From contig NZ_JYKA01000005.1 in NCBI RefSeq assembly GCF_001676875.1, positions 124,001 through 188,000 of the forward strand: a stretch of 64,000 nt of DNA, given 5' to 3'. Shown piece by piece: positions 1 to 64,000 of the stretch. This DNA is from Chromobacterium subtsugae. Its GTDB lineage: Bacteria > Pseudomonadota > Gammaproteobacteria > Burkholderiales > Chromobacteriaceae. Within the stretch, counting starts at the first letter, position 1. Every line of letters begins with the position of its first letter. The notes beneath the pieces are model-generated. The model saw only the letters and a list, made by a program, of their open reading frames with translations, ran no database searches and was not told the origin of the DNA. The position numbers and the translations under genes are program-made.

Positions 1-1
1 G

Positions 2-1486
2 GTGGCTATCCGCGGCGCCGTCAGCGCGCGCGCGGCGGCGGTCGGTTTGAGCGCCGGCGTCGGCGCGGCGCTGGAGCGCATCGACATCCGGGCCGACGCG
101 CTGACGCCGTTCTGGCAGGGCGTCGCGGCCGAAGCGGGCGCGGCGCGCGACCCAGTGGTGGCGGCGCAGCGGCTGGCCGGCATCGAGCAAAAGGCGCAGG
201 CGCTGTTCGACCAAGTGGGCGACAAGCCGGGCGCGCGGCCGCTCAGCCGTTTGACCGGCGGGCTGCGGCTGGCGGATTGCCCGCCCGAGGCGTTGAAGTC
301 GGCCGTCGGCCGGCTGGCGGCGGAGTTCGAGCATTTCTGCGCGGTGGCGCGGCAGCTGGATGCCGGCATCGGCCGCCGCGAAGGCGGCGCGCAGGTGGAA
401 AAATCCATTCTGGCCAGCTGGCAGGGAAAAAGCCGCGAGGACGCGCTGGCGAACATGGCGCTGGCGCATGCCGCGCTGTTGCTGGCGGCGGGGCGGCGGG
501 AGGGCGCGGACGATGCCCGCGCGGCCTTGTTGGAAGCCGCGCCCGGCTTGTACGCGCCGCCGATTCGCCATGACGCCGCGGCGCTGGCCGAGCGGGTGAG
601 CTTCCGCGACACCCTGGCTCTGCAGATCCGCGACCGCAGCTACGCGCTGGACCTGGGCGGCGGCATCGGCCCGCTGGGGGTGAAGGCGGAAGCGTCCTTG
701 ACCGAGCGCGAACGGGTTCATCCCAATCCGGCGCGCGCTGGCAGCTACAAGGATGTGCGCGTCACCTTGTCCGGCAGCCTGGGCGACGCTGGCGCGCTGG
801 ACAAGCTGAAGGACGCGCTGCTGGCGCAACTGGCGCCGCATGGCCTGGCCGATCAGCTGCCGGCGGCGTTGGCGGGCGCGCAGTCGCAATTGAGCGCGCA
901 GACCGGCGCGGGCGTCACGCTGCTGCTGCGCTTCTACCAGCCGCAATACCAGCGCCAGGCCGACTTCCCGGCCGCAGCCGCCGGCTACCGGCTGCAACTG
1001 GCCAGGGTGAGCGCCAGCGTGGACGGTTCGGCCGCGCTGTCCGGCGGCGTGCCGTTGCAGCCGGGCGTGTCGCTGGAGCTGGGTTTGAGCGCCGGAGCGT
1101 CCTCAAGCGCGGTGTTGCATGAGCGTTGGGGCGACAACAGCCTGAGCGCGCCGATGATGCATTATCTACACCTGCAGGCGGTGGGCGAGCCCGAGCGCTG
1201 GCCGGCGCTGCGCGAGTCGCAGCGGGAGGCGCTGTCGGGCCTGTTCCGGCAACTGGCCGACGACGGCGCCGCCGTGCATCAAGAGGCGGGGTATTTTCTG
1301 GCGCGCCAGCCGCAAGACGGCTTCGGCGAGCGCTTCTTCGCCGCGATGCGCGCCTTCGCCTCCGGCTCGGGCGGCTTCGACGCGGCAGGCGCGGCGCTGG
1401 AAGCCCTGCTGCAGCGGCAATACCCGCTGTGGCAGGCGGACAAGCTGTCCTTCCCCGGCCTGGTGGAGCTGCCGCTGCCGGCGTGA
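2..1486 (+). CDS. Alanine-rich protein of unknown function, 5'-truncated by window edge; possible T3SS effector
   Basis: An open frame enters the window and stops at TGA 1484-1486; the codon at position 2 is GTG, but the true start is probably outside, so this is taken as the C-terminal 494 residues or so of a longer protein. I do not recognise the family. The sequence is Ala/Leu/Arg-rich, with alternating polar/hydrophobic stretches around residues 235-350 that could form beta strands, and a helical C-terminal part. No signal peptide or membrane segment is visible. Its place directly upstream of a toxin-type glycosyltransferase and the T3SS operon, on the same strand, suggests a secreted effector. 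That is inference from context only. Confidence 0.6.
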   Translation: MAIRGAVSARAAAVGLSAGVGAALERIDIRADALTPFWQGVAAEAGAARDPVVAAQRLAGIEQKAQALFDQVGDKPGARPLSRLTGGLRLADCPPEALKSAVGRLAAEFEHFCAVARQLDAGIGRREGGAQVEKSILASWQGKSREDALANMALAHAALLLAAGRREGADDARAALLEAAPGLYAPPIRHDAAALAERVSFRDTLALQIRDRSYALDLGGGIGPLGVKAEASLTERERVHPNPARAGSYKDVRVTLSGSLGDAGALDKLKDALLAQLAPHGLADQLPAALAGAQSQLSAQTGAGVTLLLRFYQPQYQRQADFPAAAAGYRLQLARVSASVDGSAALSGGVPLQPGVSLELGLSAGASSSAVLHERWGDNSLSAPMMHYLHLQAVGEPERWPALRESQREALSGLFRQLADDGAAVHQEAGYFLARQPQDGFGERFFAAMRAFASGSGGFDAAGAALEALLQRQYPLWQADKLSFPGLVELPLPA

Positions 1487-1507
1487 GCGAACCGCCATGA
1501 TGGTTTT

Positions 1508-1550
1508 GCCGGCCCGCTTGAGCGCTTTTTGTAAGCGCCGGCGGGCCGGC
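1508..1550 (+). terminator. Stem-loop between the first gene and the glycosyltransferase gene
   Basis: Ten-base perfect arms (1508-1517 and 1541-1550, GCCGGCCCGC and its complement) enclose a second short stem (AGCGCTT/AAGCGC). There is no T-run after the outer stem, only one inside the loop, so this may be a processing or partial terminator structure rather than a classical intrinsic terminator. Confidence 0.4.
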
Positions 1551-1599
1551 TGTATTCCAATATTCCTGGTCAGTTCGTTGATCCCAACCAGGAGCCGTC

Positions 1600-2934
1600 A
1601 TGCACATTTCCAGTCTTCAACCATCCCGTCCGTTGTCTTCTTCGTCCGCAGCCGATCAGGCCCAAGCTGTCCGCAGCTTTGCCCAGGTTTACGACAAGGC
1701 CGACTTCAAGCCGGTGCCGAATCAGATCCACATGGTGTGGGTGGGTTCGCAACCCGGCCAGACCCAGCAGGACTACCTGCGCCAATGGGCGGCCAAGAAT
1801 CCGGGCTCTGAAGTCAATCTGTGGGTGGATTCCAAGCAGTTCGGCGCCTACGCCGCCAACCGCGAGGTGCGCCAGCAGGTGGACAAGCTGTTCCCCGATG
1901 CCGGCGCCTTCCAGGCGGAAAAGCTGTTCCGCGGCCTGTTCAGCCAGTTGGCCGCCACGCTGGGCAAGGAAGACGGCGCCTTGGGGCGCGCCGCGCAGAA
2001 GCAGGCGCTGAGCGAATTGAACAAGGAATTGGCGGCGCCGGGGAATGAGGCCTGGCGCGAGGCGCTGCTGCCGCAGGGCGGCAAGGTGACCGGCGACAAT
2101 GCCGCCGCCGCGCTGGATGCCTTCCGCCAATTGGTTCGCGGCAACGACGAGAAATTCCTGTTGGCCGACCGCCTGATCCTGGACCAGACCGTCAAGGCCT
2201 GGGACCGCTGCGCCGCCGGCGCCGAGCGCGACGTCGCCGCGCTGGAGCGCCTGCAGGCCGGCTTCGCCGACGCGCCCAATGTGAAAGTGCGCGACCTGAG
2301 CCATGCCGGCGATATCCAGCTGCGCAACCGCGACGCCTACCAGCATGAAATCATCGGCCGCAACGGCGCGTATCCGGCGGCGTCGGACATCGCCCGCTAT
2401 GAAATTCTGCACAACTACGGCGGGGTGTACGCCGATATCGACCTGGAGTGCACGCAGCCCTTGGCCGGCGCGTTGTCCGCCCACCCGGACCTGATGCTGG
2501 TGGGTCTGGCCGAAGGCAAGCGCGAGGCCAGCGGCAGCGCCACCCCGTATTTCGCCAACGCGCTGCTGGCCAGCCACCCCGGCAGCAAGATGCTGGACGG
2601 CTTCATCGACAAGATCGGCCGAGACTACCAGCAGATGAAGGGCGCGGAATTCGCCGGCGACCGTTACTTCAGCCGCGCCAACAAGAGCACCATCGAAGGC
2701 ACCGGCCCCAACGCGCTGCGCGGCCATGTCGACGCCGTGCTGCGCGAAGCCGAGGGCCGGCCGGAAGCCGCGCGCGGCGACGCGCAATCGCTGGCGGAGC
2801 GCATCTGGAGCCAGGACGACACCCGCAACCATGATTTCTGGGCGGCGATGGACTCCCACTTCCGTTTCCCCGACGGCTTGGTCAACTTCGAAACCGAAGA
2901 GCAGCAGCAAAGCGCGACCAAGGGCATGGCCTGA
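1600..2934 (+). CDS. Glycosyltransferase with DXD motif, toxin/effector type
   Basis: Predicted 444-residue sugar transferase of the Gly_transf_sug (DXD) superfamily, to which the catalytic domains of large clostridial toxins and several bacterial effectors belong. The N-terminal part has the family's opening strand (IHMVWVGSQPG, about residues 46-56), and the metal/nucleotide-sugar motif is YADIDLE with D279 and D281. The ATG at 1600 is preceded by AGGAG at the right spacing. There is no Sec signal peptide; the Ser/Gln-rich first 30 residues fit a type III secretion signal. It lies immediately upstream of invF, separated by a GC hairpin. A host-targeted glycosyltransferase delivered by the adjacent T3SS is the best guess; an enzyme acting on bacterial glycans is the alternative. 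Confidence 0.75.
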   Translation: MHISSLQPSRPLSSSSAADQAQAVRSFAQVYDKADFKPVPNQIHMVWVGSQPGQTQQDYLRQWAAKNPGSEVNLWVDSKQFGAYAANREVRQQVDKLFPDAGAFQAEKLFRGLFSQLAATLGKEDGALGRAAQKQALSELNKELAAPGNEAWREALLPQGGKVTGDNAAAALDAFRQLVRGNDEKFLLADRLILDQTVKAWDRCAAGAERDVAALERLQAGFADAPNVKVRDLSHAGDIQLRNRDAYQHEIIGRNGAYPAASDIARYEILHNYGGVYADIDLECTQPLAGALSAHPDLMLVGLAEGKREASGSATPYFANALLASHPGSKMLDGFIDKIGRDYQQMKGAEFAGDRYFSRANKSTIEGTGPNALRGHVDAVLREAEGRPEAARGDAQSLAERIWSQDDTRNHDFWAAMDSHFRFPDGLVNFETEEQQQSATKGMA

Positions 2935-2942
2935 TGGACGCC

Positions 2943-2965
2943 GGCCGGGCAATGTCGGCCCGGCC
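2943..2965 (+). terminator. GC-rich hairpin after the glycosyltransferase gene
   Basis: Perfect 8-bp arms GGCCGGGC/GCCCGGCC around a 7-base loop, starting 9 bases after the stop codon. No U-tract follows, so a Rho-assisted or partial terminator insulating invF is possible. Confidence 0.4.
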
Positions 2966-3049
2966 ATCAGATTCGCATCAGGATTCGCCCGGGACGCTGG
3001 GCGAAACTGTCCGTCATCCAAGCACGAGCCCGCAAGCGGGCATGGACCG

Positions 3050-3817
3050 ATGACAGATAACGATGTGTTGAATCCGCTGGAAACATTGGGCGCGGCCGCC
3101 AGTCGCGGCGTGGCGTCCCAGGAGGCCTGGCTGTTGCAACCGCGGGAGGGCCGGGCCGCGCGCCTGGCCCTGGACTGGGCATCGGGCGGCGAGATGCTGG
3201 AGCTGCCCGCCGGCTGGCGCGGCCTGCTGCTGCTGGACCGGCTGGAGCTGACCGTGCTGGACGGCGGCGTGAGCTTCCAGCCTATGCGGCTCGAGGCGCT
3301 GACCAAGCTGCTGTCCTTCGTCGACGAGGCGCGGGACGCCGAGCAGCAGGCCAGCGAATGCCGTTGCGCGCTGCTGCCGTTGGGCGAGGACGAAGTCTGG
3401 ACCGACCGCCGCGGCTGCGAGTACTGGTTTTTGCGCCAGGTGCTGGCGCCGTCCGAGCCGTTCCAGGCGCTGTTGTCCTTGCTCAGGCGCAGCGAAAGCT
3501 ACTGGCTGGTGCGCTTCCTGCTGGCGCAGTCCGAGCGCGGCGACAAGCTGCAAGAGCTGGGCGAACGCTACGGCGTGTCCTACTCGCACTTTCGCCGCCT
3601 GTGCCGCAATGCGCTGGGCGGCGCGGCCAAGACCGAGCTGCGCGACTGGCGGATGGCCCGCTCGTTGCTGGACGTGGTGGAGGGGCGGGACAGCCTGACC
3701 CAGGTGGCGCTCAAGCACGGCTATGCGTCGTCATCGCATTTTTCCAATGAAATCAAGGGACTGATCGGCGTTTCTCCGCGTGGGTTGTCCAATATCATCC
3801 AGTTGGCCACCAAATGA
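3050..3817 (+). CDS. invF: T3SS transcriptional activator InvF, AraC/XylS family
   Basis: 255-residue AraC-family activator. In Salmonella, InvF with the chaperone SicA switches on translocator and effector genes. The N-terminal half is non-conserved; the C-terminal 100 residues hold two helix-turn-helix units (LQELGERYGVSYSHFRRLC and LTQVALKHGYASSSHFSNE). The same frame stays open upstream to 2726, but that part overlaps the glycosyltransferase gene, so the ATG at 3050 is chosen; its ribosome binding site is weak. The stop codon overlaps the invG start (ATGA). As first gene of the operon, next to sicA-sipB, it probably serves the same feed-forward role as in Salmonella. Confidence 0.87.
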   Translation: MTDNDVLNPLETLGAAASRGVASQEAWLLQPREGRAARLALDWASGGEMLELPAGWRGLLLLDRLELTVLDGGVSFQPMRLEALTKLLSFVDEARDAEQQASECRCALLPLGEDEVWTDRRGCEYWFLRQVLAPSEPFQALLSLLRRSESYWLVRFLLAQSERGDKLQELGERYGVSYSHFRRLCRNALGGAAKTELRDWRMARSLLDVVEGRDSLTQVALKHGYASSSHFSNEIKGLIGVSPRGLSNIIQLATK

Positions 3818-5523
3818 ACAAGTCTCTTTTGCTCGCAGCCTGTCTGGGCTGCGCCCTGTCGTTGCCGCCGGCCAGCGCCCTGGCCGCGCCGCCGGCCGAA
3901 CGCGCCGGCGAGGATGCCGGCTATGTCGCCAGGAAAGACAGCCTGCGCGCCTTTTTCGACGCGCTGTCATCGCGGCTGAAGAAGCCGGTGATCGTCAGCA
4001 AGCTGGCGGCGCGCAAGCAAGTCAGCGGCGATTTCGACCTTTCCAGCCCGCAGGCGCTGCTGGAAAAGATGTCGCAGCAGCTGGGGCTGATCTGGTACCA
4101 CGACGGCCAGGCCATCTATGTTTATGACGCCAGCGAAACCCGCAGCGCGGTGCTGTCGCTGCGCAACGTGACCTTGTCCGCTTTCAACGATTTCCTGCGC
4201 AAGTCCGGCCTGTACGACAAGCGCTACCCGCTGCGCGGCGACGGCCGCAGCGGCACCTTCTACGTGTCCGGCCCGCCGGTGTTCGTCGACCTGGTGAGCA
4301 GCGCGGCGGCGATGATGGACAAGCAGAGCGACGGCCTGGACCTGGGCCGGCAGAAGATAGGCGTGGTGAAGCTGAACAACACCTTCGTCAGCGACCGCAA
4401 TTACGAGCTGCGCGATCAGAAAATCTCCATCCCCGGCATGGCCACGGTGATAGAAAAGCTGCTGGAGGGCGAACAGAAGCCGGTGCGCGACGTGGCGGCC
4501 GCGCCGCCGGCCCGCCGCGGCGACATCCCGCCCATGCCCGACTTTCCGGGCGCGGCCGACCTGAAGCCGCCGCCGTACGCGGCCGGGCTCAGCCTGCCGG
4601 AGGCGCTGAAGCAGGAAGCCGCCGCCGGCGACATCCGGGTGATCGCCTATCCGGACACCAACAGCCTGCTGGTTAAGGGCACCGCCGAGCAGGTGCGCTT
4701 CATCGAGAGCCTGGCGCAGGCGCTGGACGTGGCCAAGCGCCATGTCGAGCTGTCGTTGTGGATCATAGACATGCAGAAGGACGACCTGGACCAGTTGGGC
4801 GTCAACTGGAGCGGCAGCGTCAGCGTCGGCAACAAGCTGGGCGTGGCCTTCAACCAGTCCGGCTCGCTGAGCACGCTGGACGGCACCCGCTTCATCGCCT
4901 CGGTGATGGCGCTGTCGCGCGACAACAAGGCCAATGTGGTGTCGCGCCCGGTGGTGCTGACCCAGGAAAACGTGCCGGCCATCTTCGACAACAACCGCAC
5001 CTTCTACGCCAAGCTGGTGGGCGAGCGCAGCGTCGATCTGCAGCATGTCACTTACGGCACGCTGGTCAGCGTGCTGCCGCGCTTCGCCGCCGACGGCCAG
5101 ATCGAGATGTCGCTGAACATAGAAGACGGCCGCGAAACCCGCGCGCCGGACTATTCGCAGGACAACAAGGACGCCGGCCTGCCGGAAGTGGGCCGCACCC
5201 GCATCAGCACCGTGGCGCGCGTGCCGCAGGGCAAAAGCCTGCTGATAGGCGGCTACACCCGCGACGCCAGCGACAAGGAGCAAGCCAAAGTGCCCTTGTT
5301 GGGCGACTTGCCGCTGCTGGGCGGCCTGTTCCGCTATCAGCGCAGCAACCAGTCCAACACGGTGCGGGTATTCCTGATCCAGCCGCGCGAGATAGACGAG
5401 CCGCTGATGCCGGACGCCAGCGATCTGTCGGGCGGACTGCCCGGCGGCGCCGGCGTCGATGCCGACCCGCTGCAGCAATGGGTGCGCGGCTATCTGGACC
5501 GCGAACAGCGGAACGGCGGGTAG
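3814..5523 (+). CDS. invG: T3SS outer-membrane secretin InvG (SctC)
   Basis: 569-residue secretin forming the outer-membrane ring of the needle complex. It begins with a Sec signal peptide (hydrophobic run ending SALA about residue 24), followed by periplasmic N0/N1/N3 ring domains (about 30-330) and the secretin beta-barrel domain (about 340-535) ending in the typical VPLLGDLPLLGGLFRY and RVFLIQPREI signatures. Length matches Salmonella InvG (562). The start ATG overlaps the stop of invF, and invE follows after 6 bases, indicating one transcript. No invH-type pilotin gene is seen in the window. Confidence 0.95.
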   Translation: MNKSLLLAACLGCALSLPPASALAAPPAERAGEDAGYVARKDSLRAFFDALSSRLKKPVIVSKLAARKQVSGDFDLSSPQALLEKMSQQLGLIWYHDGQAIYVYDASETRSAVLSLRNVTLSAFNDFLRKSGLYDKRYPLRGDGRSGTFYVSGPPVFVDLVSSAAAMMDKQSDGLDLGRQKIGVVKLNNTFVSDRNYELRDQKISIPGMATVIEKLLEGEQKPVRDVAAAPPARRGDIPPMPDFPGAADLKPPPYAAGLSLPEALKQEAAAGDIRVIAYPDTNSLLVKGTAEQVRFIESLAQALDVAKRHVELSLWIIDMQKDDLDQLGVNWSGSVSVGNKLGVAFNQSGSLSTLDGTRFIASVMALSRDNKANVVSRPVVLTQENVPAIFDNNRTFYAKLVGERSVDLQHVTYGTLVSVLPRFAADGQIEMSLNIEDGRETRAPDYSQDNKDAGLPEVGRTRISTVARVPQGKSLLIGGYTRDASDKEQAKVPLLGDLPLLGGLFRYQRSNQSNTVRVFLIQPREIDEPLMPDASDLSGGLPGGAGVDADPLQQWVRGYLDREQRNGG

Positions 5524-5529
5524 GCGGCG

Positions 5530-6648
5530 ATGGAAATCAACCACCGCGCGGTGTTCAGCATAGGCCTGCGCTCCCCCAAGCAGCAGGCCCGGCAAGAAGC
5601 GCAGCGCGACGCCGTGCGCCAGAGCGAGGCGAGGCAGGCCGAGGCACAGCAGGCGGCGGAGGACGCCAGCCCGGCGGCCGAGCTGCAGCGCTTCGCGCAG
5701 TCCAGCGATGAGATGGCGGCGGCGCTGACGATGTTCCGCAACCGCCGCGACTACGACAAGAAGCAGGGCGGTCTCGCCGACAGCTTCGAGCGGGTGCTGG
5801 ACGAAGAGGCGCTGCCCAAGTCGCGCCAGCTGCTGCAAGTGGCCAAGGCGCACGGGCTGACGGCGGAAGAGCTGCTGCGCCAGGCGCGCGCGCTGTTTCC
5901 CGACGACAGCGACCTGGCGCTGGTGCTGCGCGAACTGCTGCGCCGCCACCAGCTGGACGAGGTGGAACGCAAGCGGCTGAAGGCGCTGCTCAAGCAGGTG
6001 GAGGAGCAGGCCGCGCCGCGGCCGTTCAAGGCCGGCATCAATTGCGCGCTGAAGGCGCGGCTGTTCGGCAAGGCGCTGGACCTCAGCCCCGGCCTGCTGC
6101 GCGCCAGCTACCGGCAATTCCTGGAGAGCGACGCCTCCGAGGCGGAAATCTACCAGGACTGGGTGGCCAGCTACGGCTGCCAGCGGCGCGCGGCGGTGCT
6201 GGATTTCATCGAGGGCGCGCTGCTGGCCGACATCGACGCGCAAGACCCCAGCTGCTCCGGGCTGGAGTTCGGCCATCTGTTGGGCCGGCTCAGCCAGCTC
6301 AAGTCGCTGCGCTCGGCCGACGCGCTGTTCGTCGGCCGGATGCTGGCCAATCCGCTGGCGCGCCGCTTCAATCCCGCCGAAGCCGACTGGCTGCTGTTGC
6401 TGCTGTCGCTGCTGCAGCAGCCGCAAGACGTCGACGCGCTGCTGGCCGACACGGTGGGCGAGGCCGCGCTGCTCAGCCGCCACGCCGATCATTCCGCGCT
6501 GTTGCAAACGCTGTACCAGGCCTGCAAGGCGTTGCCCCCCGGCCTGTTCGCCGACGAAGCCTGGCAGCCGGCGCTGCTGGAGGAGTTCCGCCGGCTGGCC
6601 GGCGTCGCCTACCGCCGCGAACTGGCGGAAAAACGGCGCGAAAGTTAA
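5530..6648 (+). CDS. invE: T3SS gatekeeper InvE (SctW)
   Basis: 372-residue cytoplasmic gatekeeper of the InvE/SepL/YopN-TyeA family, which holds back effectors until translocators have been exported. The first 80 residues are Gln/Ala-rich and charged (chaperone-binding and secretion part); the rest is alpha-helical with repeated LL and LxxL patterns typical of the HrpJ and TyeA-like domains. Length equals Salmonella InvE (372). It sits between the secretin and export-gate genes as in SPI-1. Confidence 0.9.
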
Positions 6649-6690
6649 CCGCCCGGCGCGCCGCGCCGGCTTACCCTGGATGGAGCCCTG

Positions 6691-8736
6691 GTGTTGAATT
6701 CCTTGCTGAACGGCGCGCGCACGCGGCCGGAACTGCTGATCTTGCTGTTGATGGTGATGATCATCGCGATGCTGATCATCCCGCTGCCCACCTATCTGGT
6801 GGACTTCCTGATCGGCCTGAACATCGTGCTGGCGGTGCTGGTGTTCATGGGCTCGTTCTATATCGACCGCATCCTCAGCTTTTCCACCTTTCCGTCGGTG
6901 CTGCTGATCACCACACTGTTCCGCCTGGCGCTGTCGATCAGCACCAGCCGGCTGATCCTGATCGAGGCCGACGCCGGCGAGATCATCGCCACCTTCGGCC
7001 AGTTCGTGATCGGCGACAGCCTGGCGGTGGGCTTCGTGGTGTTCTCCATCGTCACCGTGGTGCAGTTCATCGTCATCACCAAGGGCTCGGAGCGGGTGGC
7101 CGAAGTGGCGGCGCGCTTCTCGCTGGACGGCATGCCCGGCAAGCAGATGAGCATAGACGCCGACCTCAAGGCCGGCATCATCGACGCCGACGGCGCGCGC
7201 GAGCGCCGCAGCGTGCTGGAGCGCGAAAGCCAGCTGTACGGCTCTTTCGACGGCGCGATGAAGTTCATCAAGGGCGACGCCATCGCCGGCATCATCATCA
7301 TCTTCGTCAATTTCATCGGCGGCATCGCCGTCGGCATGAGCCAGCACGGCATGGACCTGTCCACCGCGCTGTCCACCTACACCATGCTGACCATAGGCGA
7401 CGGCCTGGTCGCGCAGATTCCGGCGCTCTTGATCGCCATCAGCGCCGGCTTCATCGTCACCCGCGTCAACGGCGACGGCGACAATATGGGCCGCAGCATC
7501 ATGAGCCAGCTGCTGGGCAACCCCTTCGTGCTGGCGGTGACCGCGGTGCTGGCGCTGGCGGTGGGCATGCTGCCCGGCTTTCCGCTGCCGGTGTTCCTGG
7601 TGCTGGCGGCGGCGCTGGGCGGCTTGTTTTACTACAAGCGGCGCCAGGCCCGCGCGGCAGGCGGCAAGCCCGCTCCGGCCGCCAGCGGCGGCGCCGAGCC
7701 GACGCCAGCCGCCCGCGAGGGCGGCCTGGGCCTGATCGGCAACCTGGACAAGGTGGCGGCGGAAACCGTGCCGCTGATCCTGCTGCTGCCGAAAAGCCGG
7801 CTCGCCGCGCTGGAGTCGGCGCAACTGGCCGAGCGCCTGCGCAGCCAGTTTTTCATCGACTACGGCGTGCGCCTGCCGGACATGCTGCTGCGCGGCAACG
7901 ACAAGCTGCCGGACAACCGCGTGGCGGTGCTGATCAACGAGATCCGCGCCGACGAGTTCGCCATCCATTTCGACCTGCAGCGGGTGGTCAACTACTCCGA
8001 CGAGGTGGAAACGCTGGGCATGCAGCCGCTGCTGGCCGACGGCCAGGCCTGGGTGGCGCCGGCCGACGGCGACAAGCTCGCCACGCTGGGCTACCAGCTG
8101 CGCGCCGCGCCGGACGAGCTCTACCACTGCCTGGCCGCGCTGCTGGCGCGCCACGTCAACGAATACTTCGGCGTGCAGGAAACCAAACACATGCTGGACC
8201 AGCTGGAAGGCAAATACCCCGACCTGCTGAAGGAAGTGCTGCGCCACGCCACCGTGCAGCGCATCGCCGAGGTGCTGCAGCGGCTGCTGGCCGAGCGCAT
8301 TTCGGTGCGCAACATGAAGCTGATCATGGAGGCGCTGGCGCTGTGGGCGCCGCGCGAGAAGGACGTGATCAACCTGGTGGAGCACGTGCGCGGCGCGCTG
8401 GCGCGCTACATCTGCCACAAGTTCGCCAGCGGCGGCGAGTTGCGCGCGGTGATGGTGTCGGCCGAAGTGGAAGACCTGGTGCGCAAAGGCGTGCGCCAAA
8501 CCTCGGCCGGCGCCTTTCTCAACCTGGAGCCGGCGGCGTCTGACGAACTGATGGACCTGTTCGCGCTGGGCCTGGACGGCCTGGGCGTGGCGCACCGCGA
8601 CATGGTGCTGCTGGCCTCGGTGGACGTGCGCCGCTTCATCAAGAAACTGGTCGAAACCCGCTTCCGCGAGCTGGAAGTGGTGTCGTTCGGCGAAATCGCC
8701 GACAGCGTGTCGGTGAACGTGCTCAAAACCATCTAA
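6691..8736 (+). CDS. invA: T3SS major export apparatus protein InvA (SctV/FlhA family)
   Basis: 681-residue inner-membrane export gate protein. The N-terminal third has seven or eight membrane segments, with the conserved FHIPEP-type stretch (SFSTFPSVLLITTLFRLAL, about residues 64-82); the cytoplasmic C-terminal part (about 350-681) forms the nonameric ring that receives chaperone-substrate complexes. Length matches Salmonella InvA (685). The start is GTG at 6691; upstream GGAGCC is a modest ribosome binding site. It belongs to the inv-spa operon and follows invE by 42 bases. Confidence 0.95.
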   Translation: MLNSLLNGARTRPELLILLLMVMIIAMLIIPLPTYLVDFLIGLNIVLAVLVFMGSFYIDRILSFSTFPSVLLITTLFRLALSISTSRLILIEADAGEIIATFGQFVIGDSLAVGFVVFSIVTVVQFIVITKGSERVAEVAARFSLDGMPGKQMSIDADLKAGIIDADGARERRSVLERESQLYGSFDGAMKFIKGDAIAGIIIIFVNFIGGIAVGMSQHGMDLSTALSTYTMLTIGDGLVAQIPALLIAISAGFIVTRVNGDGDNMGRSIMSQLLGNPFVLAVTAVLALAVGMLPGFPLPVFLVLAAALGGLFYYKRRQARAAGGKPAPAASGGAEPTPAAREGGLGLIGNLDKVAAETVPLILLLPKSRLAALESAQLAERLRSQFFIDYGVRLPDMLLRGNDKLPDNRVAVLINEIRADEFAIHFDLQRVVNYSDEVETLGMQPLLADGQAWVAPADGDKLATLGYQLRAAPDELYHCLAALLARHVNEYFGVQETKHMLDQLEGKYPDLLKEVLRHATVQRIAEVLQRLLAERISVRNMKLIMEALALWAPREKDVINLVEHVRGALARYICHKFASGGELRAVMVSAEVEDLVRKGVRQTSAGAFLNLEPAASDELMDLFALGLDGLGVAHRDMVLLASVDVRRFIKKLVETRFRELEVVSFGEIADSVSVNVLKTI

Positions 8737-8752
8737 TAGAGGAGGCAAGCTT

Positions 8753-9160
8753 ATGTTCGCACTGGATATCGCCCAACTGGTCCGCTCGGCGCTGCGGGAA
8801 AGCGGCTGCGACCCGGCCATGCTGGGCGAGCTGGACAACCACTCCACCATCGCGTTGGACCTGCATGAGCTGCCCAGCATCCACGTCGGCGCGCAGGACG
8901 CCGAGGTCTGGCTGTGGGCGCGCCTGACCGAGCACGGCGAAGCGGCGCTGGCGCAGCGCGGCGGCGACCTGCTGCAAGAGCTGCTGCAAGGCTGCGACTA
9001 TGCCCGCGGCGGCCAATTGCAGCTGGCGTTGAACGACGGCGCGCTGGAGCTGAAGGCGTTGGTCAATCCGGAATTCCTCGCCGACGGCGCGCGTTTTTCC
9101 GAGGCGCTGAACGGCTTCTTCGACAGCCTGGAGCGTTTTTGCGAGTTCACGCTGCGATGA
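8753..9160 (+). CDS. invB: T3SS effector chaperone InvB, class IB
   Basis: 135-residue acidic chaperone of the InvB/Spa15 family, which binds several effectors (SipA, SopE-type in Salmonella) rather than one. Length equals Salmonella InvB (135). A strong GAGGAGG precedes ATG 8753. Its stop overlaps the invC start by 4 bases (ATGA), which fits chaperones delivering cargo to the ATPase. Assigned by position, length and acidic alpha/beta character; the primary sequence is not strongly diagnostic. Confidence 0.87.
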
Positions 9161-10446
9161 AGCCGCCGCGCCTGCTGCGCCGGCTGGCCAACCCGCAGCG
9201 CCTGTCCGGCCCCATTCTGGAAGCCGCCTTGCCCGGCGTGGCGATAGGCGAGCTGTGCGACATCCGCCGCGGCTGGCAGGACCGCGAGGTGGTGGCGCGC
9301 GCCCAGGTGGTGGGCTTCCAGCGCGAACGCGCGGTGCTCAGCCTGATCGGCGCCGCCCGCGGCCTGTCGCGCGAGGCGGTGCTGGCGCCCAGCGGCCGCG
9401 CGATGTCGGCCTGGGTGGGCGAGGCGGCGCTGGGCGCGGTGCTGGACCCGACAGGGCGGATCGTCGAACGCTTCGCGCCGGCCGAGGGCGCCGGCGGCGA
9501 AGAACGCGCCATCGACGCCGACCCGCCGCCGTATTCGCAGCGGGTGGGCATACGCCAGCCGCTGGCCACCGGCGTGCGCGCGATAGACGGCTTGCTGACC
9601 TGCGGCGTCGGCCAGCGCGTCGGCATCTTCGCCGCCGCCGGCTGCGGCAAGACCATGCTGATGCACATGCTGATCGAACAGGGCGACGCCGACGTGTTCG
9701 TGATCGGCCTGATCGGCGAGCGCGGCCGCGAGGTGACCGAGTTCGCCGAATCGCTGCGCGCCTCGCCGCGGCGCGGGCGCTGCGTGCTGGTATACGCGAC
9801 GTCCGACTTTTCCTCGGTGGACCGCTGCAACGCCGCGCTGCTGGCCACCACGGTGGCGGAGCATTTCCGCGACCAGGGCAAGAAAGTGATGCTGTTCGTC
9901 GATTCGATGACGCGCTACGCCCGCGCGCTGCGCGACGTGGCGCTGGCGGCGGGCGAGCCGCCGGCCCGCCGCGGCTATCCGGCCTCGGTGTTCGACAGCC
10001 TGCCGCGCCTCTTGGAGCGGCCGGGCGCCACCCGCGGCGGCAGCATCACCGCCTTTTACACCGTATTGCTGGAGAGCGACGACGAGCCGGACCCGATGGC
10101 TGACGAGATCCGCTCCATCCTGGACGGCCACATCTATCTGAGCCGCAAGCTGGCCGGCCAGGGCCATTACCCGGCGATAGACGCGCTCAGGAGCGCCAGC
10201 CGGGTGGCGGGCCAGGTGACGGACGCAGACCACCGGCGCAGCGCCGCCGCGGTGCGCGGCCTGATGGCCAGGCTGGAGGAGCTGCAGGTGTTTCTGGACC
10301 TGGGCGAATACCGGCCGGGCGAAAACGCCGACAACGACCGGGCGCTGGCCGCGCGCGCGCCGCTGCAGCGCTGGCTGCGCCAGGGCGTGGACGAAAGCTC
10401 GCCGCTGGCGGACACCCTGGCGGGCCTGCATGCGCTCGCCGATTGA
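9157..10446 (+). CDS. invC: T3SS ATPase InvC (SctN)
   Basis: 429-residue hexameric ATPase at the base of the export apparatus, related to the F1 beta subunit and FliI. The Walker A loop AAAGCGKT is at about residues 160-167, Walker [18 protein letters not shown] follows, and the [20 protein letters not shown] signature is present. Length matches Salmonella InvC (431). The frame stays open upstream to 8914 inside invB, but ATG 9157 overlapping the invB stop gives the expected N-terminus. The last 17 bases overlap invI. Confidence 0.95.
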
Positions 10447-10885
10447 GCCGGGGCCGCTGTTGTCGCGTTGCCAGGCCGAACAGCGGCGCTGCGACAGCGA
10501 ACTGGCGCAGCTGGCGCGGGAGGACGGGCAACTGGAAGCGCGCCAGCGCGATCTGGACGGCCAGGGCGAAGGCCTGCGCCGGCTGCTGCTGGCGCAGCGC
10601 CCAGCCGGCGCGGCCTTGGACCGCGGCCAGCTGTTCGCGCTGCTGCGCAAGCAGGCGGTGCTGCGCCGCCAGCTGCAAAACCTGGACTTGCAGCGGGAGC
10701 AGGCGCGCGAACAGCGGCTGCAGCTGGCGGAGCGGCGCGAGCGGCAGGCGGCGCTGCGCCGCCAGTGGCTGCGCAAGGAAGAAAAATACCAACGCTGGAT
10801 GCAGCTGCAACGCCGGCGCCGGCGCTTGCTGGGCTTGCGTCAGGAAGAAATCGAACAAGAGGAGATGACGACATGGCAAGCGTGA
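10430..10885 (+). CDS. invI: T3SS central stalk protein InvI/SpaM (SctO)
   Basis: 151-residue, highly charged, helical coiled-coil protein rich in Arg, Gln and Leu. It matches the SctO/FliJ-type stalk that sits in the ATPase hexamer and reaches the InvA ring. Length is close to Salmonella InvI (147). It overlaps the end of invC by 17 bases and invJ by 13 bases, the same gene order as SPI-1. Sequence is low-complexity, so the call leans on position and coiled-coil character. Confidence 0.85.
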
Positions 10886-11898
10886 TGCCGACAAGCGCGC
10901 CGGCGGCGATGGCGCCGGCCCAGCAAGCGGAAGCCGAGGGCGTGGCGGGCGCGTTCGCGCGGCAGGCCGGCCGGCTGGCGCGGGACGAAACGGGGGGCGA
11001 GCGCGACAAGGACAAGGACGCGTTGCCTGAAACCGGCGTTTTCGCGCTGTTGCCGCCGGCGTTGCCGCCGCTCGGCCTGCCGGCGCATGGCCGCCGCGCC
11101 GCCGACGCTCAGCCCGTGGCAGCGGGCATGAAGGCGGCGAGCGGAGCGGTGGAGAAAGAGGCGCGCCGCGACGGTGGCCGCGCATCGCTGGAGCAGGCGC
11201 TCGCCGCGGCGGCGAAAGCCGCCGCCCATGCCGGCGCGGCCGCGCCGCAGCCGGGCCTGAAACCGCGCGGCAAGGAGGCCAGCGGTCCCGCCGCGCATGG
11301 CGAGGGTGGCCTGAAGGAGAAGGCGCAGCCTGCGCTGCCCGCCGCGCCGCTGGCCGAACCGTGGCGGCTTGGGCCCTTGTCGCACGAGCACTTGCGCGCG
11401 GCTTTGCCCGCCGCAGCCGGCATGCCGCCCAGCCCGCCGCAGAGTCCGTTGTCTGACCTGCCGGCAGTCCCGTCGCTTGGCCGGCTGAAGGATGAGCCGC
11501 ACAAGCCGGTTGCGGCTGAAGCGTCGGCGCAGCCGGCCAGCCTGCCCGCCGCGCCGCGGAAAGAGGCGGAAGCAGGTCTGCCGCCGCGGGCGGAAACGCC
11601 TCGGCCGCAAACGCCGGGCATGGAGCGCCAGCCGCCGCAACCAGCCGCGGCGGGGGAGCCGCAAGCCGGCCTGACCTATCGCTTCCAGCGCTGGGGCGGC
11701 GAGCATTCGGTCAATGTGCAGTTGCCGTCCGGGCCGGGCGCCGCGCAGCTGACGCTGCAGCCGTCCGACAGCCTGGTGCAGCAGCGCCTGAGCGAGCAGT
11801 GGCAGCATGGCGACCCGCAGCGCTGGGAGCTGGCGCGGGACGGCGGCGAGCGCCAGCGCCGCGACGGCCGCCAGCCTGAGCCGGAGGAGGACGCGTGA
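10873..11898 (+). CDS. invJ: T3SS needle-length regulator InvJ/SpaN (SctP)
   Basis: 341-residue Ala/Pro-rich, mostly disordered protein with a more ordered C-terminal part (about 260-320, pattern HSVNVQLPSG to LSEQWQHGD) resembling the FliK/SpaN-type switch domain. The family is secreted and sets needle or inner-rod length before the switch to translocator export. Length matches InvJ (336). ATG 10873 is preceded by GAGGAG; the frame is open further upstream to 10468, but only inside invI. It overlaps the spaO start (TGATG). Confidence 0.8.
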   Translation: MASVMPTSAPAAMAPAQQAEAEGVAGAFARQAGRLARDETGGERDKDKDALPETGVFALLPPALPPLGLPAHGRRAADAQPVAAGMKAASGAVEKEARRDGGRASLEQALAAAAKAAAHAGAAAPQPGLKPRGKEASGPAAHGEGGLKEKAQPALPAAPLAEPWRLGPLSHEHLRAALPAAAGMPPSPPQSPLSDLPAVPSLGRLKDEPHKPVAAEASAQPASLPAAPRKEAEAGLPPRAETPRPQTPGMERQPPQPAAAGEPQAGLTYRFQRWGGEHSVNVQLPSGPGAAQLTLQPSDSLVQQRLSEQWQHGDPQRWELARDGGERQRRDGRQPEPEEDA

Positions 11899-12794
11899 TG
11901 TTGAAACTGCGGCGAGTGGAGGGCGAAACGCTGGCCTTGCGCCAGGCGGCCGAAATCTGGGCCGGCCAGGGCTGGGAGGCGGAGATCGCCTATCCGCCGC
12001 GCCATGGCCGCTGGCTGGAAGTGGCGGACGAGGACGGGCGCTGGCAGGGCTGGCTGGAGCCGCGCGCCTGGCTCGAGAGCATGGCGCCGGATCTGGCGGT
12101 GCTGGCCAGCGGCGCCGGCGCGGAGCGGCAGGCCGGACGCCTGATCGCCGCCAGCCCCGCGCCGCTGCATTGGCCTATGCCCGATCTGCCGCGCGGACGG
12201 GTGCGCGCCGGCGCGGAGCGGGATGGCGGCGAACTGCCGCAGCGGCCGCTGTTGCGAGTGGCTACGCCGCAAGGGCCGGTATGGCTGGCCAGGGTGGAAG
12301 CGCCGCGGCCCGCCGCCATGCCGGCGAGGCGTTTCGACTGGCTGTCTGCGCCGCTGGCTTTCGGCCTGGGGCATAGCCACATCAGCCAAGCCCTGCTGCG
12401 CAGCGTGCGCGGCGGCGATGTGCTGCTGGTCCAGCAAACGGCGTCCCTGGTGGCCTGCCATGGCAGGACGGTGGGGCGTTATCAACGATCCGATGAAGGA
12501 ATCATCATGGAATGGCAAATGGAAGAGGCGGCGGAGCGGGATGAGCCGGCGCTGGCCGATATCGAACAATTGCCGGTGCGGCTGGAGTTCGTCTTGCAGC
12601 AAAGCCGGGTGACGCTGGCCGAATTGCGGCAGCTGTGCCAGGGCCGGCTGCTGCCGTTGCAGGCCGGCGCCGAGCGCCAGGTGGAGGTGCGCGCCAACGG
12701 CGCCTTGCTGGGCCGCGGCGAGCTGGTGCAACTGGATGGGCAGCTGGGCGTGGAAGTGGCGCAGTGGCGGGACGGGCCGGACGATGTCGAATGA
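11898..12794 (+). CDS. spaO: T3SS sorting-platform protein SpaO (SctQ), full-length product
   Basis: 298-residue C-ring/sorting-platform protein of the FliM/FliN-related SctQ family. The C-terminal 75 residues form the SPOA2 domain (IEQLPVRLEFVLQQSRVTL to GQLGVEVAQW); a divergent SPOA1 lies before it. Length matches Salmonella SpaO (303). ATG 11898 overlaps the invJ stop; a GTG one codon upstream is an alternative. Codon 204 is an internal ATG with its own ribosome binding site, giving a second product listed separately. The end overlaps spaP by 11 bases. Confidence 0.9.
   Translation: MLKLRRVEGETLALRQAAEIWAGQGWEAEIAYPPRHGRWLEVADEDGRWQGWLEPRAWLESMAPDLAVLASGAGAERQAGRLIAASPAPLHWPMPDLPRGRVRAGAERDGGELPQRPLLRVATPQGPVWLARVEAPRPAAMPARRFDWLSAPLAFGLGHSHISQALLRSVRGGDVLLVQQTASLVACHGRTVGRYQRSDEGIIMEWQMEEAAERDEPALADIEQLPVRLEFVLQQSRVTLAELRQLCQGRLLPLQAGAERQVEVRANGALLGRGELVQLDGQLGVEVAQWRDGPDDVE
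12507..12794 (+). CDS. Short SpaO product from an internal start (SPOA2 domain)
   Basis: An in-frame ATG at 12507 (codon 204 of spaO) is preceded by GAAGGA at 12495-12500 with 6 bases of spacing, a better ribosome binding site than most genes in this operon have. The 95-residue product contains the whole SPOA2 domain. In Salmonella SpaO and Yersinia YscQ an internally initiated C-terminal fragment is known and joins the full-length protein; in Salmonella it begins at about codon 203, almost the same place. Expression here is inferred, not shown. Confidence 0.7.
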   Translation: MEWQMEEAAERDEPALADIEQLPVRLEFVLQQSRVTLAELRQLCQGRLLPLQAGAERQVEVRANGALLGRGELVQLDGQLGVEVAQWRDGPDDVE

Positions 12795-13443
12795 TATTTC
12801 GCTGATCGCGCTGCTGGCGTTTTCCACGCTGCTGCCGTTCCTGATCGCGTCGGGCACCTGCTTCATCAAGTTCTCCATCGTGTTCGTGATGGTGCGCAAC
12901 GCGCTGGGCCTGCAGCAGGTGCCGTCCAATATGACGCTCAACGGCATCGCGCTGATGCTGTCGATGTTCGTGATGCTACCCGTCGCGCAGCAGGCTTACG
13001 GTTATTACCAGGAAGAGCGAGTCAGCTTCACCAGCGTGGAGTCGGTGAGCAACTTCGTCGAAAACGGCCTGGACGGCTACCGCGCGTATCTGCAGAAGTA
13101 TTCCGACCCGGAACTGACCCGTTTCTTCGAGAAGGCGCAGGTCGACCGCGCCGAGCGCGAAACCGGCAGCGCCGCGGCGGACGAACAGCCATCCATCTTC
13201 GCCTTGCTGCCGGCCTACGCGCTCAGCGAGATCAAGAGCGCGTTCAAGATCGGTTTTTACCTGTACCTGCCCTTCGTGGTGGTGGACCTGGTGATCTCCA
13301 GCATCCTGCTGGCGCTGGGGATGATGATGATGAGCCCGGTGACGATATCGGTGCCGATCAAGCTGGTGCTGTTCGTGGCGCTGGACGGCTGGACGCTGTT
13401 GTCCAAGGGCCTGGTGCTGCAATACCTGGATCTGGCGACGTAG
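12784..13443 (+). CDS. spaP: T3SS export gate protein SpaP (SctR)
   Basis: 219-residue inner-membrane protein of the FliP/SctR family, which with SctS and SctT makes the export gate pore. Four membrane segments are visible: about 7-27, 50-70, 155-180 and 190-212. The family patterns FIKFSIVFVMVRNALG and the C-terminal MMMSPVTISVPIKLVLFV are present. Length matches Salmonella SpaP (224). ATG 12784 lies inside the end of spaO, suggesting translational coupling. An unusual 359-base gap separates it from spaQ. Confidence 0.94.
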   Translation: MSNDISLIALLAFSTLLPFLIASGTCFIKFSIVFVMVRNALGLQQVPSNMTLNGIALMLSMFVMLPVAQQAYGYYQEERVSFTSVESVSNFVENGLDGYRAYLQKYSDPELTRFFEKAQVDRAERETGSAAADEQPSIFALLPAYALSEIKSAFKIGFYLYLPFVVVDLVISSILLALGMMMMSPVTISVPIKLVLFVALDGWTLLSKGLVLQYLDLAT

Positions 13444-13802
13444 CGGGCGCCGGGGCGGCGGCAAATGGCGCTACCGGTTTGAACGGAGCGGAGAGTCCGC
13501 TGCGCGGGCGATGATTTTCATGGCCGGGGCTGCCCGGCAGGCAGGTCTGGGAGCTGTCTCGCCAGCCCCCTGACAACCCCAGTCGACCCCGACCGCGCGG
13601 CGAAACCCCGCCCCCGCATCCCTCGCCAAGGCGCCGCCGAACTCGCGATTTGCTAGCGTCAAATCGCTCAGACAAACGGCGGCTTAAAACCTTGGCGAGG
13701 GATGCGCGGACGGCTTGCGCTGGCGGGGAAGGCGGGAGCGTCGGATGCGTCCTGCCCTTAGGCTCCTGCGTGCACAGTTTTTGTTGATTGAAAGGTTTTC
13801 CT
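13444..13802 (+). other. Long non-coding gap between spaP and spaQ
   Basis: In SPI-1 these two genes are nearly contiguous; here 359 bases intervene without a convincing open frame. The gap contains a large nested inverted repeat (listed separately) and GC-rich flanks with C-runs. The last 20 bases carry AAAGG, the spaQ ribosome binding site. It may interrupt or attenuate the transcript; no obvious sigma-70 promoter was seen. Confidence 0.8.
13615..13706. repeat. 92-bp nested inverted repeat inserted between spaP and spaQ
   Basis: Outer arms of 17 bases are perfectly complementary (13615-13631 and 13690-13706). Inside, GCCGCCG (13633-13639) pairs with CGGCGGC (13677-13683), and GCGATTTG (13645-13652) pairs with CAAATCGC (13660-13667) around a 7-base loop. 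The whole element folds into one long imperfect cruciform or hairpin. There is no coding capacity. Form and location fit a miniature mobile or REP/BIME-like intergenic element, or a structured RNA element controlling downstream spaQRS. No second copy was noticed in this window. Confidence 0.8.
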
Positions 13803-14063
13803 ATGAACGACCTGGTTTTCGCCGGCAACAAGGCGCTTTACCTGGTGCTGCTGATGTCGGCCTGGCCCATCGTGGTCGCCACCGTGATCGGCCTGCTGGT
13901 CGGTTTGTTTCAAACCGTCACCCAGCTGCAGGAGCAGACGCTGCCGTTCGGCATCAAGCTGTTCGGCGTCAGCCTGTGCCTGTTCCTGCTGTCCGGCTGG
14001 TACGGTGAAACCTTGCTCGCCTTCGGCCGCGAGGTGATGCGGCTGGCGCTGGCCAGGGGCTAG
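13803..14063 (+). CDS. spaQ: T3SS export gate protein SpaQ (SctS)
   Basis: 86-residue protein with two membrane helices (about 12-35 and 50-70), of the FliQ/SctS family. Length equals Salmonella SpaQ (86). A TTG at 13788 is in frame, but ATG 13803 with AAAGG at 13791-13795 gives the family N-terminus ([16 protein letters not shown]). spaR starts 3 bases after the stop. First gene after the 359-base gap, so its translation is not coupled to spaP. Confidence 0.93.
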
Positions 14064-14066
14064 CCG

Positions 14067-14840
14067 ATGCCGTTCGGGCTGTTTTTCGAGATCCACGGCT
14101 GGGTGGCCGCGGCGGCGCTGGGTTTCGCCCGCGTGGCGCCGGTGTTTTTCATCCTGCCTTTCCTCAATAGCAATGTGCTGACCGGGGTGGTGCGCACCTC
14201 GGTGGCGATGCTGGTGGCGCTGGGACTGTGGCCGCACGCGCCGGAGGCGCTGCCGGCCTTCGACGCGCTGTCGTTCGCCGCGCTGATCGCGCGCGAGGCG
14301 ACGGTGGGCTTGCTGCTGGGCTGCCTGCTGGCCTGGCCGTTCTGGGTGTTCCACGCGCTGGGCAGCATTATAGACAACCAGCGCGGCGCGACGCTGAGCA
14401 GCAGCATAGACCCGGCCAACGGCGTGGACACCTCGGAGCTGGCCAATCTGTTCAATCTGTTCGCCGCCGCGGTTTATCTGCAGGGAGGCGGCATGGCGCT
14501 GATGCTGGATTTGTTCCGCGAAAGCTACCGCTTGTGCGACCCGCTGGGCGGCGGCATGCCGGCGCTGGCGCCGCTGCTGGGCCTGCTCAATCAGGTGGTG
14601 TCCAAATCAGTGGTGCTGGCCAGCCCGGTGATGGCGGCGCTGCTGCTGACCGAGGCGGTGCTGGGACTGTTGTCCCGCTTCGCGCCGCAGATGAACGCCT
14701 TTGCGGTGTCGCTGACGGTGAAGAGCGCGGTGGCGCTGCTGATCATGTTGCTGTATTTCGCGCCGGTGCTGCCGGACGCGCTGGCGCGGCTGTCTTTCCA
14801 GCCCGGCGCCTTGTCCGGCTGGCTGCCGGCCGGAGGCTGA
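14067..14840 (+). CDS. spaR: T3SS export gate protein SpaR (SctT)
   Basis: 257-residue integral membrane protein of the FliR/SctT family with six or so hydrophobic segments and the conserved stretch around IIDNQRGATLSSSIDP (about 100-115). Length is close to Salmonella SpaR (263). It starts 3 bases after spaQ and ends 1 base before spaS. With SpaP and SpaQ it builds the helical export gate beneath the needle. Confidence 0.94.
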   Translation: MPFGLFFEIHGWVAAAALGFARVAPVFFILPFLNSNVLTGVVRTSVAMLVALGLWPHAPEALPAFDALSFAALIAREATVGLLLGCLLAWPFWVFHALGSIIDNQRGATLSSSIDPANGVDTSELANLFNLFAAAVYLQGGGMALMLDLFRESYRLCDPLGGGMPALAPLLGLLNQVVSKSVVLASPVMAALLLTEAVLGLLSRFAPQMNAFAVSLTVKSAVALLIMLLYFAPVLPDALARLSFQPGALSGWLPAGG

Positions 14841-14841
14841 G

Positions 14842-18261
<3,420 letters not shown>

Positions 18262-18280
18262 ACCAGAGGAGCCATAGAAT

Positions 18281-19534
18281 ATGATCAGCCTGAATCACAG
18301 CAGCCCCCTCGCCATTTCCCTCCCGACCGGCGCCGACAGCCCCAAGGCGCGCGCCGCCGACGGCCTGATTTCCGTCGCCACCCTGCTGCCGGCGCTGCGC
18401 GCCAGCGGCGAAACCGGCCGCGAACTGGCCGGCGCGCTGGCGGGCCAGCCCGAACTCGCCAAGCCGCAAGGCATGCTGAAGCCTGAGGACGCCGGCGCGC
18501 TGCACCGCTGGCTGAGCGGCAAGCTGGACGACCGCCAGTTCACCGCCGGCATCGAGCAGACCATGGGCAAGCTGGAGTTGCTCATCGACAAGGAATTGAA
18601 AGCGCGCGGCGACGAGGCCAAGGACCCGGCCTTCGACATCAGCGGCATGTCCACCCGCATGGCCGCGCTGCTGGCGCAGGCCATCGTGCTGATGTCGGCG
18701 CTGCGCACCGCCGACAGCGCCCTGAGCAGCAAGCTGTCGCAGGTGAGCTTCGACGCCACCAAGAGCACCGCGGCTTCCATGGTGCGCGAGGGCCTGTCCA
18801 ATCTGTCCAGCAGCGTGGCGCAGGGCGCGATCCAGTTCGGCGTCACCGGCGTCGGCGCCAAGAAGCAGCTCAGCGGCCTGTCCGCCGAGCGCGGCGCGCT
18901 GAAGAACAACGCGCCCAAGCTGAACAAGCTGGGCGACGAGGCGCGCAACATCCAGGGCGCGCTGGGCCGCCAGGGCAGCGTCAAGCTGGGCGCGGACGCC
19001 GACAGCATGAAAGACATCAAGCTGGCGTCGCCGCAGGCGGGCAACCGCCAGAGCCTGGCCGAGATGAATGCCCAGCCGGGCGCCGGCGCCGGGGTGGCGG
19101 ACGGCATGGCCGCCGCGCGCGACGGCGCGGTGCCGCTGCAGGCGAGCAATCAGCGTCTGGCCAGCCAGCATGAAGCCGCGCTGGGCAGCGTCGGCGACGA
19201 CATTCCGGTGAAAACCCGCGCCGAGCAGGCCGCGCTGGAAGACACCCGGCTCAAGTCGCAGGCCAAGCAGACCACTGGCAAGGCCATCATGGAGGCGTCC
19301 AACGCCGCCGGCGGCATCGCCGGCGGTTCCGGCCGCTACGCCGCCACGCTGGAGCAAGCCGATCAACAGATCAGCCAGGCGTCCGGCCGGGTGGCCTCCA
19401 ACGCCTCCGACGAGGCGCGCGAGCGCAGCCGCAAGGCCGACAGCATCATCCAGGATCTGCTGAAGACCCTGGAAGGCGTCAGCCAGTCCAAGAGCGCCGC
19501 GATGGGCGCCATCGCCGGCAACATCCGCGCCTGA
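18281..19534 (+). CDS. sipC: T3SS translocator SipC (IpaC family)
   Basis: 417-residue second translocator, Ala/Ser/Gln-rich, with a hydrophobic helix near residues 125-145 (RMAALLAQAIVLMSAL) and helical C-terminal half. In Salmonella SipC also nucleates actin. Length matches SipC (409). Start ATG 18281 follows AGAGGAG with 9-base spacing. Gene order sipB-sipC-sipD is preserved. Confidence 0.92.
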   Translation: MISLNHSSPLAISLPTGADSPKARAADGLISVATLLPALRASGETGRELAGALAGQPELAKPQGMLKPEDAGALHRWLSGKLDDRQFTAGIEQTMGKLELLIDKELKARGDEAKDPAFDISGMSTRMAALLAQAIVLMSALRTADSALSSKLSQVSFDATKSTAASMVREGLSNLSSSVAQGAIQFGVTGVGAKKQLSGLSAERGALKNNAPKLNKLGDEARNIQGALGRQGSVKLGADADSMKDIKLASPQAGNRQSLAEMNAQPGAGAGVADGMAAARDGAVPLQASNQRLASQHEAALGSVGDDIPVKTRAEQAALEDTRLKSQAKQTTGKAIMEASNAAGGIAGGSGRYAATLEQADQQISQASGRVASNASDEARERSRKADSIIQDLLKTLEGVSQSKSAAMGAIAGNIRA

Positions 19535-19614
19535 TCCCGTCAACCGGGCCGGGGCGCTGCGCCCTGGCTGCCCTGTCGCCCGCCGGCGTCCTGCTGGCGG
19601 GCGTGGAGAGACTC

Positions 19615-20655
19615 ATGCTCGACTCCCTGATCCGCACCCCGTCCATTCCGCTGTACTCCGCCGCGCGCGCGCAAAGCGAAGCGCCGGCCGCCGAGCTGCA
19701 AACCGCGCCGCCGCGCGGGGAAAGCGCGCCGCTTCCGCCCAACGCCAAGCTGATGCAGGCCACGCTGCAGTCCGCCAGGCAGCTGGACGCCGCGCTGCAG
19801 TCGCAACAGCGAGACGCCGCCGCCGGCCGGCCGCCCGCCGGCGAAACGCAGGACCGCAAGGCCTTGGCGCTGCACCAGCTGGACGGCAATCTGCGCGGGC
19901 TGAGCGCGGCCGGCTACCGTCTGGCGCCGGAAGCGGTGAGCGCGATGGCCGCCGAAAACGACGCGGCGCTTGACGCCGCGCCGCAGCTGCTGCGAGAGCA
20001 GGCGCCGACGCTGGCTGATCACCAGATGTATCCGGACAGCGTGTTGTGGGACAACATCGCCAAGGCCATCGGCGGCATCAACGACAACTATCTGGGCGTC
20101 TACGAGAATGTGGTGGGCAAGTACACCGCCTTCTACCAGGCGTTCAGCGACATCCTGGCCAAGCTGGGCAGCCTGATTTCGTCCAACGACAAGGGCGACA
20201 AGGTGACGCTGGAGGTCGGCCAGCTGGTGACGCTGTTGGAGAAGCTGAAAACCGATTTCAGCCTGCCCAATTCCGCCGCCATCCTGTTTCCCAAACAGGG
20301 CGCCAAGGCCACCGAGGCGCAAGCCAAGCAGTGGGCGAGCGAGCTGGGCCTGCCGGACGGCTGCGTGAAGCCCTTGCCGGGCGGCGGTTACGGGGTGGTG
20401 CTGGACCTGGGGCCGATCACCGTGATGACAACGGAGCTGAACAAGTTGGGTAGCGGCAAAGTGGAGCTGGACAACGCCAAGTTCCAGTCCTGGAAGGCCG
20501 GTTTCGACGCCCAGGAAGAAAAGCTGAAAAACACGCTGCAGACGCTGACCCAGAAATACAGCAACGCCAACTCGCTGTTCGACAACCTGGTCAAGGTGCT
20601 CAGCAGCACCATCAGCAGCTGCCTGGAAACCGCCAAGTCCTTCCTGCAGATCTGA
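19615..20655 (+). CDS. sipD: T3SS needle-tip protein SipD (IpaD/BipD family)
   Basis: 346-residue hydrophilic tip protein that caps the needle and senses host cells. The central coiled-coil pair and C-terminal helix (NANSLFDNLVKVLSSTISSC) match the IpaD family; the N-terminal 100 residues make the self-chaperoning helical hairpin. Length matches Salmonella SipD (343). A GTG at 19603 is in frame, but ATG 19615 with GGAGAG 5 bases upstream is better. Confidence 0.93.
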   Translation: MLDSLIRTPSIPLYSAARAQSEAPAAELQTAPPRGESAPLPPNAKLMQATLQSARQLDAALQSQQRDAAAGRPPAGETQDRKALALHQLDGNLRGLSAAGYRLAPEAVSAMAAENDAALDAAPQLLREQAPTLADHQMYPDSVLWDNIAKAIGGINDNYLGVYENVVGKYTAFYQAFSDILAKLGSLISSNDKGDKVTLEVGQLVTLLEKLKTDFSLPNSAAILFPKQGAKATEAQAKQWASELGLPDGCVKPLPGGGYGVVLDLGPITVMTTELNKLGSGKVELDNAKFQSWKAGFDAQEEKLKNTLQTLTQKYSNANSLFDNLVKVLSSTISSCLETAKSFLQI

Positions 20656-20677
20656 CGCCGAACTTCCGGGAGCGCGC

Positions 20678-22846
20678 ATGACCATCACATTGCAACGATC
20701 GACCTCCTGCCCGGACCTGTCTGCGGCCGCCGCGCGGGAGCCGGGGCCGCAAACCCCGCTGGCCGGCAGGATGCGCGGCGCCGCCGCCGCGCCGGCGGTG
20801 GGGCTGGAGGGTTTCAAGGCCGACTTCGCCAACCGCAGCCTGGAGGCGCTGTTCGGCCAGTCCAGCCAACCGGAGCGGCTGCGCCAGTTGTACCAGTCCT
20901 CCGCCAATGCCTATGCCAAGCTGGAAATCGCCGAATTCGCCAAAGTGTTCCACCGGTTGGCGCAAAGTCCGGATTTGAGCGAGGAAGCCCGGGCCGCGCT
21001 GGACGGGCAGGCGCGGCAATACGCCGCGCAGATTCTCAAGGACGGCCTGGGCGAGCGTTCGGCTTTCGGGCCGTGGACGCCGAAAACCGCCAAGGGCTAC
21101 CAGCTGCGCGCCCGGCTGGAGCATCAGCTGGCGCAATTCGCCGCGCTGCGGCTGGGGGGTGACGCCGCCCGGCTGGGAGCCGATTTCATGAACCGGGAGG
21201 TGCTGCCTTTCGTGCGGCAATACCTGGAGCACCAACTGGCGGGCAAGCTGGACGAAGCCTGCGTGCGTGAACTGACCGGCGTGTTCGACCGCGCCGCGCA
21301 TCAGGCTTTCGAAGCCTTGCGGCAAGGCCGCGACGAGCTGGTGCAGCTGCACGGGCTGGGGGTGGGCAAGCTGGCGCGCGATCTGGACACGGTGGCAGTG
21401 CTGCCGCTGCTGATGCGCAATGTGCTGGCGCAGCTGCAGCCGCCGGCCGAGGGAAGGGCCGATCCGGCCAGCCCGGCCGCTGATGACGGCGCGGCGAAGC
21501 CGGAGGCGGCCGGCGGCGTCCACATCCGCATCGGCGACATCCATATCGACAATAGCCGGCACATAGACAACAGCCGCCATATCGACAACAGCCGGCGCGG
21601 CCGCGGCGCGCCGACGCCGCTGTCCCTGGCGCTCAAGCTGCGGCGCGATCCGGGCGGCGACGGCAAGGCGCGGGCCGAGCCGGCTGCATCCGGCAAGCCG
21701 CCGCCGCCGGCCGCCAGCCTGGCGCGTGATGCCGCCGTCCAGACCCATCCGGCAGCCGCTGAGCCCGCGCCGCCCAATCCGGCCCAGGCCGATGGCCACG
21801 GTCAGGCGGCGCCATTCCCGGCCTGGCGCAGCTATTACCCGGAAGCGGTGCTGCGCTCCATCGGTTTTCAAAGCCGGGACGACGCTCACCCGGCGGCAAG
21901 GGCGTTGGTGGCGGACATGCGCAGCGCGCTAAGGCTGGATGCCGCCAGCGAGATGGACCCGCATTCGCCGTTCGCCGCGCTGGCGCGCGCGCGCGACGCG
22001 GCATTGCGCGAAGCGCCGGGCGAGGCGCGGCAGCCATATGAAGCGCCTGTCGATGCTGCGCAGTGGGCGGTGCTGAAGCAGGGGCTTAACCGGCACCCGC
22101 AAAGCGAGCAGCTGCGCGGCCAGGTGCGCCGGCTGGCGCGCTTGACCAATCTCGCGCGCGGCGAATGGCCGCAAGACAGCGCGGTGCAGCGGTTGCTGCA
22201 GTGGGGGCTGGCGGCCATGCCGGCTGCCGGACCCGCCCCGGACCTGCCGCCGGGGCCGCCTCCGGACGCCGGCCCATCCATATCGACCCAGGATGGCGCG
22301 CCGTTCGCCGGCATCGCGCTGCGTGGCGCCGCGCCGCGCCTGCCCGCCGCCGACTACCTGCGCGGCTACCCGTTTCGCAGCGATCCGCAAGCGCCGGCGC
22401 TGCTGTTGATGAGCGCGCTGCGCGAAGCGCTGGAGGCGGACCCGGCCACGCCGTGGCCGCTCCGGCGCGAATTCGACCGCAGCCGCGACGAGCTGCTGCC
22501 GCGCGCGCAGCTGGACCAGCGCCGGGCCTTGCAACGCTTCGCCGACGGCGACGCCGCGGTAGCGCCCAGGCTGGGCCAACTGCTGTCCTTGCTGGACGCC
22601 CATCCGCGGCGGCAGGCGTTGGTCGATCTGGGCAGGCGGCTGGCGCGCGAAACGGCGCTGCTGCCGCGCGGCGAGCCGGCCAACCCGCTGGTGGCGCAGT
22701 TGCTGGCCGGACTGGGGCTGGACGCCGCGGAAGAAGCGAGACGGCGCGAGCCCGCCACGCCGGCGTCCACGGTGGTCCTCACCGTAGACGGCCAGCATCT
22801 GGACGCCGCCGCCATTCGGGAGCGCAGCCGTGCCGCGCGCGATTGA
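20678..22846 (+). CDS. sipA: SipA-like T3SS effector
   Basis: 722-residue effector in the position of sipA (Salmonella SipA 685, an actin-binding and bundling effector). The N-terminal 250 residues are helical, as in the SipA chaperone-binding/export domain. A Gly/Pro/Ala-rich linker with three tandem HIDNSR hexapeptides (residues 289-306) follows, then a helical C-terminal half (about 380-700) that would correspond to the actin-binding part. InvB is the likely chaperone. Sequence similarity to SipA is judged from organisation rather than from strong motifs, so an unrelated effector at this position is possible. Confidence 0.75.
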   Translation: MTITLQRSTSCPDLSAAAAREPGPQTPLAGRMRGAAAAPAVGLEGFKADFANRSLEALFGQSSQPERLRQLYQSSANAYAKLEIAEFAKVFHRLAQSPDLSEEARAALDGQARQYAAQILKDGLGERSAFGPWTPKTAKGYQLRARLEHQLAQFAALRLGGDAARLGADFMNREVLPFVRQYLEHQLAGKLDEACVRELTGVFDRAAHQAFEALRQGRDELVQLHGLGVGKLARDLDTVAVLPLLMRNVLAQLQPPAEGRADPASPAADDGAAKPEAAGGVHIRIGDIHIDNSRHIDNSRHIDNSRRGRGAPTPLSLALKLRRDPGGDGKARAEPAASGKPPPPAASLARDAAVQTHPAAAEPAPPNPAQADGHGQAAPFPAWRSYYPEAVLRSIGFQSRDDAHPAARALVADMRSALRLDAASEMDPHSPFAALARARDAALREAPGEARQPYEAPVDAAQWAVLKQGLNRHPQSEQLRGQVRRLARLTNLARGEWPQDSAVQRLLQWGLAAMPAAGPAPDLPPGPPPDAGPSISTQDGAPFAGIALRGAAPRLPAADYLRGYPFRSDPQAPALLLMSALREALEADPATPWPLRREFDRSRDELLPRAQLDQRRALQRFADGDAAVAPRLGQLLSLLDAHPRRQALVDLGRRLARETALLPRGEPANPLVAQLLAGLGLDAAEEARRREPATPASTVVLTVDGQHLDAAAIRERSRAARD
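21542..21595 (+). repeat. Three tandem 18-bp repeats inside sipA (HIDNSR x3)
   Basis: Units 21542-21559, 21560-21577 and 21578-21595 encode the same hexapeptide His-Ile-Asp-Asn-Ser-Arg and differ only at silent positions. The copy number could vary by slippage. The repeat lies in the linker between the export domain and the C-terminal half. Confidence 0.9.
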
Positions 22847-23069
22847 GGCCAGGGTGCTGGCGGTGCTGGGCGCCAGCCTGGGGGCGGAGGTGGGCCGGAT
22901 CCAGCCCGCGTCGCGGCTGGTGGACGATTTGTGCGCCGATTCGCTGGAGCTGCTCGACATGGTGATGATGCTGAACGACGAGTTCGGCATCGAGATCGGC
23001 GTCGAGGACATCGTCGGCATCCGCACCGTCGCCGATGTCGAGGCCGCGGTGGCGCGCCGCCTAGCCTAG
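22830..23069 (+). CDS. iacP: Acyl carrier protein IacP of the T3SS locus
   Basis: 79-residue acyl carrier protein with the phosphopantetheine site D37-S38-L39-E40 (CADSLELLD). In Salmonella IacP sits at the end of the sip operon and affects effector secretion and virulence. The start is GTG 22830 inside the end of sipA, preceded by GGGAG. The stop overlaps the 3' end of the convergent sensor kinase gene by 9 bases. Length fits IacP (82). Confidence 0.9.
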   Translation: MPRAIEARVLAVLGASLGAEVGRIQPASRLVDDLCADSLELLDMVMMLNDEFGIEIGVEDIVGIRTVADVEAAVARRLA

Positions 23070-25409
23070 CGCCTGCCGCAGCCGGGCTAGCTGTTCGCGC
23101 AGCGCGGCGTCGTCCTTTTGCGGCTGCCGCAGCAAGGCTTCCATCTGCCGCGCGGCATCGGCCAGCTCGGCGTGGCCGGTGGACAGCGCCGCGCCGCCCA
23201 GCCGATGCGCGTGGTGGATGGCGACCGGCCAGTCGCGCGCCTGCAGCGCCTGTTCCAGCAGCTGGGCGTCTTCCCCGCAACTGCTGCGGAATATCCGTTG
23301 CAGGTCGGCGTCGGACGAGGCCGTAGCATCGGCTTGTTCCTCTGGCGAGGCGGCGGGAGTTTCCAGCCACAGCGCCAGGATCTGCCGCAGCTGCTCCAGC
23401 CGCAGCGGCTTGGACAGGCAGCTGTCCATGCCGCTTTCCAGGCAGCGTTGCTGGTGCGCGATGCCGGTGGTGGCGGAAATGGCGACGATGGGCAGATGGG
23501 GCGGCGGCTGCAGCGCCGGATGGGCGCGCAGCCGCTGAGCCAGCTCGTAGCCGCTGATGCCGGGCAGGTCGCAATCGAGCAGCACCATGGCGAAACGCTG
23601 GCCTCGCGCCAGCAGCGCCAGCGCGGCGGGCGCGTCCTCCGCCATTTCGGCGCGGTAGCCCAGCTCCCGCAGTTGCTGGGCGATGACGAAGCGGTTGGCC
23701 GGCTGGTCTTCCACTACCAGGACCGCGGCGCTTGGCGACGCCGGCTGCGAAGGCGGGGCGGCGTCGATGTCCGCCGGCTTGGCGGCGGGCTGCGGCAGGC
23801 AGTCCACCGGCAGGCGCAGGGTCATAGTGGTGCCTAGCCCCGGCAAGCTGGACAGCGTGATGCTGCCGGCCATCAACTCCACCAATTGGCGGCAGATCGC
23901 CAGCCCCAGGCCGGAGCCGCCGTAGCGGCGCGTGGTGTCGTCGGCCTGGGAAAAGGCGGAAAACAGCCGGTATTGCTGTTCCGGCTCGATGCCGATGCCC
24001 GTGTCCTGCACTGTCACCAGCAACGCGCCGCTTTCTCCTTCCGCCAGCCGCAGATCCACTCGCAGCAGCACCTCGCCCTGGTGGGTGAACTTCACCGCGT
24101 TGCTCAGCAGATTGCTCAGGATCTGGCGCATGCGCACCGGGTCCAGCAGCAGCGGGCGCTCCAGTCCGCTCAACTGCACCGTCAGTTTCAAGCCCTTTTT
24201 TTCCGCGCAGGGGCGGTAGACGGCGGCCACGCTGCCGGCCAGCGCCGCCATGTCGGTGGCCACCGGCTCCAGCGCCAGCTTGCGCGCGTCCAGCTTGGAG
24301 ATGTCCAGCACATTGTCCAGCAGCTCCAGCAGGTTCACCGCCGAGGCGTTGGCCAGCGCCGCCAGCTCTTGTTCGCGCGGCGGCAGCGCGGCGCGCCGCA
24401 GCAGCTCCACCGATGCCAGGATGGCGTTCATCGGCGTGCGGATTTCATGGCTCATCACCGCCAGAAACAGCGATTTTTCCGCCTCGCTGCGCTGGGCGGC
24501 GCGCTGGGCGGCGCGGGCCCGCTGGGCCAGCAGCGCCAGCGCCAGCAAGCCGGCGGCCAGCGCGCTGAGCTCGAAAGCGTAGTAGCGGGCGATGGAGCCC
24601 CACGACGGCATGCCGTAGTCGGTGGTGCGCAGCCAGGTGTATAGGATGGCGTCGGTGTCCTCGGCGGTGAGCTGGCCCAGCGATTTATCGATGATGTCGC
24701 GCAGCATGGGCTGGCGCAGGTTGACCGCCATCGATACCAGCCGCGGCATTTCGCTGACGCTGCCGGCGATGTGCAGCGTGCCGTAATAACGGCGCTGGAT
24801 CACCGCCTGCAAGGTGGCGTCCAGGCCCACGGCGGCGTAGGCGCGGTCTTCCGCCACCGCGTCCAACGCGGCCAGCGGCGTGGCCGTCGGCACGATGCGG
24901 ATGTCGGGGTAGTACTGGCGCAGGAAGTATTCGTAGGGGTCGCCTTGCTCCACCGCGACGGTCTTGCCGCTGAGTTTGGCCGGGTCGAACACGATGGGCT
25001 TGTCCGGCCGGGTGACCAGCAGGGTGCTGCCGGAGAAATAGGGGTCGGTGAACAGCATCTGCTGATTGAACGGCGCGGGAATCAGCTTGGGCGAGGTGGC
25101 GGTGAGCAGGTCCAGCTTGCCCTGCAGCATCATGGTCATCGCCTGGAAGCGGTTTTGCACCGGCACCAGTTGGAAGCGGATGCCGCTGATGTCGCCTATT
25201 CGTTGCAGGTACTCCTGGGTCAGGCCCTTGTGCTCGCCTTGCTCCAGATATTCGATGGGCCAGCCGTGCGGGTCTATCGCGTAGCGCACCACCGGGTGGC
25301 GCGCCAGCCAGGCGCGCTCGGCCGGATTGAACGGGCTGGCCAGGCTTTGGCCGTGGTCCAGCAGCAGGGCGGCGGCCAGCCACGCCGCCAGCCGGGCGGT
25401 GGATTTCAT
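23061..25409 (-). CDS. BvgS/EvgS-like hybrid sensor histidine kinase
   Basis: 782-residue unorthodox kinase. Order: signal peptide (1-24), one periplasmic solute-binding-type domain (SBP_bac_3/Venus flytrap, about 35-255), a membrane helix (about 285-305), HisKA with SHEIRTP, HATPase (NAVKFT, GGSGLGLAI), a receiver domain with the VLLDCD aspartate, and a C-terminal Hpt domain with AHRLGGAA. This is a full four-step phosphorelay. Classical BvgS has two flytrap domains and a PAS domain; here there is one and no PAS. Its start overlaps the stop of the regulator gene 25406-26107. Its ligand is unknown; lying next to the T3SS it may control it. Confidence 0.9.
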   Translation of the reverse strand: MKSTARLAAWLAAALLLDHGQSLASPFNPAERAWLARHPVVRYAIDPHGWPIEYLEQGEHKGLTQEYLQRIGDISGIRFQLVPVQNRFQAMTMMLQGKLDLLTATSPKLIPAPFNQQMLFTDPYFSGSTLLVTRPDKPIVFDPAKLSGKTVAVEQGDPYEYFLRQYYPDIRIVPTATPLAALDAVAEDRAYAAVGLDATLQAVIQRRYYGTLHIAGSVSEMPRLVSMAVNLRQPMLRDIIDKSLGQLTAEDTDAILYTWLRTTDYGMPSWGSIARYYAFELSALAAGLLALALLAQRARAAQRAAQRSEAEKSLFLAVMSHEIRTPMNAILASVELLRRAALPPREQELAALANASAVNLLELLDNVLDISKLDARKLALEPVATDMAALAGSVAAVYRPCAEKKGLKLTVQLSGLERPLLLDPVRMRQILSNLLSNAVKFTHQGEVLLRVDLRLAEGESGALLVTVQDTGIGIEPEQQYRLFSAFSQADDTTRRYGGSGLGLAICRQLVELMAGSITLSSLPGLGTTMTLRLPVDCLPQPAAKPADIDAAPPSQPASPSAAVLVVEDQPANRFVIAQQLRELGYRAEMAEDAPAALALLARGQRFAMVLLDCDLPGISGYELAQRLRAHPALQPPPHLPIVAISATTGIAHQQRCLESGMDSCLSKPLRLEQLRQILALWLETPAASPEEQADATASSDADLQRIFRSSCGEDAQLLEQALQARDWPVAIHHAHRLGGAALSTGHAELADAARQMEALLRQPQKDDAALREQLARLRQALG

Positions 25410-26107
25410 TTTTCCTCCAGACGCTGCTGCAGCTGGAACAGCTCGTTGTCGCGCCGCAGGCCCAGCTTTTTCAACGCCGACTGCTTCTGGTTGCTGATGG
25501 TTTTGACGCTGCGCGAGAACTTGGCGGCGATATCGCTCACCGACAGTCCGTGCAGGCAGCAGCGCAGCACTTCGCGCTCGCGCGGCGACAGGTCGGGGTG
25601 GTCCAGCAGGGTGGGGCTTGCTCCTTGCGGCGCGTCCGATGCCTCCAGCCGGGCATGCAATTCGCGCGACATCTCCGGGCTGAGGTAGTCGCGCCCGTCC
25701 GCCAGCGCGCGGATCGCCGCCACCAGTTCGTCCAGCCCCTGCTCCTTGCCGATGAAACCATGGGCGCCGCCGCGCAGGGCCAGCGCCACCGTGGCGGGCG
25801 TGTAGTAGGCGGACATCACCAGCAGCCGCAGCCGCGGAAAGCGTATCCGCAGCGCGCGGATCAGGTTGAGGCCGTCGATGTCGTCGGGGCGCAGCGCGTA
25901 GTCGATCACCACCACGTCGGTTTCCGCTGCCAGCCCGCCGGCCAGCGCCTGCATCAGCTGGCTGCTGGCGGTGAAGCTGCCGGCCACGCGCAGGCCGGCC
26001 ACGCCGGCCAGGTGGCCGCTCAGGCCGTGCAGGATCATCAGGTGGTCGTCCAGCAAGGCGACGCGAATCGGGTGGGGCAGGGCGATGGAGATTTTGCTGT
26101 CGGACAT
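25406..26107 (-). CDS. NarL/FixJ-family response regulator (BvgA/EvgA-like)
   Basis: 233-residue two-domain regulator: receiver domain (about 10-130; DDH acidic pair, VVIDYA phospho-aspartate, K near 118) and a C-terminal LuxR-type helix-turn-helix (LSPREREVLRCCLHGLSVSD to SRSVKTISNQKQ). It is the cognate partner of the overlapping kinase. ATG 26107 has GGGAA with 6-base spacing; a GTG four codons upstream is possible. BvgA/EvgA-type regulators activate virulence or acid-response genes. Confidence 0.92.
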   Translation of the reverse strand: MSDSKISIALPHPIRVALLDDHLMILHGLSGHLAGVAGLRVAGSFTASSQLMQALAGGLAAETDVVVIDYALRPDDIDGLNLIRALRIRFPRLRLLVMSAYYTPATVALALRGGAHGFIGKEQGLDELVAAIRALADGRDYLSPEMSRELHARLEASDAPQGASPTLLDHPDLSPREREVLRCCLHGLSVSDIAAKFSRSVKTISNQKQSALKKLGLRRDNELFQLQQRLEEK

Positions 26108-26370
26108 GGCGTTTCCCACGGATGCTCGCCGCAGGGCCGGGCGCGGCCCCGCCGCTCTTTATTGTTGATTATGCATGCCGCCGGAGAAAGGGCGGCATGG
26201 CTGTTTTTGTCACGGCGAGCGCGCGTAAGCGCATTCCCCCTGCAATGATTCTACCCGGCGGGGGAGCGGAGCTACAGGCTTATGTCGATGCCGACAATGA
26301 TTTATGCTTTTGATTTTATTTTTGTTTCTTTTGAATGCCAAAGGCCTTTTGCCTGACCGGCCAGGCGTAG

Positions 26371-29001
26371 CTATTCTTCGCAAAGCGCCTGCAAAGACGA
26401 CAGCTCTCCTTGCCTGACCAATTGGCGCAGCCGCTCGATGAAATCCTGGCAGCGCAGGTTGTCCTGGGCAATGTGTTCGGCCCAATCCAGCAGATCCGTC
26501 ATGGCGCCAAGGCTAATCAGCCGGCGGGCTTCTTCCAGCTGGCTGGCATCCGGCCGCTGGGCATGGCTAGCGTCGGGCGGCGTCTCGGCGAAAGGTGGGC
26601 CGCCTAGTTGCAACAAGCTGGCCAAAGTATTGCGCAGTTCCGCCAGGTTGATCGGTTTGAGCAGGCTGGCGTCGTAGCTCTGCGGCCCTATCGGTTGCGG
26701 CAGCGCGGAAATGGCCACCACCGGCACGCCGGGCAGCCGTTGGCGCGCTTCGGCCAGTACCGCCAGTCCGTTGGCGCCGGGCATCATGTGATCGGTCAGT
26801 ATCAAATCGGGCGAGGAGCTCAGTCGCTGCATTTTCCGGATCAGTTCCAAGCCATTTTCCGAAGCGTCCACGGCAAAACCCTGGCCCGTCAGCTCATCGG
26901 CCAGCAAGCGTCGGATGTCGGGCGTATCTTCCGCCAGCCAGACCGTTTTGCCTTTTCCGTCTATCTGCGGCAGCACGCCCAGCGCATCCGGCCTGCAATA
27001 GCTGTCCATGTCCGCCTCGGACAAGGAGGGCGCCGTCAGCGTGATCTTGACCGCGGTGCCGGCCCCCGGCGCGCTGTCGATCTGCAGAGCGCCGCCCATG
27101 CGCTCCACCCATTGCTTGACGATGGACAGGCCAAGGCCGATGCCGGGCTGGGAGCGCGCCTGGCTCAGCCGCAGGAACGGTTCGAAAATGCGCCGCTGGT
27201 CCTCAACGGCAATGCCGCAGCCCGAGTCCTTCACCGTAAGCGACAGCTTGCCAGGCTGCCCGGCAAGATGCCGACGGTAATCGACGGCGAGAATGATAAG
27301 GCCCGACTGGGTAAACTTATTGGCATTGTCCAGAAGATTGCCCAATAGCTGGCGCACGCGCTTGCCATCCAGCTCCAACACCGGGGGCAACTCCGCGCCC
27401 GCCTCCAGCAGGAAACGGTTGCCCTTTTTCATCGAGAGGCTCTCGTGTTCCTGCGCAATCGCTTGAAGCAGCGCATGGATGTAAACCGGCTCTTTCTTCA
27501 CCGCGTTAGGCGAGGCACCGGCCGCGTAGTCGATCAGATCATTGATCATTTGCAGCATATGGGTGGCGCTGCGGCGGATGATGCCGCCGCGCTCGGCATC
27601 GCTGTGGCCGCCGGCCTGAATCAGGTCGGCAAAGCCGATGATGGACGTGAGCGGCGTGCGCAGATCATGGCTGACGCGGGCCAGAAAGTCCGATTTGGCG
27701 CGGTTGGCTTCGCCGGCGGCGATCAAGGCGCCCTGCAACTCCCGCGTGCGCTCGTCCACTGCGTCCTGCAGACGCTCCTGCTCTTTTAAACGAGCATCCA
27801 GCAAGGCATCCTGAGCTTGCTGCTTTTCCAGCCGCAACTGCCGTTGGCGGCGAATGTTGACGGCCAGCAGCAGCAGGATGATGGACAGATTGCCCCAGAT
27901 GATTTCCGCCCCGCCAATCATGGATTCGGACAGCAGGCCAAACCCCACGGCCATTTTCAGAATGGCGCGGCTGCTGTACAGGCAGAAGGCCAGGAAAAAC
28001 AGCCTGGCCTCGCGCGAACCTTGCCGCCATCGGTGCAGGCAACTGCCAAAGATCAAAATCAGGCAGGGCACCAACAACCAGTTCAAGGCATAAATGAACA
28101 TGCTGTAGTCGCCAAAGGCAGTGCCCGCGGCGCAGACCGCCAGCCCGGACATGGATGCTCGGTATAGCCAGCGCCAGAGCGCGATGCCGCCGGCTTCGAT
28201 GAAGCGCATCATCAAGGCAAGCACAAACGCCACGACCAGGCAGGGCAGCACGCCAGTCATGCGTAAAACCGCATCGCCGCCGCCTTGCATCAGGTAGTAA
28301 TAGTGATATCCCTGGAAGGAAAGATCGGCCATTAAGACGCAAAACGCCATGCCCGCCAGCAGCAGCGAAATCCGGTCCCGACGCGCCAGACCCATGGCCA
28401 GCGTGTACAGGGCAATGGTGAGCATGGAGCCGACCAGCAGCATTTCCATGGCCAGCTGTCGGTCCTGGTTGGCGCGATAGGCCGTTTGCGTCCATAGCTC
28501 AGGCGAAATGCTGATGATGGAACGACTGCGGATGCGCAGGACAAAGCGGATGCTTTCACCCGGCGCCAAGGTGATGGGAAACACCGACAGCAGCGCGGGA
28601 ACGGGGTGCTGGGCCAGCGGAATGCGGGTGCCCGCCAGGATGGCCTGCTCCACCTGAACATGATGCGGCGGCAGCCGATAAAAACGGATGTCCTCCAGCC
28701 GGGACGAGCCGACGGAAAGCCAGCGCGTCACCGGCTGGCTGCCGCTATTGTCAAGCTGCCCTTGCAGCCAATAAGTGTCGGAAGAGAAGCCGGCTGTCAG
28801 CCGTTTGAGCGTGGCGGCCTGCCAGTTGGGGCTCGCGAGCGCCTGGGTAAGCGTCAAGCGCTTGCCCGGCTCCCGCATGATGTCCAGTTTTTCATTTGGC
28901 TGGACATGCTCGGGCGCGCCGGCCAAATCGACAGGGACGGCCGCCCCGGCCCAGCCGCAGCAGGCCAGCAGCAGCCAGAGCAAGCAGGCGCGCCAGATCA
29001 T
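26371..29001 (-). CDS. 7TMR-DISM hybrid sensor histidine kinase
   Basis: 876-residue membrane kinase. It has a signal sequence (1-20), an extracellular 7TMR-DISMED2-type beta-sandwich (about 25-165, a possible carbohydrate- or small-ligand-binding domain), seven membrane helices (about 185-385), a coiled coil, HisKA with SHDLRTPL, HATPase (LLDNANKFT, GIGLGLSIV) and a receiver domain with ILTDHMMPG. A 90-residue helical tail follows without a clear Hpt histidine. Its ATG overlaps the stop of the regulator gene 28998-29801, its evident partner. Confidence 0.9.
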   Translation of the reverse strand: MIWRACLLWLLLACCGWAGAAVPVDLAGAPEHVQPNEKLDIMREPGKRLTLTQALASPNWQAATLKRLTAGFSSDTYWLQGQLDNSGSQPVTRWLSVGSSRLEDIRFYRLPPHHVQVEQAILAGTRIPLAQHPVPALLSVFPITLAPGESIRFVLRIRSRSIISISPELWTQTAYRANQDRQLAMEMLLVGSMLTIALYTLAMGLARRDRISLLLAGMAFCVLMADLSFQGYHYYYLMQGGGDAVLRMTGVLPCLVVAFVLALMMRFIEAGGIALWRWLYRASMSGLAVCAAGTAFGDYSMFIYALNWLLVPCLILIFGSCLHRWRQGSREARLFFLAFCLYSSRAILKMAVGFGLLSESMIGGAEIIWGNLSIILLLLAVNIRRQRQLRLEKQQAQDALLDARLKEQERLQDAVDERTRELQGALIAAGEANRAKSDFLARVSHDLRTPLTSIIGFADLIQAGGHSDAERGGIIRRSATHMLQMINDLIDYAAGASPNAVKKEPVYIHALLQAIAQEHESLSMKKGNRFLLEAGAELPPVLELDGKRVRQLLGNLLDNANKFTQSGLIILAVDYRRHLAGQPGKLSLTVKDSGCGIAVEDQRRIFEPFLRLSQARSQPGIGLGLSIVKQWVERMGGALQIDSAPGAGTAVKITLTAPSLSEADMDSYCRPDALGVLPQIDGKGKTVWLAEDTPDIRRLLADELTGQGFAVDASENGLELIRKMQRLSSSPDLILTDHMMPGANGLAVLAEARQRLPGVPVVAISALPQPIGPQSYDASLLKPINLAELRNTLASLLQLGGPPFAETPPDASHAQRPDASQLEEARRLISLGAMTDLLDWAEHIAQDNLRCQDFIERLRQLVRQGELSSLQALCEE

Positions 29002-29801
29002 GCGCCCGCATCTCCGGCATGGCGCAGGCTGGTAGGCGGGCAGCCGAACCTGTCTTTGAACGCGGTGGAAAAATTGGCCGGGTTGCCATAGCCGGTGGCC
29101 TGCGCGATCGACTGCACCGGCAGGTCGGTTTCCACCAGCAAGCGCCGCGCCTCCTTCATCCGGGCCTCGCGCAGGAAATCGAACACCGTCATGCCCGCGC
29201 AGCTGCGAAAGGCCTGGTTCAGCCGCCGGGTGTTGGTGCCCACCGCCTGCGCCAAGCCGGCCAGCTCCGGCGTGACATCCAGCGCCGCCAGCAGCAACTT
29301 GCGAGCGGAGCGGTACAGCACCCCGTCCAGTCCGCCCGCCTTGGGTTCTTTGCTTTTATCTGCCGGCGCGGCCGGCGGCTGCGAGCAAGGCGGGGTCATC
29401 CGCAGATGGATGCACAAGCGCATCCGGACTTCCTCGAAATCAAAAGGCTTGGTGACGTAGTCCACCGCGCCGGCGGCCAAGCCTTCCACCCGTTCCTTGG
29501 GCAGTGCGGACGCGGTGAGAAACAGCAGCGGAATGGTGGAGGTTTGCTGATTGGCTTTCAGCAACCGGCAGGCGGTCAGCCCGTCGCATCGCGGCATGGA
29601 GATATCCATCAGGATCACATCCGGCTGCACTGCCTGCGCTTTGTGATAGCCATCCCGGCCATCCTCGCCGATGTAAAGGCGGCAACCGTGCCTTGACAAA
29701 AAATCCATCAGCAGCATGCGGTCCTGCGCATTGTCGTCGACGATCAGGACGCGCAGGCCACGAAGGCCTGCGTCGGGAGGTGCAGAAGCGATCTGATTCA
29801 T
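28998..29801 (-). CDS. Response regulator with receiver domain and AraC-type DNA-binding domain
   Basis: 267 residues: a receiver domain (about 14-130; VDDNAQD, VILMDISMP, TKPFD) joined to an AraC-type double helix-turn-helix (about 175-262; AGMTVFDFLREARMKEARRL, YGNPANFSTAFKDRFG). REC-AraC fusions are much rarer than NarL or OmpR types. It is transcribed divergently from the oxidase cluster starting at 30316, with 514 bases between, so control of that cluster is plausible but unproven. Confidence 0.9.
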   Translation of the reverse strand: MNQIASAPPDAGLRGLRVLIVDDNAQDRMLLMDFLSRHGCRLYIGEDGRDGYHKAQAVQPDVILMDISMPRCDGLTACRLLKANQQTSTIPLLFLTASALPKERVEGLAAGAVDYVTKPFDFEEVRMRLCIHLRMTPPCSQPPAAPADKSKEPKAGGLDGVLYRSARKLLLAALDVTPELAGLAQAVGTNTRRLNQAFRSCAGMTVFDFLREARMKEARRLLVETDLPVQSIAQATGYGNPANFSTAFKDRFGCPPTSLRHAGDAGA

Positions 29802-30315
29802 ACTTATTACTATGACATAGCTAGGCTGTGTGCGCCTAATTTAAAATGACAAATGAATTGTCTTTTGTTGGCGCAAGGAGAAATTAATATCCTTGCGGCA
29901 AATCTTTCCAGCCCTTGTGCAAAAGCGGCGTCTTCTGGCTTGGCTATGACTGGCATAGCATGTGATTGCATTGAAATGTTAAGCGCCATGCTTTGGCGTC
30001 TGGCGAAAATAAAACTGCGAAAGCCAGCATTGCCAAATTCAAGTCATGGCAAGTTGCATATCGCAGTGGACTGGCGGCAAGCGCATCCATGCCTGAATGG
30101 ATGGTAGGGCTGCTTGGATGTATAGGCGCACCGAAAATGCAGAAGGGTGTGCCTGCAAGGCATGAGGTGATTTTCTCGGCAGATGGGATCGAAGTAGATC
30201 CGCGCCTGATTGTATGGATTGAGTTCCACGGTTTGAGTATTTCTCACTTACTCTCTTTGCAGCTTGCTGGGTAGGCCGGCTGCGATCGTATTCTACGCAT
30301 TCATGGAGACATCCA
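29802..30315. promoter_or_regulatory. Divergent intergenic region between the REC-AraC system and the oxidase cluster
   Basis: 514 bases without a credible gene; short open frames here have no ribosome binding site and unlikely composition. It is much more AT-rich than the flanking kinase genes. A dyad at 29844-29866 (GACAA, 5 bases, TTGTC, extended by A/T pairs with one mismatch) could be a regulator site. GGAGAC at 30305-30310 is the ribosome binding site of the next gene. Promoters for both directions must lie here, but none could be fixed. Confidence 0.6.
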
Positions 30316-31734
30316 ATGAAGATTTTCTCCTTGCGCACCAAGGCGTGGCTGGGCTTGGCGATTGGCGGCGCCGCGTTGTTGAGCGGTGTGATCGGGGCCG
30401 AGCAGGCGTATTCGCCCGAAAATAGCGCGGTGGCGGTGGCAGGCAAGGCCGCAAATTCCTGTTTGCCTCAAGAGGGATGGTTTCCCCATCGGCAGACGCT
30501 GGAGCCAAACTCCGGACAGTTCGCTGCCGACGCCAGCAATTGCGCCTTCCATCAATGGTCATGGCAAATGTTTCTGTGGCTGACGCAGGCGCTGCCAGAC
30601 CCAGATCATCAGGGGCAGACTCTGCCGCGTTTCCTTACCTTTCCGGACCCCCGTATCCTGCGAGGCAAGTCCCAGTCATCGGCCGACAGCTTCCTGCCGG
30701 CGCTGAACTTGAAGGATGACAGGCCGCTAGACGAATACCTGCAAGCGGGGCCGGATGGCATGCTGGTCGACCAGAATGGCCGGCTTGTTTACTACTCGAT
30801 GTATCTGAATGATGTTTTCGCCAACTTCGTCAAAGAGCAGGGCCTGAACAGCGCGGAACGCATCCGCGATTTCAATCCGGGCATTAACTATCCGGTAGGA
30901 ACATTGACCTTGAAGGCGGCTTGGAAGGTGCTGTCAAGCGAGGAACAGAAACGCAATGACGTATCCCACAAGTTTTATACGCGAACGGCGGAGGTATATC
31001 CGCTTAAGAAGCGCGGGAAGGGATTCGAATTAGACCGAACTTACCCTCAAGAGGTTGTATTGGCCTTGGTTGGCTTACATGTTGTCGGCACCACGCGGCA
31101 TCACGAAGAAATGATCTGGGCTTCCTTCGAGCATGTCGACAACGCGCCGGATGTCGATGCCGGAGCGATACAAGACCCCAAAACGCCGGTTTCGGACCGG
31201 GACTGGAGTTTTTACGCCAAGAACACGCCGCTTTCCGCTTGCAATCAGAACCTGGCGTCCAGCGGCAAGTTGGAGCTGGATGAGACCCGCCAGACATTCA
31301 CTCCCGTCACGCAGGTGTGCCGGATGTATCCGTACGGCAGCGGTCCGGACAAGCAGCCAGCCAACGCCGCCAATATCAAGGCGCTGAATACCGCGGTGCG
31401 CAATAAGCTCGAGGGGCCGTGGAACAATTATTTCGAAGTCGGGGCCATCTGGTTCGATACCCAGAAGGGTAAGCCGCTGCAAGCAAATTGCAACTTCCAG
31501 CCCGGCGCCAACCAGTGCGGGGTGGTGCTGGCCGGATCCACGAGGTTGTCCAACGCTGCCATCGAAACGTTCACCCAGTCGCAGAGCAGCATGGACAACT
31601 GTTTTGCCTGCCATCAGACCATGCCGCATTACGGCGGACCGGGGCAACAAACCCTGCCTGGGAAGAACCTTAGCATCAGCCACATCATGAACAATCTGTA
31701 TTTCGACCTGCAATCGTCGAAGAAGTCGAACTAA
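30316..31734 (+). CDS. Secreted monohaem cytochrome c-like protein of unknown family
   Basis: 472 residues with an N-terminal Sec-type signal (about 1-30) and a single haem c attachment motif C429-F-A-C-H433 near the C-terminus; M436 or a nearby His could be the distal ligand. The large N-terminal part (30-420) is not recognised. Because the c-type motif needs periplasmic haem attachment, the protein should act in the periplasm or be anchored there. It is the first gene of the oxidase cluster; its stop codon lies inside the ribosome binding site of the LodA-like gene, so the two are cotranscribed. Electron transfer from one of the neighbouring oxidases is a reasonable guess. Confidence 0.75.
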   Translation: MKIFSLRTKAWLGLAIGGAALLSGVIGAEQAYSPENSAVAVAGKAANSCLPQEGWFPHRQTLEPNSGQFAADASNCAFHQWSWQMFLWLTQALPDPDHQGQTLPRFLTFPDPRILRGKSQSSADSFLPALNLKDDRPLDEYLQAGPDGMLVDQNGRLVYYSMYLNDVFANFVKEQGLNSAERIRDFNPGINYPVGTLTLKAAWKVLSSEEQKRNDVSHKFYTRTAEVYPLKKRGKGFELDRTYPQEVVLALVGLHVVGTTRHHEEMIWASFEHVDNAPDVDAGAIQDPKTPVSDRDWSFYAKNTPLSACNQNLASSGKLELDETRQTFTPVTQVCRMYPYGSGPDKQPANAANIKALNTAVRNKLEGPWNNYFEVGAIWFDTQKGKPLQANCNFQPGANQCGVVLAGSTRLSNAAIETFTQSQSSMDNCFACHQTMPHYGGPGQQTLPGKNLSISHIMNNLYFDLQSSKKSN

Positions 31735-31747
31735 GGAGGATGACTTG

Positions 31748-33883
31748 ATGAGCGATTACATTCTGCGGGTGCACCCGGCCATTAATATCGCGCGCGTGGG
31801 GAGCAGCGATGAGTTCTACATTGCGCCAGAAACACCTGCTGGCGAAAGCCTGCCGGATAGCGATCTATTGGGTGGTTTGCCTATCAAGGCCGGCACGGAA
31901 AATACGCCGATCGACGAAAGCGATTTTCGCGACGCGCAAGGGTTGGTCAAGCGGCAGGCGGCGCGTTTTCGCATCTTCGCCTATCTAAAGGGCGAGCATC
32001 TGAATCAGTATCCGATGGGTCCGCAGGCTCAGCCGGTGGAAGTGGTGCTGGGTGCCCGGCTAGGCGCCAAAATAGTGAAGGACATCATTTGGACCGTGCA
32101 TGTGGCGAACAAGAAGCTCAACAACTTCGCCATCGGGAGCGATGGGCTGGATGGCTATGACGATCCAGCCAGCGTGCCGCTGCGCAATGGCTATTATCCC
32201 AATCTGCCGCCCAACTTCCCATTGCTGCCGACGACGAATGGCTCGCCGTATTGGCGCGAAATTCTGAGCAACGCCAAGCGTTGCATGGATTTGGTGATCG
32301 ATCCTGGCCCGCGCAGCATCAGCGCCTTTCATGATCAAGGCAAAACCAAGGCCTTTTCGAAGCGTGAACGCGCCTGTTTTGCCGATGGCAAGGGCAATAT
32401 CCAGTTTTTGGATTACCCGCAACATTTTCCCGATGATGCCCACCCGTATCTGGAGCAGCCCTTGGGGCCGATCGCCTCCCTGGGGGAGTTGCGAGTCGAT
32501 GCCCAAGGGCGCTTGCTCGTCACCGGGGGTTTTGGCCATACGGCGGGGGTAAAGCTATCGGCAACGGGGCTGCCACCAAGCCTGGCCAACTCAACCGAGA
32601 ATGGACTGTGGTTTGACGATACGTCAGATGGCCCGGTCAATGCGGTGGTGGTGTTCGATGATGGAAGCTGCGAGGCCCATGGTGCCTGGGTGGTGACTGG
32701 CGATCCCGGCTATGCGCCGCAAATCCGCAATGTCGTGTCCGCCTGGGACGATATTTTCGACATGTGGGTGCGTGAACTCGATTTGATGCCGAGCCTCTAC
32801 CGTGGTAACGCATTCAACCATGGCGAGTATCAGCCCTGTTTCCGCCATCAGGTGCAGCCTATTTTCCGGGCGGCCATGTTGCAGCGTTGGGGCACCAATT
32901 TACCGAACCATGTTGTGAATGCCCATGATGGGGTGGGCGCCATTCAGCCCACGACGGATCCCGGCGCGATCATTCAGGACTTGGAAAAACTGATCCGCAA
33001 TCCGGAAGGCTCGCCCCAGGAAATGCAAACGGGCCGGCCGCTGATGCCCTTGTCTTTGGGCGACGCTCGCAAGAGCTTCCTGACAGTGACCCGCAGCCAA
33101 TATTTCTTTTTGCAGTGTTGGCACAAACAGCAGTTTTCGGCCGAAGACGCGATGCCCTTGAGCGTGGGAGAGAAACTGGACTATGCCGCGCTGGCCAACT
33201 GTTTGGGCGGCCGTTACAGCCCGGGCATCGAGGTGTCTTTCCCGGTGCGGGACCGCAATCTGTACATCCAGAATTGGCGCGAGCGCGACTGCGGCCCCTT
33301 CCGTATCAATCAGGCTCGGATCGATTACGCCAACATCGACAGCGGCGAGCCTGTGCTGCGTTGCGGCTATGTGCCGCGGCAAATCGGAGCGGTGGAGCCG
33401 GGCGATCTTTCCAAGTTCATGTCGGTGCCTTGGCATACCGATTACAACTCCTGCGCAGTCCACCTGCCCAAGCCGAATCCCATCAATGTAGATGGCAACG
33501 GCACTCCATACCCTAACAATGTGCTGTTCTGGTCGTGGCCGGCGCAGCGCCCGGTGCAGGTGTTTCCCAAGTCCAGTTGCGATTACGACCCGGCAACGGG
33601 AACCTGGAAATTGGGCAATCAGGTGTTTTCCATCCGCGGAGTCGGAACCGAGACGGAATACCCGGCCAGAGCGGGCAGCTTCCGAGAGCATGCAGATTAT
33701 ATGCGGCAATGGAACAAGACCGGCTTTGTGATCCAAGGCTTGCAGATTCCATCCGCGCAGGGAGGCAGCTATGGCGGCAAGCTGTTCCTGGAGGTGTCCA
33801 GCCAGTGGGGCCCGGAGGAGGGACCGCCAGTGCAGCCGTTTCCTACGGCTTCCGTGCCGCCTGAGCCTGAGGGGAAGGTTTGA
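31748..33883 (+). CDS. LodA-like quinoprotein amino-acid oxidase (CTQ cofactor family)
   Basis: 711-residue member of the LodA/GoxA family (L-lysine epsilon-oxidase, glycine oxidase), which use a cysteine tryptophylquinone cofactor made from their own Cys and Trp. The family opening ILRVHPAINIARVGSSDEF is at residues 4-22. The likely cofactor residues are C485 (motif NCLGGRYSPGIE) and W562 (motif VPWHTDYNSC), followed by the conserved WSWPAQRPVQVF. No signal peptide. ATG 31748 follows AAGGAGG. Members oxidise free amino acids to aldehyde or keto products with NH3 and H2O2, and some act as antimicrobials. Which amino acid is used cannot be read from the sequence. Confidence 0.88.
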   Translation: MSDYILRVHPAINIARVGSSDEFYIAPETPAGESLPDSDLLGGLPIKAGTENTPIDESDFRDAQGLVKRQAARFRIFAYLKGEHLNQYPMGPQAQPVEVVLGARLGAKIVKDIIWTVHVANKKLNNFAIGSDGLDGYDDPASVPLRNGYYPNLPPNFPLLPTTNGSPYWREILSNAKRCMDLVIDPGPRSISAFHDQGKTKAFSKRERACFADGKGNIQFLDYPQHFPDDAHPYLEQPLGPIASLGELRVDAQGRLLVTGGFGHTAGVKLSATGLPPSLANSTENGLWFDDTSDGPVNAVVVFDDGSCEAHGAWVVTGDPGYAPQIRNVVSAWDDIFDMWVRELDLMPSLYRGNAFNHGEYQPCFRHQVQPIFRAAMLQRWGTNLPNHVVNAHDGVGAIQPTTDPGAIIQDLEKLIRNPEGSPQEMQTGRPLMPLSLGDARKSFLTVTRSQYFFLQCWHKQQFSAEDAMPLSVGEKLDYAALANCLGGRYSPGIEVSFPVRDRNLYIQNWRERDCGPFRINQARIDYANIDSGEPVLRCGYVPRQIGAVEPGDLSKFMSVPWHTDYNSCAVHLPKPNPINVDGNGTPYPNNVLFWSWPAQRPVQVFPKSSCDYDPATGTWKLGNQVFSIRGVGTETEYPARAGSFREHADYMRQWNKTGFVIQGLQIPSAQGGSYGGKLFLEVSSQWGPEEGPPVQPFPTASVPPEPEGKV

Positions 33884-35067
33884 CGACGCGGAGCCTGGCG
33901 CTGCAAACATGCGATGTGGCGGAAGCGGAAGCCGTCCGTGTCGCGGTCATCGGCGCAGGCGTGGCAGGCTGCGCCGCTTCCCTCAGCTTGCTGGCTTGCG
34001 GCGTGGATGGGGTGCTGATGCTGGACAGCGACTCAGGCGGGAGGGCGGATCGGGTAGGAGAGTGCCTGCCGCCTTCGTGCGCGCCGATTTTGCAAAGCCT
34101 GGGTGTGTGGAATGACTTTCTGGCCCAGGGGCACTTGCCCAGTGTGGGCAGCGCTGCGTGCTGGGGGCGAGACGGCTGGGGCTTCAATGATTTCCTGATT
34201 GATCCGCACCGTTGCGGCTGGCATTTGGATCGCCAGTCTTTCGACGCGAGCATGTTGGCGGCGGCACAACAGCGCGGTGCCCGCTTATGGAAGGGGTGCC
34301 GCTTGCGCGGCTTGGCGCGGCGCGACACCGGTGGCTGGCTGCTGGATTTGGAGAGGGAAGGCCAGGCGCTCCTGCAACGGGCGGACTTTGTGCTGGATGC
34401 CAGCGGGGCCGCCGCCGTCGTGGCGAGACGCCTTGGCGTGATGCGCAACGAAATAGACTGCCTGAACGTGTCATATGCCTATTTGCACTGTGATGATGCC
34501 ATGGCCTTTCCCGCGCGCTCCTGGCTGGAGGCGGTGGAAAATGGCTGGTGGTACGCGGCTGGCGTGCCGGGCGGCAGGATAGTCGCGGCTTATGCGACGG
34601 ACCGCAAAAATCCCGCAAAGCCGCAAGGCCCGGTGGCGTGGATGGCGGCATTGCAAAGCACCCGCCATCTATGGCCGGTCATGCTGCGCGCGCGTCCCGC
34701 CTCCATGCCGGGCGCGGTGCGGGTGGCGGCCGCGCCCAGCGCCATTCTGAGCAATGTGGCGGGCCGGGACTGGTTGGCCGTGGGCGATGCGGCGTGCAGC
34801 TATGACCCATTGACGGCGCATGGCATTTTGAAAGCCTTGCAAGACGGAGAGGCTGCGGGGCGGGCGGTGGCGAATGATTTGGGTGGAAATCCCCAGGCCA
34901 TGCACGATTACCAGAATGGCATTTTCACCCGCTTTTCCGACTACTTGCGCTTGCGAAACCGTTTGTACAGCGAAGAGGCGCGCTGGCGGCATATGGATTT
35001 CTGGGCGCGGCCCTTGACGCAAGCGGCGCGGGGCGCTGGCGGCGGACCGGGCGCGGCTGTGGATTGA
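33880..35067 (+). CDS. LodB-like FAD-dependent oxidoreductase (quinone-cofactor maturation partner)
   Basis: 395-residue flavoprotein of the tryptophan-halogenase/geranylgeranyl-reductase-like group. The FAD motif GAGVAGCAASLSL is near residues 26-38 and the second flavin motif VGDAACSYDPLTAHGI is near 300. In Marinomonas, LodB is needed to form the CTQ cofactor in LodA; the gene overlaps the LodA-like stop codon, which fits the same role. The start is uncertain: TTG 33880 overlaps the upstream stop, and GTG 33916 is a possible alternative. Confidence 0.85.
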   Translation: MTTRSLALQTCDVAEAEAVRVAVIGAGVAGCAASLSLLACGVDGVLMLDSDSGGRADRVGECLPPSCAPILQSLGVWNDFLAQGHLPSVGSAACWGRDGWGFNDFLIDPHRCGWHLDRQSFDASMLAAAQQRGARLWKGCRLRGLARRDTGGWLLDLEREGQALLQRADFVLDASGAAAVVARRLGVMRNEIDCLNVSYAYLHCDDAMAFPARSWLEAVENGWWYAAGVPGGRIVAAYATDRKNPAKPQGPVAWMAALQSTRHLWPVMLRARPASMPGAVRVAAAPSAILSNVAGRDWLAVGDAACSYDPLTAHGILKALQDGEAAGRAVANDLGGNPQAMHDYQNGIFTRFSDYLRLRNRLYSEEARWRHMDFWARPLTQAARGAGGGPGAAVD

Positions 35068-35159
35068 CACCAATGGCGCCTCTGATCGGATGGAGCGCCT
35101 ATTGATGGTCGACGAGTTTGCGCTGCGCCGTTGGGCGCAGCTTTTCAGCGGAGGAAAAT

Positions 35160-37345
35160 ATGCAGCACATCGCAAGCAAACGGGTTATCACTCGACTGGC
35201 CGCCGCCGCTCAAGGCGTGCTCATGTTGGGATGGGCCGTGCTGGCGGCAGCGGAACCGCTGCCTGATCCCACGGCAATCGCGGATCCGCCACCGCTGCAC
35301 CCCCGCGATCTATCCGAGCCTAAGCCTAAAAAGGGGACGCTGCAGCTGCAGAACTTCATGTCCCTCCCAGCTTTGTCGAAATCGGAGTCTGGCGTATTTG
35401 ACAAGCCGGAATTCCTGACTCCTGATACTGTGGATCTGGATTTGGAAGTTGCGATGCTGAGTGGAAAGATACGCAATCCATCGGCAGACAAAGAGGGAGA
35501 GGCGCATTTTGACCGCGTCCTGCTGCGCGGCTACCGCCCCTGGTGCGATCCTGGAGAGAATGGAAAGCCATGCCGGGCATCACGGGTCACCAAGTCATTC
35601 ATCGCGCCTTTGATCCAGGCCCATCCGGGTCAAACGGTTCGAATCACGCTGCACAATGATCTGCCGCCTGATCCGAGTTGCGTTTCTCAAGGGGGGAGCG
35701 CGAATAAGCCGCACTGCTTCAATGGCACCAATTTGCACACTCACGGCTTATGGATCAATCCGGCCGGCAATAGCGACAATGTGCTGCTCGCCATTCACCC
35801 CGGGGTGGCTTTTCAGTACGAGTACAACATCCCGTTGGAGCATCCGGCTGGAACCTACTGGTATCACACGCATCTGCATGGATCAACGGCGCTGCAAGTG
35901 TCCAGCGGCATGGCAGGTGCTTTAATCATTCGCGGCAACAGGCAGCCTCAACTGGATGGAAATCAGGCCAATTCCAGTCAGAAGAATTCACATGTCCATG
36001 GAGATCTAGACACGTTGTTGGTGTCAAGAGATAAAGATCAGTTCCAGGAGCATACCTTTGTCTTTCAGCAAATCCAATATGCTTGCCGTGGAAAAGATAG
36101 AAAAATAAAACCAAAAACGATGAGGAAGGCGGGCCTTATCGTTGTGATGATGGCGATATTGGGCAGGTTGATGGTTACGATCTGTTCGGTCCTGGTCGGT
36201 GGGAAAAGTCTGGCCGTTATACCAGTATAAACGGAGTGGTGATGGGCAAACTCCAGAATGCGAAGGTAGGTAAGGTGCAGCGCTGGAGAATGATACATGG
36301 CGGTGTGAGAGATACCATTGCTTTGGAAATTCGGCGCCGCGAACCCATTTCCAATGAAAGCGCGCAGAGTATTTCTGGACTTACGGCGGAACAGACTCAG
36401 GACTATGTCAATAAAGAGTGCACCGGCGAGCCCATCCCCTTCACTTTGGTGGCCGCGGATGGTTTGACTATGGCGCAAGCCATGCAGAAGAAGCGGCTAG
36501 TTTTCCAGCCTGGGTACCGCTGGGACGCTTTGATGGTTTTTCCGCAAGCTGGTGATTATTGCCTAATTAACAAAGTAGGCCGCTCCAATATTGACCTGGT
36601 TCAGCCTTACACAAGACTGCTGGGCATGATCCATGTCAATGCAGCAAATATGCCAGTTGTGCCCGATGACATCGATGGCAGCATCAAGCGCCATCTGCAA
36701 AATCTGTTGATCAAAGCTGCGCAAGATAACTACCGCTCCGCCGTAGCAAAGTTGGTGGTGGCGGATCTGCGGAATGATATGAAGCTAACCCGCTTTGTGC
36801 CGCATGCGGATATCCAGGACTCGGAATTGACTGGCCAGCAGCGACTGGCATTTAACATAGACACCCAGTCTGTGAAAGGCCAGTCATTCTATCAGATTGA
36901 TGGCAAGCCCTACGATGGCGGAAGAATAGACCGTACTCTCCCATTGGGTGGCGTGGACGAATGGACGCTGACGTCGGACTTTGCCAGCCATCCCTTTCAC
37001 ATTCATGTCAATCCATTCCAAATAGTCAAAATTATCAATCCGAAAGGTCAAGATATTAGCGGGCCAATGCCACAAGCTGATGACGACGACGATCAGTATC
37101 ATGGCATGAAAGGGATGTGGAAAGACACGCTGTGGATCAAGAGCCTGTTTGACGGCACTTCCGGGGGTGAAAAGGATGCGGCGGCGGGAAGATACACCTT
37201 TATAGTGCGCACCCGTTACCAGCGTTATGTCGGAGATTTTGTGCTGCATTGCCACATTTTGGACCATGAGGATCAGGGCATGATGCAGAATGTGCGCATC
37301 GTTTTGCCGGATGCCCAAGGAAATCTGACAGCAGGCCATCATTAG
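35160..37345 (+). pseudogene. Multicopper oxidase gene split by a one-base frameshift
   Basis: All four copper-binding signatures of a multicopper oxidase are present, but in two frames. The 5' part (35160-36230 if read straight) has a signal-like N-terminus, N-L-H193-T-H195-G and YWYH236-T-H238-LHG. The 3' part (readable from the A-run at 36113 to 37345) has HPFHIHVN and the type 1/type 3 motif HCHILDHEDQGMM. Moving to the -1 frame within AAAAA at 36113-36117 restores a continuous protein of about 728 residues with the family's FGPGRWEKSGRYTSINGVV. One missing A in the run explains it. It may be a real mutation, a sequencing error in a homopolymer, or slippage. Such oxidases couple substrate or Cu(I) oxidation to O2 reduction; the substrate is unknown. 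Local base composition is AT-rich. Confidence 0.85.
36113..36117 (+). other. Frameshift site in the multicopper oxidase gene (A5 run)
   Basis: The 0 frame reads CCA AAA ACG and runs into a stop at 36228-36230; the -1 frame reads AAA AAC GAT GAG and continues as conserved oxidase sequence, while upstream that frame is closed by a TAA near 36105. The crossing point must therefore lie in this A/T-rich stretch. Confidence 0.85.
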
Positions 37346-37422
37346 CAATGGACTGAGAGCCGTCTCAATTAATTTTCTAAGTGATTATCCTGAAGCATCA
37401 GCAAGCAACTTAAGGAAAATAT

Positions 37423-39168
37423 ATGAGCAATTTATATCTGGACACTGCCATTGTCGGTGGTGGCGCTTCTGGCGCGTATAGCGCTTGGCGTTTGCAGCAA
37501 GCTTATGGCGAGGAGCGTAAAATCGCCTTGTTTGAATACAGCAACCGCATTGGCGGACGACTATATACGGTGACTATGCCAGGCCTGCCCAATGTCAAGG
37601 CAGAAGTGGGCGGCATGCGTTATATTCCGGATCAGCACTATATGGTTGCCAATCTCATCGGCCACCTTGGTCTTGCCACCAAGCCCTTTCCGATGGGGGA
37701 GCCTGCGCCGGTCGGGTCCAGCTGCAATATATTTTATTTGCGCGGCAAGCACTTCCGTCTGCACGAATTGTCCGATCCGGAGAAGGTCCCTTACAACCTT
37801 TCCTGGTCGGAGCGCGGCCTTGGGCCGACGAATCTGCAAGTGCAAGTGATGAATTATATTTACCCCAATATGCAGAATCTGTCACTGTGTCAGCAGATGC
37901 AGGTTAAGGCGTATGGCAAGCACCTCTGGCAGTACGGTTTCTGGGATCTGATGTTCCGCGCTCTGTCCAATGAAGGCTATCAATTCATGAAGGATGCGGG
38001 CGGATATGATGCCAATGTGGCGAATGCCAATGCGGTGACTCAATTGCCGGCGACGGAATATAGCGACAGCACGATATTTCTGACCTTGAAGGATGGCTAC
38101 GATCAGCTGCCGATTCGCTTGGCGCAGGCATTCAATCATGAACTCCCGGGCCTGGCTCCCAAGGGAGAGCGGATTTACATGAATCATTGCCTCACCGAGA
38201 TTCATGAAAACACTGGCGAATATCGCTACAAGCTGGTTTTCCGTCCGACCAAGGTGCAGCAGCATGAGGGCGGGCTGCGTTCTTTGCTTGATCATGGCGC
38301 CGACCCCATCGTTGTCTATGCCAAGCACATCGTGCTTGCGATGCCGCGCCGCTCGCTTGAACTGATCAAGTCTGATTTCTTTTTTAGCGATCCTTGGCTG
38401 AAAGAAAATCTGAAGTCGGTGCTGATCCAACCGGCGTTCAAGCTATTCCTGGCCTACGAGCGCCCCTGGTGGCGTTCGCTCGGCCTGGTGGCTGGCCGCT
38501 CGGTCACGGACCTGCCCATCCGCCAAGTCTATTACTTCGGCACGGAAAGCGAGCAGGACGGCGGGCAGCCTTGGCTGAACTCCTTGCTGATGGCGTCATA
38601 CAACGACATCAGCACGGTGCCGTTTTGGAAGGGGCTGGAAGCGGGGCCTGCGTTCAACGGTTATCGTCCGGACTGCATCGAAGCAGACAGCAGCAATGTT
38701 GTTCCGCAGATGGAACATGTGGCTACCGAGGAAATGGTATTTGTCGCGAACAAGCAAGTGGCGGAAGTGCATGCCCAGCAGCAGATTCCGAGCCCGTATT
38801 CCGCCGTGTACCATGACTGGAGCGACGACCCCTATGGCGGCGGTTGGCATGAGTGGAAGGCGAATTACCGGCTGGACCAGATCATGTGGCAAATGCTCAA
38901 GCCGGTTGATGCGCACAATATTTTCATCGTCGGCGAGGCGTATTCCATAGGCCAAGGTTGGGTTGAAGGGGCGCTGTGCACCGCAGAGCAGATGCTGGAA
39001 AAGCATTTCCAGCTGAAGCGGCCAGGCTGGCTGAAAGAAGGCTATGAGCTGATGCCTGTGCCGGAGGGTGGCTGCGGCGAGTTGTGCGGCTGCATCCCGG
39101 CCAGCGCCATGGGGTCGACGCTTGAGGCTATCACGCCGAACTGTCTCAAGTGCGCGCAGGAGGGCTAA
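37423..39168 (+). CDS. FAD-dependent amine/L-amino-acid oxidase with cysteine-rich C-terminus
   Basis: 581-residue flavin amine oxidase family protein. The dinucleotide motif GGGASG is at residues 12-17, NRIGGRLYT and EVGGMRYI follow, and the C-terminal flavin motif GEAYSIGQGWVEGAL is near 505-520. No signal peptide. The C-terminal tail carries five cysteines (C551, C555, C557, C574, C577) that are not part of the usual fold and could bind metal or form disulfides. ATG 37423 follows AAGGA. L-amino-acid oxidases release the 2-oxo acid, NH3 and H2O2; the next gene encodes an enzyme that would decarboxylate that 2-oxo acid. Too long to be the violacein enzyme VioA (about 420). Confidence 0.85.
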   Translation: MSNLYLDTAIVGGGASGAYSAWRLQQAYGEERKIALFEYSNRIGGRLYTVTMPGLPNVKAEVGGMRYIPDQHYMVANLIGHLGLATKPFPMGEPAPVGSSCNIFYLRGKHFRLHELSDPEKVPYNLSWSERGLGPTNLQVQVMNYIYPNMQNLSLCQQMQVKAYGKHLWQYGFWDLMFRALSNEGYQFMKDAGGYDANVANANAVTQLPATEYSDSTIFLTLKDGYDQLPIRLAQAFNHELPGLAPKGERIYMNHCLTEIHENTGEYRYKLVFRPTKVQQHEGGLRSLLDHGADPIVVYAKHIVLAMPRRSLELIKSDFFFSDPWLKENLKSVLIQPAFKLFLAYERPWWRSLGLVAGRSVTDLPIRQVYYFGTESEQDGGQPWLNSLLMASYNDISTVPFWKGLEAGPAFNGYRPDCIEADSSNVVPQMEHVATEEMVFVANKQVAEVHAQQQIPSPYSAVYHDWSDDPYGGGWHEWKANYRLDQIMWQMLKPVDAHNIFIVGEAYSIGQGWVEGALCTAEQMLEKHFQLKRPGWLKEGYELMPVPEGGCGELCGCIPASAMGSTLEAITPNCLKCAQEG

Positions 39169-39171
39169 GCG

Positions 39172-40857
39172 ATGACGGCATCGACTCCCGCCTACACGGT
39201 TTCAAACTACATACTGGATCGCTTGCGGCAGCTTGGCGTCCAGCATCTGTTCGAAGTTCCCGGCGACTACGCATCGATTTTCTTGAACACGCTCGATGAA
39301 TGTCCCGCCATCGAGCGCATCCCCAACATCAATGAATCGGGCGTCGGTTATGCAAGCGATGGCTACGGGCGTTTCAAGGGCGCGGCGGCGTGCAGCGTTC
39401 AATATGGCGTCGGCACCTTCTCGATACTGAATTGTTTTGCCGGCGGTTTTGTCGAGCGCGTCCCCATGGCGCTCATCGGCCCTAGCCCCAGCACGCAAAA
39501 TCGCGAGCTTGCCCGTACTGAGGGGATACTGTTCCACCACAGTACCGGCAATCTGAACGCCGATATGCGGGTTATGGAAAATGTGACCGCTGCGGCCGTC
39601 GCCATCCATGATGGCGCGAGCGCGCCAGCGTTGATCGACGAGGCGCTGACGGCGATGCTCACTCACCGTCGTCCAGTGTATATCGAGGTGTGGCAGGATA
39701 TCTTCGGCGTGGAATGCGCGCGGCCCAGAGGCGAGTTGCGAGCGGTCGAGACCGCAAGCGAGCCTGCTGCGTTGCAAGCCATGCTGGATCTGGCGTGGCA
39801 AACCATAAGCGATGCCGCGCTTCCGGTGTTTTGGCTGGGCGTTGAAATCCAACGCTATGGCCTGCAAGAGCTGGCGCAGCAGCTGGTCGATGCGAGCGGT
39901 CTGTTTTTCACGACCACCAGTCTTGGCAAAACCGTGCTAGACGAAAGCCAGGCTTCCTTTATCGGCACCTATGCCGGGCCAGCCTCCCCCGCGTTGACCC
40001 GCGAGGTGATGGGCAGCGCCGACTGCGTGGTGGCGCTAGGCGCCATCATCACCGACGATTACCTCGGCATCATGGCGCAGGACTATGCCAGGATGGTGGA
40101 GATCAACGATGAAGCCGCGCGCATCGGCTGCGGCCATTATCAAGGCGTGTATCTGCGCGATTTCATGCAAGGCTTACTGGCGCGATTTCAGCGGCGGGCG
40201 AGCGCGCGGCGCTATCGCCTGCCGCAAGTCAGCCCCGATCCGCAGCCCAGCTTGCTGCCGACTGACGGGCTCACCTATGACCGCTTTTATCATGTGCTCG
40301 GGGATTGGCTGATTCAGGAGGGCCATATCCGGCAGGCCAAGCTGATTCTGGGCGAGAGCACCAGCTTGTATGTTTTCGGCAATCTGTTTGGCATGCCGCG
40401 GGATGCCTTTGTCGCGCAGGCCGCGTGGGGCTCGCTTGGCCATGAGACGGGCTGCGCGCTGGGCGTCGAACTCGCCACCGGCCAGCGCCCCTTGGTGGTT
40501 GCCGGCGATGGCGGCTTCATGATGATTTGCCAGGAAATCTCCAGCCTGGTTCGCCAGCGCTCCAATGCCGTCGTGTTTGTCATGTCGAATGCCGGCTACG
40601 CCATCGAGCAAGCTTTCGTGAATCTCAATGCCTTCACGCCGCAAGACAACTACGCGGCTTTTGATTTGCTGCCGAATTGGGATTACCTCGCATTGGCAAA
40701 GGCATTCGGCGCGCGCGGGCATGTTGTTGAAACTGTCGATCAGCTGCGCAAGCTGCTCAAGCAGTTGGAGCATATGGACGGGGTGCCCAATATCGTGCAA
40801 GTGAAGATACCGTTGAAGGATCTGCCGCCGCAGCTGCGGCGTTTGGCAAGCGGTTGA
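39172..40857 (+). CDS. Thiamine-diphosphate-dependent 2-oxo-acid decarboxylase (indolepyruvate/pyruvate decarboxylase type)
   Basis: 561-residue enzyme of the PDC/IPDC/KdcA family. Catalytic residues are intact: D32 in VPGDY, E55 in NINESG, the H122-H123 pair in LFHHSTG, the ThDP motif GDGGFMM to MSNAGY, and the following E in GYAIEQ. It removes CO2 from a 2-oxo acid to give an aldehyde. Start ATG 39172 has AGGAGGG, 3 bases after the oxidase stop. Paired with an L-amino-acid oxidase it forms an oxidase-decarboxylase route from amino acid to aldehyde (Ehrlich-like). Preferred substrate (aromatic, branched or pyruvate) is not evident. Confidence 0.9.
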   Translation: MTASTPAYTVSNYILDRLRQLGVQHLFEVPGDYASIFLNTLDECPAIERIPNINESGVGYASDGYGRFKGAAACSVQYGVGTFSILNCFAGGFVERVPMALIGPSPSTQNRELARTEGILFHHSTGNLNADMRVMENVTAAAVAIHDGASAPALIDEALTAMLTHRRPVYIEVWQDIFGVECARPRGELRAVETASEPAALQAMLDLAWQTISDAALPVFWLGVEIQRYGLQELAQQLVDASGLFFTTTSLGKTVLDESQASFIGTYAGPASPALTREVMGSADCVVALGAIITDDYLGIMAQDYARMVEINDEAARIGCGHYQGVYLRDFMQGLLARFQRRASARRYRLPQVSPDPQPSLLPTDGLTYDRFYHVLGDWLIQEGHIRQAKLILGESTSLYVFGNLFGMPRDAFVAQAAWGSLGHETGCALGVELATGQRPLVVAGDGGFMMICQEISSLVRQRSNAVVFVMSNAGYAIEQAFVNLNAFTPQDNYAAFDLLPNWDYLALAKAFGARGHVVETVDQLRKLLKQLEHMDGVPNIVQVKIPLKDLPPQLRRLASG

Positions 40858-41599
40858 AGTGCTAGTTAGGCATAGGTTTGTTCTGGCTTGTGTGGGCGTT
40901 GAGGGGGGCGAGGAGCTTGCCTGCGAGCGCAAGCGGGACGATATATCGCAAAAAACAGCGCGGCGCCTTGCCGGGGAGTCCGGGGGGAGAGCCGCTTGGC
41001 GCGCGGGGCGGCCTGGCAGCCGGGCGCGTGGGCGTCCGCCGCAGATTGTTCGTGCGGGCTGGGGCAATGGTCGCGCGATTCGGCCCCGGCTTGTCGGCCC
41101 TGGGTGACGATAGGAGGGGCTTGCCGGGGCGTCGGCGCCAAGTTGACGGGGCGCAATGGCGCGCGTGTCGCAGTCAGCGTTCGACGCTGTGGCAATGCGG
41201 CATTCCGGTCCCGCGCGGCGGTAAAACGCTTCGTCCGACTGCGTTCTATTCCTTCTTGCTGGCGGCCGGAGGAATCGTAAACCATCCAGGCGGACTGGGT
41301 GGCCGGCATCGCCCGCATTCCTGGTTTTGCGGCGGGGAGCGGGGGCAGTCCAGGGCTTGTGTTGATGCGGTGGGGTAGGGGGGTGGAGCGAGGTGCGGAT
41401 TTTTGGCATGCGCCGAAAGCTTGCGGGGGGCGGTCGGTGTATTGGTTTGCTTGGTGGTAATCATGGAAAAACTTCCGATAAGTAAAATTATCGGAAAAAT
41501 ATAGAATAAATAGTAAATTAATAATGTAATACGTAATATATTTATCAATAGATTTTTGCTACACTCCACGCCAAGTTGCCCAAGGGCAGGGAGAGAACA
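40858..41599 (+). promoter_or_regulatory. Long intergenic region upstream of the KfrA-like gene
   Basis: The first 590 bases are GC-rich without a convincing gene (open frames there have Gly/Arg/Trp-rich low-quality translations and no ribosome binding sites), possibly decayed sequence. The last 150 bases (about 41450-41570) turn strongly AT-rich with a perfect palindrome (41473-41496) and A/T repeats such as TAATGTAATACGTAATATAT. TACACT near 41561-41566 may be a -10 box. GGGAGAG precedes the ATG at 41600. Confidence 0.6.
41473..41496. promoter_or_regulatory. Perfect palindrome upstream of the KfrA-like gene, candidate operator
   Basis: TTCCGATAA and TTATCGGAA form perfect 9-bp arms around GTAAAA. 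It lies about 105 bases before the ATG in an AT-rich region. KfrA proteins of plasmids bind repeated operators in their own promoters, so autoregulation is a reasonable idea. A T-poor 3' side argues against a terminator. Confidence 0.6.
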
Positions 41600-42655
41600 A
41601 TGGCTGCAGATATTTACGCGAGGATCCGCCAGGCGGCGTTTGAGCTGGTGGGCGAGGGGGTGTGGCCCACCGTGGTGGATGTGCGGACCCGCCTGGGAAG
41701 CGGCTCCAACACCACCATCAACAACACGCTGAAGGAATGGCGGCAGGAATTTTTAGGCCGGGTGGCCGCCTCGTCGCGGCGGCCGGATTGGCCGCCCAGC
41801 CTGGCGGAAGCTTTTGAACAGGTGTGGCAGAAGGCTTGCGACGAAGCGGAGCAGCAATTGAGCGCGGTCCGGCAGGAGGTGGAGGCGGAGGCAGCCGAGC
41901 TGCGCGCGGCGCTGGATGCCAGCCGGGAGCAGGCGCAAAAAACCGAGGCCGAGCTGCAATCGTTGCGCCATGAGCTGGAATTGCGCGCCGCGCGGCAAGT
42001 CGAGCTGGACAGCCAGTTGCAGCGGGAGCGGCTGGAGGTGGAGTCGCTGCGGCGTGAGCGGCAGGAATTGCGGCAGACCGCCGAGTCGCAACGCCAGGCC
42101 CTGACCGTGGCGCACAGGGAGGCGGAATCCCGGCTGCTGGAAATGGCGGACCGCCACGAGCAGCAGCTGCGCGAGGTGCAGGAGGAGGCGAACCGCAAGG
42201 AGGCGTTGGCCTATGAACGCCTGGAAGGCTTGCGCGTTCGTCTGTATCAGCAGGTGGAAGACGAGCGCCAGGAAATGAAGGGGCAGCAGCAAAAGCTGGA
42301 GGGCGCGCTGCTGCAGGCGCGGCAGGACGCAGCCAAGGTGGAAAACCTGTGGCGCGAGCGGGTGCTGGAGCGGGAAAGGGAAAACGGCGGCCTGCAGGCC
42401 CGGCTCGATCTGCAGCAACAGCAGGGCGATTCGCTGCGGCAGGAGGCGCGCCAGCAGGAGCAGGCGGCGGAGGCCGCGCGGGAGAGGCTGCTGGGCGTGA
42501 CGGCCGAACTGGCCGGGCTGCAGGCGCTGCACGCGATGCGGCGCGAGCAATGGCTGGAGCGGCTTGGCGCGGCGCTGCGCGCCGGCGCCTTGCCGGCGGA
42601 GCCGGAGGCGGTGCAGCCCTGGCTGGCCGCGCTGTTGGCCGAGCCTGTCCGGTAG
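41600..42655 (+). CDS. KfrA-like DNA-binding coiled-coil protein
   Basis: 351 residues. The first 60 carry the KfrA_N helix-turn-helix (ARIRQAAFELVGEGVWPTVV, LGSGSNTTINNTLKEWRQEF). Residues about 75-320 are an almost unbroken Glu/Gln/Arg/Leu coiled coil. Plasmid KfrA proteins are nucleoid-associated autorepressors linked to partition; chromosomal copies are common in beta- and gammaproteobacteria and little studied. A frame extension to 41576 is rejected because ATG 41600 has GGGAGAG. The AT-rich palindromic upstream region fits autoregulation. Confidence 0.87.
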   Translation: MAADIYARIRQAAFELVGEGVWPTVVDVRTRLGSGSNTTINNTLKEWRQEFLGRVAASSRRPDWPPSLAEAFEQVWQKACDEAEQQLSAVRQEVEAEAAELRAALDASREQAQKTEAELQSLRHELELRAARQVELDSQLQRERLEVESLRRERQELRQTAESQRQALTVAHREAESRLLEMADRHEQQLREVQEEANRKEALAYERLEGLRVRLYQQVEDERQEMKGQQQKLEGALLQARQDAAKVENLWRERVLERERENGGLQARLDLQQQQGDSLRQEARQQEQAAEAARERLLGVTAELAGLQALHAMRREQWLERLGAALRAGALPAEPEAVQPWLAALLAEPVR

Positions 42656-42753
42656 CCGCGCGACCTGTCCTGTGGGACATGCCGGTTTTTCCGCGGCCGG
42701 CGCGGCCTTGGCTATGCTGAATGGGTTTCATCCCATCCAAGAAAGGAGCCGCT

Positions 42754-43386
42754 ATGACTGTGCAAGGATATGCCGTTCTCTACCTGGCGTTCATCATCGT
42801 GCTGTTTGCCGCTTTGGTTTGGAAAACCCCCGTTCTGCGCGACCGCGGGCCGTTGGCGCCGGGCGTGGCCGATGGCCAGCAAACCTTCAGCCTGGCGCGC
42901 AGCCAACTGCTGTGGTGGACGCTGTCGGTGGCGCTGGTGGCGGGCTGGCTGCTGATCGTCACCGGCAATCTGCTGTCGCCCACGCCGCAGGTGCTGGCGC
43001 TGCTCGGCATCAGCGCCGGCACTTCGGGGCTGGCCAGCCTGGTGGGTCAGCCTGATGGCGGCGCGCAGGCCGCCGCGCTCGGCGGCTCCCGCGGCTGGGT
43101 GCGGGATGTGCTGGAGGACGGCCAGGGCATTTCGGTCCACCGTTACCAGGCCTTGCTGGCCAATGCCGGCATCGGCCTGGTGTTCATCTACAAATCGCTG
43201 GAGCTGAAGGCTTTCTACGCGATTGATCCGATGTGGCTGGGCGTGTTGGGCGTCAGCAGCGTGCTGTATGTCGGCATGAAGTCGCGCGAAACCGCGGCCG
43301 TCGGCGCGGAGGCGCTGTCGGCGCCGGCGCTCATCCAGCCGCAGGCGGTCAAGCCGGGCAACACGCCGCCGGCGCTGCAGGTCTGA
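42754..43386 (+). CDS. Predicted inner-membrane protein of unknown function
   Basis: 210 residues with membrane helices at about 5-23, 52-72 and 75-92, and probably one more near 160-175 (MWLGVLGVSSVLYVGM). The stretch FSLARSQLLWWTLSV before the second helix is a pattern I have seen in uncharacterised bacterial membrane proteins, but I cannot name the family. ATG 42754 with AAAGGAG at 42742-42748 is preferred over an ATG 11 codons upstream. A palindromic hairpin follows the gene. Confidence 0.75.
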   Translation: MTVQGYAVLYLAFIIVLFAALVWKTPVLRDRGPLAPGVADGQQTFSLARSQLLWWTLSVALVAGWLLIVTGNLLSPTPQVLALLGISAGTSGLASLVGQPDGGAQAAALGGSRGWVRDVLEDGQGISVHRYQALLANAGIGLVFIYKSLELKAFYAIDPMWLGVLGVSSVLYVGMKSRETAAVGAEALSAPALIQPQAVKPGNTPPALQV

Positions 43387-43407
43387 CGCCGCGCCGCTTT
43401 TCGCAGG

Positions 43408-43431
43408 CAGAGGCCGCCGCGGCGGCCTCTG
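43408..43431. terminator. 24-bp perfect palindrome downstream of the membrane protein gene
   Basis: CAGAGGCCGCCG and its exact complement meet at 43419/43420, giving a 12-bp self-complementary stem 22 bases after the stop codon, followed by GTCATTTT. Likely a terminator hairpin with a weak U-tract. Confidence 0.55.
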
Positions 43432-43552
43432 GTCATTTTGACGCGGACCATGGCCAGTCCCGCCCCGATCCCCTACAATAACGGTCAATTCAATCAAGGC
43501 GGCCTCTGCGTGCAACGCGACCGGAGTCCGCTTTTTCATTACGGAAAGACAA

Positions 43553-44281
43553 ATGGAACCTGTACGCCTGTCAAAACGCATGGCCGAGCTGGGGCTGTGT
43601 TCGCGCCGGGAGGCTGACAGCTATATCGAGCAAGGCTGGGTCAAGGTGGATGGCGAAGTGGCGGTGTTGGGGCAGAAAGTGCTGCCGCACAACCAGATCG
43701 AGGTCGACAAGAAGGCGCAGGATGCCCAGTCGGCTCGCGTCACCATCTTGCTGAACAAGCCGATGGGCTATGTTTCCGGGCAGGCGGAAGACGGCTACGA
43801 GCCAGCGGTGGTGCTGATCACCCCGGAAAACCACTGGGCCGAGGACGGCAGCCGCAAGCGCTTCCAGGCCTCGCACCTGCGCGGGCTGGCGCCGGCCGGC
43901 CGGCTGGACATCGATTCGGTTGGCCTGCTGGTGCTGACCCAGGATGGCCGCGTGGCCAAGCATCTGATCGGCGAGAACTCGTCGGTGGAGAAGGAATACC
44001 TGGTGCGGGTGGAAGGCCAGCTGAACGCCAACGGCCTGGCCCTGCTCAATCATGGACTGGAGCTGGACGGCAAGAAGCTGCTGCCGGCCAAGGTGAGCTG
44101 GCAGAACGAAGATCAGTTGCGCTTCGTGCTGCGCGAAGGCAAGAAGCGGCAGATCCGCCGCATGTGCGAGATGGTGGGCCTACGTGTGGTGGGGCTGAAG
44201 CGCATCTCCATCGGCAAGGTCAAGCTGGGCAACCTGCCCACCGGCCAATGGCGCTATCTGCGCGACGACGAACAGTTCTGA
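43553..44281 (+). CDS. rluF: Ribosomal large-subunit pseudouridine synthase, RsuA/RluF family
   Basis: 242 residues: an N-terminal S4 RNA-binding domain ([20 protein letters not shown], about 5-60) and the RsuA-type catalytic domain with the active Asp in [14 protein letters not shown] (about 122-135) and the closing [11 protein letters not shown]. RluF modifies U2604 of 23S rRNA; RluB, RluE and RsuA share this layout, so the target position is tentative. A GGAAAG ribosome binding site precedes ATG 43553. Cotranscription with the next gene (18-base gap) is likely. Confidence 0.85.
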
Positions 44282-44299
44282 TTCGACGGGAGGGGCGGC

Positions 44300-45301
44300 A
44301 TGTTCGAACGGCTGCGGCGCATCCTGGGGCTGGACCCCGAAGCCCGGCGCGAGGCTAGGGCGCTGGCCGGCCAGGTGGAACAATTGATAGACGCTTGCGA
44401 CAAGCGCCTGCGGCTGCTGCCCGGCTATTTCGACGCGCTGGCGCCGGGCATGCGCGTGTCGCAGGCCTATCTGTCCACGCTGACGGCGCAACTGCCGCCG
44501 GTGCTGGAGCTGTCCTTGCCTGGCTTTGCGCGCGATCCGCGCCTGGGCCTCTTGTTCGCCGGCCCCTCCAGCCTGCTTGCCTTTCTGGAAAGTAGCGAAG
44601 TGCTGCGCGACTTCTTTCTTCGCGCGGGCAACGGCGACGAAGCCTGGGCCTTGCTGACCATGCAGCGCAGCGAAACCAATCGCTTTGGCGTGGCGATGGA
44701 AAACGGCGAGCTGCGCAACGACGTGGCGCAGGTGGTGGTGAGTTTCGACGGCCACCGGCTGATGATGCCCAGCCCCAGCCAGGAACGCTTCCGGCTGGAT
44801 TCGGGCGCGCACGCGCTGGACGTGATGGTTTCGGTGATCGCGCGCCGGCTAAGCCTGATGGAACAGGCGCGCCAGCAGCTGGAGGCCGAACAGGCGCGCT
44901 TGCAACTGCGCCGGCTGTCGCTGCAATCGAGCAATTGCGTGGTGGTGGATTGCCAGTCCGGTGATGAGAGCCTGCCGGAAACGGCGGCCGCCGTCGATGC
45001 CCGGCTGGCGGAAATCAACCCGCAGCTGGACGAGTTGCGCGGCCATGCCAGCCTGGAAGGCCTGCTACGCACGGTGCGCGAAGTACTGGAGCAGCCAGCG
45101 GATTACTTCAGCCTGCAGACGGTGACGTTGCGGCTGAGCCGGATGGGCGTCAAGGTGGATGGGGATGCGGAGGACGCCACCGAGCTGGCGCTGGAGGAAG
45201 TGGTGTTGGGCAGAATGCTGCCGATCCGCCGGGCTTTGGTGCCGGTGCGCATCCGCCGCGACGACATCGCCGAATTGCGCCGCCAGTTTGGCGGCGATTG
45301 A
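44300..45301 (+). CDS. Conserved-looking hypothetical cytoplasmic protein
   Basis: 333 residues, no signal peptide or membrane helix. Alpha-helical at both ends, with an Arg/Gln/Leu coiled-coil segment about 180-215 and two cysteines near VVVDCQSGD. No family recognised. It follows the pseudouridine synthase gene by 18 bases with a GGGAGGGG ribosome binding site, and codon use is typical of the region, so it is a real gene, probably in the same operon. Confidence 0.75.
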   Translation: MFERLRRILGLDPEARREARALAGQVEQLIDACDKRLRLLPGYFDALAPGMRVSQAYLSTLTAQLPPVLELSLPGFARDPRLGLLFAGPSSLLAFLESSEVLRDFFLRAGNGDEAWALLTMQRSETNRFGVAMENGELRNDVAQVVVSFDGHRLMMPSPSQERFRLDSGAHALDVMVSVIARRLSLMEQARQQLEAEQARLQLRRLSLQSSNCVVVDCQSGDESLPETAAAVDARLAEINPQLDELRGHASLEGLLRTVREVLEQPADYFSLQTVTLRLSRMGVKVDGDAEDATELALEEVVLGRMLPIRRALVPVRIRRDDIAELRRQFGGD

Positions 45302-45334
45302 GCGAAAAGCCGGTGCAGGCGCGGCGGGAGCGGC

Positions 45335-45415
45335 TATGCTGAATACAGTGAGAGTTTCAATCGGCCTCAGGGCGGTCGGTTGAATCTGCCCCGACCTCCT
45401 GGCCGGGGCTTTTTT
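45335..45415 (+). ncRNA. Candidate small RNA: promoter-like box, hairpin and intrinsic terminator
   Basis: A TATGCT box (45335-45340, within a 13-base string also found at 42710-42722) is followed by a hairpin 45356-45384 (TTCAATCG/CGGTTGAA with one U-G pair, plus an inner GCC/GGC) and the terminator at 45388-45415. This would give a transcript of about 70 bases. No good -35 box is seen; it may simply be the 3' end of the upstream mRNA. Confidence 0.3.
45388..45415 (+). terminator. Intrinsic terminator
   Basis: Stem GCCCCG/CGGGGC with a 10-base loop followed by six T's (45410-45415). It ends + strand transcription of the pseudouridine synthase/hypothetical pair just before the convergent GST gene. 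Confidence 0.85.
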
Positions 45416-45422
45416 ATGCGCG

Positions 45423-46121
45423 TCAGCCGCGCGGCTTGCCGTCCTGGCCAAACAAAATGGCGCGCGAGGCCTCGGTGAGCGTGGGGGTGGTGTTGACGCT
45501 TTCCGCCAGCTTGTAGGCCCTCTGCACCGCCGGCCGCGCCGCGATGCGGTCGAACCAGCGTTTCAGCGCCGGAAAATCGTTCAGATCCTGGCGCTGTTTT
45601 TCATGCGGCACGATCCAGGGGTAGCAAGCCATGTCGGCGATCGAGTACTCGCCGGCGATGTAGTCGCGGCCATCCGACAGCCGGGTGTCCAGCACCCGGT
45701 ACAGGCGGGCGGTTTCGCGCACGTAGCGGTCTATCGCGTACGGGAGCTTCTCCGGCGCGTACTGGGTGAAATGGTGGTTCTGCCCGGCCATCGGCCCCAG
45801 GCCGCCCATCTGCCAGAACAGCCATTGCAGGACGTCGTTGCGGCCGCGCAAATCTTGCGGGATGAAGCGGCCGGTCTTGTCGGCGAGATACAACAGGATG
45901 GCGCCGGATTCGAACAGGCTGATGGCGGCGCCGCCGTCGGCCGGCGCCTGGTCGACGATGGCCGGGATGCGGTTGTTGGGCGAGATGCGCAGAAAATCAG
46001 GCTGGAATTGCTCGCCCTGGGAGATGTTCACCGGGAGCAGCCGGTAGGGCAGCCCGGTTTCTTCCAGGAATAGGGTGATCTTGTGGCCGTTGGGCGTGGT
46101 CCAGTAATGCAGGTCGATCAT
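45423..46121 (-). CDS. yfcG: Glutathione S-transferase-like disulfide-bond oxidoreductase YfcG
   Basis: 232-residue Nu-class GST. The thioredoxin-like N-terminal domain holds TTPNGHKITLFLEETGLPY, SPNNRIPAIVD and LFESGAILLYLADKTG, nearly the E. coli YfcG pattern; the helical C-terminal domain follows from about 90. YfcG binds two glutathione molecules and reduces small disulfides rather than conjugating electrophiles. AGGAAG precedes the start. Divergent from kptA. Confidence 0.88.
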   Translation of the reverse strand: MIDLHYWTTPNGHKITLFLEETGLPYRLLPVNISQGEQFQPDFLRISPNNRIPAIVDQAPADGGAAISLFESGAILLYLADKTGRFIPQDLRGRNDVLQWLFWQMGGLGPMAGQNHHFTQYAPEKLPYAIDRYVRETARLYRVLDTRLSDGRDYIAGEYSIADMACYPWIVPHEKQRQDLNDFPALKRWFDRIAARPAVQRAYKLAESVNTTPTLTEASRAILFGQDGKPRG

Positions 46122-46287
46122 GGCGGGCTTCCTGTGGCTTTGGGTATGAAGTCATGACATGAGGGCATGGGAGCGTTTTCAAAGGGGCCGCGCGGGATTT
46201 CGCCTGCGCGCCTGGCTGCGAGGGTCCGGTCTGGAAAACGCCCGGCATGCGGTATGATGCGCCCATGAAAATCAACGGCACACAATC

Positions 46288-46833
46288 ATGAGCCAAACAT
46301 TGGACTCGCACTCCCGCTTCATCAGCCTGGTGCTGCGGCATCAGCCGCAGGCCATCGGGCTGGCGCTGGACGAGCAGGGATGGGCGTCTTTGGATGAGCT
46401 GGTGGCCAAGGCGCGCGCGGCGGGCCGCCAACTGAGCCGGGAGGTGGTGTTGGACATCGTCCGGAATAGCGACAAACAGCGCTTCGCCATCAGCGCGGAC
46501 GGCCTGCGGATCCTCGCCAATCAAGGGCATTCGGTGCGGGTGGATCTGGACCTGACGGCGCAGGAGGCGCCGCCGCGGTTGTTTCACGGCACGGCGCGCC
46601 GCTTTCTCGCGGCTATCCGCGCAGAGGGCTTGCGGCCGGGGCAGCGCCATCACGTTCACCTGTCCAATTCGGCGGAATTGGCGGCCTCGGTCGGCGCGCG
46701 GCATGGCGCGCCGGTGGTGTTGACGGTGGATGCCGCGGCGATGCAGCGCGCCGGGCTGGCGTTTTATCAGTCGGCAAACGGCGTATGGCTGGCCGACGCG
46801 GTGCCGCCGCAGTTTCTGGCATTCCCGGAATGA
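46288..46833 (+). CDS. kptA: RNA 2'-phosphotransferase KptA/Tpt1 family
   Basis: 181-residue enzyme moving an internal RNA 2'-phosphate to NAD, giving ADP-ribose 1''-2''-cyclic phosphate. Family signatures: [23 protein letters not shown] and LFHGT, with conserved Arg, His and Arg residues. Length is normal for bacterial KptA (about 180). Bacteria lack the tRNA splicing pathway that makes the yeast substrate, so its native role is unclear; RNA-repair or ADP-ribosylation functions have been proposed. TATGAT about 30 bases upstream may be its -10 box. Confidence 0.92.
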
Positions 46834-46879
46834 CGGCGATGCCAGGCGGGGCCGGCCGCCGGCGCGCGGGAGAGCGGCG

Positions 46880-47518
46880 ATGTGCGTGAATTTTTTGCCG
46901 CCGTCCCGGCGCCAGATGCGGGAATGCTTCGGCGCGGAGATCGGCGACTGGCAGTGGCGGGACGAGGCCTGGCAGGATTACCTGGCGCCGATTCTCACCC
47001 GCGACGGCGTGAGGCTGGCTTCCTACGGTTTCATTCCCAAACGCCATCAGCCGCTGGGCGCGCGGCTGTCCACCATGAACGCGCGCGCGGAAACCATAGG
47101 CGAATTGCGCAGCTACCGCGATGCCTGGCGCCGTTGCCAGCTGTGCCTGGTGCCGATGCAAGCCTTTTTCGAGCCCTGCTACGAGCGCGGTCGCGCTGAG
47201 CGTTATCGCATCGGCCTGGCGGACGGCGCGCCGTTCGCCGTGGCCGGCTTGTGGCGCGAATGGCGCGAGGCCGACGGCTCGATCAGCGCCGCCTTCACGC
47301 AGATCACCATCAATGCGGACGAGCACGCGCTGATGAACCGCATGCATAGGCCGGGCGAGGAAAAGCGCAGCCTGGTGATCATCGAGCCGTCGCAGTACGA
47401 CGCCTGGCTGAATTGCCGCAATCCGGAGGCCGCGCGCGCCTTTTTGGCGGCGTGGCCGGCGCAGGACATGGCCGCCGAAGCGCCCGACTTGCCGAGCCAA
47501 GGCTCCTTGTTCGACTAG
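46880..47518 (+). CDS. SRAP/YedK-family abasic-site DNA-protein crosslink protein
   Basis: 212 residues starting Met-Cys: C2 is the residue that crosslinks to abasic sites after Met removal. The Glu of the FFEP motif (CLVPMQAFFEP) and the His/Arg of DEHALMNRMHRPG fit the SRAP active site, although these blocks deviate from the usual CLVPADGFYEW and HDRMP. The frame is open upstream, but the ATG at 46880 is fixed by the Cys2 requirement. Located next to umuDC, as SRAP genes often are with damage-response genes. Confidence 0.8.
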   Translation: MCVNFLPPSRRQMRECFGAEIGDWQWRDEAWQDYLAPILTRDGVRLASYGFIPKRHQPLGARLSTMNARAETIGELRSYRDAWRRCQLCLVPMQAFFEPCYERGRAERYRIGLADGAPFAVAGLWREWREADGSISAAFTQITINADEHALMNRMHRPGEEKRSLVIIEPSQYDAWLNCRNPEAARAFLAAWPAQDMAAEAPDLPSQGSLFD

Positions 47519-47546
47519 CCGTCCGGCTGGGAATCAGGGCGCCCCG

Positions 47547-48806
47547 TCATTTGACCCGCAATATCTGGTCCAGCCGGGTGGAGTAGCAAGGTGAGCGCTG
47601 ATCCTGGCGCATCTCCCAGTTTTTCGTCAGCGCTTCAGCTCCCAGCCGCAGGCTGTTGCGGCCGTATTCGCGGTTGATCGCGTCCATGGTTTGCATCAGC
47701 TTTTGCCGGCGCGGGTCGGGCGCCTGCTGAAACAGATCGGTCTGGCGAATGCCGCGCGGCGAGATTTCCATCAGGATCACGCCCGCTTTCTGGTAAAGCA
47801 GCCCACGCCGGTAGACCGCGCGCAGGCCGGCGAGCGCGGCGCGCGCCAGCGTTATGGTATCGTCGCTGGGCTGCGCCAGCGGCATGGCGACATAGCCGTT
47901 GTAGGGGGCGCCCAGGAAGGGGCTGGTGCGTATGCTCACCGCCACCAGCCCGGCCACGCTGTTCTGCTGGCGCAGCTTTTCCGCGGCATGGCTGACGTGG
48001 TGGCTGATGGCGGCCGCCAGCACGTTCAGGTCGCGCGGTTTTTCGCCGAAGGAGCGGCTGGATAGGATTTGCTGCCGGGCCGGCGCCACTTCGCCCAGCC
48101 GCAGGCAGTTGACGCCGTTCAGCTCCGCCACGGTGCGTTCCAGCGTCACGCTGAACTGGCGGCGGATCTGATGCGGATCGGCCTGTTTCAGCTGCAGGGC
48201 GGTATGGATCCCCAGAACTTCCAGTTTGCCCGCCAGCCGCGGGCCGACGCCCCAAACCTTGCCCGCCGGCAGCGTGGCCATCATCGCGTCGGCGTCCGCC
48301 GCGGACAGCCAGTCCCAGGAAAACACGCCGTCCCAACGCGGTTGTTTCTTGGCGATGTGGTTGGCCAGCTTGGCCAGGGTTTTGCTCGGCCCCAGCCCGA
48401 CGCAGGCGGGGATGCCGATGCGGCGCAGCACGTCGCCGCGCATGCGCCGGGCCAGCGCCTCGGCGTCCGCCACGCCGGTGAGATCGAGGAAGCATTCGTC
48501 TATCGAGTACACTTCCTGGCCGGGCGCGTGGCCGGCCAGGATGGCCATCATGCGCCGGCTCATGTCGCCGTACAGCGTGTAGTTGGAGCTGAACACCGTC
48601 ACGCCGTGATGCTTGCAAAGGCCGGCGATTTCGAAAAAGGGGCCGAACATCCGCAAGCCCAGCGCCTTCGCCTCCGCGCTGGCGGCCACCACGCAACCGT
48701 CGTTATTGCTCAGCACCACGATGGGTTTGCCGGCCAGGTCGGGCCGAAACACCCTTTCGCAGCTGGCGTAGAAGTTGTTGCCATCCACCAGCGCGTACTG
48801 GCTCAT
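47547..48806 (-). CDS. umuC: DNA polymerase V catalytic subunit UmuC
   Basis: 419-residue Y-family translesion polymerase (E. coli UmuC 422). Catalytic motifs are [15 protein letters not shown] with the first Asp and [10 protein letters not shown] with the Asp-Glu pair; helix-hairpin-helix and little-finger domains follow, with the UmuC-specific C-terminal region. The frame runs on upstream to 49169 inside umuD, but the ATG at 48806 with GAGGAAAT is the start and overlaps the umuD stop (ATGA). With UmuD' it copies damaged DNA in the SOS response. Confidence 0.95.
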
Positions 48807-49231
48807 CGGAATTTCCTCACGCAGGCGGTCACCACCCCCCAGATTTGCAGCTCCTGCCCGGCGGCGGGCACGATGGCGGGGTAGGCCGGGTTTTCCGCCA
48901 GCAGCATCCAGCGGCCGTTTTTGCCATGCAGGCGCTTGACGGTGAATTCGCCGTCCATCGTCGCCACCACGATATCGCCATGGACGGGGGGCAAGCCCTT
49001 GTCCACCACCAACAGGTCGTCTTCCAGAATGCCCGCGTCGCGCATCGAATCGCCGGCCACCCGCACCATGAAGGTGGCGGGCGGGTCGGATACCAGATAG
49101 GCCTGCAGGTCGATGCTGGCGTCCATGCAGTCGCTGGCCGGCGATGGAAAACCGGCGCGCACCGGACATAGCGCCAGCGGAAGCGGGCGGGCGGCGGCCG
49201 ACGGGCGGAGAGAGAGGGGGAAGGTGTTCAT
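48803..49231 (-). CDS. umuD: SOS mutagenesis protein UmuD, self-cleaving
   Basis: 142-residue LexA/UmuD-type S24 peptidase (E. coli UmuD 139). The self-cleavage bond is A26-G27 before FPSP (E. coli Cys-Gly; here Ala-Gly as in LexA). The catalytic dyad is S62 (AGDSM) and K99 (GEFTVKRL). Cleavage releases UmuD' that joins UmuC. No clear Shine-Dalgarno precedes ATG 49231; a strong palindrome sits just upstream. Confidence 0.95.
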
Positions 49232-49240
49232 GCGCTGCGC

Positions 49241-49266
49241 AATTTGAAAATGTACAAATTCAAATT
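49241..49266. promoter_or_regulatory. Palindromic operator candidate upstream of umuDC
   Basis: A 26-base dyad: AATTTGAA pairs with TTCAAATT, and the centre TGTACA is itself palindromic on the same axis, leaving two mismatched pairs. It lies 10 bases before the umuD ATG, overlapping where promoter and leader must be. SOS control by LexA is expected for umuDC; this site does not match the E. coli CTGT-N8-ACAG box, so it would be another LexA specificity or a different repressor. Confidence 0.65.
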
Positions 49267-49312
49267 ACGCCATTTTCTTACCGTTGGCAAATCCTGAGCC
49301 TGCGCGGTCGGC

Positions 49313-52174
49313 TCAGCCTACCCGCTGCAGCCGGTAGGTGTCGCGGCCGGCGTCCTTGGCGCGGTAAAGGCTCTCGTCGGCGATTTCCAGCAGGCGTTCC
49401 GGCGTGATGTCCGGGGTAAGGGCGAAGGCGATGCCTATGCTGGTGGACATGCGCAGCGTCTGCCGGTTGAGCTCGACATCCCGGCGCACCGCCGCCAGCA
49501 GCTTTTCCACCACGCTGACCGCGGTGCGCTCGGCGTCCAGGCCGATCAGCAGGATGACAAACTCGTCGCCGCCGAAGCGGGCGACGTGGTCGGTGGCGCG
49601 CACATTGCCGCGCAGACGGCGGGCGAATTCGCGGATCAGTTCGTCGCCGGCGGCATGGCCCAGGGTGTCGTTGACCTGCTTGAAGTGGTCGATGTCCAGA
49701 AACAGCAGCGCCAGCGCCTGGCGCTTCATGTAGTGGTGCTTGATCTCGTCGCCCAGCAGCTCCATGAAGGCGGAGCGGTTGAGCAGGCCGGTCATCGCGT
49801 CCTGCGTCACCTGGCTGCGCAGCTGGATTTCCCGCGCCCGCGCCTGGGTGATGTCCCAGATCATCACGTAAAAGCCCGACACCGAGCCGTCGGCGTGTTG
49901 CTGCGGGATGTAGCGGCCTTCCACATAGCGGCTTTCGCCGCGGACGTCCATTTCCTGCTCGAATGAAACCGCTTCGCCGGCCAGCGCCTTGCCGACATGG
50001 GGCAGGACCGCCGCGTAGGCGTCCTCGCCCAGGAAATCGCGCATGCGCATGGAAATGATTTGCTCCGGCCCGATGCCGAACAGCCGCATATAGGCCTTGT
50101 TGCAATAGCGGTAGCACTCTTCCCGGTCGACGAAGGCCACCAGCGCGGGGATGGAGTCGGTCACGGTTTTGAGCAGCGCTTCGCGCAGCACCAGATCGAG
50201 TTCGGCCAGCTTGCGCTGTGTGATGTCGCGCACGCTGACGCTGACGCTATCGCCGGCGCGGACGATTTCATGGTGGATCCAGGCGGGGTGCGAGGCGTCG
50301 AACACCTTGGGCACCTCTTCGGAGATGGCGTTGCCGGTTTCGATCACCTTCTTGTAGCTGTCGAAGTAATTGGGTATCCGGTAATCGGCCATCAGCCGCT
50401 TGAGCCTGCGGCCTATGGCTTCGTCGCGGCGCAGGTGCCACATCCGCTCCGCCTCGGCGTTGATGTAGACCACGTGGAAATCCTCCACTTCGCCGCCGGC
50501 GCCGCGCAGCGCCTCCATGATGATGAAGGCGTCCATATTGGCCTCGGCGGCATTGCGAAAGCGTTCCGCCGCCAATTCGGCCATCCGGTTGGACTGCAAT
50601 ACTTCATGCAGCAGCGGATGGGTGCGCCAGCGCAGGATCAGCGATCCCAGCGTCACCATCGCCAGCATGATCAGCGCGCTGGTTTCCAGGTCTTGCCGGA
50701 TCGGCTCCATCAGGTCGGCCACCCGGATCTTGTAGCTGAAGGCCAGGCCGGTGCTGCCGACCGGCTCGTAGGCGCCGATCACGTTGCGGCCGGAGTAGTC
50801 GATGGTGTGCAGGGTGCCGCGTTGGCCGGAGAACGCCGGCCAGACGGTGAAGCGCGGGATATTGCCGGCCAGCGGGATGGTACTGCCCTTGTCCTGCGGC
50901 GACTGCGAAAAGCAGCGCAGGTAGCGGCTGTCGCGTCCGCACAGCGAGTAAATGCCGCTCAGGCCGCGGCTGGGCGCGGTGTCGGCGACGATGCGGTCGA
51001 ACATGTCCAGCCGCTGCTCCAGCAGCAGCCGCGCGCTGCCGCCGGAGGTGCGGTAGGTGTCCACGGTGCGGTACAGGTAGTGGCCATTCCATAGCAGAAG
51101 GGCGCCGGCAGGGGAGTTTAGCGCCACCGACTGGCGCGGCCGGTTTTCGAAATAGCCGACCTGCACCAGCGTGCGGCCGGCGCTGTCCTGTATCGCGATG
51201 CCGTTCAGGTTCATGTGGTTCAGCGCCGCCAGCTTGGCGCCGGCGCCGGCGTCCACATGGCCGCTGCTTGCGGCCTCCAGCAGCGCCTGCATGTCCGGGC
51301 GTTGGTACAGGCGGCGGGCGATGTCGTTGCTGATATTGAATTGGGCATCCAGCAAGGCGGCGCGTTGCCGCGCGCTGTACAGCATCACCGTGCGCAGGCT
51401 TTGCTCGTGCGCGTTGCTGGAAATGCGGTAAACCAGCAGGCCAGTGGCGAGCGAAATGGCCACCAGCAGCGCGGTGGCGGTGAGAGAGGCCGAGTTGGCC
51501 AGGTCCTGCGAGCGCAAATGGCGGCGCGGCTCCAATCGCGTCAACGAGTACAGCCCCAGGCTGGCGATCATGACGCCGGCTGCGGTGAGCAGCGCCATCC
51601 GGGCCACCGTGCCCCAGCTGTACAGCAACTCCAGGCTGATCAAGTAGGCCGCGGCGCCCAGAACCCCCAGCAGCAGGGCGAAGGCGGCGCAGGCGCGCGC
51701 TGCCCGCCGCCAGCCGGCGTGGCCGGGCAGCAGGCATAGCCCGGCGCCCAGCGCTAGCAGCGCCAGCGCGGTGGAGGGCGCCATCCGCCCCGGGTGGGGC
51801 ACCAGATCGTGCTTCCAGGCATGCAGGCGCGGAAAATCTATCCACCAGGTCTGCCCGCTGGCGTGCTCCAGCAATACCAGAACAGCGATGGCCAGCGTCA
51901 GCGCGGCCAGCAGGCGGTGCGCTTGCCAGCGGGGCCGCCACAGCGCCAGCCCCAGGCCCAATCCATACAAAACCAGACAGACAGCAGTGGATATCACCAT
52001 GTGGACATTGTCCGGCAAAATGGATTCCGAATGCGCCAGCCAGCCGGCGATCACGCTAGCGCCCAGCAAAACCAGAGCCAGGCTGGCTACGCAGATCAGC
52101 AGCCGATGCCGGCGGTGAAGCAGTTGGCGCCGGAATTCGGCGATCGACAGGCTTATTTTGGGCACCGCTTCCAT
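49313..52174 (-). CDS. Membrane-bound diguanylate cyclase with PAS domains
   Basis: 953 residues. Six to eight N-terminal membrane helices (about 20-220), an extracytoplasmic sensor region (about 245-500) bounded by helices near 230 and 505, two PAS domains (about 540-660 and 670-800), and a C-terminal GGDEF domain. The active motif GGDEF is intact near 868, and the inhibitory RxxD site (RATD) lies five residues before it, so the enzyme should make cyclic di-GMP and be product-inhibited. No EAL domain. Stands alone on the - strand. Confidence 0.9.
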   Translation of the reverse strand: MEAVPKISLSIAEFRRQLLHRRHRLLICVASLALVLLGASVIAGWLAHSESILPDNVHMVISTAVCLVLYGLGLGLALWRPRWQAHRLLAALTLAIAVLVLLEHASGQTWWIDFPRLHAWKHDLVPHPGRMAPSTALALLALGAGLCLLPGHAGWRRAARACAAFALLLGVLGAAAYLISLELLYSWGTVARMALLTAAGVMIASLGLYSLTRLEPRRHLRSQDLANSASLTATALLVAISLATGLLVYRISSNAHEQSLRTVMLYSARQRAALLDAQFNISNDIARRLYQRPDMQALLEAASSGHVDAGAGAKLAALNHMNLNGIAIQDSAGRTLVQVGYFENRPRQSVALNSPAGALLLWNGHYLYRTVDTYRTSGGSARLLLEQRLDMFDRIVADTAPSRGLSGIYSLCGRDSRYLRCFSQSPQDKGSTIPLAGNIPRFTVWPAFSGQRGTLHTIDYSGRNVIGAYEPVGSTGLAFSYKIRVADLMEPIRQDLETSALIMLAMVTLGSLILRWRTHPLLHEVLQSNRMAELAAERFRNAAEANMDAFIIMEALRGAGGEVEDFHVVYINAEAERMWHLRRDEAIGRRLKRLMADYRIPNYFDSYKKVIETGNAISEEVPKVFDASHPAWIHHEIVRAGDSVSVSVRDITQRKLAELDLVLREALLKTVTDSIPALVAFVDREECYRYCNKAYMRLFGIGPEQIISMRMRDFLGEDAYAAVLPHVGKALAGEAVSFEQEMDVRGESRYVEGRYIPQQHADGSVSGFYVMIWDITQARAREIQLRSQVTQDAMTGLLNRSAFMELLGDEIKHHYMKRQALALLFLDIDHFKQVNDTLGHAAGDELIREFARRLRGNVRATDHVARFGGDEFVILLIGLDAERTAVSVVEKLLAAVRRDVELNRQTLRMSTSIGIAFALTPDITPERLLEIADESLYRAKDAGRDTYRLQRVG

Positions 52175-52383
52175 TGGGTAAGCCGATAGTGAAGGTCTCT
52201 AAGCCGAATGTTAGGACAAATACGCGGCGCGGGACGGGGTGCGGTAAGTGAAATTACATACCCACCGTCGGATCATGTGCTTGTCCGATGATTTGCGGCA
52301 AAACATTCCATGGGTATAAATTGCGAGGCAGGCGGATCCGCGTCAAGACGGCAGCCTCCCACCATGGAAAGAGAGAAACCATC

Positions 52384-53790
52384 ATGCAAGCATCCAGGCA
52401 ACCGCAGGCTGGGCTGATCGAGCGCCGGTCGATAGATTTCATTCCCGAAGACGAACGCCACGGGCGGGTTTTCAGCCAGTTCACCCTGTGGCTGGCGGCC
52501 AATCTGCAGATCACCGCGGTGATGACCGGCGCGCTGGCAGTAGTGCTGGGCGGCGATGTGTTCTGGTCCATCGTTGGCCTGCTATTGGGGCAGGCGCTGG
52601 GCGGAACGGTGATGGCGCTGCACGGCGCCCAGGGGCCGCGGCTGGGCTTGCCGCAGATGGTGGCCAGCCGCGCCCAGTTCGGAATCAAGGGCGCGGTGCT
52701 GCCGCTGGCGCTGGCCTGCGTGATGTATCTGGGTTTCAACGCCACCGGCATGGTGCTGTCCGGCCAGGCGCTGGGTCAATTGCTGAGCATCAGCGACCGC
52801 GCCGGCATCGTGTTGTTCGCGCTGACGGTGCTGGCTGCCGCCGCGTTGGGTTATCGCGCCATCCACAAGCTGGGACGCTACGCCAGCGCGCTGGGCCTGC
52901 TGGCTTTTCTGTACTTGTTTGTCCGGCTGGCCGCCGGTGTCGACCTGCCGGCGCTGGCATTGACGCACAAGCACTTCGATCCGGCCGCCTTCCTGACGGC
53001 CGTGTCGCTGTCCGCCTCGTGGCAGATCGCTTTCGCGCCATATGTGTCCGACTATTCCCGTTATCTGCCTTCCGCCACCTCGCCGTTCTGGACCGCTTTG
53101 GCGATAGGCCTGGGCTCAGGGCTGGGCGCGCAGATCGCCATGTCGCTGGGCGTGCTGGTGGCGGCGGTGGGCGGCGCGGCTTTCCGCGGCCATGAAGTAG
53201 CGTATTTTGTCGGCTTGGGGGCCAGCGGCGCCATCGCCTCCGGCCTGTTTTTCTGCGTGGCCTTCGGCAAAGTCACCATTTCTACGCTGAACGCTTACGG
53301 TGGTTTCATGTGTTGCAGCGCCATCGCTTCATCCTTGGGCGGGGCGCAGGCGACAATCGGGCAGCGGCGGCGCTGGGCGACGGTGGCCGCCATGGTGTTG
53401 GCGTCGGCGTGCATCGCGATCCTAGCCCAGCATGGCTTCCTGTCGCTGTTCAAATCCTTCTTGCTGTTTTTGCTGGCTTTCTTTACGCCATGGAGCGCCA
53501 TCAACTTGGTGGATTTCTACCTGATCGCCGGCGGCAAGGCGGACGCGGCGGCGTTGGCCGACCCGCAGGGCAGGTACGCCGGCTGCGACTGGACCGGCAT
53601 GGGCGTGTACCTGGCGGGCATCCTGTTGCAGCTGCCCTTCATCGACTGCGCCTTCTTCACCGGCCCGGTCGCCAAGCTGCTGGGCGGAGCGGACATTTCC
53701 TGGCTGGTAGGCTGGCTGGCCCCGGCGGCGCTCTACTACTGGCTGCGCCGGCCACAACGCCGGCACGTGGTGTCCGGCGCCATGCGCTGA
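52384..53790 (+). CDS. NCS1-family nucleobase permease (cytosine/purine type)
   Basis: 468-residue transporter with twelve predicted membrane helices. The N-terminal RSIDFIPEDERHG and following segment, and the GLPQMVASRAQFGIKGAVL stretch, match the Nucleobase:Cation Symporter-1 family (CodB, PurP/Fcy, HMP and allantoin permeases). The ATG at 52384 is chosen within a longer open frame; GGAAAGAGAG lies upstream. No deaminase or pyrimidine gene is adjacent, and no riboswitch of known type was recognised in the 209-base gap before it, so the substrate stays open. Confidence 0.87.
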   Translation: MQASRQPQAGLIERRSIDFIPEDERHGRVFSQFTLWLAANLQITAVMTGALAVVLGGDVFWSIVGLLLGQALGGTVMALHGAQGPRLGLPQMVASRAQFGIKGAVLPLALACVMYLGFNATGMVLSGQALGQLLSISDRAGIVLFALTVLAAAALGYRAIHKLGRYASALGLLAFLYLFVRLAAGVDLPALALTHKHFDPAAFLTAVSLSASWQIAFAPYVSDYSRYLPSATSPFWTALAIGLGSGLGAQIAMSLGVLVAAVGGAAFRGHEVAYFVGLGASGAIASGLFFCVAFGKVTISTLNAYGGFMCCSAIASSLGGAQATIGQRRRWATVAAMVLASACIAILAQHGFLSLFKSFLLFLLAFFTPWSAINLVDFYLIAGGKADAAALADPQGRYAGCDWTGMGVYLAGILLQLPFIDCAFFTGPVAKLLGGADISWLVGWLAPAALYYWLRRPQRRHVVSGAMR

Positions 53791-53836
53791 GCCAGCCGGG
53801 CAGGCGCCACGGTATTCGGAGCGCCCGTCTTGCGAA

Positions 53837-55066
53837 TCACCATAGAGGCTGGGCCGAAGGGCAGGGCGGCGCCACTGGGGCGTTGCTGCCGGTATCGAGG
53901 AAACCGTCGCTGATCCAGTGGCCGGCTGCGGTGCGGTTCCAGATGTCGGTGCGGCCCCATACGCCGTTCACCATCTCGCCGCGGACATGGCATTGCAGCG
54001 CCACCTGCTCCCCGCGGGCCGCCGAGCCCGCGACGTCGGCGCTCAGGCTGGGCGCGCGGCGCAGGTTGACGCGGCTGTCGCCGTTGCCGGGCGTGGCGAT
54101 GCCGCTGACGCCTCCCGGTGCTGGAGTAGAGTCGCCAGCGCCGTAGTTGACTAGCCGGCCGCCGACATTCACCCGGTTGCCATTGCGCTGCGCGTAGCCT
54201 TGGTAGGCGCGGTTGCCGGCGAAAAACTGCCAGCCGCCGATCTGCTTGCGGTGCACCGGCTCGGCCTGTCCCTGATGGATCAGGGAAAAGTGCACATGGG
54301 GGCCGGTGGTGCTGCCGCCGCAAGGCAAGCCGTTGCCTATCGTGCCGAGATACGCGCCCTTGGCCACCCGCTGGCCATCCGGCGCGGCGCTGAGCTTGAC
54401 CATGTGGTAGTAGGTGGTCGAGTAGCCGTTGTCGTGCACCAGCTTGACCAGCGCGCTGCCGTTGCGCACGCAGCTTTTGTAGATGACGCCGGCCAGCGGC
54501 GCCAGCACCCGCCCATCGCCGCCGGCGAAATCTATCGAATCGTAGGGCTGGCTTTCGCCGCTGTAGCCATGCGCGCCGCCGGTCAGGCTCCAGGCGGCGC
54601 CTTCCTGCCAGGGCAGGCCCAGGCCGGTGGCGTCCGGCGCCAGCCGTTTGCCGCGGGCAGCCTGGCTTTGCCAGGCGCGCAGCTCATCATTGCTCAGCCA
54701 ACCTGCCGGCGCGGCGGCCAGCAGCGCGGCGAATGCCTCGCTGCCTTCCGGCGCCACTTGCCAGCCTTGCGGCGTTTGGCGCGCCAGGAACTGGCGGGAT
54801 GGCGGCACCATGTCCGCCGCCGCGTCGCCGGCAAGCATCGGCAGCGGCTGGGTGAGCGCGCCCAGCACCCACAGGCGGTCCGCGCTGACGCGGCTCTCTT
54901 CCACTAATGGTTCCAGGACCTGTTTGGCCAAGGACGGCTGCGGCGCGAACGCGGCGATAGCTGCCTGGCGCAGCGACAGGTCGCTGGTCTCGGCCGCGGC
55001 GAAAGCGGCTGGCGCCGCCAACATGGCGATCCAGGAGGACAGGCGGGCAATGGCGGGTTTCATCAT
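53837..55066 (-). CDS. Secreted M23-family zinc peptidase, LasA-like
   Basis: 409 residues with a signal peptide (about 1-25), a propeptide-like region (about 30-175), an M23 peptidase domain with the zinc ligands of GGAHGYSG, SIDFAGG and GPHVHFSL, and a C-terminal SH3b-like domain with TDIWNR near the end. LasA and beta-lytic proteases cut Gly-Gly bonds in peptidoglycan cross-bridges and elastin. Organisation fits a secreted staphylolytic enzyme. ATG 55066 has AAGGAG with 6-base spacing; a second Met follows directly. Confidence 0.88.
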   Translation of the reverse strand: MMKPAIARLSSWIAMLAAPAAFAAAETSDLSLRQAAIAAFAPQPSLAKQVLEPLVEESRVSADRLWVLGALTQPLPMLAGDAAADMVPPSRQFLARQTPQGWQVAPEGSEAFAALLAAAPAGWLSNDELRAWQSQAARGKRLAPDATGLGLPWQEGAAWSLTGGAHGYSGESQPYDSIDFAGGDGRVLAPLAGVIYKSCVRNGSALVKLVHDNGYSTTYYHMVKLSAAPDGQRVAKGAYLGTIGNGLPCGGSTTGPHVHFSLIHQGQAEPVHRKQIGGWQFFAGNRAYQGYAQRNGNRVNVGGRLVNYGAGDSTPAPGGVSGIATPGNGDSRVNLRRAPSLSADVAGSAARGEQVALQCHVRGEMVNGVWGRTDIWNRTAAGHWISDGFLDTGSNAPVAPPCPSAQPLW

Positions 55067-55303
55067 TACGGGCTCCTTGTCTGGTGGCAATGGCCGGCCA
55101 TGTGCCGGCCATTGCCACCATATGGGGAGCGGTTGCTATTTTCATCTGGCCTTAAGAGGTGGGCGGGCGCGGGGAACCTTTTGCCGCGGCGCGCTTTGCT
55201 TGCGTGGATGGCCTGGGTGATCCCGACGGCCAATGGGGCTATCATGTTCTGGCAAACTGGCCATCGTGCCTGTCGTTCAACTCGACTCAACTCGACCCTC
55301 TTC

Positions 55304-56056
55304 ATGGCCAAACCGATCAGCGTGATGACGTACAACATCCACAAAGGCATGTCGCCGCTGAATCGGCACCTGCGGGTGGAGGACATGGCTGACGCGTTGG
55401 CCGAACTGGCGCCAGACATGCTGTTTTTGCAGGAAGTGCAGGGAAAGAACCTGGAGCGGGCCTTGCGGCACCAGCGCTGGCCGGCGCAGCCGCAGCACCA
55501 TTTTCTGGCCAACCGGCTGTCGCACCGGGCGGTGTATGGTCTGAACGCCGCCTATGACCACGGCCATCACGGCAATGCCTTGCTGACGCGCTTCGCGGTG
55601 CGCGAGTGGTGCAACCGCGACATTTCCGTCAATCGCTTTGAAAGCCGCGGCGTGCTGCAGTGCGTGCTGCAGCCGGATGGCTGGCCGCAGCCGGTGGTGG
55701 CGCTGTGCGGCCATTTCAATCTGCTGGCGGCGGATAGGCGCAAGCAGTACCTGGGTTTGGCCAGCTATGTGCAGCAGGCCATCGCCGAGGATTTGCCGCT
55801 GATCCTGGCTGGCGATTTCAACGACTGGCGTGGCGAGGCCAGCGCGCTGCTGTACCGCGAGCTGGGGTTGGAAGAGGCGTTTTTGCAGACTCGCGGCGCG
55901 CATGCGCAGAGTTTTCCGGCGCGGATGCCTATGCTGACATTGGACCGCATCTATGTGCGCGGCCTGAAGGTGGAGGCGGCGCGGGTCTTGTCGGGCCGGC
56001 CATGGTCGGGCTTGTCCGATCATCTGCCTTTATGCGCCGAAATACGCCCTTGCTAG
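55304..56056 (+). CDS. Endonuclease/exonuclease/phosphatase (EEP) family hydrolase, YbhP-like
   Basis: 250-residue metal-dependent hydrolase of the DNase I/sphingomyelinase-like fold. Motifs: MTYNIHKG, the Glu of LFLQEVQG, the catalytic LILAGDFNDW and the C-terminal SDHLPLCAEI. No signal peptide with this start. ATG 55304 lacks a clear ribosome binding site and the frame is open upstream, so a start further 5' is possible. Substrate (nucleic acid or phospholipid) is not evident. Confidence 0.85.
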   Translation: MAKPISVMTYNIHKGMSPLNRHLRVEDMADALAELAPDMLFLQEVQGKNLERALRHQRWPAQPQHHFLANRLSHRAVYGLNAAYDHGHHGNALLTRFAVREWCNRDISVNRFESRGVLQCVLQPDGWPQPVVALCGHFNLLAADRRKQYLGLASYVQQAIAEDLPLILAGDFNDWRGEASALLYRELGLEEAFLQTRGAHAQSFPARMPMLTLDRIYVRGLKVEAARVLSGRPWSGLSDHLPLCAEIRPC

Positions 56057-56128
56057 CCCGTTGCCGAGTCATTTTGATAACTAAAAAAACTATACAAATA
56101 ACTAGGCCACCGTAATTCATAGCGTTTT

Positions 56129-56156
56129 TTGCAATAACGCGACGGTTGCTTATAAT
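56129..56156 (+). promoter_or_regulatory. Sigma-70-type promoter of the metNIQ operon
   Basis: TTGCAA (56129-56134) and a perfect TATAAT (56151-56156) are 16 bases apart in an AT-rich patch. Transcription would begin near 56163, giving a leader of about 220 bases before metN. Confidence 0.75.
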
Positions 56157-56162
56157 TTTTCA

Positions 56163-56381
56163 AAAGGTGGTTGACGCTAAGCGAAAAAACATGTTCAATC
56201 TCAATCAAATTTATCGCCGATTTGAACACAGCTTGCGGGCGTAAAACAGCTAAAGCGTGGGTAAACAGACCCAGTCATCAGACCAACCTGTTTACAAGCA
56301 ATCTCCCGGACATTCCGAAGATTCCCACCGCAAAGCCCGCCGCAGCCATCGGCGGGCTTTATGCATCTGGGAGTGTTAGGA
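56163..56381 (+). promoter_or_regulatory. Structured mRNA leader of metNIQ, candidate regulatory RNA
   Basis: Three hairpins follow the promoter: TGTTCAA/TTGAACA (56192-56228), GTAAACAG/CTGTTTAC (56261-56295) and an 11-bp perfect GC-rich stem AAAGCCCGCCG/CGGCGGGCTTT (56332-56360) directly before the ribosome binding site GGGAG (56370-56374). The last stem could stop transcription or hide the ribosome binding site. It does not match a SAM, SAH or T-box pattern I know. Confidence 0.5.
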
Positions 56382-57119
56382 ATGATTCATCTGCAAAATG
56401 TCTGCAAGCGGTTTCCCAGCCCCGAAGGCGGCTGGTTCGATGCCGTGGCGGAAACCTCGCTGACCATCCACGCCGGAGAAGTCTTCGGCCTGATCGGCTT
56501 CTCCGGCGCTGGCAAGTCCACCTTGCTGCGCCTGATCAATCTGCTGGAGCGTCCGGACGCCGGCGCGGTGATCGTCGACGGCCAAGACCTTACCAGCCTG
56601 TCTCCCAAGCAATTGCGCGCCGCGCGGCAAAACATCGGCATGGTGTTCCAGCAGTTCAATCTGCTGGCCAACCGCACCGTGGCCGGCAATGTGGCCTTCC
56701 CGCTGGAGATCGCCGGCTGGAGCAAGGCCGACATCGAAAAGCGCGTGGCGGAATGCCTGGCCATCGTCGGCCTGGAAGACCGCGCCAACCACTACCCGGC
56801 CCAGCTGTCCGGCGGCCAAAAGCAACGCGTCGGCATCGCCCGCGCGCTGGCGCCCCGTCCGCACGTGATCCTGGCCGACGAGCCGACCTCCGCGCTCGAC
56901 CCCAAAACCACCCAGTCCATCCTGGACTGCTTGAAGGACATCAACGCCCGTTTCGGCGTGACGGTGGTGATCGTCACCCATGAAATGCATGTGGTGCGCA
57001 GCATTTGCCACCGCGCCGCGGTGCTCGATCAGGGCTGCGTGGTGGAAGTCGTCGATGTGAACAATCAAGAAGTGGCCGCCGATTCCGACTTGGCCCGCTC
57101 TTTGCTGGAGGCCGCGTAA
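56382..57119 (+). CDS. metN: Methionine ABC transporter ATP-binding protein MetN
   Basis: 245-residue ATPase of the D/L-methionine importer. Walker [10 protein letters not shown] (about 38-46), Q-loop, signature LSGGQKQR and Walker [13 protein letters not shown] are present. An ATG at 56361 is in frame, but ATG 56382 gives the normal N-terminus ([11 protein letters not shown]) and sits after GGGAG. Most MetN proteins (E. coli 343) have a C-terminal ACT-like domain that senses methionine; this one is too short to hold it. The stop overlaps metI by 1 base. Confidence 0.93.
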
Positions 57120-57805
57120 TGGATGCCGCAACCCTGAACGAAGCGCTGCAAAACCTGCAATCGATGGCCCCGGAAATCTGGCAGGCCAGCCAGGAGACCG
57201 GCGTGATGCTGGGCCTGGGGCTGGCGGCCGCCATCCTGTTCGGCGGCCCGCTGGGCGTCGTCCTGTACCTGTCGCAGCAGGGCCAGATGTTCGCCAACCG
57301 TTTCGTCAACGGCGTGCTCAGCTGGCTGGTGAACCTGGTGCGTTCCTTCCCCTTCATCATCCTGATGGTGTCGCTGGTGCCGCTGACCCGGCTGATCGTC
57401 GGCAGCACCATCGGCCCGGTGGCCGCGTCGGTGCCGCTGGCCTTCGCCGCCATTCCGTACTTTGCCCGACTGGTGGAGCAGACGCTGCGCGAGATTCCGC
57501 GCGGCGTGGTGGAGGCGGCCGAGGCGATGGGCGCGAGCCCGGCGCAGATCATCTTCAAGGTGCTGGTGAACGAGGCTCGCTCCGGGCTGATATCCAGCCT
57601 CACCATCCTGACCATCAGCTTCCTCAGCTACACCGCGGTGGCGGGCGTGGTGGGCGGCGGCGGCATCGGCGACCTGGCCATCCGCTACGGTTACTACCGC
57701 TTCCAGACCGACGTGATGGTGGCGATGGTGCTGATGCTGGTGGTGCTGGTGCAGATCATCCAGCTGCTGGGCAACCGCCTGGCGGCCAAGTTGGACAAAC
57801 GTTGA
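57119..57805 (+). CDS. metI: Methionine ABC transporter permease MetI
   Basis: 228-residue permease with five membrane helices and the EAA coupling motif near EAAEAMGASPAQIIFKV (about 138-154). Length is close to E. coli MetI (217). The ATG overlaps the metN stop (TAATG), so translation is coupled; metQ follows after 32 bases. Confidence 0.94.
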   Translation: MDAATLNEALQNLQSMAPEIWQASQETGVMLGLGLAAAILFGGPLGVVLYLSQQGQMFANRFVNGVLSWLVNLVRSFPFIILMVSLVPLTRLIVGSTIGPVAASVPLAFAAIPYFARLVEQTLREIPRGVVEAAEAMGASPAQIIFKVLVNEARSGLISSLTILTISFLSYTAVAGVVGGGGIGDLAIRYGYYRFQTDVMVAMVLMLVVLVQIIQLLGNRLAAKLDKR

Positions 57806-57837
57806 GCTTCAGACGCGCAAATTTAAAGGAGAAAACC

Positions 57838-58647
57838 ATGCGTAGATTCGTCATCAAGGCAGTTGCAGCATCCGTAGTGGGCCTGGCGCTGGCCGGCAAT
57901 GCCCTGGCCGCCGACCCGGCCAAGAAGGAAATCGTCATCGGCACCACCGTCGGCGACTTCGGCGACATGGTCAAGCAGTCGATCAAGCCGCAGCTGGAAA
58001 AGCAGGGCTATTCGGTCAAGCTGGTGGAGTTCACCGACTACGTGCGCCCCAATCTGGCGCTGCAGGAAGGCTCGCTGGACGTGAACGTGTTCCAGCACAA
58101 GCCTTACCTCGACAACTTCGCCAAGGAGCACAAGCTGTCGCTGAAAGAGGCTTTCCAGGTGCCGACCGCGCCGCTGGGCATCTATCCGGGCAAGCTGAAG
58201 TCGCTGAAGGACGCCAAGCCGGGCGTGACCCTGGCCGCGCCTAACGATCCGTCCAACTTCGCCCGCGCGCTGGTGATGCTGAACGACCTGGGCTGGGTGA
58301 AGCTGAAGCCGGGCGTCAACCCGCTGACCGCCTCCGAGCGCGACATCGCCGTCAACATCAAGAAAGTGAAGATCGTTCAGCTGGAAGCCGCGCAGCTGCC
58401 GCGCTCGCGCAGCGATGTGGACTTCTCCGTGATCAACGGCAACTACGCCACCAGCTCCGGCATCAAGCTGACCGAAGCGGTCTACCAGGAAAAGAGCTAC
58501 GCCTATGTCAACTGGGGCGTGGTGCGCGCGGCCGACGCCGCCAAGCCGTGGGCCAAGGACGTGATCGCCGCCTACAATTCGCCGGCGTTCAAGGCCTACA
58601 CCAAGCAGAAATTCGCCGGCTACAAGCTGCCGCAAGGCTGGAACTGA
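57838..58647 (+). CDS. metQ: Methionine-binding periplasmic protein MetQ (NlpA family)
   Basis: 269 residues with a Sec signal (about 1-23, ending NALA-A) and the NlpA-type binding domain (IVIGTTVGDFGDMVK, YVRPNLALQEGSLDVNVFQH). E. coli MetQ is a lipoprotein; here no lipobox cysteine is present, so the mature protein should be soluble in the periplasm. AAAGGAG at 57825-57831 precedes ATG 57838. Last gene of the operon, followed by a terminator. Confidence 0.94.
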   Translation: MRRFVIKAVAASVVGLALAGNALAADPAKKEIVIGTTVGDFGDMVKQSIKPQLEKQGYSVKLVEFTDYVRPNLALQEGSLDVNVFQHKPYLDNFAKEHKLSLKEAFQVPTAPLGIYPGKLKSLKDAKPGVTLAAPNDPSNFARALVMLNDLGWVKLKPGVNPLTASERDIAVNIKKVKIVQLEAAQLPRSRSDVDFSVINGNYATSSGIKLTEAVYQEKSYAYVNWGVVRAADAAKPWAKDVIAAYNSPAFKAYTKQKFAGYKLPQGWN

Positions 58648-58683
58648 GTTTTTCTTGTAACACTCCTGGCTACAAGACTTGAC

Positions 58684-58707
58684 GGAGGGCTGCGGCCCTC
58701 CTTTTTT
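58684..58707 (+). terminator. Intrinsic terminator of metNIQ
   Basis: Perfect 7-bp stem GGAGGGC/GCCCTCC with a TGCG tetraloop followed by six T's. Confidence 0.92.
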
Positions 58708-58987
58708 GCGTCTGTTTTTTGCCGGCAGGGCGAAGCGCGGCGGTGATTGCCAACTTATTCTGAAAACACTATCGACAAAGCTTGCGCGGCGGTGTTGCTT
58801 GCGGCGGCGGCAGGAGGGCTGCGTCGGGCGGGCGACAAACGCCGGCCGGGCGGGCATTTGCGCGGTGTTTCATGATAGAATGGCGGGATTGTTACATCCA
58901 TCGGTTGTCGTTGCCTGAGCGCCGTTTTGCAAACGTGGCGCGCGCCGGGCGGGCGGCGGCCGGATCATCCTTACGAATCAAGACACT

Positions 58988-61681
58988 ATGACCGATAACC
59001 TGTTCGCCAAGGAAACGATTCCCATCAGCCTCGAAGAGGAGATGCGCCGTTCTTATCTCGATTACGCGATGAGCGTGATCGTGGGCCGCGCGCTGCCGGA
59101 CGTGCGCGACGGCCTCAAGCCGGTGCACCGCCGCGTGCTGTATGCGATGCACGAGCTGTCCAACGACTGGAACCGCGCATACAAGAAGTCGGCCCGTATC
59201 GTTGGCGACGTGATCGGTAAATACCACCCGCACGGCGACACCGCCGTGTACGACACCATCGTGCGCATGGCGCAGGACTTTTCCTTGCGCTACCCGCTGG
59301 TGGATGGCCAGGGCAACTTCGGCTCGGTGGACGGCGACAACGCCGCCGCGATGCGTTACACCGAAATCCGCATGGCGCGCATCGCGCATGAACTGTTGGC
59401 CGACATCGAAAAAGAGACGGTCGACTTCGGCCCCAACTACGACGGCTCCGAGCACGAGCCGCTGATCCTGCCGGCCAAAGTCCCGAACCTGCTGGTCAAC
59501 GGCGCCTCCGGCATCGCCGTCGGCATGGCCACCAACATTCCGCCGCATAACCTCAACGAGGTGGTGGACGCCTGCCTGGCCTTGCTGGGCAACAGCGAAC
59601 TGACCATAGACGAGCTGATTGACATCATTCCGGCGCCGGACTTTCCGACCGCCGGCATCATCTACGGCACCGCCGGCGTCAAGGAAGGCTACCGCACCGG
59701 CCGCGGCCGCGTGATCATGCGTGCGCGCACCCATACCGAACCCATCGGCAAGGGCGACCGCGAAGCGATCATCGTCGACGAGATTCCGTATCAGGTGAAC
59801 AAGGCCCGCCTGCTGGAGCGCATCAGCGAATTGGTGCGCGACAAGCAGATCGAGGGCATCTCCGACCTGCGCGACGAGTCGGACAAGTCCGGCATGCGCG
59901 TGGTGATCGAACTGAAGCGCGGCGAAATGCCGGAGGTGGTGCTGAACCACCTGTACAAGATGACCCAGCTGCAGGACAGCTTCGGCATGAATATGGTGGC
60001 GCTGGTCGACGGCCAGCCGCGCCTGCTGAACCTGAAGCAGATCCTGGTTGAATTCCTGCGCCACCGCCGCGAAGTGGTGACCCGCCGCACCATCTTCGAA
60101 CTGAAGAAGGCGCGCGAACGCGGCCACATCCTGGAAGGCCTGGCCGTCGCGCTGTCCAACGTCGACGAAATCATCGCGCTGATCAAGGCGTCCGACGCCC
60201 CGCCGCAGGCCAAGGCCGCGTTGATGGCTCGCGCCTGGCGCTCGTCGCTGGTGGAGGACATGCTGTCCCGCGTCGAAGGCGACAAGGCGCGTCCGGAAAA
60301 CATCGATCCGGCTTTCGGCCTGAAGGACGACGGCTACCACCTGTCCGACGTGCAGGCCCAGGCCATCCTGGACATGCGCCTGCAGCGCCTGACCGGCCTG
60401 GAGCAGGACAAGATCGTCGGCGAATACCGCGAGATCATGGACGTGATCCTCGACCTGCTGGACATCCTGGCCAAGCCTGAGCGCATCAGCCAGATCATCG
60501 GCGACGAGCTGACCGCCATCAAGCTGCAGTTCGGCGACGCGCGACGCTCGGAAATCGAGCCGTACGGCGGCGACATCAATATCGAAGACCTGATCACCCC
60601 GCAGGACATGGTGGTGACCATTTCGCACAGCGGCTACATCAAGGCGCAGCCGATCGACGACTACAGCGCGCAGCGCCGCGGCGGCCGCGGCAAGCAGGCC
60701 GCCGCCACCAAGGACGACGATTTCATCGAAACGCTGTTCGTCGCCAACACCCACGACTACGTGCTGTGCTTCTCCAGCCGCGGCCGCTGCTACTGGCGCA
60801 AGGTGTACGACCTGCCGCAGGGCGGCCGCCAGAGCCGCGGCAAGCCGATGGTCAACGTGCTGCCGCTGGAAGACGGCGAGAAGATCAATGCGCTGCTGCC
60901 GATCAGCGAGTTCCGCGACGATCAATACGTGTTCATGGCCACGGCCGACGGCACGGTGAAGAAAACGCCGCTGCGCGCCTTCTCCAAGCCGCGCGCGGCC
61001 GGCATCATCGCCATCAATCTGGACGAAGGCAATTATCTGGTCGGCGTGGCGCTGACCTGCGGCAAGAGCGTGGCCGGCCAGGGAGATGAGGAAGACGAAG
61101 TGGCGTCCGAAGACGACACCATCATCGAGGGCGAGCTGATCGAGGACGCGCAGTCCATCGAAGGCGATCAGGTGATGTTGTTCTCCGACGCCGGCAAATC
61201 GGTGCGCTTCAGCGAAAGCCAAGTGCGTCCGATGGGCCGCACCTCGCGCGGCGTGCGCGGCATGAAGCTGGGCGAAGGCCAGAAGCTGATCTCGCTGCTG
61301 GTGACCAACTCCGCGGACCAGATGGTACTCACCGCCAGCGACGGCGGCTACGGCAAGCGCACCCGCGTCAGCGACTTCCGCCTGACCAGCCGCGGCACCC
61401 AGGGCGTGATCGCGATGGACCTGACCGACAAGACCGGCTTCAAGCTGGTGGCGGCCAGCCTGGTGGAGGAAAGCGACGACATCATGCTGATCACCACCGG
61501 CGGCGTGCTGATCCGCACCAAGGTGGCGGAAGTGCGCGAAACCGGCCGTTCGGCCCAGGGCGTGCGCCTGATCAATCTGGACGACGGCGAAAAGCTGATC
61601 GGCCTGGAGATCGTGGCCGAAGCCGAGTGCGCGGATGCCGAAGGCGAGGGCGATGCCGCGCCGGAGCAGGGCGAAGCGTAA
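58988..61681 (+). CDS. gyrA: DNA gyrase subunit A
   Basis: 897-residue type II topoisomerase subunit (E. coli 875). The catalytic tyrosine is Y124 (AAAMRYTE). The quinolone-resistance region [10 protein letters not shown] has T85 and D89 where E. coli has S83 and D87; Thr is a common natural residue. The GyrA box QRRGGRGK is present in the C-terminal beta-pinwheel. An acidic insert (about 700-720) interrupts the pinwheel. A 280-base gap precedes it; no strong Shine-Dalgarno was seen before ATG 58988. The stop overlaps the thioesterase start by 1 base. Confidence 0.97.
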
Positions 61682-62151
61682 TGATCCCGACTCCTGCCAA
61701 CCCGCAGGTGCTGGAGGCGATGAGCCAGCTCTTCGTCTCCTTCCCTCATTGCGCGACGCTGGGCTTCGAGTATGTCGGCACCGAGGGCCGCAAGCCCACG
61801 CTGAAGCTGTCCTGGCGCGAAGACCTGGTGGGCAATCCCGCCACCGGCATCCTCCACGGCGGGGTGATCACCTCGCTGGTGGATACCTGCAGCGCCATCG
61901 CCGTCACCGCGCAGCTGCCGGGGGCGGAAACCATCGCCACGCTGGATCTGCGCATCGATTACCTGAAGTCCGCCACGCCGGGCAAGGCCATCCACTGCAC
62001 TGCCGGATGCTACCGGCTGGCCAGCCAGATCGCCTTCACCCGCGCGGTGTGCTATCACGATAATCCGACCGACCCCATCGCCCACGGCGTGGCCACCTTC
62101 ATGCGCGAGTCCAGCCGGACGCCGATGCTGCCGGAGGAGGGCCGCGAATGA
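61681..62151 (+). CDS. Hotdog-fold thioesterase, PaaI family
   Basis: 156 residues with the PaaI-type signature HGGVITSLVDTCSAIAV (about 60-76) and the GAETIATLDLRIDYL strand. Such enzymes hydrolyse acyl- or aryl-CoA thioesters. The ATG overlaps the gyrA stop (TAATG), and its own stop overlaps the next thioesterase gene (ATGA). Substrate unknown; two adjacent hotdog genes may form a heteromer. Confidence 0.87.
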   Translation: MIPTPANPQVLEAMSQLFVSFPHCATLGFEYVGTEGRKPTLKLSWREDLVGNPATGILHGGVITSLVDTCSAIAVTAQLPGAETIATLDLRIDYLKSATPGKAIHCTAGCYRLASQIAFTRAVCYHDNPTDPIAHGVATFMRESSRTPMLPEEGRE

Positions 62152-62588
62152 GCGAATTCATGCAACGCTTCGCCGAATGGCGCGAGCGCAAGGCTTACGC
62201 CGAGATCGTGGACGCGCTGCCGTATGTCAAGTTGATGGGAGTGCAGCTGCGCGAGGACGAACAGGGCGAGCTGCGCTTCGATCTGCCTTTCGCCGAGCGC
62301 AACGTCGGCAATACCACGCTGCCGGCGCTGCATGGCGGCCTCATAGGCGGCTTCATGGAAAGCGCGGCGATGATACACCTGATGTGGAACCGCGAGTCGC
62401 TGGAAGCGCCGAAGATAGTGGATTTCTCTCTGGACTACCTGCGCCCGGGGCGCCCGCAAACGCTGAGCGCCCAGTGCGAAATCACCAAGCAGGGCAAACG
62501 GGTGGCCCACGTGCTGATAGAAGCCTGGCAAGACGACCGCCGCAAGCCGGTCGCCGTGGCCCGCGCCCATTTTCTGCTGAGCAACTGA
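62148..62588 (+). CDS. Second hotdog-fold thioesterase, PaaI family
   Basis: 146 residues with the signature LHGGLIGGFMESAAMIHLMW (about 61-80) and VDFSLDYLRPGRPQTL. Distantly related to the preceding protein and overlapping it by 4 bases, so the two are coexpressed. Substrate unknown. A terminator follows. Confidence 0.87.
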   Translation: MSEFMQRFAEWRERKAYAEIVDALPYVKLMGVQLREDEQGELRFDLPFAERNVGNTTLPALHGGLIGGFMESAAMIHLMWNRESLEAPKIVDFSLDYLRPGRPQTLSAQCEITKQGKRVAHVLIEAWQDDRRKPVAVARAHFLLSN

Positions 62589-62612
62589 GCCGCCCGCGAT
62601 GGCGGCCCATGG

Positions 62613-62651
62613 AAAACCGGCGCATCCCTGGCGGGACGTGCCGGTTTTTTT
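62613..62651 (+). terminator. Intrinsic terminator after the thioesterase genes
   Basis: Arms AAAACCGGC and GCCGGTTTT enclose an 18-base loop; the descending arm runs into seven T's (62645-62651). Ends the gyrA-thioesterase transcript before serC. Confidence 0.85.
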
Positions 62652-62713
62652 ATACACTCGTAGCGACAGCCGCAGCCGGCTGACCCCGCGCACGCAATAG
62701 ATAAAGGATAGAC

Positions 62714-63802
62714 ATGGCCAAGGTTTACAACTTTTCCGCCGGTCCCGCCGTCCTGCCGCACCAGGTGCTGGCCGAAGCCCAGAGCGAACTGCTGGACTGG
62801 CACGGCTCCGGCATGAGCGTGATGGAGATGAGCCACCGCGGCAAGGAATTCATGAGCATCATCCATGACGCCGAGCATGATCTGCGCGAGTTGATGCGGA
62901 TTCCCGCCAATTACAAGGTGCTGTTCCTGCAGGGCGGCGCTTCGCTGCAGTTCGCGATGGCGCCGCTGAACCTGCTGGGCGACAAGGACAGCGTCGACAT
63001 CGTCAACACCGGCCATTGGTCCAAGCTGGCCATCAAGGAGGCGAAGCGCTACGCCAAGGTCAATGTGGTGGCCAGCAGCGAAGACCGCGACTTCAGCCTG
63101 GTGCCGGAAGAGGCGAGCTGGCAGCGCGATCCCAATGCCGCCTACCTGCACTACACCTCCAACGAAACCATCGGCGGCCTGCAGTTCCCCTATGTGCCGG
63201 GTTCGCTGCCTGGCGTGCCGCTGATCTGCGACATGTCGTCAGATTTCCTGTCGCGCGAGGTGGACGTCAGCCGCTTCGGCATGATCTACGCCGGCGCGCA
63301 GAAAAACATCGGCCCGTCCGGCCTGACGGTGCTGGTGATCCGCGAAGACCTGCTGGGCAAGGCCAGGGCGGACATTCCCACCATGATGAATTACCAGGTG
63401 CATGCCGACGCCGACTCGATGTACAACACGCCCGGCACCTACCCGATCTACATCGCCGGACTGGTGTTCAAATGGCTGAAGGAGCAAGGCGGCGTCAAGG
63501 GCATCGCCACCCGCAACGAAGAGAAGGCCGGCCTCTTGTACCATGCGATAGACAGCAGCGAAGGCTTTTACTCCAGCCATATCGAAGCGCCGTTCCGCTC
63601 CAGGATGAACGTGGTGTTCAAGCTGAAGGACGAGGCGCTGGACGAAATCTTCCTGCTGGAAGCGCGCAAGAACGGCCTGGCCCAATTGAAGGGCCACCGC
63701 GCGGTGGGCGGCATGCGGGCGTCGATCTACAATGCGATGCCGATCGAGGGCGTGAAATCGCTGGTCAATTTCATGCAGGATTTCGCGCGCCAGCATAGCT
63801 GA
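62714..63802 (+). CDS. serC: Phosphoserine aminotransferase SerC
   Basis: 362-residue PLP enzyme (E. coli 362) converting 3-phosphohydroxypyruvate to phosphoserine in serine synthesis, and acting in pyridoxine synthesis. The opening VYNFSAGPAVLPHQVL, HRGKEF, CDMSSDFLSREVDV and the PLP lysine in GAQKNIGPSGLT are intact, as is the C-terminal GLAQLKGHRAVGGMRASIYNA. AAAGGA precedes ATG 62714. Confidence 0.97.
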   Translation: MAKVYNFSAGPAVLPHQVLAEAQSELLDWHGSGMSVMEMSHRGKEFMSIIHDAEHDLRELMRIPANYKVLFLQGGASLQFAMAPLNLLGDKDSVDIVNTGHWSKLAIKEAKRYAKVNVVASSEDRDFSLVPEEASWQRDPNAAYLHYTSNETIGGLQFPYVPGSLPGVPLICDMSSDFLSREVDVSRFGMIYAGAQKNIGPSGLTVLVIREDLLGKARADIPTMMNYQVHADADSMYNTPGTYPIYIAGLVFKWLKEQGGVKGIATRNEEKAGLLYHAIDSSEGFYSSHIEAPFRSRMNVVFKLKDEALDEIFLLEARKNGLAQLKGHRAVGGMRASIYNAMPIEGVKSLVNFMQDFARQHS

Positions 63803-63827
63803 CCGTAGAACGTCGTCTGGCCGAATG

Positions 63828-63866
63828 CGCCGCCGCCGTGACCGTCATGGCGGCGGCGGATTTTTT
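63828..63866 (+). terminator. Intrinsic terminator of serC
   Basis: Ten-base perfect arms CGCCGCCGCC/GGCGGCGGCG around an 11-base loop, then GA and six T's. It overlaps the end of the convergent partial gene. Confidence 0.88.
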
Positions 63867-64000
63867 CCCTGCTTGTCGTTGGTGCAGCTGGGATAGGGAG
63901 GCGCTTCGCCAGGCGTGCGGTTGCAAAGCCTGATCGGTTCGACTAAAAGCTGGTAACGGGCGGTCCATTTATCGGTGTCGATAGGCAGCGGCGCGCTCGA
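63845..64000 (-). CDS. 3' end of an unidentified - strand gene, cut by the window edge
   Basis: On the - strand an open frame enters at the edge and stops at TGA (63845-63847) inside the serC terminator. The 51 visible residues (containing IDTDKWTARYQLLVEPIRLC) have normal composition and codon choice for this genome and end in a Pro-rich tail. Family not recognised. Confidence 0.45.
   Translation of the reverse strand, partial: SSAPLPIDTDKWTARYQLLVEPIRLCNRTPGEAPPYPSCTNDKQGKNPPPP

Follow-up and report, generated by a model that had tools for sequence, protein, structure and literature searches.

Six adjacent genes of Chromobacterium subtsugae, predicted to encode a monohaem protein, a LodA-like quinoprotein, its LodB-like partner, a multicopper oxidase (MCO), a flavin amino acid oxidase and a ThDP-dependent 2-oxo-acid decarboxylase, raise the question of whether they serve a single pathway, as the initial annotation had proposed, or whether separate units have come to lie side by side. 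We analysed them in the window, i.e., the whole 64,000-nucleotide stretch of DNA that contains them. The best explanation, which we consider probable taken as a whole, is that an acquired island holds a quinoprotein unit (module 1) and a two-enzyme arginine route (module 2), with the MCO gene as a passenger.

Genomic setting and conservation of the gene set

The genes lie on an island of about 15.4 kb (26071..41467) whose flanks are 258 bases apart in the congener G006, where the window up to position 26070 corresponds to locus L163 up to 11332 and the window from 41468 to L163 from 11591. Approximately 2.5 kb separate these flanks in G015, and in G008 the right flank alone was matched. The GC content of the region 30316-40857 is 0.577, compared to 0.664 in the remaining window. 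The stretch appears to have been acquired and to join two enzyme sets that travel separately, where the direction of the event (gain or loss of the island) is what we infer.

The six adjacent same-strand genes described in the initial annotation are present, except that the MCO consists of two ORFs in different frames. The check suggested there, a search for the exact gene set elsewhere, was run on 18 congeners and 69 arginine-oxidase-type loci (68 obtained with the flavin oxidase P0006 as the only query, plus L084), and the full set was kept together in none of them, some of the loci being on short contigs. As far as searched, no conserved six-gene operon was found, which is the outcome that the initial annotation had named as refuting its proposal. 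We found nothing to contradict the statement that no described system has this set, since the genes look like a composite and not like one system.

LodA, LodB, oxidase and decarboxylase genes occurred together in two of the 69 loci, L148 and L149 (Rhodobacterales: Marivita and an uncultured Roseobacter), and since the four genes co-occur there, a link between the modules may exist. The quinoprotein and the arginine pair could then form one integrated pathway, e.g., with both giving aldehyde or peroxide, and their union in the island would be functional. This is consistent with their location on the same strand with short gaps between the genes, with the absence of all 17 terminator-like sites from the gaps 35068-35159 and 37346-37422 (the promoter scan, with 4 sites versus a mean of 6.6 in shuffles, was uninformative), and with the structure of L148 and L149, where a long LodA-like protein stops 12 bases before the oxidase gene, LodB is divergent and, in L149, the long LodA-like protein carries the iron redox domain PF14518. 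However, these two loci are the only ones among the 69, they are mutually related and their LodA is just 27% identical. Moreover, within the stretches examined, all four other loci with the triad of haem, LodA and LodB genes lacked the pair, and 67 of the 69 pair loci lacked LodA, which makes an integrated pathway unlikely. As best read from the sequences, the triad behaves as a module separate from the oxidase-decarboxylase pair, with L148 and L149 speaking against full independence.

The flavin oxidase and decarboxylase pair

The best PDB match of the flavin oxidase P0006 (37423..39168, plus strand) was the L-arginine oxidase PT-AROD (8t8a/8jt7; 1.6e-221), with 333 of 551 chain positions (60%) identical. 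The specificity residues of PT-AROD, given as Gln350 and Glu493 in PMC11694665, correspond to Q336 and E477 of P0006, as placed by motif and alignment. Glu493 is the E486 of PMC10694123, native and construct numbering being shifted by 7; according to the latter, E486 was modelled next to the guanidino group and the E486Q substitution moves the activity towards citrulline. Both Q and E were present in 69/69 pair loci, and the two paralogues of the flavin oxidase in the same genome differ at these residues. Judged by sequence and by both specificity residues, P0006 is likely an L-arginine oxidase (EC 1.4.3.25) with a predicted preference for arginine. A tryptophan oxidase for violacein was rejected, the score with the VioA model NF053546 (80.2 bits) being under the cut-off of 600.

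The decarboxylase P0007 (39172..40857, plus strand) has the three TPP domains (TPP_enzyme N/M/C), and its motif residues D, E and HH, which we take to be catalytic, are mostly invariant in the pair loci. By its domains and these residues it belongs to the ThDP pyruvate/indolepyruvate decarboxylase group. A decarboxylase gene was found directly downstream of the oxidase gene, on the same strand, in 69/69 loci (in three of them only in part). We compared this with 22 stretches (19 distinct loci) around control oxidases: the three with E (two distinct) had the decarboxylase, and it was detected in none of the 19 stretches without E (17 distinct loci); four of these 19 cover about 7 kb of downstream sequence and the others 0.4-1.5 kb. 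Among the loci examined, the residue corresponding to E477 goes with the presence of the decarboxylase. The oxidase and decarboxylase distances also co-varied (r = 0.97, with 0/2000 permutations as high; n = 67, i.e., 66 loci and the window, the three partial loci being left out). The succession from oxidase through decarboxylase to an aldehyde, already suggested in the initial annotation, is well supported by this adjacency and co-divergence, and its likely substrate would be L-arginine.

The pair could instead make auxin-like or aromatic aldehydes, if a broad oxidase were combined with a decarboxylase acting on aromatic 2-oxo acids, namely indolepyruvate or phenylpyruvate. The best NCBIfam score of P0007 was indeed with the indolepyruvate decarboxylase model TIGR03393 (264.9 bits, under the cut-off of 946) and its top PDB match was 1ovm, an indolepyruvate decarboxylase, whereas the score with the 5-guanidino-2-oxopentanoate decarboxylase model NF005712 was 127.2 bits (under the cut-off of 500). 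Because the indolepyruvate score is higher and both are under cut-offs, the assignment of the P0007 substrate, probably 2-ketoarginine, rests on the partner oxidase. In addition, the lao-cccA-ridA cluster of Gluconacetobacter diazotrophicus, in which an oxidase is combined with a cytochrome c, is needed for indole-3-acetic acid, as stated in PMC5053998. Nevertheless, the invariance of both arginine specificity residues in the pair loci and their divergence in the two paralogues argue against aromatic substrates, and so do the relative activities of PT-AROD, which were 18% on Lys, 2% on Phe and not detected on Trp (PMC11694665). An aromatic route is therefore quite improbable.

A further possibility is that both oxidases exist for the sake of H2O2, as a peroxide weapon or a biofilm-dispersal device, given that PMC4417212 and PMC4699246 describe relatives of LodA that are antimicrobial or that supply H2O2 during the dispersal of biofilms. 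Yet the production of H2O2 needs no conserved decarboxylase, and by eye the flavin oxidase has no obvious export signal, so that we find a peroxide device doubtful. We favour the arginine route, in which the flavin oxidase would probably convert L-arginine and O2 to 2-ketoarginine, NH3 and H2O2, and the decarboxylase would convert 2-ketoarginine to CO2 and 4-guanidinobutyraldehyde, a reactive aldehyde.

The pair occurs in isolates of Pseudomonadota and Bacteroidota. It is also seen in Acidobacteriota, PVC and Actinomycetota, but the pair loci of these three groups all come from metagenome bins, in which mis-binning is possible. A reverse scan of 369 class genomes with the decarboxylase as query yielded, besides the window, only relatives of 25-34% and was uninformative on the pair. 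Among plasmids, 91 records had a decarboxylase-like match, and at least two Pseudoalteromonas records among the 30 of these 91 that were listed had it beside the oxidase; the pair on one such record (L169) was checked individually. Among crude gene picks around the pair (two genes upstream, three downstream), the two largest neighbour families occurred in 16/69 and 9/69 loci. One member of the larger family had weak TPR matches under cut-offs and another had none, and one member of the smaller family carried FAD_binding_4 and berberine-like domains. Recurrent catabolic neighbours may exist, because most neighbour clusters carry no annotation. The genome has a single match to PF00491, which we take to be the ureohydrolase family that includes guanidinobutyrase; this match passes the hutG cut-off and leaves no guanidinobutyrase candidate in the genome. 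Since hutG is the sole ureohydrolase-family gene found, we see no evidence of the steps by which arginine catabolism usually continues, and a whole arginine catabolic operon was rejected.

The LodA-like protein, its putative maturase and the haem protein

The LodA-like protein (31748..33883, plus strand) matched both Pfam domains, LodA_N (6e-47; 160.8 bits, cut-off 26.3) and LodA_C (9.8e-34; 116.7 bits, cut-off 25). Its ORF opens at the TTG at 31745, from which its residues are numbered here, and an ATG at 31748 sits after AGGAGG. The expectation that both cofactor residues would be found held: C570 aligns with C516 of LodA (numbering of chain 3weu), and W598 is presumably LodA Trp581, an assignment made by motif, as the structure alignment ended before that residue. 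C570, D566 and W598 were each kept in 11/11 aligned LodA-like proteins. The scores with L-lysine 6-oxidase LodA proper (NF038172; 213.8 bits, cut-off 600) and glycine oxidase GoxA proper (NF038173; 151.4 bits, cut-off 750) were under the NCBIfam equivalog cut-offs, and plain LodA or GoxA identity was rejected.

The LodB-like flavoprotein P0003 (33880..35067, plus strand), whose gene overlaps lodA by 4 bases, is the presumed maturase. It matched the NCBIfam models LodB (1.2e-65; 222 bits, equivalog cut-off 400), GoxB (7.3e-65) and QhpG (5.8e-38), all under cut-offs. With the domains, the CTQ Cys and Trp and a LodB-type partner all present, the quinoprotein can be assigned to the LodA-type CTQ oxidase family; LodB would generate the CTQ of the LodA-like enzyme, and the latter would oxidise an amine or amino acid.

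The haem protein P0001 (30316..31734, plus strand) looks exported by eye and has one CxxCH motif (CFACH). Neither a haem-domain nor any other Pfam or NCBIfam family matched it over threshold; a weak Cytochrome_P460 match (E 0.035) covered only the surroundings of CxxCH, and PDB searches with the single sequence or a four-row profile gave no useful match. The haem, LodA and LodB genes were contiguous in 5/5 loci of the LodA subgroup: the window, the congener G014, plasmids of Xanthomonas sacchari and Pseudoalteromonas xiamenensis, and G1132. All these triad loci were found with LodA and not the haem protein as the query. No haem-protein homologue was detected in 18 other LodA-like loci (nine with at least 11 kb of sequence, nine with about 1.5 kb flanks). 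Two Azospirillum LodA matches were at 32%, and one of these loci has an annotated ferritin-like gene where the haem protein would sit. The haem-protein family occurred without LodA in 13 other genomes of 398, LodA being absent from the 17 stretches around those homologues, and also on Rhizobium plasmids without LodA, and a family restricted to LodA loci was rejected. In the triad, the monohaem protein would be a dedicated accessory that most likely accepts electrons from the LodA-like enzyme or handles its H2O2.

Divergently from the cluster lie genes for a hybrid sensor histidine kinase (26371..29001, minus strand; Pfam 7TMR-DISM, HisKA, HATPase and receiver) and a response regulator with an AraC-type DNA-binding domain in Pfam (28998..29801, minus strand). 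In G014 the two-component system and the triad are found together: the histidine kinase orthologue, 77% identical, adjoins the triad, and the response regulator is 86% identical. An MCO, an arginine oxidase and a decarboxylase were all absent from the 19.9 kb stretch of G014. In the other 17 congeners the histidine-kinase stretch gave short matches only, among the matches listed. We infer that the divergent two-component system is the likely regulator of module 1.

A more far-reaching idea, which we regard as not very probable, is that the triad is a new LodA system in which a CTQ enzyme with its own exported monohaem protein forms a dehydrogenase or peroxide-handling complex and not a plain oxidase, and that LodA systems have been joined at least twice to the arginine pair, with the guanidino-aldehyde as a diffusible product.

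The interrupted multicopper oxidase gene

The MCO is split into an N-terminal part (35118..36230, plus strand; Cu-oxidase_3, 5.9e-14), with an ATG at 35160, and a C-terminal part in another frame (36236..37345, plus strand; Cu-oxidase_2, 6.2e-16). The frame change is near 36.1 kb: homology to three uninterrupted congener homologues (706-719 aa) follows one frame to about 36095-36110 and another from 36110. Either the gene is truly mutated or the assembly is wrong at this point. No MCO match was found in the 69 arginine-oxidase-type loci (several of them short) or in the four other triad loci. Because of the interruption and the lack of such matches, a working copper oxidase as electron sink, as earlier suggested, is unlikely and we do not support it.

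The MCO gene lies beside LodA, which would fit the loss of parts from an operon of LodA group ID (tyrosinase, MCO, LodA, small gene and LodB; group described in PMC4417212), and such an operon is seen at locus L023 of G051. However, there is no tyrosinase among the cluster proteins, no small gene separates the overlapping lodA and lodB, and the window MCO is closer to the MCOs that stand alone in congeners (55-58%) than to the MCO of G051 (25-42%). Descent from such an operon is thus exceedingly improbable. We prefer to regard the MCO as a passenger, inactive or mis-sequenced, that by these comparisons would have no conserved link to either module; the acquired island of about 15.4 kb would then comprise, besides this broken gene, two modules that are independent of each other.

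Comparison with known systems

The pair, a two-gene cassette, points to a candidate gene for step two of the arginine oxidase route. Whether every LodA-type quinoprotein passes its electrons directly to oxygen can be put to the test in the LodA subgroup that has a linked haem protein. The enzyme kinds of both modules are already known. The haem-LodA-LodB triad and the arginine pair were not found as described units in the literature searched, which comprised open-licence papers; the main text of PMC4417212 does not contain the word "cytochrome".

P0006 resembles the L-arginine oxidase of Pseudomonas sp. TPU 7192 (EC 1.4.3.25; 8JT7, 8T8A) in the identities given above and in both specificity residues. 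For that enzyme, the word "decarboxylase" is absent from the main text of PMC10694123, and the available part of PMC11694665 names no gene paired with PT-AROD. The arginine oxidase/2-ketoarginine route of Pseudomonas putida, known from biochemical work cited in PMC2242806, has the same predicted first reactions, whereas here there is no guanidinobutyrase candidate and the decarboxylase scores to the pyruvate/indolepyruvate branch and not to the 5-guanidino-2-oxopentanoate model.

Module 1 shares with the lysine-epsilon-oxidase LodA/LodB and the glycine oxidase GoxA/GoxB both LodA domains, the CTQ residues and an adjacent LodB-type maturase, but it stays under both equivalog cut-offs and has an upstream monohaem protein. 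Quinohemoprotein amine dehydrogenase, which is built of a di-haem subunit and a CTQ subunit and has the maturase QhpG, is similar in the combination of CTQ with c-type haem and in the under-cut-off match of P0003 to QhpG; here, in contrast, the single haem motif lies on a separate protein that has no family match, and the enzyme is of the LodA type. The lao-cccA-ridA cluster of Gluconacetobacter diazotrophicus, which as described in PMC5053998 has no LodA, LodB or decarboxylase, likewise places an oxidase gene beside a cytochrome c gene, for which a role in electron transfer has been proposed.

The cluster and its genomic island

The region 30316-40857 of the window, which belongs to a 4.8 Mb genome, is occupied by seven ORFs, all on one strand. 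These encode a 472 aa protein (P0001) with a signal-like N-terminal stretch (by eye) and one CFACH haem motif, a LodA-like protein (P0002, 712 aa), a LodB-like flavoprotein (P0003, 395 aa), the N- and C-terminal parts of a single multicopper oxidase (MCO), a flavin amine oxidase (P0006, 581 aa) and a ThDP decarboxylase (P0007, 561 aa). The initial annotation was partly right: its same-strand arrangement was confirmed, and of the six genes that it counted, the fourth, encoding MCO, is interrupted. In comparison with three uninterrupted homologues of 706-719 aa from the congeners G005, G013 and G002 (L158:8343-10496, L159:9066-11186 and L160:7509-9668), the homology followed one frame until about 36095-36110 and another frame from 36110. 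HxH-type copper-ligand motifs were present in both pieces, and the frame break could be either a mutation or an assembly error. The other cluster genes were absent from the 19 kb examined around these three congener genes.

In the congener G006, only 258 bases separate the DNA that matches the left side of the window (to 26070) from that matching its right side (41468 onwards), whereas the corresponding distance in the window was about 15.4 kb. This implies that a block including the two-component system at 26371-29801 has been gained or lost, at once or stepwise. The flanks were about 2.5 kb apart in G015, and the right flank alone was matched in G008. The GC content was 0.577 in 30316-40857 and 0.664 in the remaining window. 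To its left, the island is flanked by two ORFs at 23061-26119 that by eye look like a kinase and a regulator and whose DNA is conserved at the same place in G006 and G015. Two ORFs at 14067-15906 resemble type III export apparatus proteins (by eye).

The oxidase and the decarboxylase form a probable arginine pair

Among PDB entries, the best match of P0006 by far was PT-AROD, the characterised L-arginine oxidase of Pseudomonas sp. TPU 7192 (1.6e-221, compared with 5.7e-89 for the next kind). Gln350 and Glu493 of PT-AROD have been mutation-tested (PMC11694665; the glutamate also in PMC10694123), and their equivalents are conserved in P0006 (Q336 and E477) and in all 69 loci compared. According to PMC11694665, E493A widened the substrate range and did not lower the arginine turnover efficiency, and Q350E cut this efficiency about twofold; the two residues therefore speak for selectivity rather than for activity as such. 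Two paralogues in the same genome carry E/A and R/S at these positions. The E/A pair, found in a flavin amino acid oxidase around 7372-8964 of L088 (G000:C76:120000-136000), is the pattern of the ancestral lysine oxidase in the same study.

When the collection of species genomes was searched with P0006, 68 relatives emerged, 47-75% identical, which by record title belong to Pseudomonadota (52), Bacteroidota (7), Acidobacteriota (5), the PVC group (2) and Actinomycetota (2); 12 of the 16 from outside Pseudomonadota are metagenome bins, including every one from the last three groups. Together with L084, the one pair found in the window's own order (65% and 52% identity), they make up 69 loci, and in each of them a decarboxylase lies next to the oxidase on the same strand, although in L091 and L102 it leaves the contig end and in L150 both genes match in part. 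Since the query contained no decarboxylase, this linkage was not built in. Among 22 control stretches, which represent 19 distinct loci, oxidases with the glutamate had a decarboxylase (3/3 stretches, 2 loci) and those without it had none (19/19 stretches, 17 loci, about 7 kb downstream being covered in four only). The oxidase and decarboxylase distance matrices correlated with r = 0.97 (66 loci and the window, the three partial loci excluded), and the counterpart most similar to the window pair came from an uncultured Lewinella bin (76% for the oxidase and 72% for the decarboxylase). The identities of the relatives fit a transfer of the pair as a unit. No neighbour family occurred in more than 16 of the 69 loci, and the neighbours were mostly unannotated. 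A protein of about 670 aa lies downstream of the decarboxylase in 16 loci (L104, L105 and 14 more), with weak TPR matches in L105 and no match in L104; a second recurring family is found at 9 other loci, its L127 member being a berberine-like FAD oxidase.

As judged from PT-AROD, the oxidase would convert L-arginine and O2 to 2-ketoarginine, NH3 and H2O2, and the tightly linked decarboxylase would then release CO2 from 2-ketoarginine to give 4-guanidinobutyraldehyde. The latter substrate is inferred from the oxidase partner; the decarboxylase retains the D, E and HH motifs and is by score closer to indolepyruvate decarboxylases. For a cyanobacterial enzyme, PMC2242806 describes non-enzymatic conversion of 2-ketoarginine to 4-guanidinobutyrate by uncleared H2O2, in place of which the linked decarboxylase would yield the aldehyde. 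The only ureohydrolase-family match in the genome was hutG, and therefore the aldehyde or the corresponding acid may be an end product.

The haem-LodA-LodB triad

Among 18 congeners, the triad was present in G014 only (80%, 85% and 79% identity), and there, as in the window, it adjoins the two-component system, the proteins of which are 77% and 86% identical. No MCO, arginine oxidase or decarboxylase was found in the 19.9 kb examined, and the match of G014 to the right flank of the window sits at another place of its chromosome. LodA-only searches revealed three more relatives at about 40% identity or above, on plasmids of Xanthomonas sacchari and Pseudoalteromonas xiamenensis and in the genome G1132. 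LodA is directly preceded by a CxxCH protein homologous to P0001 and directly followed by LodB in all five loci, counting the window. No homologue of the haem protein was detected at 18 other LodA-like loci (E 1e-3, four queries; nine loci with at least 11 kb of DNA and nine with about 1.5 kb either side of the match). At one LodA locus, L242:1350-4939 on an Azospirillum brasilense plasmid, an annotated ferritin-like gene takes the place of the haem protein directly upstream, with a divergent di-haem oxidoreductase gene beyond it. C570, D566 and W598 of P0002 were each conserved in 11 of the 11 LodA-like proteins aligned, and P0002 was the only LodA_N match in the genome.

P0001 had matches in 14 of 398 genomes of the phylum, its own counted, and no LodA or LodB match was found in 17 stretches of 10-19 kb around its relatives in other genomes. 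As the family is not confined to LodA, the haem protein looks like a recruited partner within the triad module. On two Rhizobium plasmids a P0001 relative lies a few genes away from a zinc metalloprotease gene. In the stretch L058, two CxxCH proteins (7454-8746 and 12141-13391) stand in one gene row, and the neighbour at 5642-7450 has no Pfam match; the P0001 family has a different partner set here.

Possible links between the two modules and comparison with known systems

LodA is joined to the arginine pair in two unions, one in the window and one in a Rhodobacterales lineage. The latter comprises L148 and L149, which were counted once because the two loci are alike: a long LodA-like gene (L148:6167-9994; L149:6383-9982) ends 12 bases before the oxidase and decarboxylase genes, and LodB and a large protein are divergent. 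These LodA proteins are 27% identical to P0002; a domain scan, made for L149, showed its LodA to be fused to an iron redox domain of the haem-oxygenase-like type (PF14518) and the large protein to carry guanylate cyclase and AAA domains. In L138, a Chitinophagaceae bin, a P0001-like gene precedes the pair by about 2.5 kb, and two CxxCH proteins (3561-5141 and 6093-7520) lie within 7 kb upstream. On two Pseudoalteromonas megaplasmids a P0001-like gene is 13-14 kb upstream of the pair. The integrated single pathway of the initial annotation was supported in part. The Rhodobacterales, L138 and Pseudoalteromonas loci hint at a wider pathway joining both modules, which we consider improbable.

In the literature searched, we found no description of the arginine pair as a cassette or of the haem-LodA-LodB triad. 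The triad and the arginine pair, the latter being a cassette with a wide distribution, represent useful and testable units, and every enzyme in them and in the rest of the cluster belongs to a known kind.
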